Below are positions 1 through 48,913 of a DNA stretch of 48,913 nt, piece after piece. Source of the DNA: an uncultured Pelagibacteraceae bacterium. Its GTDB lineage: Bacteria > Pseudomonadota > Alphaproteobacteria > Pelagibacterales > Pelagibacteraceae. The notes under the pieces are model-generated. The model was not told where the DNA came from and did no database searches. It saw nothing but the letters and a program-made list of their open reading frames with translations. The position numbers were made by a program, and so were the translations under genes. The stretch spans positions 1-48,913 of the forward strand of contig CACCGK010000004.1 of the NCBI GenBank assembly GCA_902545555.1, read 5' to 3'. Each line of letters begins with the position of its first letter. Position 1 is the stretch's first letter.

Positions 1-189
1 AAGTTGTCCAACTGAATAACTCATATTAAATAAAGGCAACAAACCTGCTGCGTGCCAAGTAGATCCAGAAGTTAACTCTTTTCTTTCAACTAAAACAACA
101 TCAGACCAGCCCTTTTTTGCTAAATGATAAAGTGCACTTACCCCTACAACTCCTCCACCAACTACTACAACTTTAGTTTTTGTTTTCAT
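1..189 (-). CDS. Dimethylglycine/sarcosine dehydrogenase-like flavoprotein, N-terminal part (runs off the left edge)
   Basis: Only the first 63 residues lie in the window; the gene continues beyond base 1. ATG at 187-189. The start [16 protein letters not shown] is an FAD-binding Rossmann motif (GGGVVG, residues 11-16). It is followed by [15 protein letters not shown], where His46 is at the position of the covalent flavin histidine of dimethylglycine dehydrogenases. It closely resembles the N-terminus of the complete 801-residue flavoprotein at 7777-10182, with the same spacing and the same His46, so it is probably a paralogue. Expected reaction: oxidative N-demethylation of a secondary or tertiary amine. 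Whether a C-terminal folate (GcvT) domain follows cannot be seen. It lies 57 bases downstream of the DUF4864-like gene, at the end of the long minus-strand run. Confidence 0.75.
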
Positions 190-246
190 TCTGCGATTCC
201 TACTAAATTTTTAATTGTTACGAAACAAAAATGTATAAGTGGACAA

Positions 247-723
247 TCAAATAGAGCTTCCAAGAGGGATTGGATTGGATACCATTGTGGTTAACCAACA
301 GTCTTTCAAAGTTCCCTCAGAGGTGTACTTTTCGACTTGCCAATTGAATTTGTGATAAATTTTATCCTTATCAAGAATGATAACTTCAAATTGAGCCCAT
401 TTGTCACTACTTCCAAGTTCAGTGATTGTGTGACTTAGGTGGTTAATCATCATCCCATAAGAGTCGCTTTTTATCATCATCTTAAAGTTGCTTAATGGTC
501 CTGTAACTCTCTTATTATTTGGGTGAGCAAATTTCCAAGTTTGTTCTATACCACTATCTTGATATTGAAGATCGTTTTGTTGAAGCCCACTCAATTGAAT
601 TTTTATAACTTCTTTTGGGCTTATAGTACTATTGGGGTTTAATAATTCAGCGTAAGAAAATGAAATAAGAAAAAAAAATAAAATTACAGCTTTAGAGATT
701 ATTAGCGGTTTTTCTAACATCAT
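247..723 (-). CDS. Secreted DUF4864-like protein
   Basis: 158 residues. The N-terminus is a signal peptide with a hydrophobic stretch at residues 9-22 and likely cleavage after SFSYA (about residue 25), so the product should be periplasmic. The rest resembles DUF4864: a helix ending LQQND, then FAHPNNKRVTGPLSNFKMMI and a C-terminal beta-rich half ending in a W-containing segment. The fold is probably NTF2-like; function unknown. Two ATGs are adjacent (723 and 720). Either one makes the gene overlap the end of the upstream quinone-reductase-like gene by about 30 bases, so the two are probably translationally coupled. Nothing ties it to a step in demethylation. Confidence 0.7.
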   Translation of the reverse strand: MMLEKPLIISKAVILFFFLISFSYAELLNPNSTISPKEVIKIQLSGLQQNDLQYQDSGIEQTWKFAHPNNKRVTGPLSNFKMMIKSDSYGMMINHLSHTITELGSSDKWAQFEVIILDKDKIYHKFNWQVEKYTSEGTLKDCWLTTMVSNPIPLGSSI

Positions 724-1261
724 TTAAAAATTTTTGTCTCTTGGCATCACTAACAAATTGTACTGCAAAATATCTTCTATAGACAATGTTATATATGCCA
801 CACATATGAAATACCCCTCTTTTTAATCTTCTAATTGGTAAGTTTAAAAAAAAAGTTGTAATTGCTAATCTTGGTGAACCATATGTGCAGAATATTATAG
901 CTTTTTTATCTCTTAAATTTCCAATTGGATAACCGTAATTTCCAACTAACCGTTTAAATCTAAACGCCCAAGGTGGGGCTAAAACTTTATCTATCCAACC
1001 CTCAACTATCGCTGGCATCCTAAAATTCCAAATTGGAGCAATTAAAACAATTGTATCACTTTCTTCGATTCTTTTTCTATGATCTAAAACTTCTTGATCA
1101 GGTTCTTCACCAGCAAAAACAGGATCAAATTTCTCTTTATATAAATCAACAACATCTACCTGATTTCCATTTACTTTTGATTGCTTAACGAATTCATCTC
1201 GAATTGCTGCATTAAATGAATTGTCATTGTAGTGCCCATACACTAAGAAAATTTTTTTCAT
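692..1261 (-). CDS. NAD(P)H dehydrogenase (quinone)-like flavoprotein, flavodoxin_2 fold
   Basis: 189 residues with the flavodoxin-like layout of NAD(P)H:quinone oxidoreductases: first strand MKKIFLVYGHYNDNSFN for the FMN/FAD phosphate, then SDTIVLIAPIWNFRMPAIVEGWIDKV, the typical flavin-binding segment of the family. It is expected to be a cytosolic two-electron reductase of quinones or similar acceptors. ATG at 1259-1261, 12 bases after the transporter gene, in the minus-strand run that begins with the Rieske oxygenase. It could supply reducing power to an oxygenase, but it lacks the 2Fe-2S domain of a Rieske reductase, so that is speculative. Confidence 0.75.
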   Translation of the reverse strand: MKKIFLVYGHYNDNSFNAAIRDEFVKQSKVNGNQVDVVDLYKEKFDPVFAGEEPDQEVLDHRKRIEESDTIVLIAPIWNFRMPAIVEGWIDKVLAPPWAFRFKRLVGNYGYPIGNLRDKKAIIFCTYGSPRLAITTFFLNLPIRRLKRGVFHMCGIYNIVYRRYFAVQFVSDAKRQKFLNDVRKTANNL

Positions 1262-1273
1262 TATGTTAAATTT

Positions 1274-2884
1274 TTATTCAGTAGTTTTGTATTTACTATT
1301 ATTAATTATAAATACAAATAAAATTGGAAGAATTAATGTTAAAAGTGTTACAAAAATTAACAGTATTCCAAGTTCAGAATAATCTGCGGTTGTTTGTATT
1401 TCGCCAGAAACCTTATCCTTAACCTCTCTTGTTACAGTAAATATTTCATTTAAATATTTTGTTCCTAACGCACTCGCTGATAGTGCTAGATTTGTAAAAG
1501 ATGCAAAAACTGCAAAAAAGGTTGCCTTTAAATGTGCTGGAGCATTTTTTGCTATCCAAGCTAATAGAGGTATCATTGAAACTTGGCCAAGCGGAGACTC
1601 CAACGCCGTATTAATTAATGCAATAAATTTAGCATCAACAACTCCACCTGTTAACGAGGCTGTCCAGTTATGAAAACCATAATACATTCCAACACTCGGT
1701 AAAAACAAAATCGCACCCGCAATACTTAAAACTACAATTATTTTAGCAATTGAATTATTTGCCATAAAAGGTCTTAATAAAACAATGCCAGCTAATGTTA
1801 AAATTGATGCTAATAATGATAGAACAGAAAAAAACTGCTCATTAAATCCAAGTTCATCAATTTCGAACCATGTTAAACCAGGGCCAGGACCTGGCATGGC
1901 TCTAAATATAAATATTATTACTGCTGTACCTACAATTGTTAATCTTAGTTCCTGAGGTAATTCCTTAATAAGTTTAAACATTAAAAACAAAATGATTATA
2001 ACTGAGCCTATAAAAACAATTTCTTGCGCAAACGGAACCTTAAAGGAACCAATAGACAATGTGAAAATAACAAAAACTAAACTTCCTCCTAATATCCACC
2101 AGTTTATTTTTGTTTTTTCATTACCTCTTTCATCTTTAAATTCTAGACCTTTAGATTTTAAAGATTGTATTTTTTTATATCTTAAATAATTTGCTAAAAT
2201 TACACCTAGTATAGAAACTAAAGGTATTACAAGAGCATAAATGTAGATATTTCCATATAAATTTATCTTATCAGCCTGCTCAAGGCTTTCCACATCTCTA
2301 AACAATATTACATTAACTAATGCAACAAGCACTGTACCACCAATAATAGCAAACCTTCCAAGTGTCTGCATTGTTGTGTGCATTATTTTTATTTGATCTT
2401 TAGAATAATCATTTCCTGTTTCATCAACCAAAGGAACTGCCTCAACTGTCATAGCATCGGCTACAACGTCCTGAACCACGTAACCAACTGGAGCTAAAAT
2501 CACACTTATCACAAACCATGTTTCTACCGAAAATACCTGGGACATATCTTCAGTATGAATAATCAATCCATACATAATTAGTAAACTAAGAGCTATCAAT
2601 GAAGCTCCAAAGTAGACCATGTAATTTTTTCTCTCCCAGATTAGATCTACTAAATGTCCTAATGGCATTTTTAATGCCCAAGGAATTCCAGCCCAAAAAC
2701 CTAGTCCTGCTAAAAATGCTGCTGATAAATTTAAATAATCTTTAACAAAAAATGTACCAACAATTCCTGTTAAACCAGAAATACCTGCAGCCATATAAAC
2801 CATTAATGGAGGTAGATAAGTCCATTTAAATTGACGACCCAAATCTAAAAATGTGCTGTCTAAAAATTTAATTATTTTGCTCAT
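1274..2884 (-). CDS. BT1-like (folate/biopterin-type) major facilitator transporter
   Basis: 536 residues, about 12 or more membrane segments, inner membrane. Two stretches fit the BT1 folate-biopterin family rather than generic sugar or drug MFS proteins: the early segment with KDYLNLS followed by IPWALKMPLGHLVDLIW (about residues 48-85), and the mid-protein PGPGPGLTWFEIDELGF (about residues 330-346). A Lys-rich cytoplasmic loop near 235-260 separates the halves. Substrates of bacterial BT1-like proteins are mostly untested, so folate or pterin transport is a family-level guess. The context is suggestive, because several THF-dependent demethylases lie nearby. The start overlaps the stop of the upstream CoA-binding gene by one base (TAATG). 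Confidence 0.6.
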   Translation of the reverse strand: MSKIIKFLDSTFLDLGRQFKWTYLPPLMVYMAAGISGLTGIVGTFFVKDYLNLSAAFLAGLGFWAGIPWALKMPLGHLVDLIWERKNYMVYFGASLIALSLLIMYGLIIHTEDMSQVFSVETWFVISVILAPVGYVVQDVVADAMTVEAVPLVDETGNDYSKDQIKIMHTTMQTLGRFAIIGGTVLVALVNVILFRDVESLEQADKINLYGNIYIYALVIPLVSILGVILANYLRYKKIQSLKSKGLEFKDERGNEKTKINWWILGGSLVFVIFTLSIGSFKVPFAQEIVFIGSVIIILFLMFKLIKELPQELRLTIVGTAVIIFIFRAMPGPGPGLTWFEIDELGFNEQFFSVLSLLASILTLAGIVLLRPFMANNSIAKIIVVLSIAGAILFLPSVGMYYGFHNWTASLTGGVVDAKFIALINTALESPLGQVSMIPLLAWIAKNAPAHLKATFFAVFASFTNLALSASALGTKYLNEIFTVTREVKDKVSGEIQTTADYSELGILLIFVTLLTLILPILFVFIINNSKYKTTE

Positions 2885-3318
2885 TAGTCACTTAAAACTG
2901 GAAAAGCTTGTCTAACTTTTAAAAAATATTTTTGATATTCCATTTTAGTACATTTGTTTTCAATATACTTAATATCATTTTTTTCCATCAATTCTTTTGC
3001 TTTTTCGTCTCGTATACCGAGCTGCAACCATAAAACTTTAGCATTAATTTTAACTGCATCTTCTGCAATAGCATAAACTTCTTTTGATGGTCTAAAAACA
3101 TCTACAATATCAATCTTATCTTTAATATCAGATATTTTTGCAAAAACTTCTTCTCCTAAAATTTTTTGACCCTTGGCTCTGGGGTTAACTGGATAAACTT
3201 TAAATCCATATTTTTGCATATATTTCATAACTATAGTTGACGCTTTTGTTGGATCGTTACTTACTCCTACCATGGCAATAGTATTATATTTTGAGAGAAT
3301 TTCCTTAATATCACTCAT
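2884..3318 (-). CDS. CoA-binding domain protein (YccU-like)
   Basis: 144 residues forming a single Rossmann-type CoA-binding domain. It has MVGVSNDPTKASTIVMKYM as the glycine-rich nucleotide loop, VYPVNPRAKGQKILGEEVF (second strand and loop) and DIVDVFRPSKE, the signature of this family. It resembles the CoA-binding part of succinyl-CoA synthetase alpha but lacks the catalytic half. These proteins bind CoA or acyl-CoA in the cytosol; their role is not established. TAATG junctions on both sides place it in the operon. With the crotonase nearby it hints that some step handles CoA thioesters, although no CoA ligase is visible. Confidence 0.8.
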   Translation of the reverse strand: MSDIKEILSKYNTIAMVGVSNDPTKASTIVMKYMQKYGFKVYPVNPRAKGQKILGEEVFAKISDIKDKIDIVDVFRPSKEVYAIAEDAVKINAKVLWLQLGIRDEKAKELMEKNDIKYIENKCTKMEYQKYFLKVRQAFPVLSD

Positions 3319-3500
3319 TAATTATTTTTAATCTGTTTCTCACAAAATATTCTAGCTTCAGAAGCAGTCATTGGTTTTTCCAATGTTTTAGTTCCAGCTA
3401 CACATGCCTCAATCGCTCTTTTTTGATTATGATCTTTAAAATTATAAATTACTAATGCACCAATAATAATAAAAACTACTATTAAAATATTTTTTATCAC
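3318..3500 (-). CDS. Small single-pass membrane protein, unknown
   Basis: 60 residues. GTG start at 3498-3500, overlapping the stop of the upstream crotonase gene by one base (TAGTG). The N-terminus IKNILIVVFIIIGALVIYNF is one membrane segment or an uncleaved signal anchor. The C-terminal part is soluble, with two cysteines (ACVAG, IFCEKQIKNN) that could form a disulfide outside the cytoplasm. No family recognised. The packed junctions on both sides argue it is real. Confidence 0.6.
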   Translation of the reverse strand: MIKNILIVVFIIIGALVIYNFKDHNQKRAIEACVAGTKTLEKPMTASEARIFCEKQIKNN

Positions 3501-4279
3501 TATTTATTTTTCCAATTTGGTTTTCTTTTTTCTAAAAAGGCAGAAATTCCCTCTTTAGCATCCATTGCCATCATGTTAAGGGTCATCATTTTGCTTGTGT
3601 AAGCATAAGCTTTATTTAAAGGCATTTCTAACTGTTTGTAAAAAGCTTGTTTTCCAATTTTAATTGTCAAATTAGATTTTGAGGCAATTTTGTTTGCCAC
3701 CTTTAATACTTCATTATTTAATTTTGATTTTGAAAAATAATCATTTATTAATCCTATTTCTTTTGCATAATTTGCTTTTATAGGTTCTCCAGTTAAAAGC
3801 ATTTTCATCATTGATTTTCGATTTATCTTTCTGCTTACAGCAACCATTGGTGTACTACAAAATAAACCGATATTTACACCTGGGGTTGCAAACAATGCAT
3901 CTTTAGTACTGTATGCTAAATCACAACTTGCAACTAATTGACAACCTGCTGCAAATGCAGCTCCATGAACTTTAGCAATTACAGGTTTTCTACCTTCAAC
4001 AATTTGAAGCATTACTTTTGAACAAAGATTAAATAATTTTAAATATTTATCTCTCTTTTTTAAACCTCTAACTTCTTTTAAATTGTGTCCTGCGCTAAAT
4101 CCTTTGCCTGCACCCTCTAATATTATTACTTTAACTTTTTTATGAGTATCTAATTTTTTTAATGCCTTTAATAAATCTGAAAGATTCTTGAATGATAAAG
4201 AATTATAAGTTTTTGGTTCAGCAATGATAATTGATGAAACTTCGTTGTTAATTTTTTTAATTTTAATGTTACTAGTCAT
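3500..4279 (-). CDS. Enoyl-CoA hydratase/isomerase (crotonase) family protein, ECHDC3-like
   Basis: 259 residues, standard crotonase length. Visible family features are the oxyanion-hole segment AGKGFSAGHNLKEV (about residues 57-69), AKVHGAAFAAGCQLVASCDLAY (about 102-123) and FATPGVNIGLFCSTP. The last matches the ECHDC3-type subgroup, in which the usual Pro-Glu of classical enoyl-CoA hydratase is Pro-Gly, so ordinary hydratase activity is doubtful. It acts on an acyl-CoA in the cytosol; substrate unknown. It sits between the 2OG-oxygenase and the small membrane protein with no spacing. Confidence 0.75.
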   Translation of the reverse strand: MTSNIKIKKINNEVSSIIIAEPKTYNSLSFKNLSDLLKALKKLDTHKKVKVIILEGAGKGFSAGHNLKEVRGLKKRDKYLKLFNLCSKVMLQIVEGRKPVIAKVHGAAFAAGCQLVASCDLAYSTKDALFATPGVNIGLFCSTPMVAVSRKINRKSMMKMLLTGEPIKANYAKEIGLINDYFSKSKLNNEVLKVANKIASKSNLTIKIGKQAFYKQLEMPLNKAYAYTSKMMTLNMMAMDAKEGISAFLEKRKPNWKNK

Positions 4280-5131
4280 TTAATCAGTTAATCCATCGGA
4301 TCTAGCCTGATTTCTTTCTATATGAATTGGTAAAACTTTGCCATAAATAGCTTTGGAATGTTCTGGGGTGTTTACTCTCCATGGGTCTAAAACATAAGCT
4401 GGAATACACATATACCTTGATTTTTGGCCTTCAACTTTTGTTACCCTATGCAAAGTAAATCTACCTTTAAAAATTTGTAAATCTCCTGGCTCTAATTTTA
4501 ATTGTCTTACTCTGGTTCTGTCTCCAGCTATAACTTTTTGAACTTCTTCAAAATTTTCATTTCCTGGTTCTCTAATATTTGGACAGTACTCAAATACACC
4601 ACCCTTCTCAGGTTTTTGGATCATTAAACTAAGCGTAAACTCACAACTATCAAAATGCCATGGGAGTACTCCATCTGGTTTCATAACATTATAAGCATGA
4701 CATGCTAAAGGATCTGCCCATCTGTAAATAGGAGAAACACCTAAACAAGCAGATACAAATTTTAAAATTTCTTCGGTTTCGTATAAATATTTCATTTCGG
4801 AGTTTTTTGGAAAACAATCTGAATTTAAATATCCATTGTATCTATTCATAAAAGTTCTTTTTGGATGATCTTTTGGTAATGAGGGATCGTCCTTTGCATA
4901 TAAGTAAGCATTAATACTCTCTTTAGACATATAAACTTCGTCTAATTGTTTTTCTAACTCTGAATTCATTACTTTAAGTGATTTAGGTAAAATAAAATTT
5001 GGAATTGTTGAACAACTATATTGATCAAGTTCTTCTTTACATTTTTTAACTAGATTTTGAATTATTGGTGAATTTAATTCATGTATTGGATATTTTTCTA
5101 AATCTACAATAGTCTTAAGTCTATCGTTCAT
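4280..5131 (-). CDS. 2-oxoglutarate/Fe(II)-dependent oxygenase
   Basis: 283 residues. The iron-binding triad of the double-stranded beta-helix is visible: His159 and Asp161 (WHFDSCEFTLSL) and His228 (FKGRFTLHRV), with Arg239 in the right place to bind the 2-oxoglutarate carboxylate. Because the Asp is present, the protein looks like a hydroxylase or demethylase-type oxygenase rather than a radical halogenase, where that residue is Gly or Ala. An N-terminal helical region of about 110 residues precedes the core. Substrate unknown; a small amine or amino acid is possible from context. It is 6 bases after the nucleotidyltransferase gene and directly abuts the crotonase. Confidence 0.75.
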   Translation of the reverse strand: MNDRLKTIVDLEKYPIHELNSPIIQNLVKKCKEELDQYSCSTIPNFILPKSLKVMNSELEKQLDEVYMSKESINAYLYAKDDPSLPKDHPKRTFMNRYNGYLNSDCFPKNSEMKYLYETEEILKFVSACLGVSPIYRWADPLACHAYNVMKPDGVLPWHFDSCEFTLSLMIQKPEKGGVFEYCPNIREPGNENFEEVQKVIAGDRTRVRQLKLEPGDLQIFKGRFTLHRVTKVEGQKSRYMCIPAYVLDPWRVNTPEHSKAIYGKVLPIHIERNQARSDGLTD

Positions 5132-5137
5132 TTAAAT

Positions 5138-5512
5138 TTATTTTAATTTTCCTTCTTCTCTCATTTTTGCTCTTATTTGAGTAGCTGATATTTTTTGAGT
5201 TTCTTCATCCAAAACTATTTCCTCAATTTTATATCCAACTCCCCTACCATAACAAATATTTGTAATATTAGGTACTAACATTATTTTAAATTGTCCTTCA
5301 AACTCAGGATTTAATCTGTCTTCAATGTTTTTTTTTACTGTTTCAAAATCAAAAGGATTATCATCTACACCTTTTACATCTCTAACTTGAATACAAACTT
5401 GTCCTGTTTTTTTTATAATTTCTTTAAACAAAGTATAATGTCCTTCGTGAAAAGGTTGCCATCTTCCTAGCATTTGTGCTGTTGGTTTTTTGTTATCCCA
5501 TTGGTGTGTCAT
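5138..5512 (-). CDS. Nucleotidyltransferase-like protein (HxGH superfamily)
   Basis: 124 residues when started at the ATG at 5510-5512, which gives an ATGA overlap with the stop of the kinase gene; a longer reading frame adds 11 unlikely residues upstream. Motifs: GRWQPFHEGH (residues 16-25), the HxGH nucleotide-binding signature, and ISATQIR (108-114), the second signature of this superfamily. Such enzymes move a nucleoside monophosphate (AMP or CMP) to a phosphorylated substrate. The arrangement GRWQPFH resembles NMN/phosphosugar adenylyl- or cytidylyltransferases. The substrate cannot be told. The overlap with the kinase suggests the two act consecutively on the same compound. Confidence 0.75.
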   Translation of the reverse strand: MTHQWDNKKPTAQMLGRWQPFHEGHYTLFKEIIKKTGQVCIQVRDVKGVDDNPFDFETVKKNIEDRLNPEFEGQFKIMLVPNITNICYGRGVGYKIEEIVLDEETQKISATQIRAKMREEGKLK

Positions 5513-5919
5513 TTTTTTATCTCCTCTATTATTTTTGGTGCCCAATTTTTTGCGTCCTGAGTTGTTACATGAAAATCAAAATTCTTAGGTTTAACAAACA
5601 TTTGATTTGTGTCTTCAAATCTTCCTTCTTTAATTGTATCGACCCACACCCTAAAATCTGCTGGAAACAAGCTTCTTGCTTCAGGGGTTGGTGCAATGAA
5701 ATCAGCAATTACATAATGACCTTTTGCTTTTATTTTTAAAGCTGCTTCAGCCATTCTTTTTGCTTGTCTTACCCTTCCTTCTTTTGAAAAATCCCAATCA
5801 TTTGCAGCCTTTCTTACTTCGTCAGCATTTAATCTTTTAGCATTTAAGAGAGGTGCCATTTCATTTGCTAGAGTTGTTTTACCAGCTCCAGGTAAACCCA
5901 TAACTAAAATAATTTTCAT
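5509..5919 (-). CDS. P-loop kinase, adenylylsulfate-kinase-like
   Basis: 136 residues, shorter than a typical APS kinase (about 200). Walker A is GLPGAGKTT (residues 8-16), followed by LNADEVR, the adenylylsulfate-kinase-like substrate segment, and VIADFIAPTPEARSLF, the equivalent of the APS-kinase region after Walker B. The annotation 'adenylylsulfate kinase' would be a family guess: no sulfurylase or sulfotransferase gene is visible. It probably phosphorylates a small hydroxylated compound in the cytosol. TAATG junction with the DddP-like gene upstream, ATGA overlap with the nucleotidyltransferase downstream. Confidence 0.7.
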   Translation of the reverse strand: MKIILVMGLPGAGKTTLANEMAPLLNAKRLNADEVRKAANDWDFSKEGRVRQAKRMAEAALKIKAKGHYVIADFIAPTPEARSLFPADFRVWVDTIKEGRFEDTNQMFVKPKNFDFHVTTQDAKNWAPKIIEEIKK

Positions 5920-7154
5920 TAAATATCTTCTAGCGGATGATGGGACATTAATTCAAGTCCATTTTCACCTACAAGATACTGTTGTTCAAGTTTTACACCC
6001 TCTTTACCACCAACTTTACCAATATAACTCTCAAGTGTAATTGTCATGTTCTTCTCAAAAGTTCCACCTTCTTCTCCACCATCATTTGGGTATCTTATTT
6101 GAGGCCACTCATCACACAACCCAATTCCATGAACCATACATGAATACCTATTTCCATAATACTCATCAGGCAAAACCCAAGATTTTTTTATAAATTCTTT
6201 AAAACTCATTCCTGGTTTTATTAATCTAAAATTATGATCAATTTGATTTCTAGCCATTGAATATAGTTTTTTTTGCTCATCATTAAATTTATGTCCAACT
6301 ACAAAGGCTCTTGATATATCAGCACAGTATCCATAGGGACCAACCATATCTGTATCAAAAGCAACAATTTCTCCTTGTTGCATAACTTTGTTACTACTCT
6401 CTTGCATCCATGGATTTGTTCTTTCACCAGACGATAAAATCCTACACTCAATCCACTCTCCTCCATTTTCAATATTTGTTTTATGTAAAATTGACCACAA
6501 TTCATCTTCAGTCATTCCTGGCTTAAGATCTGATCTCATTTTTGATACACCTTTTTCTGCAACTTCTATTGCTGCTTTCATACAAGTCAATTCATCAGGT
6601 GATTTTATTACTCTTGCTTGTTCTAAAATCAATTTTGCATCTACAACTTCAATTCCTTCTTTATTTAAAGCTGTAATCGCAGGACCATTTAAAACATCGA
6701 TTGCAATTTTTTTAGTTTTAAAATAATTTTTTGATAAATCTTTAACTTCATTTATCCATTTTAATAATTGATTGTCTGCTTGGTCTCCATTACTAAAATA
6801 ATCCCATGTAATTGCTGGTCTTATTTCATCAATTAGATTTAAATGCTTCGATAATATTTCACAATTAAAATACTCATAAAGAATTGTTGGTCCATTGACC
6901 GGTACAAAACAATATCTTGTTAAATTATGCATATTATAGACACTCATGTTCACAGTATCTAAAGCATAACGAACATTCACCGGGTCAAATAGAATACAAG
7001 CTTCTAAATTGTTTTTTACTAATTCTTTTCTAACCCTATCTAAACGATATGATCTTAAATTATCAAAATCAATCTCGTCTTCTCTTAATCTTTTTTTAGT
7101 AATAAAATTTTGTCTTGGTTTTATCTCAGGAGCTATTTTTCTACTAAACCTCAT
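5919..7154 (-). CDS. dddP: M24-fold metalloenzyme resembling DMSP lyase DddP
   Basis: 411 residues: an N-terminal creatinase-like domain (about 1-180) and a C-terminal pita-bread domain. The metal ligands Asp267, Asp269, Asp279, His342, Glu375 and Glu390 are all present, and their spacing agrees closely with DddP. In particular, the extra Asp two residues after the first ligand is a DddP feature that ordinary Xaa-Pro peptidases lack. Asp348 in HGIGLCDEW matches the proposed DddP catalytic base. The stretches GGEWIECRILSSG and RTNPW also look like DddP. DddP cleaves dimethylsulfoniopropionate (DMSP) to acrylate and dimethyl sulfide. The betaine-demethylating surroundings leave room for a related substrate, so lyase activity is not certain. 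ATGA overlap with the upstream methyltransferase. Confidence 0.65.
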   Translation of the reverse strand: MRFSRKIAPEIKPRQNFITKKRLREDEIDFDNLRSYRLDRVRKELVKNNLEACILFDPVNVRYALDTVNMSVYNMHNLTRYCFVPVNGPTILYEYFNCEILSKHLNLIDEIRPAITWDYFSNGDQADNQLLKWINEVKDLSKNYFKTKKIAIDVLNGPAITALNKEGIEVVDAKLILEQARVIKSPDELTCMKAAIEVAEKGVSKMRSDLKPGMTEDELWSILHKTNIENGGEWIECRILSSGERTNPWMQESSNKVMQQGEIVAFDTDMVGPYGYCADISRAFVVGHKFNDEQKKLYSMARNQIDHNFRLIKPGMSFKEFIKKSWVLPDEYYGNRYSCMVHGIGLCDEWPQIRYPNDGGEEGGTFEKNMTITLESYIGKVGGKEGVKLEQQYLVGENGLELMSHHPLEDI

Positions 7155-7777
7155 AATACCCTATACAAACCTAACCATGCGTTAACATCTTTGCTTGCAA
7201 TATAGTCAGATTTAAAAAATTCTACTTCTTCCCATTTCTTATTATCTTTTAGTATATCAATTTTTTTATCAAAACCATACTCTTCATGAATACCTTCATT
7301 TATAGTGAAACAAATTAATCCACCTGCTTTTGTTATTCGTATAAATTCATCTAATGCATTTGGTTTTACATGGCCAAATGTAAACGTACCAACACACATC
7401 ACTCCACCATAAAAATTATCCTCAGCTTCTATTGGTTGGTTTAAATCAACTTTAACTAATTTTTGATAAAGATCTTTTGGAACTGTATCTAATAAAGTTT
7501 GAGATAAATCAGCTCCGTGAAAATTTTTAAAACCATACTTTTTTAACTCAACTCCAACTAGACCTGTTCCACAGCCTGCATCAAAGATTAGCGTATCTTT
7601 ATTATTTTCGTGCTTGTTGAAAGTTGCTACGGTTTCCTTTGGGCCTGTATAGTTCCAATCAATCATATCTTTGTTATACTTATCTTTATCTCCCCAATCG
7701 TCGTAGTACTTCATGACTTCATCGGTGGTTTTAAGTTTATAAATTGGAATTTTGTTTCCTACGTCTTTTTGTGCCAT
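7151..7777 (-). CDS. Class I SAM-dependent methyltransferase
   Basis: 208 residues. SAM-binding motif I is FDAGCGTGLVG (about residues 65-75), followed by the acidic ligand in HGADLSQ and the post-core strand GGLICFTINEG. The fold is the METTL27/UbiE-like small-molecule type. The N-terminal YDDWGDKDKYNKDMIDWNY is typical of this subgroup. Cytosolic; acceptor unknown. It overlaps the dddP-like gene by four bases and begins one base inside the stop of the flavoprotein gene, so all three are probably made together. A thiol, amine or carboxyl acceptor related to the osmolyte pathway is a reasonable but untested guess. Confidence 0.75.
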   Translation of the reverse strand: MAQKDVGNKIPIYKLKTTDEVMKYYDDWGDKDKYNKDMIDWNYTGPKETVATFNKHENNKDTLIFDAGCGTGLVGVELKKYGFKNFHGADLSQTLLDTVPKDLYQKLVKVDLNQPIEAEDNFYGGVMCVGTFTFGHVKPNALDEFIRITKAGGLICFTINEGIHEEYGFDKKIDILKDNKKWEEVEFFKSDYIASKDVNAWLGLYRVL

Positions 7778-10182
7778 TAGCTTCTCATTTTTTGGCCACT
7801 TGGATCATAAAGTGGTTCTTTAATAATTGAGCAATTAAATAAATCTCCATTTATCTCTATTTGAACTTTATTTTCAGATTTAATTTTTTCCTGATCAACA
7901 AAAGTAAAAGCAACACTCTTGTTTACAAAATGTGCAAAACCACCTGAAGTAACGTAACCTATGCTTTGATCTCCATTCATAACAGCTTCATTATTTGTTA
8001 CATCAATATCATTTGTTTCAACAATTAATGGAATTAGTTTATTTGAAGAATTTTCCTTTTGCGCACTTTCTTTACCAATAAATTCTTTATCCCAATTAAT
8101 AAAAGCATCTAATCCTGTTTCTTTAGCAGTAAAATCTGGTCTATAATCTAATGTCCAAGCTCCCCAATTTTTCTCCAACCTCATTGACATTAATGCTCTT
8201 CCGCCAAAAGGTTTTATATTAAATTCTTTTCCAGCTTCCATTAATTCTTCGTAAAGTTTTAATTGATAGTGAGGTGCTACATAAATTTCATATCCAAGTT
8301 CGCCGGTAAATGAAATTCTATTTATTATTGCTGGAACTCCTCCAACAAACATTCTTCTAGAGTCTCTAAATTTAAATTTTTCATTTGAAACATCGTCTCT
8401 TACAATTTTTTCTAAAACTTTCCTTGAGTTAGGTCCTGCAATAGACAATCCATGATACTCGTCAGATCTGTTGGAGTAACTTAAATTAAATTTTCCTAAA
8501 TGACTTTCAAACCAACGTCTATGCATTTCTTGAGCAGCTCCAGAACCAAACACCATGAATTCATTTTCATCTAAACAAGCTACAGTTAAATCACCACACA
8601 ACTTTCCTCTATATGACAACATTGGTGATAAAGATATTCTTCCTGGCTTTGGAAGTCTTCCAGCCATTATGTGATCTAAAAATTTTCTAGCATCAGGACC
8701 TTTGAATTCATGTTTTGAAAAGTTGGCAACTTCGATTAAACCAATGTTTTCTCTTACATTAATAACTTCTTTTGAAACATAGTCATGCGATCTTGATCTT
8801 TTTATTGTTGGTTCCTCATGAGCATCTTCTTTATTATTTGCAAACCACAAAACATTTTCCAATCCAAAACTATCTCCCATAACAGCACCTTGATTTACAA
8901 AACGGTCATATAGTGCAGTAGTTTTTTGTTTTCTTCCTTTTGGTAAAGTTTCATTTGGAAATGTCATAATAAATCTTCGTTCATAATTTTCTGAGGATTT
9001 GATTGTTCCATATTGAGGTGATGCGTAATCTCCAAATCTAGCAACATCCATTGCCCAAACATCAATAGAAGGTTCTCCATCAATAATCCATTCAGCTATA
9101 CATTTACCAACACCACCACCTTGGCAAAATCCAGCCATAACTCCAACTGCAACCCAATAATTTTTCATTCCTGGCACTGGACCAATAAGAGGACTTCCAT
9201 CTGGACCAAAAGTAAAAGGTCCATTAACTATATTTTTTATACCTGCACGCTCTAAGGCTGGCATTCTTTCAAACCCAATTGCCAATCTATCTTCAATATT
9301 ATCTAACTTTGGCTGAAGTAACTCATGTCCAAAATTCATTGGAGTTCCTTCTACTTTCCAAGGTGTTGATTTTGGTTCATAAGTTCCAAGCAACATTCCT
9401 TTTCCTTCTTGCCTGAAGTAAATATTCCCCTCAAAATCTGTACCAATAGGCAATCGTTGATCACCCATTGCTTCAATTTCTGGAATAGGTTCAGTGATTA
9501 AATAATGATGCTCCATTGGTTGAACAGGAAGATTAAGTCCAGCTAATTGCCCAACTTCTCTTGCCCACAGACCACCTGCATTTATTACTATTTCAGCATT
9601 TATATTTCCTTTTTCGGTAAAGACATCCCAAGTTCCATTTTCTTTTTGTTTCGTATCTTTTACGACAGTGTGAGTGTAATATTTTCCACCATAAACTTTT
9701 GCAGCTTTTGCAAAAGCGTAAGTAACTCCTGAAGGATCAACTTCACCATCGATAGGATCCCATAAGGCCAACAAATATCTAGATGGATCAATTAGAGGAT
9801 TTTTCTTTTTAACTTCCTCTAAAGAAATAAATTCTTGGTCAAGCCCCATATATCTTGCTTTTGATCTTTCTCTCTTTAAATAATCAGCCCACACTTCATT
9901 TGAAGCTAAATAAAAACCTCCACTAGGTTTAAATCCTACAGAATGACCTGACTCTTTTTCTATTTCTTTATACAAGCCTATTGTATAAGCCATCATCCTA
10001 GAGATATTAGGGTCAGATGAAATAACGTGAACATTTCCCGCTGCGTGCCAAGACGATCCTGAGGTAAGTTCGTTTCTCTCAAGTAAAATGCAATCCTTTA
10101 ATCCAAATTTAGATAAATGGTAAAGAATAGAACAACCCACCACACCACCACCTATGATTACAACTTTGGCATTTTTCTCCAT
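7777..10182 (-). CDS. Dimethylglycine/sarcosine dehydrogenase-type flavoprotein with folate (GcvT) domain
   Basis: 801 residues, the full length of the family. N-terminal FAD domain: GGGVVG (residues 11-16) and ELTSGSSWHAAG with His46 at the covalent-flavin position. After the substrate domain and a linker near 390-430 comes a GcvT-like THF-binding half (about 430-800) containing the family motif FTGELGYEIYV. Expected reaction: oxidation of an N-methyl group (dimethylglycine to sarcosine, or sarcosine to glycine) with transfer of the released carbon to THF. Its position three genes below the Rieske oxygenase and next to BHMT in the same run supports the dimethylglycine step. A paralogue begins at the left edge of the window. 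Confidence 0.85.
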   Translation of the reverse strand: MEKNAKVVIIGGGVVGCSILYHLSKFGLKDCILLERNELTSGSSWHAAGNVHVISSDPNISRMMAYTIGLYKEIEKESGHSVGFKPSGGFYLASNEVWADYLKRERSKARYMGLDQEFISLEEVKKKNPLIDPSRYLLALWDPIDGEVDPSGVTYAFAKAAKVYGGKYYTHTVVKDTKQKENGTWDVFTEKGNINAEIVINAGGLWAREVGQLAGLNLPVQPMEHHYLITEPIPEIEAMGDQRLPIGTDFEGNIYFRQEGKGMLLGTYEPKSTPWKVEGTPMNFGHELLQPKLDNIEDRLAIGFERMPALERAGIKNIVNGPFTFGPDGSPLIGPVPGMKNYWVAVGVMAGFCQGGGVGKCIAEWIIDGEPSIDVWAMDVARFGDYASPQYGTIKSSENYERRFIMTFPNETLPKGRKQKTTALYDRFVNQGAVMGDSFGLENVLWFANNKEDAHEEPTIKRSRSHDYVSKEVINVRENIGLIEVANFSKHEFKGPDARKFLDHIMAGRLPKPGRISLSPMLSYRGKLCGDLTVACLDENEFMVFGSGAAQEMHRRWFESHLGKFNLSYSNRSDEYHGLSIAGPNSRKVLEKIVRDDVSNEKFKFRDSRRMFVGGVPAIINRISFTGELGYEIYVAPHYQLKLYEELMEAGKEFNIKPFGGRALMSMRLEKNWGAWTLDYRPDFTAKETGLDAFINWDKEFIGKESAQKENSSNKLIPLIVETNDIDVTNNEAVMNGDQSIGYVTSGGFAHFVNKSVAFTFVDQEKIKSENKVQIEINGDLFNCSIIKEPLYDPSGQKMRS

Positions 10183-10190
10183 AAATTTAT

Positions 10191-11273
10191 TTATAACCTT
10201 TCTTTTTCAAAATTTACAATATTGTCTTCAAAATAAATATTTTTTAATTTGGACAATCTCTTTTGAAGAATATTTATATTTTTTTTAGTAAATGAAACTT
10301 TTTTTTGCTCTATTTCAGAAACTTGTCCCACATAGTTAATTGCATTCCAGACAGAAAAAATATTATTTAGTGAGAATTCCTTCAAATTGATAGATAAATT
10401 ATTGAAAGTATATTTTAGTTTTTCTAGTTTTATTTTAAATTTATCTTTTTCTATATTTTTTTTTATTTGAGATATTAATTTTTTGGGTTCTGAATTTTTA
10501 TAAAAACCATTCCTTGGATAGTAATATTTGAGAAATGATCCTGTAAAATCCTTTCCTGATGAGTATATAAGGAACATTTTTCCTTTAAAATTTAGCAAAG
10601 ATAAAAGAGGTTTAATAACATTTTTTACAGTCTGAGTTAAAGGAGACCGAAGCTTAAAACATTGAGATGCAATAATAAAATCATATTTTTTTGGAATTTC
10701 ACTTATATTTCTGGGTATAAAGTCTTTTAATTTTTTTTTTTGATCTTTTCTGTAAATAGTCAAAAAAATTTTTGACTTGGGTTTAATTGAACCATTTTTG
10801 TTATTAAAAGATAATTTCCAATTTTTTCTAATATAAGGACTTAAACTCATTAAGATCTTAGTAAAATCAATACCTTTTTTTCCAACTAATTCTAATTTTT
10901 CAAATTTTACATTGTCAGATGTAGAGTTATTTAGATCTTTATAGCTACAATTAGTAATATTAAAAATTAAAGTTTTATGTTCAGCAAATCTATCCCCTAA
11001 AAAACTTAGAAGCACATTAATATCATCGATACTTATTTCTTTACCTACAATAAATATAGGTTTATTTGGCAGATATTTATGCAGGCCTGACAAAAAAGTA
11101 GATATAATTGTTCCCTCACCAGTACCCGCGTCTAATACGTTAAAAATTGGTGACCGAGTACTGATTTTTTCTATTTTTTTAAATAAATAAAAAGCAATTT
11201 TTGATTTTTCATTAGTTGAGTTTACAAATGATAAATATTTGTCTCTAGAATCAAAAAAAGTTTTTCTCTTCAT
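10191..11273 (-). CDS. Methyltransferase-like protein of unknown function
   Basis: 360 residues, very Lys/Asn-rich. The N-terminal third looks like a class I SAM-binding fold: FNVLDAGTGEGT (residues 44-55) is a good motif I, followed by an acidic strand end at VGKEIS. The central and C-terminal parts are not recognisable; IPKKYDFIIASQCF could be the motif IV strand. There is no signal peptide or membrane segment. It sits between BHMT and the dehydrogenase with 8-base spacers on both sides, so co-transcription is likely. A methyltransferase taking part in betaine breakdown or its regulation is possible, but nothing shows the substrate. Confidence 0.6.
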   Translation of the reverse strand: MKRKTFFDSRDKYLSFVNSTNEKSKIAFYLFKKIEKISTRSPIFNVLDAGTGEGTIISTFLSGLHKYLPNKPIFIVGKEISIDDINVLLSFLGDRFAEHKTLIFNITNCSYKDLNNSTSDNVKFEKLELVGKKGIDFTKILMSLSPYIRKNWKLSFNNKNGSIKPKSKIFLTIYRKDQKKKLKDFIPRNISEIPKKYDFIIASQCFKLRSPLTQTVKNVIKPLLSLLNFKGKMFLIYSSGKDFTGSFLKYYYPRNGFYKNSEPKKLISQIKKNIEKDKFKIKLEKLKYTFNNLSINLKEFSLNNIFSVWNAINYVGQVSEIEQKKVSFTKKNINILQKRLSKLKNIYFEDNIVNFEKERL

Positions 11274-11281
11274 ATTTATTA

Positions 11282-12322
11282 TTAGTATTTGATCTCCTTA
11301 TTTACTTTTTTAAGAGATTTATCTGTTCCATGGTGAAAATGTTTGCTCATATCTGGCATATATTTCATTGAAATTGGTTTTTTACCAATTGCAACAGACA
11401 TTTCTCTGACATGATGAGCTTCAGCACCACAACATATACCAATAAAATTTATTTTATTATGAACACAATCTTTTGCAAATTCTGCCATTTCAAATCTGTT
11501 ACAAAATAAGTTGTCTAAAGCAACTGGAAATGCATTTCCACCAGGAATACAATCACAACCATGATCAGTAATATTTAAAAAACCAGGTTCTTCTTCTGTA
11601 GTTCTGTAAGGAACTGGAAGCCCTGATACATGACATGAAACTTTGTCTCTAACTTTTTTTAAAAGTTTCATTGTCATCTCGGGTCCTCTGTAACAATTTA
11701 ACCCAACAACATCAGCACCAAGATCTTCCATCATTTTACATGCATCCTCAGCACTATGACCTTCTCTAGTTTTATCTCCTCTAGGAATTGCAAAATTGCA
11801 TACCGCAATGAGTCCAGCTTCTTTAATTGCTTTTAATGCAATTTTCATTTCATCAGTCCAACTTATTGTTTCGGCAATAACAAAGTCAACACCAGCTTCT
11901 TTTGCCCAAGCAATTTGCTCTTCGTACATTTGTTGACATTGTTTGTGAGTATTAGGATCTCCTGGATCAAATACATTTGTGTTTGCCACATCTCCACAAA
12001 CCATAAGATCTAAATCTTTAAACTCAGCTGCAGCATCTTTTGCAATTTTAAGAGCGCCTTTTTGCATTGGTTCTAACAAATGTTCTTTACCAATTATTCG
12101 AAGCTTTTCTCTATGACCGTAATAAGTAAATGCTTGAACAACATCTGAACCTGCTCTAATAAATTCTCGATGTAATTGAGTTACTACCTCAGGATGTTCC
12201 ATAACAACTTCTGGAACAAATGGACCTGCTGAAAGATAACCCCTTCTTTCCATTGCAAAAAGATAGCCTTCTGCACACATTATTGGACCTTCATTTAATC
12301 TAGTAATAAGATCTTTTTTCAT
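11282..12322 (-). CDS. bhmt: Betaine-homocysteine S-methyltransferase (BHMT)
   Basis: 346 residues, a TIM-barrel zinc methyltransferase of the homocysteine S-methyltransferase family. The three zinc cysteines are visible: Cys210 (VVGLNCYRGPE) and Cys297/Cys298 (GICCGAEAHH). The N-terminal DGA-like segment reads CAEGYLFAMERRGYLSAGPF and the FTYYGHREKL loop follows. Expected reaction: glycine betaine plus homocysteine gives dimethylglycine plus methionine. A GAGGG ribosome-binding site lies at 12329-12333, in the 11-base gap after the Rieske gene. BHMT and a Rieske demethylase both convert glycine betaine to dimethylglycine, so if BHMT uses glycine betaine the Rieske enzyme may use a different betaine. 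Other methyl donors, such as DMSP, are possible. Confidence 0.85.
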   Translation of the reverse strand: MKKDLITRLNEGPIMCAEGYLFAMERRGYLSAGPFVPEVVMEHPEVVTQLHREFIRAGSDVVQAFTYYGHREKLRIIGKEHLLEPMQKGALKIAKDAAAEFKDLDLMVCGDVANTNVFDPGDPNTHKQCQQMYEEQIAWAKEAGVDFVIAETISWTDEMKIALKAIKEAGLIAVCNFAIPRGDKTREGHSAEDACKMMEDLGADVVGLNCYRGPEMTMKLLKKVRDKVSCHVSGLPVPYRTTEEEPGFLNITDHGCDCIPGGNAFPVALDNLFCNRFEMAEFAKDCVHNKINFIGICCGAEAHHVREMSVAIGKKPISMKYMPDMSKHFHHGTDKSLKKVNKEIKY

Positions 12323-12333
12323 AATTTACCCTC

Positions 12334-13521
12334 TCATTTTGTTAAGTTGGTTGCAACCCACTTATGAAACATCAAAGTAGGAGTATCCATTACAGGTGAA
12401 AAATTCCCGCCATTGTAAGCTGGGGAATTTCGTCCGTTTTGCATTCCTTCTATTGCAGTTACATCTTCATTCATAACTTCTTGCCAAAATGCAAAATTTT
12501 TTTTTCTTATATCCTTAAATTCATCACTAGAGGCACTTTCATCTCCAACATAATATAATTCAAAATGTTCTTTGGTTTGGTTGTTAGAAATTGGCTCTAA
12601 CCAAAATGCATAGAAATGATCAATATGTATTCCTAACATTACGTTTGGATAAAATGATACATATTCAGATTTTTCAGAAAGTTCAGTAGGCCAGTTAGGA
12701 AAGCATTTAAATTTAATGTTTCCATCAAACTGTTGTGAATATTTATTACTTCCTTGTCCTGAAAAATTTAAATTCTCATCTTCAATATGATAGTGATCTG
12801 AAATATTTGAAACTTTATTTAGTTCTGGATGTATCCACGGCAAATGATAACTTTCACAATAATTCTCAATTGCAAATTTCCAATTACTATTTACTGTCAT
12901 ATTAAAATATCCGTTATCAGTCGAATGTCTTATCAATTTTTGATCTTTTTTAGAAATAAACTTAGACCATCTATCCTCTAGAGGTTTAATAAAATCTTCA
13001 AATGGTTTTGCATTAGAATTTATATTGATAAAAATTAAATCCATCCAAATATTTGATTTAATTTCTTTTAAGTTACTATTGTTTTTATCAAACCCTTCAA
13101 CCTCATGTTTTCCTAGTCCCCCTATATGTGGAGTAACAGTTAATTTTCCATTAAAATCATAGGTCCAAGAATGATAAGGGCATCTTATTACATTTTTTAA
13201 TTTACATTCCTGATCAACTAATTTGAAACCTCTATGACTACAAACATTATGAAAAACTTTTACTTCATTCTCTTTGTTTCTAACTATTAGTATTGGTATC
13301 CCTAAAAGATTAAAAGGTTTAGCGTCGCCAGGATTAGGTACAGAACTTGCAACCCCAATCATCGTCCAATTATTTTTAAATATTTTTTCTTTCTCAAACT
13401 CTAAATAATCATTGTTCAAATAACATTCATTAGGTAATCCATGAGCTTTCTCTATAGGATTTTTAACAACTTCTATTTTATTGGGATCTAAGATGTCTGA
13501 TAATTTTTTATTTAAATTCAT
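12334..13521 (-). CDS. Rieske non-heme iron oxygenase, quaternary-ammonium (GbcA/CntA/stachydrine demethylase) type
   Basis: 395 residues. Rieske cluster ligands are Cys94-x-His96 (VCSHRG) and Cys114-x2-His117 (CPYHSW). The catalytic domain has NWKFAIENYCESYHLPWIH (residues 213-231) with His226 and His231 as mononuclear-iron ligands. The residue bridging the two metal sites is Glu223 instead of the usual Asp, as reported for carnitine oxygenase CntA. This points to oxidative demethylation or C-N cleavage of a quaternary ammonium compound (glycine betaine, stachydrine, carnitine or similar). No reductase partner is visible in the window. It is the first gene of the minus-strand run, with an ideal ribosome-binding site and a divergent transporter upstream. 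Confidence 0.82.
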   Translation of the reverse strand: MNLNKKLSDILDPNKIEVVKNPIEKAHGLPNECYLNNDYLEFEKEKIFKNNWTMIGVASSVPNPGDAKPFNLLGIPILIVRNKENEVKVFHNVCSHRGFKLVDQECKLKNVIRCPYHSWTYDFNGKLTVTPHIGGLGKHEVEGFDKNNSNLKEIKSNIWMDLIFININSNAKPFEDFIKPLEDRWSKFISKKDQKLIRHSTDNGYFNMTVNSNWKFAIENYCESYHLPWIHPELNKVSNISDHYHIEDENLNFSGQGSNKYSQQFDGNIKFKCFPNWPTELSEKSEYVSFYPNVMLGIHIDHFYAFWLEPISNNQTKEHFELYYVGDESASSDEFKDIRKKNFAFWQEVMNEDVTAIEGMQNGRNSPAYNGGNFSPVMDTPTLMFHKWVATNLTK

Positions 13522-13524
13522 AAA

Positions 13525-13530
13525 CCTCCT
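13525..13530 (-). promoter_or_regulatory. Strong ribosome-binding site of the Rieske gene
   Basis: On the minus strand this reads AGGAGG, a full Shine-Dalgarno match, three bases upstream of the ATG (a short spacer). Most genes in this window have weak or no such site. It supports the start at 13521 and suggests strong translation of the first gene of the run. Confidence 0.7.
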
Positions 13531-13720
13531 TTTTTTTTAATTAATTAAAAAATTAATCGAGGCTTAAAATTATCTTTCTCTAATTATGATTTGTTGAAAA
13601 ACAGTTTTGCAATTTAAAATATAAACAAATTCTTTGAAAAAAAAATTTGCAGAAAAAATCATACTAAAACTCTAAACAAAAATTTTGGTCAGTTAAAGAC
13701 AATTTTACTACAACCAATAG

Positions 13721-13758
13721 TTGAATATAATTTGCATTATTATGCTCAATATGTTCAA
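13721..13758. promoter_or_regulatory. 38-base interrupted dyad, candidate operator
   Basis: The outer arms are TTGAA and TTCAA, the inner arms GCAT and ATGC; 14 of 19 base pairs are symmetric. It overlaps the candidate -10 (TATAAT at 13726-13731) and ends 36 bases before the binding-protein ATG. It could be an operator for a dimeric regulator controlling both divergent operons, or a hairpin in the leader. No regulator gene is nearby in regions 1-2. Confidence 0.45.
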
Positions 13759-13794
13759 TTTAACTTTTAAATGAATCAAATGTTGGGAGATATA

Positions 13795-14805
13795 ATGAAA
13801 ATTAAAAGAATACTTCTTTCACTAGCTGTTGTGTTTGGTCTTACTTCCTTTGGAAGTGTTGCGAATGCAGCTTGTGGAAATATAACAATTGCTAATATGA
13901 ACTGGGCTTCTGCAAACTTCATGGCTGAAGTTGACAAAATCATATTAGAAGAAGGTTATGGATGTAATGTTGAGCTTGTGCCTGGTGCAACTCAGCCAAC
14001 TTTTGCATCTATGCAAGAAAAAGGTGAGCCAGATGTTGCTCCAGAATTTTGGGCAAACGCTGCTATCATCGCTTTGAATAAAGCAATTGATGAAGGAAGA
14101 ATGCACTCACTTAATAAAGCGCCAATTACTGGTTTGGGTGAAGGTTGGTGGGTATTACCTCACACACTTAAAAAACATCCAGAGCTAACAACTGCTGAAG
14201 CAATTTTAGCAAGACCAGATCTGTTTCCTCATCCAGAAGATCCATCAAAAGGTGGTTTTCATATTTGTCCTCCAGGTTGGAACTGTGAGCTAAGTAATAG
14301 AAATCTTTACAAAGCTTTTGACATGGAAGCAAAAGGTTGGGCTATTGTTGAAACAGGTTCTGCTGCAGGATTAGATGGTTCAATTGCTAAAGCTGCTGAG
14401 CGAGGTGAAAACTGGTTTGGTTACTATTGGTCACCAACAGCTATCATTGGTAAATATGATATGAGAGCTGTGGACATGGGAGCTTGGGGTGGAAAAGATA
14501 ACTGGGATAAATGTATAGTTTTACCAGAACAAGAATGTGGAGACCCTAAAGCAACTTCATGGACAAAATCTGAAGTTTACACAATCGTAACTGACAATTT
14601 CAAAAATACAGCTGGAAGTGCTGGTATGGAATACTTTAAAAAGAGAACATACCCAGGTCCAGTTATGAACGGTATGTTAGTTTGGATGGGTGAAAACCAA
14701 GCAGAAGGTGCTGATGCTGCAATTGAATTCCTAAAAACACAAGAAAGTGTTTGGAGTAAATGGGTTTCAAGTGATGCTGCAAAAAAAATCAAAAAAGCAC
14801 TTTAA
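13795..14805 (+). CDS. Periplasmic betaine-type ABC substrate-binding protein (OpuAC/ProX family)
   Basis: 336 residues from the ATG at 13795, chosen because GGGAGA lies four bases upstream and the protein then begins with a clean signal peptide (MKIKRILLS, hydrophobic core, cleavage after SVANA, residue 25). The mature protein has the OpuAC layout and many aromatic residues suited to a cation-pi cage: MNWASANF, PEFWANAA, GEGWWVLP and GYYWSP. Two Cys pairs (HICPPGWNC, CIVLPEQEC) probably form disulfides. It should capture a quaternary ammonium or sulfonium osmolyte. The permease follows, with a UUCG hairpin between them, but no ATPase gene is present in this operon. The actual ligand is unknown. 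Confidence 0.85.
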   Translation: MKIKRILLSLAVVFGLTSFGSVANAACGNITIANMNWASANFMAEVDKIILEEGYGCNVELVPGATQPTFASMQEKGEPDVAPEFWANAAIIALNKAIDEGRMHSLNKAPITGLGEGWWVLPHTLKKHPELTTAEAILARPDLFPHPEDPSKGGFHICPPGWNCELSNRNLYKAFDMEAKGWAIVETGSAAGLDGSIAKAAERGENWFGYYWSPTAIIGKYDMRAVDMGAWGGKDNWDKCIVLPEQECGDPKATSWTKSEVYTIVTDNFKNTAGSAGMEYFKKRTYPGPVMNGMLVWMGENQAEGADAAIEFLKTQESVWSKWVSSDAAKKIKKAL

Positions 14806-14816
14806 TTAAAAATATT

Positions 14817-14842
14817 ATCAAACCCGCTTCGGCGGGTTTGAT
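14817..14842 (+). terminator. GC-rich UUCG hairpin between binding protein and permease
   Basis: TCAAACCCGC, loop TTCG, GCGGGTTTGA: an 11-base-pair stem with a very stable tetraloop, starting 11 bases after the binding-protein stop and ending 12 bases before the permease start. The T-tract is short, so it is probably a partial terminator or an mRNA 3' stabiliser. That would raise the binding protein relative to the permease, a common layout in ABC operons. Confidence 0.7.
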
Positions 14843-14854
14843 TAAATAAAAATT

Positions 14855-15742
14855 ATGGACTTCTTTAATAAAATTCCTGTAATGGATAGAACGGCTCTTA
14901 GGGAGCTGAAAAAGGGTATTGATTTAAGTTTTAAAGATTTTTCAAGAGCTTATGGAGATGGAATAGAAAGTTTTTTTGATCCACTACTATATTTTTTAAT
15001 TTGGTTAGAAAAATTATTAGTAAACAGTCCATGGCCTTTAGTAATTGGTGTATTTGCTTTATTAGCTTGGATTGGATCAAGAAGTATTAAGCTTGTAATT
15101 GGTACAGTGGTTTGTTTCTTGGTAATTGGCTACTTTGGAATGTGGAAAAATTGTATGGCTACAGTTGCAATCATTTCCGTTTCTACACTTGTCTGTATTG
15201 TTGTTGGAATACCTATTGGAGTATTAATGTCAAAATCACGTAGAGCAGAAAAAGCAATTTTACCTGTTTTAGATATGATGCAAACTATTCCAAGCTTTGT
15301 ATATTTAATTCCAATTATTATGCTTCTTGGTATTGGTAAAGTTCCAGGATTACTTGCTGTTTGTATTTATGCTTTACCTCCAATCGTAAGATTAACCAAT
15401 CTTGGAATTCGAGAAGTTGATAAAGAAACCCTTGAGGCCAGTGAAGCTTTTGGGGCAACACCGATGCAAAAATTAAGATCTGTTCAAATCCCACTTTCTC
15501 TACCAACTATTTTTGCTGGGATTAACCAAACGATTATGATGGCTTTAGCAATGGTAGTGATTGCATCAATGATAGGTGTAAAAGGTTTAGGAGTGCCAAT
15601 TTTACAAGCTATTTCCAACCAGTATTTAGCACTTGGGATGATGAATGGCTTAGCAATCGTAGCTCTGGCAATTATCTTTGATAGAGTAACTCAACAGTAC
15701 GGACAAAGAATTCAAAAGCACAGAGGTCAATTAAAAAAGTAA
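14855..15742 (+). CDS. Betaine-type ABC transporter permease (ProW/OpuAB family)
   Basis: 295 residues with about six or seven membrane segments; inner membrane. The ATPase-contacting EAA loop is visible as EASEAFGATPMQKLRSVQIPL (about residues 194-214). QTIPSFVYLIPIIMLLGIG is typical of ProW-like permeases. A soluble N-terminal tail of about 40 residues precedes the first helix. It pairs with the binding protein just upstream. The missing ATPase may be supplied by another locus; TmoV at 42664-43695 belongs to the right family, but sharing is only a guess. Confidence 0.85.
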   Translation: MDFFNKIPVMDRTALRELKKGIDLSFKDFSRAYGDGIESFFDPLLYFLIWLEKLLVNSPWPLVIGVFALLAWIGSRSIKLVIGTVVCFLVIGYFGMWKNCMATVAIISVSTLVCIVVGIPIGVLMSKSRRAEKAILPVLDMMQTIPSFVYLIPIIMLLGIGKVPGLLAVCIYALPPIVRLTNLGIREVDKETLEASEAFGATPMQKLRSVQIPLSLPTIFAGINQTIMMALAMVVIASMIGVKGLGVPILQAISNQYLALGMMNGLAIVALAIIFDRVTQQYGQRIQKHRGQLKK

Positions 15743-15798
15743 ATTAGTCTCAATCGAATTTTCTAGACTCATATCTCAAAATAAATAAAGATTTCATT

Positions 15799-16527
15799 AT
15801 GAATTTTTCATTGGAAATAGGCCCTAAAACAGAGGTTGATACAGTTCCAGCGTTGTCTGACATTTATATAACAATGCTACCTGGGGGTGATTATAGAGAA
15901 ACTGCTGATAAAGCAGTAGAACTTGTAAAAAAAGGATTTAACCCCGTGCCTCATTTTCCTGCTAGATCCATGCATGATGAAAAAGAACTTAAAGATTATG
16001 TTTCTAGATGCAAAGATGGAGGAGTGAAGCAAGCCTTGATTATTGGAGGTGGAAGAGAGCCAGCAGGTAAATTTGATAGTTCATTTCAACTTCTAGAAAC
16101 AGGTTATTTTGAAAAAATGAAAATAGGAATTGCTGGACATCCCGAGGGGAGTCCTGATATATCCGACTCAGATTTAGAAAAAGCTATGATAGATAAAAAG
16201 CCTTATGCTGATTATATTGTAACTCAGTGGTTACTTGATCCTCAGCCTATTATAGACTTTATTTCTAAGCAAAGCGTACCAGTGCATGTTGGAATTACTG
16301 GACCTTTAAAAATATCTAGCTTAATTAAGTTTGCTAATATTGTAGGGGCAAAAAATTCCATTAACTTTCTTAAATCTAATTTTACTAAGGCATTAGATTT
16401 ATTGAAACCTAAAGACCCTAATGATTTAATTGGGAAAGTTAAATCGCACTCTGATAACTTCCACATTTATACATTCGGCGGCTTGAAGGAAACTAACAAG
16501 TGGTTGAAGGAGAATAGTTATGTCTAA
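15799..16527 (+). CDS. MetF-like methylenetetrahydrofolate reductase
   Basis: 242 residues, shorter than typical MetF (about 290). Recognisable barrel segments are FNPVPHFPARSM, ALIIGGGREPAGKF, IGIAGHPEGSPDI and DYIVTQWLLDPQPIIDFI, which correspond to the flavin and folate sites of MetF. Normal MetF makes 5-methyl-THF. Next to a demethylase that releases 5-methyl-THF it may run in the oxidative direction to 5,10-methylene-THF. It overlaps the following DmdA-like gene by eight bases, so the two proteins are probably made together and act in sequence. Cytosolic. Confidence 0.8.
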   Translation: MNFSLEIGPKTEVDTVPALSDIYITMLPGGDYRETADKAVELVKKGFNPVPHFPARSMHDEKELKDYVSRCKDGGVKQALIIGGGREPAGKFDSSFQLLETGYFEKMKIGIAGHPEGSPDISDSDLEKAMIDKKPYADYIVTQWLLDPQPIIDFISKQSVPVHVGITGPLKISSLIKFANIVGAKNSINFLKSNFTKALDLLKPKDPNDLIGKVKSHSDNFHIYTFGGLKETNKWLKENSYV

Positions 16528-17878
16528 AGAATTTGACTATACTAAAGTACAACATGTTACTTCTGTTGATCAATCTGATAGAGAAGTACCATACAATTTA
16601 AGACAAAGTGGGCCAACTAAAGTTGAATTATTAATTTCAACAAGGGTAAGAAAGTCACCTTATTGGCATTTATCAATGCAGGCAGGTTGTTGGAGAGCAA
16701 CTGTATACAATCGAATTTATCACCCAAGAGGTTATGTAAAACCTGAAGATGGTGGAGCAATGGTTGAGTACGATGCAATTGTTAACCATGTAACAATGTG
16801 GAACGTTGCTGTTGAAAGACAAATAAGAGTTAAAGGTCCAGATGCAGAAAAATTTACTGACTATGTAATAACTAGAGATGCAACAAAAATTTCTCCTATG
16901 AGAGCAAGATATGTAATTTTGTGTAACGCTTATGGTGGAGTTTTAAATGATCCAATTCTTTTAAGAATTGCTGAAGATGAATTTTGGTTTTCATTATCAG
17001 ACTCTGATATCGGAATGTATTTACAAGGTGTAAATGCAGATGGAAAATTTAATTGTACAATTGAGGAAATAGATGCATGTCCAGTACAAATTCAAGGTCC
17101 TAAATCAAAAGCTTTAATGCAAGACCTTTGTGGTGACCAAGTTGATTTTGATAATATGCCTTTTTATGGATTAGCAGAAGCAACAGTTGGTGGAAGAAGT
17201 TGTGTAATTTCTCAATCTGGTTTTTCAGGAGAAGCTGGTTACGAGATATATTTAAGAAATGCAACTTTATATGCTGAAGATATGTGGAACGCAGTATTAG
17301 ATGCAGGAAAAAAACATAAATTAATGGTGATTGCACCAGCACACCATAGAAGAATACAAGCTGGTATTCTTTCCTGGGGGCAAGACATGGATCAACAACA
17401 TAATCCATTTCAATGTAATTTAGGTTATCAAGTTTCATTATCTGGTAAAGGTGAATGGAATAAAAAAGCTGATTATGTTGGTAAAGCTGCTTTAGAGAAA
17501 ATGGGAGCAGATATTAAAGCTGGAAAAAAACCATATAAACTTCAATTAGTTGGAATGGAGTTGGGCGGTAAACCAATTGATGATTATGCGCCAGACTTTT
17601 GGCTTGTATCACCAGAAAGTGGTGGAGATCCAGTTGGATTTCTTACTTCACCATGGTGGCATCCTGAGAAGAAAACCAATATTGCTATGGGATACGTTCC
17701 GTTTGATGGAACTTTAAACCCTAATGGATTTCCAAAAAATAAAGTTGGAACTAAGTTTAAAGTTCATCTTCCTGAAAAATACTCAGAAACTCCAGGAACA
17801 CCTGTAGATGCTGTAGTTGTGGATATTCCATTCAAAGAGTCTTTTAACGCAAATACAAGAGAAGTTGTAAAAGGCTAA
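16520..17878 (+). CDS. DmdA-like THF-dependent demethylase of the GcvT family
   Basis: 452 residues, about 80 longer than DMSP demethylase DmdA (about 370). ATG at 16520 with GAAGGAGA just upstream. Family segments: LLISTRVRKSPYWHLS near residue 33, VTMWNVAVERQIRVKGPDA, GGVLNDPILLRIAEDEFWFS (the THF-site loop with Asp) and SGFSGEAGYEIYL. These are closer to DmdA than to glycine-cleavage T protein. DmdA moves a methyl group from DMSP to THF. Here the extra N-terminal 30 and inserted C-terminal residues suggest a separate clade with another substrate, possibly the compound imported by the transporter upstream. Product 5-methyl-THF would feed the MetF-like partner. Confidence 0.78.
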   Translation: MSKEFDYTKVQHVTSVDQSDREVPYNLRQSGPTKVELLISTRVRKSPYWHLSMQAGCWRATVYNRIYHPRGYVKPEDGGAMVEYDAIVNHVTMWNVAVERQIRVKGPDAEKFTDYVITRDATKISPMRARYVILCNAYGGVLNDPILLRIAEDEFWFSLSDSDIGMYLQGVNADGKFNCTIEEIDACPVQIQGPKSKALMQDLCGDQVDFDNMPFYGLAEATVGGRSCVISQSGFSGEAGYEIYLRNATLYAEDMWNAVLDAGKKHKLMVIAPAHHRRIQAGILSWGQDMDQQHNPFQCNLGYQVSLSGKGEWNKKADYVGKAALEKMGADIKAGKKPYKLQLVGMELGGKPIDDYAPDFWLVSPESGGDPVGFLTSPWWHPEKKTNIAMGYVPFDGTLNPNGFPKNKVGTKFKVHLPEKYSETPGTPVDAVVVDIPFKESFNANTREVVKG

Positions 17879-17886
17879 AATTTACT

Positions 17887-17915
17887 AAGGGGGAGCTAAT
17901 TTCAGCTCCCCTTTT
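17887..17915 (+). terminator. Rho-independent terminator after the DmdA-like gene
   Basis: GGGGGAGCT, six-base loop, AGCTCCCC followed by TTTT: an 8- to 11-pair stem starting 8 bases after the stop codon. It ends the transporter/MetF/demethylase operon. The 36-codon reading frame begins only 8 bases after it. Confidence 0.8.
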
Positions 17916-17923
17916 CAATTCTA

Positions 17924-18034
17924 ATGACCAAAAGTTTTCTAATAGCAGTTTGCATTATCATTGCTATTGCTTTAATAATATTTCCATTAATTGTTTCTTT
18001 TAAGGCTCAAAAAAATAAAAATAAAAAAAATTAA
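17924..18034 (+). CDS. 36-residue single-pass membrane peptide
   Basis: ATG at 17924, TAA at 18032-18034, overlapping the ATG of the next gene by one base (TAATG). The peptide is MTKSFLIAVCIIIAIALIIF followed by PLIVSFKAQ and a Lys/Asn tail, i.e. one membrane helix with a positive end. No family recognised. The junction with the YIP1-like gene suggests it is translated with it. It starts 8 bases after a terminator and lacks a clear ribosome-binding site, so expression is uncertain. Confidence 0.45.
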   Translation: MTKSFLIAVCIIIAIALIIFPLIVSFKAQKNKNKKN

Positions 18035-18579
18035 TGTTTGCTGAATTTTTAAATATAATTTTTAAGTCAATCAAATTAGATAAAACCCTTTATTCAGATA
18101 ATAAAAATTTTGGAGAAGCATCAATATATTTTGCTGGGATTATAATGATCCTAGATGGTATCGCTGGCGCAGTAGCAGCGAATACAATTATTAAAACAGC
18201 TATCGCAATGTCTGGTCTAACTGCAATAGTTACTTGGCTAATATGGGCGATTTTTATTTTTGTAATTGGAGTGAAATTATTTCCTGATAAACAAACCAAA
18301 GTTTCATTCAAAAAAGTTTTAACAGCTGTTGGATTTGCGCATGCCCCTGGTTTATTAAGATTTTTTGCAGTAACGCCAGATTTAATGATACCAATAATTT
18401 TTCTTACCCAATTTTGGATTTTTGCAGGTTTAATAATTTCAACTAAACAAATATTGAGTTTAAAATCTAATTTTAAATCTTTTGGGATTGTGCTTTTATC
18501 TTTTTTAATTATTGCATTCTTATCTATCTCATTTGTGATGAGTAGAATGAATATGCTTCCAGTTAATCAAATAAGTTAA
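18034..18579 (+). CDS. YIP1-like integral membrane protein
   Basis: 181 residues with about five hydrophobic segments (roughly 30-55, 62-85, 105-120, 122-140 and 150-168) and polar N- and C-termini. The layout, including FKKVLTAVGFAHAPGLLRFF, matches bacterial YIP1-domain proteins, whose function is unknown. The start overlaps the stop of the 36-residue membrane peptide. The end overlaps the convergent TauE-like gene by four bases. Confidence 0.65.
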   Translation: MFAEFLNIIFKSIKLDKTLYSDNKNFGEASIYFAGIIMILDGIAGAVAANTIIKTAIAMSGLTAIVTWLIWAIFIFVIGVKLFPDKQTKVSFKKVLTAVGFAHAPGLLRFFAVTPDLMIPIIFLTQFWIFAGLIISTKQILSLKSNFKSFGIVLLSFLIIAFLSISFVMSRMNMLPVNQIS

Positions 18580-19283
18580 GATTTAAAGAATTTAAAAAAA
18601 ATCATGACTCCATAGATTAATGCTGTAAAATAAATCCAGTTATTAAATTTTGAGGTATCTATATTTCTAAAAAAAAATTGAGTAGGAAAATAGATTAAGA
18701 TAACGAATGCTAAGTATAAAAAATTTTTATAATTCAAAATCAATTCATCAAGGAGATATAAAACAACATACTGACTTATAGCCATTGATAAATATCCATA
18801 AGATATAAAGAATCTTGATAAAATTTTATCATTTCTGTTAAGTGAAACTGAAAGAATTGATAAAAGTGTTCCTCCTAAATTTGAAATTCCATGAATTATT
18901 CCAATTAAAACTAAATATAAGTTTGTTCGTTCATTATTTATTTTTAATTTTTTATTAAAAAAGCTTACTAATGTAACTACCGTGATTGTAATTGAAATGA
19001 ATATTTTAAAATCAAATTGTTCATAAATATTCAAAATAAAATAAATAGATATTATCAGTGAAGGTAAACAAAAAATGTTAAATTTTTTTATGAATTTAAA
19101 ATCTTTTTTTGATGAAAAAACAAATTGAAATAAACTAATTGAAATTGAAATAGGTAATAACAAAGATAAAGTTTCTGGGAATGTATAGCCAAATACCAAA
19201 AAAGTTGGGGTGCCAAACAAGAGTAAACCTATTCCAAATATAGATTGAAAAACTATAAAAACTAAAATTAAGAAAAATTCCAT
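18576..19283 (-). CDS. TauE/SafE-family permease
   Basis: 235 residues, about eight membrane segments. The N-terminal IFGIGLLLFGTPTFLVFGY and the mid-protein GIIHGISNLGGTLLSIL are the two glycine-rich repeats of the TauE/SafE (sulfite/sulfoacetate exporter) family. Substrate unknown; organosulfur or organic anions are usual for the family. It follows the zinc-ribbon peptide by six bases on the minus strand, so it may be the last gene of the 22696-to-18576 run. Confidence 0.75.
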   Translation of the reverse strand: MEFFLILVFIVFQSIFGIGLLLFGTPTFLVFGYTFPETLSLLLPISISISLFQFVFSSKKDFKFIKKFNIFCLPSLIISIYFILNIYEQFDFKIFISITITVVTLVSFFNKKLKINNERTNLYLVLIGIIHGISNLGGTLLSILSVSLNRNDKILSRFFISYGYLSMAISQYVVLYLLDELILNYKNFLYLAFVILIYFPTQFFFRNIDTSKFNNWIYFTALIYGVMIFFKFFKS

Positions 19284-19289
19284 TATTAT

Positions 19290-19460
19290 CTAAATAGGAA
19301 ATATTGTTTTTGAGACTCTGCAAGATTTACAAATTTTGAAACCTGTTAAAATCAAATTTTGAGTTACACTTGGGTCAATTTCTCTACATTCATCACAAAT
19401 ATCATCTAAATCCTTTTCAGAAGGCTCCTTAAATTTTTCCTCATCAAAATTATCAATCAT
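19290..19460 (-). CDS. 56-residue zinc-ribbon-like protein
   Basis: ATG at 19458-19460, TAG at 19290-19292. Two CxxC knuckles (ICDEC at 21-25 and ICKSC at 43-47) are separated by about 18 residues, the layout of a small zinc ribbon. The N-terminus is acidic (IDNFDEEKFKEPSEKDLDD). It overlaps the end of the DUF3726-like gene by eight bases and is followed six bases later by the permease, so it is a real member of this run. It may bind nucleic acid or a partner protein; unknown. Confidence 0.65.
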   Translation of the reverse strand: MIDNFDEEKFKEPSEKDLDDICDECREIDPSVTQNLILTGFKICKSCRVSKTIFPI

Positions 19461-20064
19461 TATCAGTCAAACCAGCACCTGCCGCACCCTCTTTTAAACT
19501 ATCACTCTCTTCAACAAAAGTTTCTTCGGATAACTTGTATAAATTATTCCATTCATCGTCTGTAAAGTTATCTTCATTTTTAAGTAGATTGACCTCAATT
19601 GTATTCGCTATCTTTGGAAATTCTTGATCAATAAAATTTGAAAAAATATTTACATTTAGATTTAATAACATTTTTTTTTCATCTATTTTTACATTAATTT
19701 TTTTTCCAATAATTTCTGATGAACGACTTATGAAGGAAATAAAAATAATTGGATAAGCAACATTTTTAAACTCAATTTTTTTTAAATTTTCTAAAACATT
19801 TATTTGATCTAAAAAACTAACACCTAAAGTAATTGGACAGTAAGGATTATTTGATGAGGAATTATTTTCACTAATTAAATTTAAATTTTCAAATTTTCTT
19901 TTGTTTTTTTGATTAAAATATTCATTAAGGTGCTTAATACCCGGTAAACTAAATAGCTCTAACAATCTTATGCTTTTTCCTGTTTCCTCGGAAACTCCCC
20001 AAGAATATCCTGCTGCCTTTGAAGCTCTTTTAACAGTAGTTTCAATTTCACTCAGTGATTTCAT
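19453..20064 (-). CDS. DUF3726-like protein
   Basis: 203 residues. The N-terminus SLSEIETTVKRASKAAGYSWGVSEETGKSIRLLE is the conserved start of DUF3726 proteins. The C-terminus ends in an acidic, Gly/Ala-rich tail (SLKEGAAGAGLTDND). No catalytic motif is visible. Function unknown. It is two bases after the 553-residue unknown protein and overlaps the zinc-ribbon gene, so the three are likely to work together. Confidence 0.65.
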   Translation of the reverse strand: MKSLSEIETTVKRASKAAGYSWGVSEETGKSIRLLELFSLPGIKHLNEYFNQKNKRKFENLNLISENNSSSNNPYCPITLGVSFLDQINVLENLKKIEFKNVAYPIIFISFISRSSEIIGKKINVKIDEKKMLLNLNVNIFSNFIDQEFPKIANTIEVNLLKNEDNFTDDEWNNLYKLSEETFVEESDSLKEGAAGAGLTDND

Positions 20065-20066
20065 TA

Positions 20067-21728
20067 TTAAATATTGGTTTTATATACCCACTGCTCGTCA
20101 TAACTTTTTAACTCGTTTGGAAGTGGAGCTCCTTGAAACATACAAATTCTTAACCATTTGTCAGATCGCGGATCAAATTTTAATGCCCCAAAGAAAGACA
20201 ATTTTAGTCTAAGCATATCAATTGGCATTAAATCTTTTCCAATTGTATTATCTTGTATCTCTGAATAAGGAAATTTTTCTACAATGAATGCCCTCCTAAC
20301 GACATGTCTTAATTCAGAATTTGACGTTAAAAACTCAGCAATAGTTAAATTATTTTTTGAGACTAATAATTTATCATAAAGTTTTTTTATATCTCTTGCT
20401 ATTGCTAAAGGCTGTTCTAATTCTGATCCATACTCCTCAAAACGATCAGCTAATCTAGGTTCCTCTTTATTTTTCGAAATAAACCAAAAGTTTTTATTAT
20501 TTTCTTTTTCTTCAAAATTAATATCTAAAATGTTTGGATACTTTGCTTCGATGATATTACGCAATTCTTCAACTTTTCTATGAGTTGGAATATTAAAATA
20601 TTTTTCTTCATCCGAACTCATTTCTTTTACCAAAGGATTTACAATATTATTATAAGGTTCCATCATTATTGAAACAATGTATTCAATGCATTCCTCGCAA
20701 GTATTATCCTCCAACCATTGATATATTTTGTTAAAAGGATATTCGATCTCAAAATTAAAATCTTTGTTTATAAAGTTTAAAAATTTTTCAACATCCTTTA
20801 GTAATGATGTGATTTTTGTTTGCTGATATTCGCTATCAGTATTCCAGCTTATAATATTTTTTAAAGATTTTTTTACGCAATCAATAAACAAATCACTATC
20901 TTGACTTTCTACATCTTTGATTTCTCTAATTTTCTTAAGTGCTTTTTCTCTACTTAAAATCCAATTATTTAATAGAGTTGGGTGATTAACTATAAATGGA
21001 GCCATACCCAATCCTGTGGAATTACCTATTCCCAAGTTTTTACAAATATTATTATCTAGTTTAACGGCTTTTTTTGGATTTTTATGATAAGCGACATGAT
21101 TAACTTGATCAAAAGTAAATTGTCTTACCAAATATACTAACATCATTTCCAATCTGAATGGACCATTAATTTCTTCACGATTTTTAATTCTAAATCGATC
21201 TGCAAGACCAAATTTACCCGAGCCATACACTGCTGTAGTCCTATATAAATAGCCTACTTTTGATAATAAGTTTAAATCTGGCTGCTTACCTTTACTTAAA
21301 CTTTCAACTACGTGATTATAAATTCTTAATGATTTGTTTGCTCTAGATAAAGTTAATTCTTTATAAGAAAGTCTACCAACTTCTTGTTTGGGAACTTCAT
21401 TTTTTAATCTTTCAATGTCTTTCTTAGTTGGGACTCCATCGTGTAATGTAAAAGCAGCATCCCATTTTGTTGCAATAACTCTATCTGATCTTTCTTCATC
21501 TTTGATTTCGTTTGCAAAACAAACTAAAGAATAAACTCTTTTATTTTTTTTAAATGAATAAACAGCTTCTCCAAAACCATTTTCATCTAAATCAAATAAA
21601 TCTCTTTTATATTCCCACTCTTTAAATTCATTAAGAAAACTTCTTAAAAAAGATAATTTTGATTGATGAAAAGATCCTAGCCTTGATAATTTCATTATTT
21701 TGTTAGGTTCTCTTAATTCCACTTTCAT
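20067..21728 (-). CDS. Conserved-looking protein of unknown function (553 residues)
   Basis: Soluble, charged, no signal peptide or membrane segments, no motif I can assign. Noticeable segments are GYLYRTTAVYGSGKFGLADR (about 161-180), VRQFTFDQVNHVAYHKNPKKAV, NSTGLGMAPFIVNHPTLLNNW and a C-terminal RSDKWLRICMFQGAPLPNE. The His- and Asn-rich central stretch (FDQVNHVAYH, IVNHP) could form a cofactor or metal site, but this is a guess. It lies between the M19-like gene (2-base gap) and the DUF3726-like gene (2-base gap). Confidence 0.6.
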   Translation of the reverse strand: MKVELREPNKIMKLSRLGSFHQSKLSFLRSFLNEFKEWEYKRDLFDLDENGFGEAVYSFKKNKRVYSLVCFANEIKDEERSDRVIATKWDAAFTLHDGVPTKKDIERLKNEVPKQEVGRLSYKELTLSRANKSLRIYNHVVESLSKGKQPDLNLLSKVGYLYRTTAVYGSGKFGLADRFRIKNREEINGPFRLEMMLVYLVRQFTFDQVNHVAYHKNPKKAVKLDNNICKNLGIGNSTGLGMAPFIVNHPTLLNNWILSREKALKKIREIKDVESQDSDLFIDCVKKSLKNIISWNTDSEYQQTKITSLLKDVEKFLNFINKDFNFEIEYPFNKIYQWLEDNTCEECIEYIVSIMMEPYNNIVNPLVKEMSSDEEKYFNIPTHRKVEELRNIIEAKYPNILDINFEEKENNKNFWFISKNKEEPRLADRFEEYGSELEQPLAIARDIKKLYDKLLVSKNNLTIAEFLTSNSELRHVVRRAFIVEKFPYSEIQDNTIGKDLMPIDMLRLKLSFFGALKFDPRSDKWLRICMFQGAPLPNELKSYDEQWVYKTNI

Positions 21729-21730
21729 AA

Positions 21731-22696
21731 TTAAATAGTTTTATAAAAATTGTACCAGTTATTTCCAAGTACTCCATGAGTCTCGGTATCTGAAAATCCT
21801 ACTTTTTTAAGACCTTTTTCAATATTTGAAAACCCTCTTGCATCAAGAAACCATTCAGGTTGTTTTGGAAAACCTGGTTTATTTTTTGAACCTTCACCAT
21901 AATTTTTACTTTTAGACCAAGAACCATTTCTCATCCATTCAACAACAGTATCCGGATGATCTAAACAAAGATCTGATCCTATTCCTATTTGTTTTACATC
22001 CATTATTTCAGCAGTTTTTGCCACCATTTCACAAAAACTATCTAAAGTACAATTTGTGTTATCTTTTAAATGATGTGGGTATAATGATAAGCCCAACATA
22101 CCACCACTATCACCTAAAATTTTTAATAAATCTGAGGATTTGTTTCTTTTAGCTGGGTGCCAAAAAGAAGGATTGGCGTGAGTAATTGCAATTGGTTTTT
22201 CACTAAATTCAATTGCATCTAGAGTGCTTTTTTCTGCAGAATGTGACATGTCAACTACAAGGCCAACTCTATTCATTTCTCTTATAACCTCACGTCCAAA
22301 ATTTGTAACTCCACTATCTATTTTTTCATAACAGCCTGTTGCTAGCAAAGACTGGTTATTATAAGTAAGTTGCATAAATCTACATCCTAATTGATGAACC
22401 TTTTCGACAAGATTTATGTCATCTTCAATTGGTGAACAGTTTTGAAAACCAAAAAATATTGCAGTTTTGTTTTCTTTATTAGCTTTATCAATATCTTGAA
22501 AATTCTTACCAGGAAAAATTATATCAGAATTTTCATCAAATAATTTTTCCCATTTTTTTATTTCGACTTGTAATTCATCAAAATCTTCATGGTAAACAAT
22601 AGTAACATGAACAGCATCTAGGCCAGCAGATCTGTTGATCTCAAAGATTTTCCTAGACCAATTACAATATTGAAGATTGTCGATTTTATAATTCAT
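21731..22696 (-). CDS. M19 (renal dipeptidase)-family protein lacking part of the metal site
   Basis: 321 residues from the ATG at 22694-22696; a TTG seven codons upstream is less likely. The fold is the M19 amidohydrolase barrel: VVDMSHSAEKS (His152) and ITHANPSFWHPAKRNKSS (His173) keep two zinc ligands. However, the N-terminal HxD of true dipeptidases reads Leu8-x-Tyr10, and the bridging Glu is Gln85 in FFGFQNCSPIEDD. This variant (GFQN followed by an acidic pair) resembles, from memory, the M19-like protein encoded with dimethylglycine catabolism genes in Pseudomonas. It may therefore act on something other than dipeptides. First gene of a run ending with the TauE-like permease. Confidence 0.75.
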   Translation of the reverse strand: MNYKIDNLQYCNWSRKIFEINRSAGLDAVHVTIVYHEDFDELQVEIKKWEKLFDENSDIIFPGKNFQDIDKANKENKTAIFFGFQNCSPIEDDINLVEKVHQLGCRFMQLTYNNQSLLATGCYEKIDSGVTNFGREVIREMNRVGLVVDMSHSAEKSTLDAIEFSEKPIAITHANPSFWHPAKRNKSSDLLKILGDSGGMLGLSLYPHHLKDNTNCTLDSFCEMVAKTAEIMDVKQIGIGSDLCLDHPDTVVEWMRNGSWSKSKNYGEGSKNKPGFPKQPEWFLDARGFSNIEKGLKKVGFSDTETHGVLGNNWYNFYKTI

Positions 22697-22790
22697 AGTA
22701 TGCTTAACTCTAATCAATAAGTATTTTAATTACTATTAATTTTATTGAAATTTTAAGTTAATTTTGAAATAAACAGACTGATCAATTTTC

Positions 22791-23279
22791 ATGAAAAAAA
22801 ATAGTAAATTAAAAGTTTCAATTATAATGGGAAGTCAATCTGACTATAAAGTAATGAAACTAGCAGAAAAAACTCTAAAAAAAATTGGAGTTTCATTTGA
22901 AACAAAAATTATATCTGCTCACAGAACACCACAAAGAATGTATGAATACGCTGCAAAAGTTGAGCAAAATCATATAGGAGTTATAATTGCAGGTGCTGGT
23001 GGGTCTGCTCATCTTCCAGGTATGATATCAGCACTAACACATGTACCAGTGCTTGGTGTTCCTGTTGAAAGTAAAAAACTGAAAGGTTTAGATAGTTTAT
23101 TGTCTATTGCTCAAATGCCTAAAGGAATACCTGTAGGTACGCTTGCCATTGGAGAGGACGGTGCCATTAATGCCGCTTTATTGGCTGCAGCAATAATTGC
23201 TAACAATAATTCAAATGTTCTAGAAAAACTTAAAAAGTTTAGATCTTCACAAACTAAATCAGTAAAGAAATCTCCATAA
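22791..23279 (+). CDS. purE: N5-carboxyaminoimidazole ribonucleotide mutase PurE
   Basis: 162 residues. Typical class I PurE: IMGSQSDYKVMK (substrate phosphate loop), SAHRTPQRMYEY (with the catalytic His) and IAGAGGSAHLPGM, then VPVLGVPVESKKLKGLDSLLSIAQMPKGIPVGT. It carries out the mutase step of purine synthesis in the cytosol. purK follows after four bases. No riboswitch is seen upstream. This is a housekeeping pair; its connection to the C1 genes is only that purine synthesis uses formyl-THF. Confidence 0.95.
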   Translation: MKKNSKLKVSIIMGSQSDYKVMKLAEKTLKKIGVSFETKIISAHRTPQRMYEYAAKVEQNHIGVIIAGAGGSAHLPGMISALTHVPVLGVPVESKKLKGLDSLLSIAQMPKGIPVGTLAIGEDGAINAALLAAAIIANNNSNVLEKLKKFRSSQTKSVKKSP

Positions 23280-23283
23280 TAAA

Positions 23284-24330
23284 ATGTCTGAAATTACTCT
23301 TGGTATCATTGGGGGTGGTCAACTTGGAAGCATGCTTGCAATAGCAGCTAAAAAATTAAATGTTAAAACTGTTGTTTTTTGTGACGACACAGAAGCCCCA
23401 GCACAAAATTTTTGTAATCAATTTGTTACTGGAAGTTATGATAATAAAGAAAAGATATCAGAATTCATCAATCAGGTTGATTTAGTCACATACGAATTTG
23501 AAAATATTCCATATGAAACATTAAATGAAATTAATAAATTTAAACCTGTTTTACCAAAACCCTCTGTTAACAGATTAATTCAACATCGATTGGCTGAAAA
23601 AGATTTTGTTAATAAATTAAATATTAGAACAACCAGATATGTTTCTATTGAAAAAAAATCTGACATAGATGCCTTGGAAGATTTTTTACCAGGAATATTA
23701 AAAACAACAACACTTGGTTATGATGGCAAAGGTCAATATCCAATTAAATCAGGCGATGAACTTTATTCATTGAATATTGATTTTACAAAAGGATATATTC
23801 TTGAAAAACTTGTTAAATTGAAAAAAGAAATTTCAATTATCATTACAAGATATGGTATCAACAAATATGAGATATATGAACCAATTGAGAATACCCATGA
23901 GGATCAAATTCTAAAATATTCAAAAATTCCTGCTGAAATAAATGAAAAAATTTTTAATCAATCTAAAGATTGGGCTATGCTTATAGCTGAGGAGCTAAAG
24001 TATATTGGGACTTTGTGTGTAGAATTTTTTATTGATAGAAATGATAATCTTTATGTAAATGAGATTGTACCAAGAGTACACAACTCAGGGCATCTTACTA
24101 TTAATGCTTTTAATGTTAGTCAATTTGAAAATCATGTGAGAGCTGTATGCGGTTTAAAACAAATTCCATTAAAAAAAATATCCAATGCTAAAATGATGAA
24201 TTTGCTTGGTGATCAAATTACTCATTATAGAAACATGCAAAAGTTTAATGATAACCAATTTTTCTTTGATTATTTAAAAAAAGATATAAAAGAAAAAAGA
24301 AAAATGGGTCATATCACAACTTTAATATAA
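23284..24330 (+). CDS. purK: 5-(carboxyamino)imidazole ribonucleotide synthase PurK
   Basis: 348 residues, an ATP-grasp enzyme. N-terminal GIIGGGQLGSMLAIAAKKL is the PurK Rossmann start. LKTTTLGYDGKGQYPIKSG is the ATP-grasp loop and FFIDRNDNLYVNEIVPRVHNSGH carries the metal-binding Glu/Asn. It makes N5-CAIR from AIR, bicarbonate and ATP. It sits directly between purE and a GNAT gene whose ATG starts at the next base after the stop. Confidence 0.95.
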   Translation: MSEITLGIIGGGQLGSMLAIAAKKLNVKTVVFCDDTEAPAQNFCNQFVTGSYDNKEKISEFINQVDLVTYEFENIPYETLNEINKFKPVLPKPSVNRLIQHRLAEKDFVNKLNIRTTRYVSIEKKSDIDALEDFLPGILKTTTLGYDGKGQYPIKSGDELYSLNIDFTKGYILEKLVKLKKEISIIITRYGINKYEIYEPIENTHEDQILKYSKIPAEINEKIFNQSKDWAMLIAEELKYIGTLCVEFFIDRNDNLYVNEIVPRVHNSGHLTINAFNVSQFENHVRAVCGLKQIPLKKISNAKMMNLLGDQITHYRNMQKFNDNQFFFDYLKKDIKEKRKMGHITTLI

Positions 24331-24798
24331 ATGTTAAAATCGATAGAAGGCAATTTTGATAATCCCGAAGTTAATGAGCTTCTAACAAAACACTTTGTTG
24401 AGCTTAGAGCTGCTTCTCCAGAGGGAAGTGCTCACGTCCTAGATATTCTAGGTTTAAAAGTAACATCTATTAAATTTTGGAGTTTGTGGGATAATGAAAA
24501 ACTGATTGGTTGCGGTGCATTAAAATTTTTAGATAAAGAACATGGGGAATTTAAATCGATAAGAATTCATGACAATTTTAGAAACCAAGGGCAAGGGATT
24601 AATGTAATTAATCATTTAATTAATGAAGCTAAAAAGCTTAAAATAAAAAGATTAAGTATTGAAACAGGAGCAGGTGATTTTTTTATACCCGCAAGAAAAC
24701 TTTTCAAAAAAACTGGTTTCACAGTATGCGAACCTTTTGCACACTATAAAGAAGATATCAATTCTGTTTATTTAACTATGTTAATTGAGGATATTTAA
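24331..24798 (+). CDS. GNAT-family N-acetyltransferase
   Basis: 155 residues. The acetyl-CoA binding segment is FKSIRIHDNFRNQGQGINVINHLINEA (R/Q-x-x-G-x-G/A loop as RNQGQG). ETGAGDFFIPARKLFKKTGFTVCEPFAHYK is the C-terminal strand-helix typical of PhnO/YafP-like members. It probably acetylates a small amine; the substrate is unknown. It starts at the base following the purK stop codon, so it is translated with purEK. Confidence 0.85.
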   Translation: MLKSIEGNFDNPEVNELLTKHFVELRAASPEGSAHVLDILGLKVTSIKFWSLWDNEKLIGCGALKFLDKEHGEFKSIRIHDNFRNQGQGINVINHLINEAKKLKIKRLSIETGAGDFFIPARKLFKKTGFTVCEPFAHYKEDINSVYLTMLIEDI

Positions 24799-24915
24799 AA
24801 AATTATTTTTAATTATTGATCTATTTTGTTGACAAAACTCTATAAATTCTAAAGAAAGCCAATATTACTTAATTATAAGTAATAATTAAATATAACAAAA
24901 AGTAAGAAGAAAAAT

Positions 24916-25122
24916 ATGAGTCTACAAGGTAAAGTAAAATGGTTCAATCCAACCAAAGGTTTTGGTTTTATTGAAAGAGAAGATAAAGAAAAAGATGTGT
25001 TTGTACATGTTTCAGCAGTAAGAGACGCTGGTATGAACGGTTTAGATGAGGGTCAAGCTTTGACTTTCGATGTTGAAGATGGTCCTAAAGGTCCTTCAGC
25101 AGTTAACTTAAAAACTGCATAA
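24916..25122 (+). CDS. Cold-shock domain protein (CspA family)
   Basis: 68 residues, one cold-shock domain. [16 protein letters not shown] holds RNP-1 (KGFGFI) and DVFVHVSAV holds RNP-2. It binds single-stranded RNA or DNA. The AGAAGA before the ATG is a plausible ribosome-binding site. The 117-base leader begins with TTGACA at 24829-24834, but I find no well-spaced -10. A hairpin follows the gene. Confidence 0.92.
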
Positions 25123-25136
25123 TTTCACACTTCCTG

Positions 25137-25183
25137 TTGGCTGAAAAATTTATTTTACTTAAGGAAATTTATTATTCAGCCAA
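25137..25183 (+). terminator. Long hairpin after the cold-shock gene
   Basis: Arms TTGGCTGAA and TTCAGCCAA pair perfectly across a 29-base AT-rich loop that can pair partly. It begins 14 bases after the stop. It may be a transcription end or 3' stabiliser; no strong T-tract follows, so it is an uncertain terminator. Confidence 0.45.
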
Positions 25184-25254
25184 TACCTTATTTAATAACA
25201 ACCTTTTAACACATTTATTGATTATAGATTGAAATTAATAAATTGATCAAAATT

Positions 25255-26001
25255 ATGATTGGAATTTTAGGTGGAATGGGAACACAAGCTGGTCTTGATT
25301 TGTGTAATAAGCTTGCTGTCCTGAATAGAGGAAAAATTGATCAAGAGTATCCATTATTTTTACTTTATAATAAATCAAACATTCCCGGCAGACCTGAATC
25401 TATAGGCTCTCACACTAAAAATCTTTCAAACAAATCTACAAATAAAAAAAGTAAAGAAAAATATAACAAAGTTTTAAAGAGCTTACTCAAAGGTTGTAAG
25501 CTTCTAGAAAAGAATAAATGTAAATTTATAGTTATACCTTGCAATACGGCCCATTATTGGTTCGATGATTTACAAAATAAAGTTAATATTCCAATAATCA
25601 ATATGCCAAAAGAAGTTTTCAAATTTACAAAAAAAAAATGTAAGAAAAGCTCCAAAGTTGGTCTCTTAGCAACGGAAGGTACTCTTAGAACTGGAGTTTA
25701 TAAAAAATTTTTTGAAAAAGATTATCAATTGATAGAGCCATCTCAAAAAATACAAAAAATGTCAGTTAATAAATCAATTAAATTAGTTAAAATGGGTAAT
25801 GTAAAGGCTGCAGCAAAAGCAATTAAACCTGCAATTGACTCCTTAATTAAAATGAAATGTAAAAAAATTATTTTAGGATGTACAGAGCTACCTATTGCAA
25901 TTTTTGCATTTAAATCATTTAAAAATGTTAAATCCTCAAAAGTTTTCTTAGATCCTAACTTAATTTTGGCTCATTCAGCTATGGTCAAGTATAAAAATTA
26001 G
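25255..26001 (+). CDS. Aspartate/glutamate racemase family protein
   Basis: 248 residues from the ATG at 25255; an in-frame TTG four codons earlier is less likely because the family begins directly with MIGILGGMG. Both catalytic cysteines are visible: Cys96 in VIPCNTAHYW and Cys209 in ILGCTELPIA. Expected to interconvert L- and D-aspartate or glutamate, or a related amino acid, in the cytosol. A Lys-rich insert (about 54-75) is typical of the AT-rich genome. The next gene starts four bases after the stop. Confidence 0.85.
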   Translation: MIGILGGMGTQAGLDLCNKLAVLNRGKIDQEYPLFLLYNKSNIPGRPESIGSHTKNLSNKSTNKKSKEKYNKVLKSLLKGCKLLEKNKCKFIVIPCNTAHYWFDDLQNKVNIPIINMPKEVFKFTKKKCKKSSKVGLLATEGTLRTGVYKKFFEKDYQLIEPSQKIQKMSVNKSIKLVKMGNVKAAAKAIKPAIDSLIKMKCKKIILGCTELPIAIFAFKSFKNVKSSKVFLDPNLILAHSAMVKYKN

Positions 26002-26004
26002 TTT

Positions 26005-26445
26005 ATGTCTAACAAGACTGAAAAGCCATATGTGTTGAGAGCTGCTGAATTTGTTTATTCAAATATAATAGAAATTAAAAAACAAAATCCTGAAATCAAT
26101 AATATACAAGCTTTTGAAATTTTCATGACTACTAAGGAATATGACATTTTAAGTTCTGGAGAATTTCATGATAAATGGTTTTTAGAGCTTAAGAATAATA
26201 AATTTATTGATACTGTTACCAAAAATAAAATTAATGAAGAAACTTTAAGACTTTTAGAACTACAAAAAGATTCTATGATAAAATTTTTAATGAAGATACC
26301 AAAGCTATATTATACTAAGAGTCATTTTCCACTAGAAATTTCACAGAGAGCTTTTGATCACTTGTGGAGGGTCTGTGAAAGCTATGAAATGTGGTGTAAA
26401 GAAACTAAACAAGAAAATCTAATAATTCTTAATGTTATTGAGTAA
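26005..26445 (+). CDS. Hypothetical protein (146 residues)
   Basis: No family recognised. Soluble and helical in appearance, with aromatic and charged residues (SNIIEIKKQNPEIN, FHDKWFLELKNN, RAFDHLWRVCESYEMW). No signal peptide. It follows the racemase gene by four bases on the same strand and overlaps the convergent hypothetical gene by 11 bases at its end. Confidence 0.55.
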   Translation: MSNKTEKPYVLRAAEFVYSNIIEIKKQNPEINNIQAFEIFMTTKEYDILSSGEFHDKWFLELKNNKFIDTVTKNKINEETLRLLELQKDSMIKFLMKIPKLYYTKSHFPLEISQRAFDHLWRVCESYEMWCKETKQENLIILNVIE

Positions 26446-26824
26446 TATTATTTAAATTAAGTTTTAATCTAGTGATATTTATTCTTTTTTTAACTAATTT
26501 TTGTAAATTTTGATCATCTAATTTTTTTCTTGTAATCTTAATTCTATTTTCAAGTAACTTGATTAAGTCCTCATCTAGCGAAGTTTTTTCCATTTTTTTA
26601 TCTGTTTCTACTTTGTTTAATGTTTCTTTAATAAACATCAAAGAATTTTTGCCAGTTTCTTTTTCTATTTTTTTATTAATTATGAATTGTGCACTTGCTT
26701 TATAGACATTCCCTGAAGTGATAACGGTTACACCTGGTCCAACAAATGAAAAAAGGGGCACAAAACCAGTCAAAAAGAAAAAAGACAGTATAATCGTTAA
26801 AAGTCTAAACAATCTAAAATTCAT
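26435..26824 (-). CDS. Secreted or membrane-anchored hypothetical protein
   Basis: 129 residues. The N-terminal hydrophobic segment (LLTIILSFFFLTGFVPLFSF) is a signal anchor. GPGVTVITSGNVYKASAQFIIN follows, then a Lys/Leu-rich, likely coiled-coil half (about 55-120). No family recognised; resembles small cell-envelope proteins of unknown role. ATG at 26822-26824. It is divergent from the EamA transporter across 103 bases. Confidence 0.55.
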   Translation of the reverse strand: MNFRLFRLLTIILSFFFLTGFVPLFSFVGPGVTVITSGNVYKASAQFIINKKIEKETGKNSLMFIKETLNKVETDKKMEKTSLDEDLIKLLENRIKITRKKLDDQNLQKLVKKRINITRLKLNLNNITQ

Positions 26825-26927
26825 TATTAAATCTTAGGTGATTTGATATTTCATTTCTACAAATAATTTGTTCATTATAGGTATTGATTTATTTGATTTT
26901 AGTAAATTTATTTGATTATTAAATACA

Positions 26928-27776
26928 ATGATTAAAATATTTCCTTTCATATTCATACTTTTATGGTCTTCTGCTTTTATAACTACTAAACCTATCATAG
27001 ACAATAGTGATCCATTTGCTGCTCTTTTTTTTAGATTTGCAATAGTTGCTTTTGGTTTTTTTTTATTTTCTATTTATTCAAAACAAAAAATTTTAGTAAG
27101 CAAAAGAAACTTTTTTGAATCTTTTTTTAGTGGTGTCTTATTTCATGGTTTTTATCTTGGTGGTGTCTTTTACTCAATTTCAATAGGTATGCCTACAGCA
27201 ATTGCAGCATTAATTGTAACTCTTCAACCAATACTCACAAATGCATTGAGCGGTCCTGTCTTAAATGAAAAAGTATCTACAAAACAATGGATTGGTGTTT
27301 TATTAGGATTTGCTGGTGCAGGACTTGTATTGGGTTTTGATATTGGTTCAAAAATACCAGCAGCAGGATTGATGGCAACAATAATTGCTTTATTAGCAAT
27401 TACATTTTCAACTTTATGGCAAAAAAAATTAAGCAATAACTTACCTTTATCTGTAAGTAATATGAATCAAGCTATTGGTGGTTGTTTGTTTCATTTATTA
27501 ATTATTATTTTGTTTGTTGATCCATATATTAATTTCTCACAAACTTTTATTATTGCAATGGGCCATCAAATATTTTTGGTATCATTTGGAGCATTTACAA
27601 TATTAATGTTTTTAATTAAAAATAATTCAGCAAGCAAAACTGTTTCTATATTTTTTTTAATACCAGCAACGTCTGCTTTTATGGCATGGCTTTTCTTAAA
27701 TGAAGGTTTAACTAGTTTAGATTTAATTGGATTTCTAATTACCTCTATAGGTGTTTATATTGCAACAAGAGATTGA
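26928..27776 (+). CDS. EamA/DMT-family transporter
   Basis: 282 residues, about ten membrane segments in two EamA repeats. FIFILLWSSAFITTKPIID begins the first and GLMATIIALLAITFSTLWQKK the second. GLTSLDLIGFLITSIGVYIATRD is the usual end. Such proteins export metabolites or amino acids in the inner membrane; the substrate is unknown. It ends 10 bases before the convergent soxG. Confidence 0.85.
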   Translation: MIKIFPFIFILLWSSAFITTKPIIDNSDPFAALFFRFAIVAFGFFLFSIYSKQKILVSKRNFFESFFSGVLFHGFYLGGVFYSISIGMPTAIAALIVTLQPILTNALSGPVLNEKVSTKQWIGVLLGFAGAGLVLGFDIGSKIPAAGLMATIIALLAITFSTLWQKKLSNNLPLSVSNMNQAIGGCLFHLLIIILFVDPYINFSQTFIIAMGHQIFLVSFGAFTILMFLIKNNSASKTVSIFFLIPATSAFMAWLFLNEGLTSLDLIGFLITSIGVYIATRD

Positions 27777-27786
27777 AAATTTAAGT

Positions 27787-28374
27787 TTACAAAGTCTCAA
27801 AGCCAAACTCTAGAGATGCGTCTGTAATTGAATGATATAAAGATTCACCGAAACTTCTTAGAGCAAATAACCTTACTTTATTTGGATTTTCACCCAACTT
27901 ATCTACAGTAAAAGCTATTCCATTATAAGTTGAGTTTATTGAATTATTTTTATACAATGTATTAAAATTAAAAGGACATCCTTTTTTTAAAACTTCTATA
28001 GAGTCATTACCTTCGATTTCAATAATAGCTCTAGAATGAGATAAATCTGTTATAGCAAAATCTGTATCTTTAAATTTGTCTACTACATTTTTTATTAAAT
28101 CTTTTTTTGTTGAAACTAAAAGCCAGTTTTTTGGTCCATTCCACATAATCCTTGTATTTTCATTGAATACTACTGTTAAAGGTTCATTTTTTAATTTTAA
28201 ACCATCAATATCAATACCCTCAAATGAAACTGAAGAATTTTTGTACTGAACTATTTGAACAATTAATAAATTTTTGATTTCAGATATTTTAAGTAAATCG
28301 TTTACATTTTTACCTTCATAATCTCCGAATTGACCTTTTGCATGAACATTTGATAAAGCTGAAATTAATGTCAT
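27787..28374 (-). CDS. soxG: Sarcosine oxidase gamma subunit SoxG
   Basis: 195 residues. It resembles SoxG: a truncated GcvT-like fold with [16 protein letters not shown] and [31 protein letters not shown]. SoxG is the small structural subunit of heterotetrameric sarcosine oxidase. The ATGA overlap with soxA and the order B-D-A-G match the known operon. The C-terminus [24 protein letters not shown] is typical. Confidence 0.85.
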
Positions 28375-31367
28375 GATCTAACTCTTTCACCTTTCGGGTC
28401 TACATAATGTGATGAAACTATCTCAACTGGTATTACTTTGTTTTTAAGTGGCGACATCGCAAAAAGCTTTTGACCGATCATATTTTTTCCATCTTTCAAA
28501 ATTGCCAAAGAAAAAGGATTGTCATATTCAACGCTCCAGCATGATGCAGAGATATGACCTAGTTTTGGATTTGGCAATGGTGCTTTATCATCTTTAACTA
28601 AATGAGAGCCTTCTGGTATACTTGTTTGTTTATCTAATGGAACTACCCCTACTATTCTCTGTCTATCTTCAGCAGTAAATGCAGTTCGTTGTAGTGATCT
28701 TTTTCCAATAAAATCTTTCTTTTTACTAACAAGACCTTCTAGGGCGTTATCGAATGGAATTGTTCTACCATCAAGTTCTGATCCAGCAACATGTCCCATT
28801 TCAATTCTAAGAGTTGATAATGCTTCTGTTCCATATGGTTGAATATTAAATTCCTCACCAACTTCCATTATTTTTTCCCACATGAAATTTCCATAATGAG
28901 ATTCAACATTCACTTCATAAGCAAGCTCACCTGAGAACGAAATTCTAAATATTCTTGCTTTAACACCAAATAAATCTCCCTCCATATAGCCCATGAAAGG
29001 CAAACCTTCATTTGATACATCTAAATTTGTAAATAATTTTCGTAATAAATCTCTAGATTTAGGTCCAGCGATAGCTGCTCCTGCCCACTGTTCTGTAGTT
29101 GAAACTACATTCACATTTAATTCTGGCCAAACTAGTTGCAAATAATATTCTAAATGCGAAAGAACGTTAGCTGCTTGAGCTGTCGTAGTAGTCATATGAT
29201 AATGATTTTCTGAAATTCTTGTAGTTGTTCCGTCATCCATAACAATTCCATCTTCTCTTAACATTACACCATATCTAGCTTTACCAACTGGTAGCTTCAA
29301 CCATGCATTTGTATAGACTCTATTTAATAACTCTGCTGCATCAGGACCTTTGATATCAATTTTACCTAATGTAGTTACATCGCAAACACCAACATTTGTT
29401 CTTACATTTTTTGCTTCTCTTTTAGAGGCCTCAAATAAATTTTCATTTCCTCTTTTATAATATCTTGGTCTTAACCAAACACCTGCATCAACAAAAACTG
29501 CATTATTTTTTTCATGCCATGAGTGCATTGGAGATTTTCTTGTTGGTTTTGTATGTTTACCAACCTCTCTTCCTACTATTGCTCCAATAGAAACAGGCGT
29601 ATATGGAGGCCTAAAAGTCGTATGACCTACCGCAGGAACAACTTTGTTTTCAATTTCGGATACTAATTGCAATCCATTTAAGTTACTTGTTTTTCCTTGA
29701 TCTGTTGCCATTCCTAGAGTGGTATATCTTTTAACGTGTTCAATTGATCGATACCCTTCTCTTAAAGCTATTTCTACATCAGATACCGCTACATCATTTT
29801 GAAAATCTAAAAATCTTTTATAATTTTTACCTTTTGGTAATGGAACACACCAAAACTTATCATGTTGAGAAGATTTCTTTTCAACAACATTTGGAATAGC
29901 TATCTTATTATCATTTTCAGTAATTTTTTTTGATAATTCACTTCCTGCTGTGAATGACGATTTTAAAGTTTCCTCTAGTGAAAATACACCATTAGCTGCA
30001 CCTAAAGTGATTTCATTTTGTTTTGATTGCCCTGGAACAAATGCATCAATTTCCTCTTTAAACTTTGTTTTATTTCCTGATTGTGAAGCTAAATGGATAG
30101 TTGGCGTCCAAAAACCTGAAACACAAATACAATCACATTGAATATTTTCTATCTTACCAAGTTGTTTTTTATCTTCAGAAATACTTGCAATATCTGCAGA
30201 TTTTACTTTTTTGTATCCTTGTGCAGCAACAACAACATATGAATTTTTAATATTAATTCCTAAATTTTTTGCCTCATCAATTATTTCTGACTCAGAATTT
30301 TTTCTTGAGTCTAAAACAACTGGATCTACTCCATGTTTTTTAAATTCAATTGCTGTTTCGTATCCACTATCGTTATTTGTAAATACCAATGGTTTTCTTC
30401 CAACTAAAACACCATATACTTTTAAATATTCTTTAGCAGCTGAAGAAAGCATTACCCCTGGTGTATCATTATTTCCAAAAACTATTGGTCTTTCAATTGA
30501 TCCTGAGGAAATCAAAACTTCTTTTGCTCGAATGTACCATAACCTTTTGTTAGGGTGATATTTTTTAGTTGATGGTAAATGATCACTAACTTTTTCTGAC
30601 ATCACAAGCATGTTGTGATCATAGTATCCAAAAATTTGAGATCTGTTTTTTACAACAACATTTGGCATAGTTTTGAGTTCTGCAATTATCCCCTCAGCCC
30701 AATCTTTTCCTGATTGATTGCCAATATTGACATCACTAGTTAATAAAGATCCACCAAATCTTGGTTTATCTTCAGCTAAAATTACTTTAGCTCCATTTTT
30801 TGCTGCTGCATATGCACCAGCTAATCCCGAAGGTCCTGAGCCTGCAATTAATAAATCACAATATTCGTACTTATGTTCATACCTTTCTTTATCATGTTTA
30901 GTTGAAGCTACACCTAAACCAGCTGCTTTTCTTATAAAAGGCTCATAAATTCGATACCAAAAACTTTTTGGCCACATAAAAGTTTTATAATAAAAACCTG
31001 CTGGCAAAAAAATTCTCAAAAAATTATTGATTGCACCTATGTCAAAATTAACACTTGGCCAACAATTAACACTTTTTGCTTCTAAACCTTCAAATAGTTC
31101 CTGCTCTGTTGCTTTAATATTAGGTTCTGTTTCACCATTTCTAAAAAGTTGAACAATTGCATAAGGTTCGTCTACACCTGCTCCAAAGAAACCTCTAGGT
31201 CTGTGATATTTAAAACTTCTTCCTACTAAATGAACCCCATTTGCTAATAAAGCTGAGGCTAATGTGTCACCCTCATAACCGAAGTAAGTTTTACCATTAA
31301 ATTTAAAAGATAACTTTTTAGCTCTATTTATTAATCCCTCATTTTCAATTCTAAAAGCTTGAGTCAT
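28371..31367 (-). CDS. soxA: Sarcosine oxidase alpha subunit SoxA
   Basis: 998 residues, the usual length. An N-terminal Fer2_4-like/beta region ([22 protein letters not shown]) is followed by a Rossmann NAD domain ([16 protein letters not shown], about 174-189). The C-terminal half is a GcvT-like THF domain (about 610-998) with [13 protein letters not shown]. It joins SoxB, D and G to oxidise sarcosine to glycine, with the methyl carbon going to methylene-THF. It overlaps soxD by one base (TAATG) and soxG by four (ATGA). Confidence 0.95.
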
Positions 31368-31636
31368 TAAGCAACTTCCTCATCAGCTTTAAATGTTCTA
31401 AAAATTTCATGGGTTACAGTATCTCTCTCAACCTTTATCCATTGTCTACATCCAGAAATATGTTGCCATAGCTCTAAATGTTTTCCTCTTAAACTTTTTC
31501 TATTGTAAACAAAATTATCCCATTCTTGATCAGAAACTTCTTTATTAAGTTCTGGTCTTTTAACGCTTGCATCGCCACCATACGAAAATTCATTTTGAGA
31601 TCTCATTCCACAGTGTGGACAATTTATGTAAAGCAT
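31367..31636 (-). CDS. soxD: Sarcosine oxidase delta subunit SoxD
   Basis: 89 residues. Zinc ligands Cys6, Cys9, His59 and Cys63 (CPHCG; WQHISGC) sit at the positions described for SoxD. It is the small zinc subunit holding the complex together. It starts directly at the soxB stop (no spacer) and overlaps soxA by one base. Confidence 0.95.
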   Translation of the reverse strand: MLYINCPHCGMRSQNEFSYGGDASVKRPELNKEVSDQEWDNFVYNRKSLRGKHLELWQHISGCRQWIKVERDTVTHEIFRTFKADEEVA

Positions 31637-32893
31637 TTACGATATCCAGGTTTTTGTTCCAAGTCCCTTTTCATCAATAAGATGGCCAGTATTAAATCTA
31701 TTTAAGCTATAGCCAGCATTTAATTCATGCACTCTATCTTGTGCAATTGTGTGTGCAAATGTCCATCCTGATGCTGGTGTTGCTTTAAATCCTCCGTAGC
31801 ACCATCCGCAATTTAAATACAATCCTTCAATATGTGTTTTATCAATAATTGGTGAACCGTCCATTGACATATCCATTATACCACCCCAAGTTCTCAACAT
31901 TTTTAATTTACTTAAAAATGGCATCATAGCTATTCCCTCAGTTAAAACGTGTTGTAAAGTTGGTAAATTTCCTCTCTGAGCATAACTATTATATCCATCA
32001 AGATCACCACCCATTACCATCTCGCCTTTGTCTGATTGACTTACATAAAAGTGTCCTGCACCAAACGTTACTACATTATCTAAAACTGGTTTTACTGGTT
32101 CAGAAACACATGCTTGAAGTAAATGAGTTTCAATTGGTAAAGTCATGTTTAATTTTTCTGCTAAAATATTTGTGCTTCCAGCAACACATATACCAACTTT
32201 TTTAGCTTTAATATTTCCTCTTGAAGTTCTTATTCCTTTTATTTTACCAGCCACAACGTCAAAACCTGTTACTTCGCAGTTTTGAATTATATCTACACCC
32301 ATAGAGTCTGCCTGACGCGCATATCCCCAAGCAACTGCATCATGCCTTGCTGTACCTGCACTTGGCTGCATTAATCCTCCAAAAATTGGAAACCTTACAT
32401 TTTCAGAAAAATCAGCCATTGGAATGATTTCTCTAACTTGTTCTCTATTAAGTAAAACTGCATCAATTCCATTTAATCTCATTGAATTTCCTCTTCGAGC
32501 GTAAGCATTCATTTGTGCATCAGAGTGTGCAAGATTAATTATTCCTCTTGGTGAAAACATTACGTTGTAGTTTAAATCTTGACTCATTTTTCTCCATAAA
32601 TCCATTCCAAACTCACTGAAAAGACCATTTTCATCGTGCATATAATTTGATCTTATTATTGTAGTGTTACGTCCAACGTTTCCACCACCTATCCAACCTT
32701 TTTCTATAATTGCTACGTTGGTAATATTATGTTCTTTAGCAAGATAATAAGCTGTAGCTAAGCCATGGCCCCCACCACCTATAATTACAACATCATATTC
32801 CTCTTTAGGTGTTGGGTCTTTCCAGGCCAGATCCCAATTTTCATGGTTTGAAAAAGCATTTTTAACAAGGTTAAATATAGAATATTTTTGCAT
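31637..32893 (-). CDS. soxB: Sarcosine oxidase beta subunit SoxB
   Basis: 418 residues. FAD-binding VVIIGGGGHGLATAYYLA (about 36-53). GTARHDAVAWG holds His184, at the position that carries covalent FMN in SoxB. It is the catalytic subunit that oxidises sarcosine. ATG at 32891-32893; no clear ribosome-binding site. The 129-base gap to divergent fhs holds the promoters of both. Confidence 0.95.
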   Translation of the reverse strand: MQKYSIFNLVKNAFSNHENWDLAWKDPTPKEEYDVVIIGGGGHGLATAYYLAKEHNITNVAIIEKGWIGGGNVGRNTTIIRSNYMHDENGLFSEFGMDLWRKMSQDLNYNVMFSPRGIINLAHSDAQMNAYARRGNSMRLNGIDAVLLNREQVREIIPMADFSENVRFPIFGGLMQPSAGTARHDAVAWGYARQADSMGVDIIQNCEVTGFDVVAGKIKGIRTSRGNIKAKKVGICVAGSTNILAEKLNMTLPIETHLLQACVSEPVKPVLDNVVTFGAGHFYVSQSDKGEMVMGGDLDGYNSYAQRGNLPTLQHVLTEGIAMMPFLSKLKMLRTWGGIMDMSMDGSPIIDKTHIEGLYLNCGWCYGGFKATPASGWTFAHTIAQDRVHELNAGYSLNRFNTGHLIDEKGLGTKTWIS

Positions 32894-33022
32894 CAGCTAA
32901 TTTTATAACAATCTATTTAAATAGTGCTTATTTTTTTTATATATATTTTTTAGAAGTTTCCAAAAATAACAAAAAGGGATAAGAAGTCACAGATAAAAAA
33001 CTTTTAATTTATTTGATTATTT

Positions 33023-34705
33023 ATGACTGAAGTAAAATCTGACATTCAAATAGCTCGAGAAGCTAAGATGCAACCAATAAAAGATATACTTTCTAAGGTT
33101 GGAGTACCGGATGAAAATTTTGCTTTTAGTCCAATGGGTAGACACATAGCCAAAATAAATTTGGAATATTTAAATACTCTTAAAGAAGAGAATGGCAAAT
33201 TAATTTTAGTTACTGCAATTACTCCCACTCCAGCCGGTGAAGGTAAAACTACAACTTCTGTTGGTTTAAATGATGGTTTAAATAAAATTGGAAAAAAATC
33301 TATTGTTTGTTTAAGGGAACCAAGTCTTGGTCCATCATTTGGAATGAAGGGTGGAGCTGCTGGTGGTGGTTATGCCCAAGTAGTACCAATGGAACAAATC
33401 AATCTTCATTTTACAGGTGACTTTCATGCTATTACTTCTGCTCATAATTTATTATCTGCATTAATTGATAATCATATCTATTGGGGCAACAAACTTAACA
33501 TTGATGTTAGAAGAGTTGTTTGGAGAAGAGTAATGGATATGAATGATAGATCGTTAAGATCTATTATTGTTGATCTAGGAGGAGTAGCTAATGGTTACCC
33601 AAGGCAAGATAGTTTCGATATTACAGTTGCATCTGAGCTTATGGCTATTTTTTGTTTAGCAACAGACTTAAAAGATTTAGAAAACAGAATTGGAAATATT
33701 ACAATTGGTTATACAAGAGATAAGCAATCAATTTATGCAAAAGATTTAAATGCACAAGGCCCGATGACTGTTTTGCTTAAGGAAGCAATAAGACCCAATG
33801 TAACTCAAACTCTAGAAAACAATCCTGCAATAATTCATGGTGGCCCTTTTGCAAATATTGCTCATGGATGTAATTCAGTTATTGCAACTAAAGCTGGACT
33901 TAAATTAGCTGACTACGTTGTAACAGAGGCAGGATTCGGAGCTGATTTGGGAGCTGAAAAATTTCTGGATATTAAGTGTAGAAAATCTGGTCTAAAACCA
34001 GATTGTGTTGTCATTGTTGCAACTATAAGAGCACTGAAAATGCATGGAGGTGTTGCTAAAGAAGATTTAAAAAAAGAAAATGTATCAGCACTTAAAGAGG
34101 GGATGGTAAATTTACGTAGACATATTAATAATATTAGAAAATTTGGATTACCTGTTACTGTTGCAGTTAATCATTTTATTACTGATACTGAAAATGAAAT
34201 GAAAACCTTGCTAGATTTTTGTGAAACGCAAGGAGTAAAAGCCTCTAAATGTACTCATTGGTCAAATGGAAGTGAAGGAACTATTGAACTGGCTAAAAAT
34301 GTTACAGAAATTTGTGAAGATAAAAAAGATACATTTAAATTTTTATATGAGGATGATCTTCCGTTATTCAAAAAAATAGAAAAAATTGCACAAGAAATTT
34401 ATAGCGCATCTGAAGTGGTAGCTGATACAAAAGTTAGACAACAATTAAAAGATTTTGAAGAAAAAGGTTACGGTAAGTTACCTGTTTGTATTGCAAAAAC
34501 TCAATATAGTTTTTCAACAGATCCAAATTTAAAAGGTGCACCTACAGGTCATGTTTTGCCTGTAAGAGAGGTAAGACTTTCTTCAGGTGCTGAATTTATA
34601 GTTGTTGTGTGTGGAGAAATTATGACAATGCCAGGTCTTCCAAGAGTTCCTGCAGCCGACTCAATAAAATTAAATGACAAGGGTGAAATAGAAGGTTTAT
34701 TCTAA
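33023..34705 (+). CDS. fhs: Formate-tetrahydrofolate ligase Fhs
   Basis: 560 residues, the full length. The P-loop [16 protein letters not shown] (about 67-82) is characteristic, followed by [12 protein letters not shown] and [10 protein letters not shown]. It links formate to THF with ATP to make 10-formyl-THF, or runs in reverse to harvest ATP from C1 oxidation. It is divergent from soxBDAG, whose demethylation loads THF. The end overlaps the convergent amidotransferase gene by nine bases. Confidence 0.95.
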
Positions 34706-35485
34706 ATTTAAGTAGTCTAACCAGTTCTCCAATTCTCTCATTCTAGAGACTTTATCTAATTTATTATTCTCAGTTTCTATATGTTTAATGTGATTATCTA
34801 TCTCATTCTCATCTTTAAAAGCACCTTTTTCTAAAAGTCTCTCTTTTCTGAAAATAATCAAATTGATCATTTTATTATAAGTTATCTCAGGGTGGTATTG
34901 AAGGCCCCATATATTACAGTTACCAACTTTGAAATTTATTCCTTGAACATTATTTATTGAGTTTGAGGCTAATAAAATTGAATTTTCTGGCATTGTAACT
35001 ACTTCATCAAAATTAAATGCTGGAGTATTGAATTTTTGATCTTTATTTTTATAGAGTGGATGATTTAAACCAATTTCATTAATTTCTATATTTGAGGCAA
35101 TCCCTCGATGAGATCCTTTTGTCGCTTTTTTTACCTCTCCTCCTGCTGCGGTCACAGCAACTTGCATACCCCAACATATTGCTAAAATTTTTTTAATTTT
35201 TTTCTGACACTCTTTCATAAATTCAATTTGTCTTTTTATTTCTGGGGTATTATTATAAATATTTAAACTACTTCCGCCCCAAATAAGGCCATCGTAACTT
35301 TCGAGTGCATCAATATTTTTATCAATGTTTTCATCTGATGAAGGATTAACCACGTGGGTTTCTAACTTATCAGTGAAATAAGCCAAACTATCTTTAAGAC
35401 TTTCTGTATGTGTTTGAATTCCAGCCTCAGAAAAAATTTGATTTTCTTCTTGCAAGTTTCCTTCTACTATCAATATTTTTTTCAT
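34697..35485 (-). CDS. Class I glutamine amidotransferase-like protein
   Basis: 262 residues. Catalytic triad visible: Cys104 (AICWGMQ), His198 and Glu200 (YHPEIT). It resembles GuaA-type amidotransferase domains that act alone or with a partner (gamma-glutamyl hydrolysis or transfer). No synthetase domain or partner is seen nearby. In this methylamine context, hydrolysis of a gamma-glutamyl amide is an idea only. It is joined to the alcohol dehydrogenase by a TAATG overlap. Confidence 0.8.
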
Positions 35486-36642
35486 TAAAATAATTCTCCA
35501 GAAATGCTTTTTATATACATTTCTTTTAAATCATTTTGACTTAATTTCTTAGGATTTCCTCCTGTAGATGGATCTTCAAATGCCATTAAAGAAAGTTCAT
35601 CTAAATCAATATTATTACAATCCATCACATCTGATAATTTGTGTGGAATATTTAAATTTTTTCTTAATTCCAAAATCCAATTTAGAAAACTATCAAAATT
35701 TTTATTTAAATTAAGATAATCACAAATCGATATTATTTTATTTTCGATTGAAGGTTTATTAAAAGTTAAAACATAAGGCATAAATATTGCGTTTGATAAG
35801 CCGTGATGAACATTGAATTTACCATTTACTGGGTGGCTCAATGAATGAATTGCTCCCAATCCCTTTTGGAACGCAGTCGAGCCCATTGAAGCAGCTGAAA
35901 GTAAATCCATTCTAGCGTTAACATCTTTTCCATTTGTAAATGCATTAATTAAAGAATTTTTAATTAGTTTCATTCCTTCTATTGCCATGCCATCAGCCAT
36001 TGGATGATATCCTGGCGCACAAAACGCCTCTAAATTATGAGCTAGTGCATCCATTCCAGTTGCTGCTGTTAATCTTGGAGATAAATCTAGTGTAAGTAAA
36101 GGATCTAAAATAACAATCGAAGGTAACATTTTTGGGTGAAAAATAATTTTTTTTGCACCTGTTACTTTATTTATAATTACAGATGCTCTACCTGTTTCGG
36201 ATCCTGTTCCAGCAGTGGTTGGAACTGCAATAATTTTTGAAATTTTAGAACTATCAGCTCTTGTCCAGTAATCACCAATATCTTCGAATTCCCATATCGG
36301 TCGAGATTGATTACACATAAATGCTATAGCTTTTCCAACATCTAAACCACTTCCACCTCCTAAAGCTATTACGCCATCACAGCCCGAGGTATTATAAACT
36401 TTAACGCCTTCTTCTACATTTTCTCCAATCGGATTTCCTGTAAATTTAGAAAAGGTAACTAAATTTTGAAAATTTTTTTTTAATCTTAATATTATATTTT
36501 TTACTAAATCTAAGTTAATTAAATCCTTGTCTGTTACAAATAATGGATTTGAAATATTTAACTCTTTACATGCTAAGGATAAATCTTCAATCCTATTTTC
36601 CCCTATCCACATAGTGGTTGGATAATTCCAATTAATTCCCAT
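35485..36642 (-). CDS. Iron-containing alcohol dehydrogenase
   Basis: 385 residues. The NAD loop is GGGSGLDVGKAI (about 95-106). Iron ligands Asp198, His202, His266 and His280 are visible (GMDALAH; GAIHSLSH; VHHG). Oxidises small alcohols or reduces aldehydes in the cytosol. A similar Fe-ADH has been proposed to oxidise methanol in SAR11; here, near tmm, methanol or formaldehyde would be logical but unproven. It is divergent from tmm over 77 bases. Confidence 0.85.
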   Translation of the reverse strand: MGINWNYPTTMWIGENRIEDLSLACKELNISNPLFVTDKDLINLDLVKNIILRLKKNFQNLVTFSKFTGNPIGENVEEGVKVYNTSGCDGVIALGGGSGLDVGKAIAFMCNQSRPIWEFEDIGDYWTRADSSKISKIIAVPTTAGTGSETGRASVIINKVTGAKKIIFHPKMLPSIVILDPLLTLDLSPRLTAATGMDALAHNLEAFCAPGYHPMADGMAIEGMKLIKNSLINAFTNGKDVNARMDLLSAASMGSTAFQKGLGAIHSLSHPVNGKFNVHHGLSNAIFMPYVLTFNKPSIENKIISICDYLNLNKNFDSFLNWILELRKNLNIPHKLSDVMDCNNIDLDELSLMAFEDPSTGGNPKKLSQNDLKEMYIKSISGELF

Positions 36643-36661
36643 AATAAAATATAATTTTATT
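36643..36661. repeat. AT-rich inverted repeat between Fe-ADH and tmm
   Basis: AATAAAAT, spacer ATA, ATTTTATT: perfect 8-base arms, directly before the alcohol dehydrogenase start and 58 bases before the tmm start. Could be a regulator site, but such repeats arise easily in this AT content. Confidence 0.25.
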
Positions 36662-36719
36662 TTTTTTAAAATTGTTAGTAAGATATATTTATAAATTTAT
36701 TAATGATAGGAAAAATTCT

Positions 36720-38051
36720 ATGTCAAAAGTAGCAATCATAGGCGCTGGTCCATGTGGACTTTCAATTTTAAGAGCATTTGAACATTTAGAAAAAAAGGGA
36801 GAAAAAATTCCTGAAATAGTTTGCTTTGAAAAACAAGAAAGTTGGGGTGGTCTATGGAACTACAACTGGAGAACTGGTTCAGATCAATATGGAGATCCTG
36901 TACCTAACAGTATGTACAGATACTTATGGTCTAATGGACCTAAAGAGTGTTTAGAATTTGCTGATTATTCTTTTGATGAACATTTTGGAAAACCAATTCC
37001 CTCTTTCCCCCCAAGAGAAGTACTGCAAGATTATATTTTAGGAAGAGTGAGCAAGGGAAATATAAAAAGTAAGATTAAATTTAATACAAGAGTTACAAAC
37101 ACTGTTTATAAAAATGATAAGTTTGAAATTAGCTACCATGACAAAGCAAATAATAAAGTTTTAAATGATACATTCGATTATGTGGTAGTCTCTACAGGTC
37201 ATTTTTCTGTGCCTTTTATTCCTGAGTACGAAGGAATGAATTCTTTCCCGGGAAGAATAATGCACTCACATGATTTTAGAGATGCAGAAGAGTTTAGAGG
37301 AAAAGATGTAATTGTTTTGGGGAGCAGTTATTCAGCTGAAGATGTAGCCCTGCAGTGTAATAAATATGGCGCTAAAAGTGTAACAATCGGTTACAGGCAT
37401 AACCCAATGGGCTTTAAATGGCCAAAAGGCATGAAAGAAGTTCATTACTTAGATAGGTTAGATGGAAAAAAAGCTATATTTAAAGACGGAACAGAACAAA
37501 ATGCCGATGTAGTTATCTTATGCACTGGATATCTTCATCATTTCCCATTTTTAGATGAAAGTTTAAAATTAAAAACACATAACAGATTATATCCACCAAA
37601 ACTTTACAAAGGAGTTGTGTGGCAAGATAATCATAAACTTTTATATTTAGGTATGCAGGATCAGTTTCACACATTTAATATGTTTGATTGTCAAGGATGG
37701 TATGCAAGAGATGTAATCATGGGGAAAATCAAAATGCCTAGTAATGAAGAAATGGATAAAGACATTAATAAGTGGGTTTCAATGGAAGAAAAATTAGAAA
37801 ATCCTGATCAAATGATTGATTTTCAAACTGAGTATACCAAAGAACTTCATGAGATGTCCGATTATCCTAAAATTGATTTTGAATTAATTAGAAAACATTT
37901 CAAAGAATGGGAACATCATAAAGTAGAGGATATTTTAACTTATAGAAATAAATCATTTTCATCTCCTGTGACTGGATCAGTTGCACCAATCCATCACACA
38001 CCTTGGGAAAAAGCGATGGATGACTCAATGAAAACTTTTTTAAACAAATAA
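36720..38051 (+). CDS. tmm: Trimethylamine monooxygenase Tmm
   Basis: 443 residues from the ATG at 36720, chosen because AGGA lies eight bases upstream and the protein then begins with the FAD motif; an extra 16 upstream codons are not credible. GAGPCG (residues 8-13) binds FAD, GSSYSAED (201-208) binds NADPH, and FPGRIMHSHDF (177-187) is the flavin-monooxygenase signature. SMYRYLWSNGPKECLEF is typical of bacterial Tmm. It oxidises trimethylamine to its N-oxide (TMAO), feeding Tdm. Cytosolic. Convergent with gpsA with four bases between them. Confidence 0.92.
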   Translation: MSKVAIIGAGPCGLSILRAFEHLEKKGEKIPEIVCFEKQESWGGLWNYNWRTGSDQYGDPVPNSMYRYLWSNGPKECLEFADYSFDEHFGKPIPSFPPREVLQDYILGRVSKGNIKSKIKFNTRVTNTVYKNDKFEISYHDKANNKVLNDTFDYVVVSTGHFSVPFIPEYEGMNSFPGRIMHSHDFRDAEEFRGKDVIVLGSSYSAEDVALQCNKYGAKSVTIGYRHNPMGFKWPKGMKEVHYLDRLDGKKAIFKDGTEQNADVVILCTGYLHHFPFLDESLKLKTHNRLYPPKLYKGVVWQDNHKLLYLGMQDQFHTFNMFDCQGWYARDVIMGKIKMPSNEEMDKDINKWVSMEEKLENPDQMIDFQTEYTKELHEMSDYPKIDFELIRKHFKEWEHHKVEDILTYRNKSFSSPVTGSVAPIHHTPWEKAMDDSMKTFLNK

Positions 38052-38055
38052 AAAA

Positions 38056-39018
38056 TTAATAATTTATTTTTAATTTTTTATTTTTAGTAATTGCATTTAA
38101 TAATGCAATCATTAGTGGGATTTTTTTCTTATTAATTTTTCTTAAAATGTAGGGTGCAATTTCATTGGCTAAATCTGCTCCTTCAATGGTATCATTCCTC
38201 ATAAATTTCTTTTTAGCATTTTTAAAAGAAAATCCTTTACCTAAGTATTCTCCCATTTTGCTATTTCTGCCACCTACAGCACTCACATAAAGATCTCCAA
38301 TACCAGCTAAACCATAAACTGTTTCTTCTCTTCCTCTAAAAAATTTAATTAAATATTTCATTTCATCTATTGATTTTCTAAATAAAGCAGAGGAAGTGTT
38401 ATTTCCTTGACCAGATCCAATTATCATTGAATAAATATTCTTAATAGCAGAGGAAAACTCAACACCTTTTAAATCTGATGAATATTCTGTTTTGTAATAA
38501 TTAGTTGAAATCATTTTTCCAATTTTTTTAGCAATACTTATATTTTTATTTGCTATTACAGTATAACTTTTTACCTTTCTCGCTAATTCTTTTGCTAAAC
38601 AAGGTCCTTTTAATATTGAAATGTTTAAATTTTTTTTATTTAAATTTAATTGCTCAGACATACTAATTAATTTCTTACTTTTCTTATGAAATTTCAAACC
38701 TTTTGTTAAAACAAGTATTAAAGTTTTTTGTTTAAGATCTTTAAGATAGTTTTTTATCATGTCTATACCTACTGAGCTTACAGCAACGACTATTAAGTCC
38801 CATTTTTCATTTAGAAGTTCAGGATTAAATTTCTTAAGATTAAGTTTATTTGATAAGTTAATTTTCAGAGCTGGATGAAATTTTTTTTTATTTTTTAATT
38901 TTTTTAGTAAATTAAGGTTATATGGTTCAGTCAAAGTTACTTTTTGATTATTATCAATTAAAGGAACAGAAAAAGCTGCACCCATTGCCCCTGCTCCAAT
39001 TATTAAAACTTTTTTCAT
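38056..39018 (-). CDS. gpsA: NAD(P)-dependent glycerol-3-phosphate dehydrogenase GpsA-like
   Basis: 320 residues. NAD loop IGAGAMGAAF (about 7-16), LVLTKGLKFH, LKGPCLAKELARK and GVEFSSAIKNIYSM with the catalytic Lys, then YGLAGIGDLYVSAVGGRNSKMG. This is the full GpsA pattern. It interconverts glycerol-3-phosphate and dihydroxyacetone phosphate. Five bases after glpK in the tmo operon. Confidence 0.9.
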   Translation of the reverse strand: MKKVLIIGAGAMGAAFSVPLIDNNQKVTLTEPYNLNLLKKLKNKKKFHPALKINLSNKLNLKKFNPELLNEKWDLIVVAVSSVGIDMIKNYLKDLKQKTLILVLTKGLKFHKKSKKLISMSEQLNLNKKNLNISILKGPCLAKELARKVKSYTVIANKNISIAKKIGKMISTNYYKTEYSSDLKGVEFSSAIKNIYSMIIGSGQGNNTSSALFRKSIDEMKYLIKFFRGREETVYGLAGIGDLYVSAVGGRNSKMGEYLGKGFSFKNAKKKFMRNDTIEGADLANEIAPYILRKINKKKIPLMIALLNAITKNKKLKINY

Positions 39019-39023
39019 AAATA

Positions 39024-40502
39024 TTATGCTAAAGTTTTTTTAATTGCTTGCTTCCAACCTTGCAATAAGTGATTTCTCAATTTTTTATCAATTTTTGGTA
39101 CAAATTCCTTATCTTTTCTCCATGTATTTTTAATATGATTTAATGATTTAAATTCTCCTATTTGATAACCTGCTAACAACGCGGCTCCGAGAGCAGTTGT
39201 TTCTAAAATTTTAGGTCGAACTACTTTTAAATTAATTATATTTGCCAAAAATTGTGAAAACCAATTATTAGCAACCATACCACCATCAATTTTAACTATT
39301 CTGGGTTTTAAACCGTCTTTATTCATTGAATAAAATAAGTCATTACTTTGATAAGCAACTGACTCGATGGTTGCTCTCACTAAAGTTTTCCAATCACTAT
39401 CTCTGGTAAGTCCTGTTATTAAACCTCTTGCATCAGGTCTCCAATAAGGTGCACCTATTCCACTAAAAGCTGGGACAACATAAACTTCATTATTGCTTTT
39501 TGTTAATTTAGCTATTTTTTCAGTTTCATATGCATTGTTAATTAATTTAATTTTATCCCTTAACCATTGCACACCTGCTCCAGCTATGAAAATAGATCCT
39601 TCAAGAGCATACGTAGTCTTATTGTTCAATCGATAACAAATTGTAGTTAATAACTTATTTTTTGAATTAATTTTTTTTGATCCAGTATTCATAATTATAA
39701 AAGCGCCTGTACCATAGGTGCTTTTAATTGATCCTTTTTCAAAACAAGCTTGTCCTACAACAGCTGCTTGTTGATCTCCTAAAACAGCTGAAATGGGTAA
39801 TTCTTTTCCTGTAATTCTCTTGTCTGTTTTTCCAAAATTATCTGCAGAATTTTTTACCTCTGGCAAAATGCTTCTTGGAATTTTTAATTTCTGTAAAATT
39901 TCATTATCCCATTTATTGTTATTGATATTAAACAACATAGTTCTACTTGCGTTGGTAGCTTCGGTTAAATGATGTTTACCTTTAGTTAATTTCCAGATTA
40001 AGAAGGTATCTACTGTGCCAAATAATAAATTATTATTTTTTAGTAACTTTTTTGAAACTTTTACATTATCTAAAATCCATTTTATTTTAGTGGCTGAAAA
40101 ATAAGGATCTATAAATAATCCTGTTTTTTTTCTAAAAGTATTTTCATAATTTTTATTCTTTAGAGATTTACAATATTCCTGGGTTCTTCTATCTTGCCAA
40201 ACGATTGCATTATAAATAGGTTTTCCAGTTTTTTTATTCCACAAAATTGTAGTTTCTCTTTGATTTGTAATTCCAATTGTAAGTATATGACCTTTTAAAC
40301 TTTTTGCTTTTTTGATTACTTGTTTTAACGCTTTAAGTGTTGTCGACCAAATTTCATTTGGATTGTGCTCTACCCAAGCATTTTTTGGAAAATATTGTTT
40401 AAATTCGTATTGAGATATAAATTGAATATTTCCTTTAATATCAAAAAGTACTACCCTCGAGGAAGTTGTCCCCTGGTCTATCGAGATAATAAATTTTTTC
40501 AA
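39024..40502 (-). CDS. glpK: Glycerol kinase GlpK
   Basis: 492 residues. Begins with TTG at 40500-40502; the protein then has the expected start MKKFIISIDQGTTSSRVVLFD. ITNQRETTILWNKKTGKP and AIVWQDRRT are typical FGGY kinase segments; GSIKSTYGTGAFI and ALGAALLAGY follow. Phosphorylates glycerol. The TTG lies four bases after the tmoW stop, so it is probably translated with it. No glycerol facilitator gene is seen. Confidence 0.9.
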   Translation of the reverse strand: MKKFIISIDQGTTSSRVVLFDIKGNIQFISQYEFKQYFPKNAWVEHNPNEIWSTTLKALKQVIKKAKSLKGHILTIGITNQRETTILWNKKTGKPIYNAIVWQDRRTQEYCKSLKNKNYENTFRKKTGLFIDPYFSATKIKWILDNVKVSKKLLKNNNLLFGTVDTFLIWKLTKGKHHLTEATNASRTMLFNINNNKWDNEILQKLKIPRSILPEVKNSADNFGKTDKRITGKELPISAVLGDQQAAVVGQACFEKGSIKSTYGTGAFIIMNTGSKKINSKNKLLTTICYRLNNKTTYALEGSIFIAGAGVQWLRDKIKLINNAYETEKIAKLTKSNNEVYVVPAFSGIGAPYWRPDARGLITGLTRDSDWKTLVRATIESVAYQSNDLFYSMNKDGLKPRIVKIDGGMVANNWFSQFLANIINLKVVRPKILETTALGAALLAGYQIGEFKSLNHIKNTWRKDKEFVPKIDKKLRNHLLQGWKQAIKKTLA

Positions 40503-40506
40503 AATA

Positions 40507-42660
40507 CTAATCTATGCCAAGATGTTTTTTTCTTTTTCCAACCCAAGTTCTTATTAAGTTATCAAAAATTAAACCTATAAATGCAACACAGATACCTAAA
40601 GTTAAACCAATTCCTGCACCATTTTTATCTGAAAGTGCTTTTAAAATATATTGACCAAGATCTTCTGTTCCAATGAAGGCTCCAATTATCACCATGAATA
40701 AAGCAAAAACGATTGTTTGATTTAAACCAAGCATCATATGTGGAAATGCTAATGGAAACTCAATTTTTGTTAATCTTTGAAATTTATTTACACCAGACAT
40801 TGTTGCAGCTTCATGTAAGCCAACAGGAACACTTCTAAGTCCTTCTATTGTATATCTAGTTGCAGGAATTGTTGCATAGACAATTACAGCAATTAAAACA
40901 GATGTATCTGTTATTCCAAAAAGCATCATTACAGGAATTAAATATACAAATGATGGGAATGTTTGAAATATATCGCAAACACCTAGCATAAATGCTGCAG
41001 ATTTTTTGTTTTGAAAACATAATGTTCCAACTGTAAATCCTATTAAACAAGAAATAACTACACCAAAAGTTGCCATGTATAACGTCACTAGTGCTCTATC
41101 CCACCATGGACTTAATGCTATAAATAAAGTCAAAGCAGCAACAACTAATGCTGATCGAACTCCTCCAATTAAATATCCTGCACCAACTGCTAGTACCAAT
41201 GTAGCTACTGCAGGCATTCTTAAATATAAAGCTCTCATCGGCTGAAGTACATCTTGAATTAACCATGTATTAAATGCTTTAATATACACGAAGAAAGTAT
41301 CAAAAATCCAATCAACTCCTTTATTCCAAAAATCTGCTGTTGATATTCCTTTATTATGAGGAATTTCAAACAAGTAATTAAAACTACCTTTGAAAATAAA
41401 AGTCCCAACGTATGCAAGAATTATTCCAATTACGAATGAAGCTCCAAAAAATATTACATTTTTATTTCTTTGGAAAAATGTCAGATTACCAAAATAATCT
41501 GTTTGTTTATTCGCCCATGCCAAAGACATTTTATCAAGTAAAATCGCAATTAAACTAATACATAAACCAGCCTCTAGTGCCAACCCTATATTGAGTTGAT
41601 TTAGTGCTAACAACAAATTAAATCCTAGTCCTTTCGCGCCAATGAACGCAGATATAACTGCCATTGAAAAACAAACCATAATAACTTGGTTAACTCCAAT
41701 TAAAATATCTCTTCTTGCTGTTGGAATTAGTACCTTGAACATTAATTGCCAATTGGTACAACCACTCATTCTTCCAGCTTCAATAACTTCTGGGGTTATT
41801 GCTCTTAAACCTAATATTGTTAATAATATCATTGGTGGAACCGCAACAACCATAGTAATAATTACAGCAGCGTGATCACCTACTCCAAATAAAACTAGTG
41901 CAGGAACTAATACAGCGTATTGTGGCATAGTCTGCATTACTAGAAGAATTGGGTACAATGCTTTTTCAACACGTTTACTTTTGTAAGCTGCAATACCTAG
42001 GCCTAAACCAAAAATAAATGAAAGTGGAGCTGCAACAAGTATAAAAGAAAGAGTTTGCATTGATGGTTTCCATTGACCAAATATAGAAATATAGATCATT
42101 GTTAAACCTGCAAATAAAGCCAATCCTTTTCCACTTAATTTATAAGATAGTATAGCTGCTCCAGCTGCAACAATGGTCCAAGGTAAACCTGGCAACTCTA
42201 ACCATGGATAAGCATCAATAAAATCCCAACTTGTAAATGCAACAATAGTTTCTAAACCTCCAAGTAAAATCTCCCTAATTAATTCAATTAAAAAAGTCAT
42301 AAATGAAGTTAAATTTCTACTTATCTCTAATAATAATGGTCGAGTTTTAAATTCTTGAGTATCTTCGTTCCAAAACTCCATTGGCATCCATTCATTCATT
42401 AAGAAAAATAAAGAGTCGTTTATCCAAATAGGCAGCCATCCTAGAAGTGGTGGCAATCTCCAAAATACATCAAAGGCATAATACCTAACCTCTTTACCTA
42501 GAAAAAAGTAAACACTTTGGTTTGGATCTTTAACAAATTCTGCCTGGCCTCTTATAAATTTATAAGTTTCAGGAACATCAATTGCAAAACATAAAGCAAA
42601 GAATACAATTAATAAAAATAACCATTGAAATAATTTTGGATATTTTTTTAAATACTCCAT
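40507..42660 (-). CDS. tmoW: TMAO ABC transporter permease TmoW (two fused permease domains)
   Basis: 717 residues, about twice a normal ProW. Two permease halves, each with its own EAA loop: EAGRMSGCTNWQLMFKVLIP (about 294-313) and EAATMSGVNKFQRLTKIEFP (617-636). A hydrophilic N-terminal region of about 100 residues precedes them. The tandem layout, together with the neighbouring ATPase, binding protein, tmm and tdm, matches the TMAO transporter TmoXWV. Inner membrane. Confidence 0.85.
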   Translation of the reverse strand: MEYLKKYPKLFQWLFLLIVFFALCFAIDVPETYKFIRGQAEFVKDPNQSVYFFLGKEVRYYAFDVFWRLPPLLGWLPIWINDSLFFLMNEWMPMEFWNEDTQEFKTRPLLLEISRNLTSFMTFLIELIREILLGGLETIVAFTSWDFIDAYPWLELPGLPWTIVAAGAAILSYKLSGKGLALFAGLTMIYISIFGQWKPSMQTLSFILVAAPLSFIFGLGLGIAAYKSKRVEKALYPILLVMQTMPQYAVLVPALVLFGVGDHAAVIITMVVAVPPMILLTILGLRAITPEVIEAGRMSGCTNWQLMFKVLIPTARRDILIGVNQVIMVCFSMAVISAFIGAKGLGFNLLLALNQLNIGLALEAGLCISLIAILLDKMSLAWANKQTDYFGNLTFFQRNKNVIFFGASFVIGIILAYVGTFIFKGSFNYLFEIPHNKGISTADFWNKGVDWIFDTFFVYIKAFNTWLIQDVLQPMRALYLRMPAVATLVLAVGAGYLIGGVRSALVVAALTLFIALSPWWDRALVTLYMATFGVVISCLIGFTVGTLCFQNKKSAAFMLGVCDIFQTFPSFVYLIPVMMLFGITDTSVLIAVIVYATIPATRYTIEGLRSVPVGLHEAATMSGVNKFQRLTKIEFPLAFPHMMLGLNQTIVFALFMVIIGAFIGTEDLGQYILKALSDKNGAGIGLTLGICVAFIGLIFDNLIRTWVGKRKKHLGID

Positions 42661-42663
42661 ATT

Positions 42664-43695
42664 TTAACTACCATTTTTTCTTCCTCCAAAAACTGTATCG
42701 ATTATTTTTGAAGGTTTAATTGATCCTACAATATTATTATTTGAGTCAACTACTCCTACTAATTTTTCTTGAGTAAGTATTTTTTCTGCAACATTTTCTA
42801 TAATTTCATTTTTTGATACTTTTAAATCTCCTAAATTATCTTTACTTGAAGCATCCATTACATCCTCAATAATCAAAACCTTCTCTCTCGGTACTTCTTC
42901 AGTAAACTTTCTTACATATTCAGTTGCTGGATTTAGTACGATATTGGCTGGCGTATCTAGCTGTTCAATTATACCATCTTTCATGATTGCTATTCGATCA
43001 GCTAACTTTAATGCCTCATCAAAATCATGAGTGATGAACATGATGGTTTTCTGTAATTTTTCCTGAAGTCTTAAAAACTCATCTTGCATTTCTTTTCTAA
43101 TCAATGGATCTAATGCAGAAAAAGGTTCATCTAAAAACCATATATCAGGCTCTACTGCTAATGACCTTGCGATTCCTACCCTTTGTTGTTGTCCACCTGA
43201 AAGTTCTCTTGGAAAATAATTCTCTCTTCCATCTAGTCCAACTAGTTTTACCATTTCCATTGCTCTACTAATACTCTCTTCAGTATTAGTGCCTTTTATC
43301 TGAAGCGGAAAAGCAATGTTTTCAACAACTGTTTTATGAGGTAACAAAGCAAAGCTTTGAAACACCATTCCCATTTTATTTCTTCTAAGCTCAATAAGCT
43401 CTTTATTATTTAATTCTAATAAATCTTGACCTTCTATAAAAATTTTTCCACCAGTAGCATCTGTTAATCTTGAAATACATCTAAGAAGTGTTGATTTACC
43501 TGAACCAGATAAACCCATTACTACTAACATTTCTCCTTTTGCAACTTCAAAAGAAGCATTATTAACTCCAACTATACATCCTTTCTCCTGAAAGGTTTTT
43601 GCATCAACATTGCCGTTAGACTCTTCAAGCATTTTTTTGGCGTTTTCGCCAAAAATTTTATAAACCGACTCGCATTTGATTACAGTCTGAGACAT
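42664..43695 (-). CDS. tmoV: TMAO ABC transporter ATP-binding protein TmoV
   Basis: 343 residues. Walker A GLSGSGKST (61-69), Q-loop VFQSF, signature LSGGQ (165-169) and Walker B IWFLDE. ProV/OpuAA-type C-terminus with a CBS-like segment (about 280-340: VGVVDSNNNIVGSIKPSKII). It energises uptake of TMAO. It lies three bases before tmoW and 65 bases after the 183-residue gene. It is the only transporter ATPase of this family in the window. Confidence 0.88.
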   Translation of the reverse strand: MSQTVIKCESVYKIFGENAKKMLEESNGNVDAKTFQEKGCIVGVNNASFEVAKGEMLVVMGLSGSGKSTLLRCISRLTDATGGKIFIEGQDLLELNNKELIELRRNKMGMVFQSFALLPHKTVVENIAFPLQIKGTNTEESISRAMEMVKLVGLDGRENYFPRELSGGQQQRVGIARSLAVEPDIWFLDEPFSALDPLIRKEMQDEFLRLQEKLQKTIMFITHDFDEALKLADRIAIMKDGIIEQLDTPANIVLNPATEYVRKFTEEVPREKVLIIEDVMDASSKDNLGDLKVSKNEIIENVAEKILTQEKLVGVVDSNNNIVGSIKPSKIIDTVFGGRKNGS

Positions 43696-43760
43696 AAATT
43701 TTTTTAAAGTTATCTCAAATTCAATAAAATTAAAATGTTAATAATTGTTACCTTCCTTAA

Positions 43761-44312
43761 TTAAAAGTTTTTAATAAAATAAACTCTAGTGTCAATTCCT
43801 GTACTTAAAAAACTTAAAGCTTCTCCACTTATAGTAATACTTTCATCAACACCTACATTGTTTCCACTAACTGTAAAACCCGCAAAACATTTGTTTTTTT
43901 CTTCATCCCATTTGACAAAAGTCTCATCAATTTTATTTCCATTAATTGTATATAGCTCATGTGCTCTAAAATTTAAGAAATTAGCACCCATTATTGCTCT
44001 TTGAGGAATTAGTTTTGTAGCTTTACATACTTGCTCATATACATCATCCGTTAATTTGTAATGATCAGTTCCATCAAATGAAACTAATATTCCAGAGGGT
44101 AGTTTAGATATTAACTCACTTAGTTTTTTTTCTTGAGCAATTCTCTCTTCCTCTAACTTCATTCTTTTTACTAAATCATCACCTTGTCCAAAAATTCCAT
44201 TTAAAATACTAAAAGATACAATTACTATTAGAGTAATAAATATAAGACCAATAAATTGCCTTAGAGATTCAGGTAAATCTTTTATTTTATTAATATAATT
44301 TTCTTTAGACAT
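43761..44312 (-). CDS. Membrane-anchored protein of unknown function
   Basis: 183 residues. One membrane segment (about 19-40, FIGLIFITLIVIVSFSILNG), then a charged helix that may be a coiled coil (VKRMKLEEERIAQEKKLSELI), then a beta-rich C-terminal half with two Cys. Unknown; it probably faces the periplasm. TAATG junction with the MORN gene upstream. Its location inside the tmo operon is odd. Confidence 0.6.
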   Translation of the reverse strand: MSKENYINKIKDLPESLRQFIGLIFITLIVIVSFSILNGIFGQGDDLVKRMKLEEERIAQEKKLSELISKLPSGILVSFDGTDHYKLTDDVYEQVCKATKLIPQRAIMGANFLNFRAHELYTINGNKIDETFVKWDEEKNKCFAGFTVSGNNVGVDESITISGEALSFLSTGIDTRVYFIKNF

Positions 44313-44689
44313 TATTCTTGTAACTTACCGTTCTTCCAAATACCTGTTTTTTGTTTTCCATCAGCCCAAGTAAATGTTCCTTGACCATTCATAAAACCAT
44401 TGGCCCACTCCCCTTCATAAGTAGAGCCGTCAGGAAATGTTAACGTTCCAATTCCACTCCAAACACTATTTTTAAATTCACCTTTATAAATATATCCATT
44501 TGGCCAAGTCTCTACACCTTGTCCTTGTTTTTTTGTTGAAACCCACTCACCTTCATAAGTAGTTTTATCAGTGTAAACCCACTTACCATAGCCATTATCA
44601 CAATTACCCTCTTTGCAACCGGTGCTTCGAGCAAATACAGAAGAACTTATTAAAAAGCTTAATAATATAAAAAGTAGAAATTTTTTCAT
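44312..44689 (-). CDS. Secreted MORN-repeat protein
   Basis: 125 residues. Signal peptide (MKKFLLFILLSFLISSSVFA, cleavage about residue 20), then four MORN-type repeats such as YEGEWVSTKKQGQGVETW and YKGEFKNSVWSGIGTLTF. These are beta-hairpin repeats used for binding. Role unknown; membrane or surface interaction is usual. It lies between tmoX and tmoV, following a terminator. Confidence 0.8.
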   Translation of the reverse strand: MKKFLLFILLSFLISSSVFARSTGCKEGNCDNGYGKWVYTDKTTYEGEWVSTKKQGQGVETWPNGYIYKGEFKNSVWSGIGTLTFPDGSTYEGEWANGFMNGQGTFTWADGKQKTGIWKNGKLQE

Positions 44690-44723
44690 GAATTTATTTT
44701 ACACAAAATCATATAAAAAAAAA

Positions 44724-44745
44724 TCCCCCCCAACAAGTTGGGGGA
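44724..44745 (-). terminator. Rho-independent terminator/attenuator after tmoX
   Basis: Read on the minus strand: CCCCCAAC, short loop, GTTGGGGG, then A and about nine T residues. It begins 24 bases after the tmoX stop and precedes the MORN gene. It probably ends most tmoX transcripts, giving excess binding protein over tmoV/tmoW, with some read-through. Confidence 0.75.
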
Positions 44746-44769
44746 GATTTTAAATTTTTACTTTAATCC

Positions 44770-45714
44770 TTATTTAGTAAATGCTTTCCAAACTGACTCG
44801 TTATCAGCTAACCATTTTTTAGCTGCATCTTCGTGAGTCATTTTGTCAACGTCAACTAAAGCTGCCATAGCTCCAATTTGACTTGTAGAGAATGACATTT
44901 TTTTGAACGTTGCTGCTGCATCGGGATGAGTTTTTGGGAAATCCTCATGAACTGCTTTTTTCAAGTATCCATCAGGAGAACCACATTTACCATCTCCACC
45001 ATCTTCTGGTCTGCAACCAGCAGTGTATGGAGGGAAGTCAATAAATGTAAAACCAGCACCATCTGTAAAGTTAGGCGTCCAGTTGAAGATAATTGTTCCT
45101 CTTCCTTCTTTTTCAGCTGCAGCTAATTCTGCCCAAAGTGCATCAGCACTTCCAGCAAATTTAACCCACCATAAATCACCTAAACCTAGTGCATCAACCC
45201 TTTGTGGAATTAAGTCACCATGCCAAGTTTGTGGACCTTCCAACATTCTTCCTTTTCCATCTGGTGAATCAGGTGTTGTAAAGTTCTTAGCACAATCTGG
45301 ATTTTTTAAAGCTGTCCAGTCTGGTAAACCTGGGCATAATCCTTTTTCAGCAACCCAGTTTGGATATCCCATATCCTCAAGAGTTCTTGCTTCATGATCA
45401 CCCCAATCTAATAAACCACCTTTATCTAAAGCAGTAGTAAATGATTTACCAAATGCAGATTCCCATACCTCGTGAGATATAGTTACATCTCCAATTCTAA
45501 TTGACTCATAAACTGCTTGTGAGTCAGCGTTAACGTATTTCACGTTATTACCCATACTTTCGAAAATTCCACCAATAACATAAGCCATTACAATTTGACT
45601 TGACCAGTTATGTGTTGGGATCACGATGGGCTTTTTGCTATCAGCATTTGTAATTCCTGCAAAACTTACAACAGAAATAACTAGAGCAGATAGTAAAGAT
45701 ATTATTTTTTTCAT
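44770..45714 (-). CDS. tmoX: TMAO-type ABC substrate-binding protein TmoX
   Basis: 314 residues. Signal peptide (MKKIISLLSALVISVVSFAG; cleavage after NA, residue 24). OpuAC fold with aromatic-rich segments for binding a trimethylammonium group: THNWSSQ, SHEVWESAFG, LLDWGDHE, GDLWWVKFAG and IIFNWTPN. TAGCRPEDGGDGKCGSP is an acidic loop with two Cys. It delivers TMAO to TmoW/TmoV. GAGGGG ribosome-binding site just upstream. Divergent from tdm. Confidence 0.85.
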   Translation of the reverse strand: MKKIISLLSALVISVVSFAGITNADSKKPIVIPTHNWSSQIVMAYVIGGIFESMGNNVKYVNADSQAVYESIRIGDVTISHEVWESAFGKSFTTALDKGGLLDWGDHEARTLEDMGYPNWVAEKGLCPGLPDWTALKNPDCAKNFTTPDSPDGKGRMLEGPQTWHGDLIPQRVDALGLGDLWWVKFAGSADALWAELAAAEKEGRGTIIFNWTPNFTDGAGFTFIDFPPYTAGCRPEDGGDGKCGSPDGYLKKAVHEDFPKTHPDAAATFKKMSFSTSQIGAMAALVDVDKMTHEDAAKKWLADNESVWKAFTK

Positions 45715-45728
45715 ATATACCCCTCTAT

Positions 45729-45744
45729 TATTAATATATTAATA
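45729..45744. promoter_or_regulatory. 16-base perfect palindrome at the tmoX start region
   Basis: TATTAATATATTAATA, a perfect palindrome, 14 bases upstream of the tmoX ATG and at the predicted transcription start. This is where a repressor would block transcription. Candidate operator. Confidence 0.5.
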
Positions 45745-45749
45745 CAGAA

Positions 45750-45778
45750 AGTATGTTCCTATTTAAAGTTATAGTCAA
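45750..45778 (-). promoter_or_regulatory. Predicted tmoX promoter
   Basis: On the minus strand TTGACT (45773-45778), 17 bases, then CATACT (45750-45755): a near-consensus -35 with optimal spacing and a fair -10. Transcription would start around 45743, within the palindrome. Confidence 0.5.
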
Positions 45779-45817
45779 CTCGTTTTGATTATATTATGTT
45801 CTCACTTAAATTTAAAA

Positions 45818-48157
45818 ATGTTAGGAATAAGCAAAGATATCAAATATCCTGGTTTGAATATTTTACCACCTGGAGTTGAAAGACATGTTGTTAATGGTGG
45901 TGGTCTAACTGCTTTTCAAATTTTTCCTGATGATGAAGTAGAAATAATAAATAATGAAGGAAATCAAATATGTGAGATTATTTGTTTTGGAAAAGATGGA
46001 AATTCAGATCTTGGAATTTTAAATCTTAAATCAAACAATGAAAAAAACTTTATAAGAAATATTCTAAGTGGGAATGATGAAACAATTTTAGCAACCAACT
46101 ATCAATTAAAAAAAAGAAATTTAAAAATTTCTAATTCAAAATCATCAATTATATTTGATTTAGACACAGAACCTGGTGAAAAAATTAAATTAAAATCAAA
46201 AGATAAATGTTACGCAATATTTTCAGCACCTAGCGAAGATATGGATGTTACAAAACAAAATCCACCAACTGATTTAACTATATTTGTTAAAAGAGCTAAA
46301 ATTGTTAATGATAAGGAATTAAATGTAATTCCTGATCCTGTTTTTGAACCTGTTTATGAAGAAAATATAAATAAAGAAACCTCAATATCTTATGAGGTTA
46401 AAGAAGGAGATTATATTCAAGTGATAAGTCCAACTGGCAGACAATGTTCTGACTTTGTGGCTTTCGATAGTAGAAAATTAGAAAAAGGAATTGAAAAAGG
46501 ATTAGACTGGCAAACAACAAGAACATTCATGGGTAATACTTTTCCAGGACCAGGTTTGTTCTCTAAATTTTATGACACAGATCATGAACCACTTGTTGAA
46601 GTAATAAGAGATACTGTTGGAAAACACGATACTTTTAATCTTGCATGTACTTCAAAATATTATGAAGATGCGGGGTACTTTGGCCATCCAAACTGTTCGG
46701 ATAATTTAACTGAAAGTATGTCGAAATACGGCGTTCAGAAACAAAAAGGTTGGCATGCAATTAATTTGTTTTTTAACACCTCTGCTGGAGGATTGAATTC
46801 TGTTATTTCTGATGAATCTTATTCAAGACCTGGTGACTATGTAATGTTTAAGGCTTTAAAAGATTTAACAATAGGAACAACCGCATGTCCAAGTGATATA
46901 GATCCTTGTAATTCATGGAATCCTACTAATATATTTGTTAGAACTTACGACAAAAACAAAGAATTTAGAAAGTCATTTGGTTTTAGAATGAAAACAGACT
47001 CTGAAAATAAACTTACTAGAAATTCTGGTTTTTATGAGAGAACTTCAAAATTAACTAGAAACTTTGTTGATGCTAGAGGGTTTTGGCTTCCAAACGATTA
47101 CACCAAACATGGTTTGGTTAATGAGTATAATGCTTGTAGAAATGATGCTGTGTTAATTGATCTATCATCACTAAGAAAGTTTGAAATAATTGGTCCTGAC
47201 GCTGAAGAATTAATGAACTACACTCTTACAAGAAATATAAAAAAACTTTCTGTTGGACAAGTTGTATATTCTGCAATGTGTTACGAAAATGGAATGATGT
47301 TCGATGATGGAACTCTTTTAAGATTAAGCGAGACAGGTTTTAGATGGATATGTGGAGATGAATATGGTGGAGAATGGCTAAAAGAAATTGCAAAGAAAAA
47401 GAATTTTAATGCTATTGTTAAAAACTCTACTGATCAAATTAGCAATGTATCTTTGCAAGGTCCAAAAAGTAGAGAAATTTTAAAGAAAATTATCTTTACA
47501 CCACCAACACAGCCTTCGATAGATGAGTTGGGCTGGTTTAGATTTACTATTTGTAGAATAGAAGAACTTCAAGGTATTCCATTAATTGTTTCTAGAACAG
47601 GTTATACTGGTGAATTAGGTTATGAAGTTTGGTGTCATCCAAAACATGCTTGCGAAGTTTGGGATAAATTAATGGAAGCGGGTAAAGATGATGGATTGAT
47701 ACCAGCAGGGTTTGCTGCCTTAGACAAACTAAGAATTGAAGCGGGTTTAATTTTATTTGGCGCAGAGTTTGATGGAGAGCAAGATCCTTTTGAAGCTGGT
47801 ATTGGTTTTGCCGTACCACTGAAAACAAAAGAAGAAGATTTTATTGGTAAAGAGGAATTGATTAAAAGAAAAGCTAACCCACAAAAGAAATTGGTGGGCC
47901 TAGAACTTAATGGAAAAGAAATAGCAGGACATGGAGACTGTGTTCATATTGGAAGATCACAGGTTGGTATAGTTACCAGTGGATGCTTGTCCTCTACTTT
48001 GAATAAAAATATTGCTCTTTGCAGAATAGATGTTCAATACTCAGAAATAGGTACTGAAGTTGAAATAGGTAAAATCGATGGTCATCAAAAAAGGATTGGT
48101 GCTAAAGTTGTTGGTTTTCCATTCTACGATCCAACCAAATCAAGAGTCAGAGCTTAA
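45818..48157 (+). CDS. tdm: Trimethylamine N-oxide demethylase Tdm
   Basis: 779 residues from the ATG at 45818; a TTG 11 codons upstream gives an unlikely N-terminus. N-terminal half: DUF1989-type zinc domain with Cys277 (NLACTSK), Cys293 (HPNCSDN) and Cys357 (TTACPSD). Their 16- and 64-residue spacing is that of the zinc cysteines reported for Methylocella Tdm. C-terminal half (about 400-779): GcvT-type THF domain with RTGYTGELGYEVW. Converts TMAO to dimethylamine and formaldehyde, with the formaldehyde captured on THF. Divergent from tmoX over 103 bases. Confidence 0.93.
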   Translation: MLGISKDIKYPGLNILPPGVERHVVNGGGLTAFQIFPDDEVEIINNEGNQICEIICFGKDGNSDLGILNLKSNNEKNFIRNILSGNDETILATNYQLKKRNLKISNSKSSIIFDLDTEPGEKIKLKSKDKCYAIFSAPSEDMDVTKQNPPTDLTIFVKRAKIVNDKELNVIPDPVFEPVYEENINKETSISYEVKEGDYIQVISPTGRQCSDFVAFDSRKLEKGIEKGLDWQTTRTFMGNTFPGPGLFSKFYDTDHEPLVEVIRDTVGKHDTFNLACTSKYYEDAGYFGHPNCSDNLTESMSKYGVQKQKGWHAINLFFNTSAGGLNSVISDESYSRPGDYVMFKALKDLTIGTTACPSDIDPCNSWNPTNIFVRTYDKNKEFRKSFGFRMKTDSENKLTRNSGFYERTSKLTRNFVDARGFWLPNDYTKHGLVNEYNACRNDAVLIDLSSLRKFEIIGPDAEELMNYTLTRNIKKLSVGQVVYSAMCYENGMMFDDGTLLRLSETGFRWICGDEYGGEWLKEIAKKKNFNAIVKNSTDQISNVSLQGPKSREILKKIIFTPPTQPSIDELGWFRFTICRIEELQGIPLIVSRTGYTGELGYEVWCHPKHACEVWDKLMEAGKDDGLIPAGFAALDKLRIEAGLILFGAEFDGEQDPFEAGIGFAVPLKTKEEDFIGKEELIKRKANPQKKLVGLELNGKEIAGHGDCVHIGRSQVGIVTSGCLSSTLNKNIALCRIDVQYSEIGTEVEIGKIDGHQKRIGAKVVGFPFYDPTKSRVRA

Positions 48158-48162
48158 AAATA

Positions 48163-48513
48163 ATGCCAAAAGAAAAAAAGACATTATTAGATTTTTGGGA
48201 AGATCAAATGAGACAGTCGCATACAGCTAGTAACTATTTTTTTAGAAAATCTCCTTCTCACTATCATATGATGTTATTAGTAATGTCTGCACATAAAGAA
48301 AATAAAAAACTATCTGTTGAGGAACTTAAAACTAAATTATTTAAAACATCTAGACCTAAATCTGCATTAATTATTACTGAAGCTTGTGAAAAAGGATTCT
48401 TTCGTCTTGAAAAAACATCAACAGACCAAAGGGTAAAGAATATAATACCTAGTGACTCTTTTATTAGAGAATTTAATGAATACCTGGATACCTTAAAAAA
48501 TATAAGTTATTAG
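48163..48513 (+). CDS. Small winged-helix (MarR-like) protein
   Basis: 116 residues. SVEELKTKLFKTSRPKSALII reads as helix-turn-helix and GFFRLEKTSTDQRVKNIIPS as the wing, followed by a C-terminal helix. This is the MarR layout, although short. It starts five bases after the tdm stop. It could regulate the TMAO genes or the flavoprotein gene downstream, for example by binding one of the two palindromes nearby. The assignment is by eye. Confidence 0.6.
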   Translation: MPKEKKTLLDFWEDQMRQSHTASNYFFRKSPSHYHMMLLVMSAHKENKKLSVEELKTKLFKTSRPKSALIITEACEKGFFRLEKTSTDQRVKNIIPSDSFIREFNEYLDTLKNISY

Positions 48514-48542
48514 CGTCAAATTTCACAAAAATTGAAATATCT

Positions 48543-48560
48543 AAATTATATATATAATTT
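48543..48560. repeat. 18-base AT palindrome upstream of the flavoprotein gene
   Basis: AAATTATATATATAATTT, a perfect palindrome in the 101-base gap between the MarR-like gene and the flavoprotein gene. Possible operator or hairpin; composition makes chance occurrence plausible. Confidence 0.3.
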
Positions 48561-48614
48561 TTAGATCTATAAAAAATTATATTAATTACTATTTGCAAAA
48601 AATAATGTTTTTAT

Positions 48615-48913
48615 ATGACGACATTACCTTCGAAAGCAAAAGTAGTTATCATCGGTGGTGGAATTCACGGTCTAAGTACTGCTTGGAAACTTTCAGAAAC
48701 ATACAAAAATCCTGGTGACATCGTTGTATTAGAAAAAAAAGATACAGCTGCTGGTGCAAGTGGAATTGCTTGCGGTGTAGTAAGAAATAATTATTTTCAA
48801 CCAGCAATGAGAGAATTGATGGCTCATTCAGTTTCTGTTTGGGAGAGTGATCCTAAAGCATTTAAATATAATCCTGTTGGTTATTTACAAATATCACCTG
48901 AAGTGATGCATAA
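48615..48913 (+). CDS. FAD-dependent amine oxidase/dehydrogenase (SoxB/DAO-like), N-terminal part
   Basis: Only the first 99 residues are in the window. ATG at 48615. KVVIIGGGIHGLSTAWKL (about 9-26) binds FAD; VVLEKKDTAAGASGIACGVVRNNYFQ follows the SoxB/DAO pattern (GxxSG-like loop and VRNNY). Probably oxidises a methylated amine such as dimethylamine-derived products, dimethylglycine or sarcosine. Located after tdm and a regulator-like gene. Cannot tell the rest. Confidence 0.75.
   Translation, partial: MTTLPSKAKVVIIGGGIHGLSTAWKLSETYKNPGDIVVLEKKDTAAGASGIACGVVRNNYFQPAMRELMAHSVSVWESDPKAFKYNPVGYLQISPEVMH

Follow-up and report, generated by a model that had tools for sequence, protein, structure and literature searches.

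The sixteen minus-strand genes at the left end of the window (the whole stretch analysed, bases 1-48913 of a SAR11 MAG contig, whose end is the left edge) form a mosaic and not one indivisible operon. We give roughly an even chance to the reading that they constitute a mosaic catabolic island, in which a demethylation arm and a co-inherited oxidative trio joined a pre-existing backbone. This reading draws on gene content, order, modularity, co-occurrence and residue patterns as observed; the individual reactions, the recycling of homocysteine and the class of substrate are all inferred from these.

Table 1. Genes of the run and of its plus-strand flank.
Feature	Position	Strand	Remark
Rieske oxygenase alpha subunit	12334..13521	-	group V-like; Tyr at CntA 203, bridging Glu 205, no CxxC pair
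BHMT-A, betaine-homocysteine methyltransferase-like paralogue	11282..12322	-	Tyr77 equivalent kept
ORF360	10191..11273	-	DAGTGEG motif
DAO + GcvT fusion, dimethylglycine/sarcosine dehydrogenase-like	7777..10182	-	
Class I SAM-dependent methyltransferase (MT)	7151..7777	-	closest solved structure METTL27
DddP-like M24 metalloenzyme	5919..7154	-	clade apart from RlDddP
KIN, small P-loop kinase, APS-kinase-like	5509..5919	-	
NT, small cytidylyltransferase-like nucleotidyltransferase	5138..5512	-	
BesD/HalD-family 2OG-Fe(II) oxygenase	4280..5131	-	HxD...H triad, hydroxylase type
ECH, enoyl-CoA hydratase family protein	3500..4279	-	backbone
60-aa ORF	3318..3500	-	hydrophobic N-terminus
CoA-binding domain protein	2884..3318	-	backbone
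BT1/folate-biopterin-type MFS transporter	1274..2884	-	
Fld2, flavodoxin-like oxidoreductase	692..1261	-	backbone
DUF4864-like protein	247..723	-	backbone; below Pfam cut-off
Second DAO-type dehydrogenase, 5' part (first 63 codons)	1..189	-	cut by contig end
OpuAC substrate-binding protein	13771..14805	+	DmpX-like pocket
OpuAB permease	14855..15742	+	
MTHFR-like protein	15799..16527	+	backbone flank; just under Pfam cut-off
GcvT/DmdA-like aminomethyltransferase	16520..17878	+	backbone flank; below DmdA cut-off

ORF calls on the window traced the run from 13521 to base 1 and bore out the tight spacing reported in the initial annotation. Its 15 junctions, from the Rieske gene leftwards, measure 11, 8, 8, -1, -4, -1, -4, 6, 0, -1, -1, -1, 12, -32 and 57 bases (overlaps negative), the widest gap being 57 and the largest overlap 32. 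The kinase/NT value of -4 is counted from an internal ATG at 5512, not from TTG 5545, and that of -32 hinges on the start picked for the DUF4864 ORF. The labels given earlier were likewise correct at family level, the families being Rieske, S-methyl_trans, M24, APS_kinase-like, CTP_transf-like, 2OG oxygenase, crotonase, CoA_binding_2 and BT1. In relatives, the second DAO-type dehydrogenase is followed by etfB, etfA and ETF-QO genes. The sole long terminator-like hairpin within 1-18000 (11 pairs) lies at 14817-14842, between two divergent transporter genes. Promoter-like matches (62, against a mean of 83.7 in shuffles) were uninformative since they were fewer than in shuffled sequence, and a search for riboswitch control gave no Rfam match anywhere in the window.

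We gathered 80 loci by homology to the DddP-like protein, which is thus present by construction; 45, mostly close relatives, were full length. All 45 carried the Rieske, BHMT, DMGDH-like, MT, KIN, NT, HalD-like, ECH and CoA-binding genes, with DUF4864 in 40, the 60-aa ORF and BT1 in 39 each, Fld2 in 34 and ORF360 in 10. At 16 of 19 examined SAR11 loci without a DddP-like gene, a backbone occupied the same site: ECH, DUF4864 and the DAO dehydrogenase, usually also NT, KIN, the CoA-binding gene and Fld2. All 16 lacked BHMT-A at the site, as well as any close HalD-like gene. Added on this backbone are the transporter, the Rieske gene, the second BHMT paralogue, DAO-GcvT, the METTL27-like MT, the DddP-like M24 gene and the BesD-type 2OG hydroxylase. 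The proposal that the whole run is one system is therefore not supported; the Rieske, DddP-like, HalD-like and BHMT-A genes do co-occur across genomes.

Phages, too, carry KIN and NT together, and neither gene is tied to the substrate. A role in sulfate assimilation was rejected on this phage pair and on scores, KIN reaching 35 bits against the apsK equivalog-domain model (cut-off 138.7). NT scored 21.9 bits against CTP_transf-like (cut-off 21). We also rejected ECH as DmdD, a weak test in which the entries that we take to be DmdD were absent from the 14 PDB matches at E 1e-30.

Co-occurrence extended beyond physical linkage. A DddP-like gene was present in 34 of 197 SAR11-family genomes; all 34 carried the Rieske gene, 32 the HalD-like hydroxylase and 32 BHMT-A, some of them unlinked. 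The HalD-like gene lay far from the DddP-like gene in four genomes (G043, G127, G152 and G166), and BHMT-A stood apart from it in several of genus g3 (e.g., G057, G062). The association of betaine-type genes with an M24 enzyme and a 2OG oxygenase, first noticed in this single run, is thus retained across genomes even where some of the genes are unlinked. Conversely, 22 of the 56 SAR11-family Rieske genomes had no DddP-like gene. These counts leave out genomes with a paralogue only: G068 for Rieske (39%; 57 to 56), 22 B-type genomes for BHMT (60 to 38), and G038, G078, G122, G126 and G130 for HalD (51-57%; 39 to 34); related genomes being non-independent, Fisher p values overstate the significance.

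Among 385 class-level genomes, 54 had Rieske, 78 DddP-like and 47 both (one G224 DddP-like copy left out, the within-15-kb figure being unaffected), and the Rieske gene lay within 15 kb of the DddP-like gene in only 5 of 46. Of 22 genomes holding both Rieske and DddP-like, a sample of the 46 non-own ones, 10 gave a HalD-like match, versus 0 of 22 controls with neither, which were smaller on average; the 12 genomes with no match include family f31. Outside SAR11, HalD-like and DddP-like genes were neighbours, 52-223 bases apart, in three genomes from two families (twice in G224, and in G354 of the same family and G483). In f31, MT or ORF360 adjoins the DddP-like gene in 3/3 loci, and two of the three also have BHMT, AhcY, MetK and a PfkB-type kinase inside the same 20-kb stretch; SAM-cycle genes were seen near DddP-like at only these two loci of one family. 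In G494, the DddP-like gene adjoins an MTTB-family and a DAO-GcvT gene.

Residue patterns bear on the substrate. Group Va Rieske oxygenases, whose members act on carnitine, choline and benzalkonium, are marked by an aromatic residue at CntA position 203 with a bridging Glu205, whereas Asn at 203 is the criterion for GbcA-like betaine demethylases of group Vb (PMC7948474). The window protein follows the Va pattern, with Tyr, not Asn, at 203; Tyr stood there in 120/120 rows, and in 27/27 rows taken from other genomes, which represent 19 distinct genes, the residue was Tyr or Phe. Against the GbcA model NF058607 it scored 130.3 bits over residues 23-236 (cut-off 670), and on residue and score it is not GbcA-like. 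A search of the window genome, which is 77% complete, turned up no PF00175-type reductase to serve as electron donor of the Rieske. Because the genes co-occur and position 203 is aromatic, a substrate beyond plain glycine betaine is plausible. The earlier suggestion of an unusual betaine keeps these two supports; against it, BHMT and DAO-GcvT have an ordinary glycine-betaine reading too, and KIN and NT drop out as evidence.

The oxygenase points to hydroxylation. In BesD-type halogenases the facial-triad carboxylate is replaced (HxG), whereas the triad H159-F160-D161 with H228 is invariant in 19 copies of the HalD-like protein. A profile search of PDB sequences gave no match for it, but a fold search matched lysine/ornithine hydroxylases and halogenases (7jsd_A, Z 18.5, 229 residues, 3.5 Å). 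In BHMT-A the zinc cysteines, which we take to be 217, 299 and 300 in human numbering, are kept, and at the presumed betaine-site positions D26, W44, F76, Y77, E159 and Y160 it has E, F, Y, Y, E and T. It scored 100.3 bits against NCBIfam PRK07534 (cut-off 338), had no Rfam riboswitch, and is a paralogue separate from the SAM-V-preceded BHMT-B. ORF360 had no Pfam or NCBIfam match and no solved relative by profile search, and AlphaFold modelled it with low confidence (mean pLDDT 42.4); its DAGTGEG motif suggests a SAM-dependent methyltransferase.

In the demethylation arm of the proposed island, OpuAC-OpuAB would import a betaine-type osmolyte, BHMT-A would transfer one methyl to homocysteine, and DAO-GcvT would take off the next, with folate receiving the C1 unit and ETF the electrons. 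The METTL27-like methyltransferase, with ORF360 where present, would use SAM and thereby give back homocysteine. In the oxidative arm, three co-inherited enzymes (group Va-like Rieske, BesD-type 2OG hydroxylase, DddP-like M24 enzyme) would hydroxylate and then cleave a substrate that is not glycine betaine but another quaternary-ammonium compound (or an N-methylated amino acid). NT, ECH, the CoA-binding, flavodoxin-like and DUF4864 proteins, as the putative older backbone, need not act on betaine.

A possible though unlikely alternative is that an ordinary operon for glycine-betaine degradation lies at a hot spot for insertions, where the other genes merely share a site with BHMT, DAO-GcvT and the transporter. 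In L206 and L209, the neighbours of BHMT-A and DAO-GcvT are a TauD-type oxygenase gene and one of GMC (choline-dehydrogenase) type, a setting that points to choline/glycine betaine. Cassettes of unrelated kinds also enter the site: an EgtD-like gene with a DinB/FGE (EgtB-type) gene (L184, L185), a C-5 DNA methylase (L189) and autotransporter-type proteins (L101-L105, L108, L109). Co-occurrence, however, holds where some genes are unlinked, and outside SAR11. Two readings were dropped: a creatine-type reading (amidinotransferase, L124), seen once and with a weak arginine-deiminase-type Pfam match, and a SET domain in a small protein of L122/L124, which had no Pfam match.

We consider it improbable that the trio belongs to a trimethyllysine/gamma-butyrobetaine/carnitine pathway ending in glycine betaine, even though CntA is the best-scoring solved Rieske and the fold of the hydroxylase matches lysine/ornithine hydroxylases and halogenases. 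Unlinked from DddP-like, the HalD-like gene accompanies carnitine-dehydrogenase-like, BKACE, thioesterase and SDR genes in L211 and L212, and in L237 (where BKACE is also present) and L239 related Rieske genes have a carnitine-dehydrogenase-like neighbour. By hand count, a carnitine-dehydrogenase-like gene occurs in 24/34 DddP-like genomes versus 14/163 others. Yet ten DddP-like genomes have none at E 1e-30. The window genome is one of these (best hit E 5e-14), as are its relatives G063, G168, G176, G186 and G192. The carnitine-dehydrogenase-like protein is also below its own cut-off (354 of 414 bits).

A DMSP/sulfonium island would combine a DmpX-like transporter, a DddP-like DMSP lyase, a DmdA-like GcvT and, in relatives, a methanethiol-oxidase-like protein. 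The window DddP-like protein has 8/8 of the residues that presumably matter (D295, D297, D307, Y366, H371, D377, E406 and E421), as do 181 of 183 rows, but scored 353 bits against the NCBIfam DddP equivalog (cut-off 600). SAR11 and f31 copies form a 100/100 clade apart from the RlDddP group, in a tree whose one characterised DddP, RlDddP, is itself a long branch; as placed there, the protein is outside the clade of the characterised DMSP lyase. OpuAC keeps 7/8 RnDmpX pocket residues (W35, T64, W84, E113, W152, A153, Y200, W202), including Tyr200, but position 153 is Asn in the window and Asn or Gly, not Ala, in 66/67 copies. Across 64 loci, OpuAC copies at ~58-63% go with Rieske copies at ~58-63%, and many at >=79% (e.g., L090, L097, L101) also carry a ~60% Rieske; we rejected functional co-variation, as recombination (an exchange tract at 12.5-15.5 kb) accounts for the pattern of these adjoining genes. 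Some relatives' islands hold ferredoxin genes and a methanethiol-oxidase-like gene, which scores 158 bits (cut-off 650), but the Rieske and BHMT partners are of quaternary-ammonium-type families. The DMSP reading is the least probable.

Returning to the mosaic island, the three co-occurring enzymes may break down an N-containing osmolyte. We propose tentatively, with a probability of about one in three, that group Va-like Rieske, BesD-type 2OG hydroxylase and DddP-like M24 enzyme make up an undescribed alphaproteobacterial route for oxidising and cleaving an osmolyte of quaternary-ammonium or N-methylated amino-acid type, coupled in SAR11 to a dedicated catabolic BHMT and a homocysteine-recycling, SAM-consuming methyltransferase. 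SAR11 are among the most abundant marine cell types, and their diet influences how carbon and nitrogen cycle through the ocean. Should the trio prove to be such a route, this clade's DddP-like genes ought not to count as DMS producers in surveys, and an unrecognised nitrogen osmolyte would acquire a marker gene. The distinction between SAM-V-preceded BHMT-B and catabolic-context BHMT-A bears on surveys treating SAR11 bhmt as a single marker.

As far as the available portion of the source describes it, the SAR11 glycine-betaine pathway comprises bhmT SAR11_1173, dmgdh SAR11_1253 and sardh SAR11_1221, with metF SAR11_1264 beside AMT SAR11_1265 (Sun et al. 2011, PMC3160333). In that portion it shares BHMT-like, DAO-GcvT-like, MTHFR-like and GcvT-like families with the window, whose flank resembles the metF-AMT pair, but names one bhmT, whereas the BHMT-A of the run is a paralogue separate from BHMT-B. 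The word "Rieske" occurs 0 times in its text; the run has one. The Arctic SAR11 betaine island (CHDH, ALDH, carnitine dehydrogenase, BBOX, BKACE; PMC12421898) is, in the part of the source available, similarly variable and betaine-related, but the genes listed for it correspond mostly to the L211/L212 context rather than to the window, and that part mentions no Rieske or DddP-like gene. The BesD/HalD free-amino-acid 2OG halogenases/hydroxylases (7jsd, 7u6h) share the fold of the window hydroxylase, which differs in its 11-17% identity in the rows quoted and in an HxD triad without halogenase signature. RlDddP (DMSP lyase, 4rzy) has 36% identity over 391 columns with all eight residues kept, and the window protein departs from it in equivalog score and clade. 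CntA (carnitine monooxygenase, group Va), although matched at 134 bits over residues 26-372 and without the Cys206/Cys209 pair, was the top-scoring solved Rieske, and its Tyr203 and Glu205 equivalents are kept in the window protein.

The window lies at the start of contig C4 (bases 1-48913) of genome G000 (1.05 Mb in 43 contigs, 77% complete), and the loci closest to its DddP-like gene by homology carry the names Pelagibacteraceae or Ca. Pelagibacter ubique. Computed ORFs and junctions confirmed the 16-gene minus-strand run of the initial annotation, whose junctions span everything between an overlap of 32 bases and a gap of 57. The contig ends at base 1, cutting the last DAO gene of the run; in relatives (e.g., locus L181), genes for ETF-beta, ETF-alpha and ETF-QO, identified by Pfam, follow this gene. 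ETF proteins are the usual electron acceptors for DMGDH-type enzymes. The further proposal, that the run encodes a single long betaine pathway, survived in part: the run is real and partly conserved, but it is better divided into three parts, namely a backbone, an arm for demethylation and an oxidative trio inherited together (Rieske oxygenase, HalD-like 2OG protein and DddP-like M24 enzyme).

To map the site, we fetched 80 loci via DddP-like homology and 20 further stretches around the flanking MTHFR gene, 19 from genomes lacking DddP-like and one (L200, G196) from a genome with it. ECH, DUF4864 and a DAO gene were present in 16 of the 19 loci without DddP-like, alongside the nucleotidyltransferase NT (15/19, L182 NT having missed the coverage cut though seen when the locus was mapped), CoA-binding (15/19), the APS-kinase-like KIN (13/19), Rieske (13/19) and the flavodoxin-like Fld2 (12/19). 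The betaine-homocysteine methyltransferase copy of the run, BHMT-A, was found in none of the 19, and a close HalD-like gene in two (L197 and L198). Since the backbone is shared with loci lacking DddP-like, the window consists of this backbone plus OpuAC-OpuAB, BHMT-A, ORF360, DAO-GcvT, DddP-like and, between NT and ECH, HalD-like. ORF360 occurs in 10 of 45 full-length loci, and GC content within the run is lowest in the part that holds it (0.249). Rieske adjoins BHMT in window-type loci and directly precedes DddP-like in the SAR11 genus g3; in those of L099-L110 that contain both the METTL27-like methyltransferase gene MT and DddP-like, it lies between the two.

Alignment of the window with L044, L072, L078 and L096 revealed a tract of ~12.5-15.5 kb, only 65-74% identical, covering Rieske, OpuAC and most of OpuAB; adjoining 500-base bins show 82-87% identity, and those farther away mostly 86-98%. 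The tract marks an allele exchange. OpuAC pocket position 153 has two alleles, Asn (34 copies) and Gly (31), with Ala once (L121); the distant L171 copy has Gly at 153 and also Gln at 113.

Among 197 genomes of the SAR11 family, DddP-like was found in 34, close-type HalD-like in 34, Rieske in 56 and BHMT-A in 38. DddP-like and HalD-like were common to 32 genomes, the exceptions being G025 and G130, and G087 and G104. All 34 DddP-like genomes had Rieske and 32 had BHMT-A; Rieske was present but DddP-like missing in 22 genomes. When only the 77 genomes with completeness of at least 90% and contamination of at most 5% were considered, the same 17 carried DddP-like and HalD-like. The two genes are ~125 kb apart in G043, 113 kb apart in G166 and on separate contigs in G127 and G152; linkage alone is therefore insufficient to explain their co-occurrence. 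Phylogeny was ignored in these co-occurrence tests.

Across 385 class-level genomes, Rieske was detected in 54, DddP-like in 78 and both in 47, three SAR11 genomes being among the matches; Rieske lay within 15 kb of DddP-like in only 5 of the 46 listed. The SAR11 HalD-like profile matched 10 of 22 genomes with both genes versus 0 of 22 with neither (p 0.0005), the latter being smaller on average; the 12 without a match included f31, a family outside SAR11. Measured between match ends, four of 11 matched HalD-like genes are 52-223 bases away from a DddP-like match, twice in G224 and once in G354 (one family), and once in G483 (another family), where Rieske, HalD-like and two DddP-like genes fall within ~6.7 kb. 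In f31, DddP-like adjoins MT (L161) or ORF360 (L162, L163). In G494 it adjoins an MTTB-family gene (Pfam) and a DAO-GcvT gene, and MttB-like genes are also nearby in L168, L178 and L179; this proximity is suggestive only, as genomes of this kind may contain many MttB genes. In a second HalD-like context (L258; compare L187, L213) the neighbours are a class II aldolase gene and one that reads as hydroxyisobutyrate-dehydrogenase-like; L258 additionally has SDR and MR_MLE genes, and L187 has MR_MLE.

Pfam and NCBIfam placed the proteins of the run mostly at family level, not as equivalogs; only ECH exceeded an NCBIfam cut-off (PRK08139, 349.7 versus 313). The DddP-like protein scored 353 bits against the 600 required by the DddP model. 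In a 57-row tree the SAR11 DddP-like sequences grouped with f31 in a 100/100 clade and RlDddP, the one characterised DddP included, fell in a different group, its exact place unsure on a long branch. The Rieske protein matched the GbcA model partially (130 bits, 670 required), and CntA was its best-scoring solved relative. According to the available part of PMC7948474, an aromatic residue at CntA position 203 marks clade Va and Asn the demethylase clade Vb. This position is Tyr in the window and in 120/120 rows from loci (some rows being one gene in two loci), and Tyr or Phe in 27/27 rows drawn from other genomes, which represent 19 distinct genes. The Cys pair reported in the accessible portion of PMC10952381 is absent from the window Rieske. 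The modelled 2OG protein (pLDDT 78) folds like BesD/HalD and lysine hydroxylase 7jsd (Z 18.5); because its HxD is invariant, it is assigned as a hydroxylase rather than a halogenase. MT is nearest to METTL27 (E 4e-24). OpuAC has a match in 7yle, the residue numbers of which agree with RnDmpX, and keeps 7 of the 8 RnDmpX pocket residues named in the available text of PMC10030565.

The portion of PMC12478193 available treats SAR11 Bhmt as one enzyme with glycine-betaine residues retained, not experimentally validated. We found a second paralogue, BHMT-B, 44-49% identical to the window copy; the position equivalent to 77 of the human enzyme is Tyr in BHMT-A and Asn in BHMT-B. A SAM-V riboswitch precedes BHMT-B in 5 of 7 loci examined, and was not found in the other two (L201, L205). 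None was found in the window, in BHMT-A loci L044, L101, L120, L206, L207, L209 and L210, or by the A copy of L208.

Coordinates of features in the window and in compared loci (scores in bits)
Feature	Sequence	Positions	Score	Cut-off
KIN and NT	window	5138-5919
Trimethylamine monooxygenase	window	36672-38051	745	675
TMAO-demethylase-like protein	window	45785-48157	1087	1100
SAM-V before BHMT-B	L202	10541-10605
SAM-V before BHMT-B	L203	9330-9395
SAM-V before BHMT-B	L204	10360-10424
SAM-V before BHMT-B	L198	17269-17332
SAM-V before BHMT-B	L208	2834-2898
Second HalD-like context	L258	9561-14151
EgtD-like and EgtB-type genes	L184	14890-17024
EgtD-like and EgtB-type genes	L185	14277-16456
Methanethiol-oxidase-like gene	L122	5053-6788	158	650
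Small protein beside DddP-like	L122	10678-11049
Small protein beside DddP-like	L124	10671-11111
369-aa protein	L124	12952-14061
C-5 DNA methylase genes and neighbour	L189	3058-6270

From the chemistry of these families, BHMT in the demethylation arm would pass a methyl group to homocysteine, and DAO-GcvT would deliver C1 to folate and electrons to ETF. Growth on betaine as a carbon source would require that homocysteine be regenerated, which a SAM-consuming methyltransferase would accomplish. The rest of the SAM cycle lies near the same genes in two f31 loci; L161 and L162 carry BHMT, S-adenosylhomocysteine hydrolase, S-adenosylmethionine synthetase and PfkB kinase genes some kb from DddP-like. 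The trio would hydroxylate, then cleave, some substrate not taken by BHMT. If a CntA-like reaction released TMA, this could feed the trimethylamine monooxygenase and TMAO-demethylase-like protein of the window.

Homologues of KIN and NT are next to each other in five phage records (Stenotrophomonas/Xanthomonas/Clavibacter), and both match one 230-aa PHROG, phrog_10255, suggesting one functional unit. Other insertions were seen at the site. L184 and L185 share an insertion site for EgtD-like beside EgtB-type genes (in L184, DinB and FGE-sulfatase by Pfam), suggesting ergothioneine synthesis; in L198 an EgtD-like gene (PF10017) lies between Rieske and HalD-like. A methanethiol-oxidase-like gene is inserted after ECH in L122, accompanied by a plant-type ferredoxin, and also occurs in L079, L080, L083, L094, L130, L185, L196 and L200. 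One or two ~700-775 aa proteins separate KIN from NT in L101-L105, L108 and L109, also L099, L111, L125, L129 and L131; the copy tested (L104) has an autotransporter beta-domain (Pfam). Before DddP-like in the run, L122 and L124 encode an adjacent small protein with no Pfam match; in 14 of 78 loci, MT and DddP-like are separated by 390-400 bases, which perhaps hold the same gene. A 369-aa protein between DAO-GcvT and MT, seen once (L124), has a weak arginine-deiminase-type Pfam match and reads as an amidinotransferase. At the same site, L189 carries C-5 DNA methylase genes (one Pfam-confirmed) and a neighbour, perhaps a restriction system.

In searches of open-licence literature that paired Rieske, betaine, DddP or carnitine with SAR11 or Pelagibacter, no paper among the matches listed described this set. 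The SAR11 betaine/carnitine island in the available part of PMC12421898 differs from the window, and its gene list largely corresponds to the L211/L212 context.
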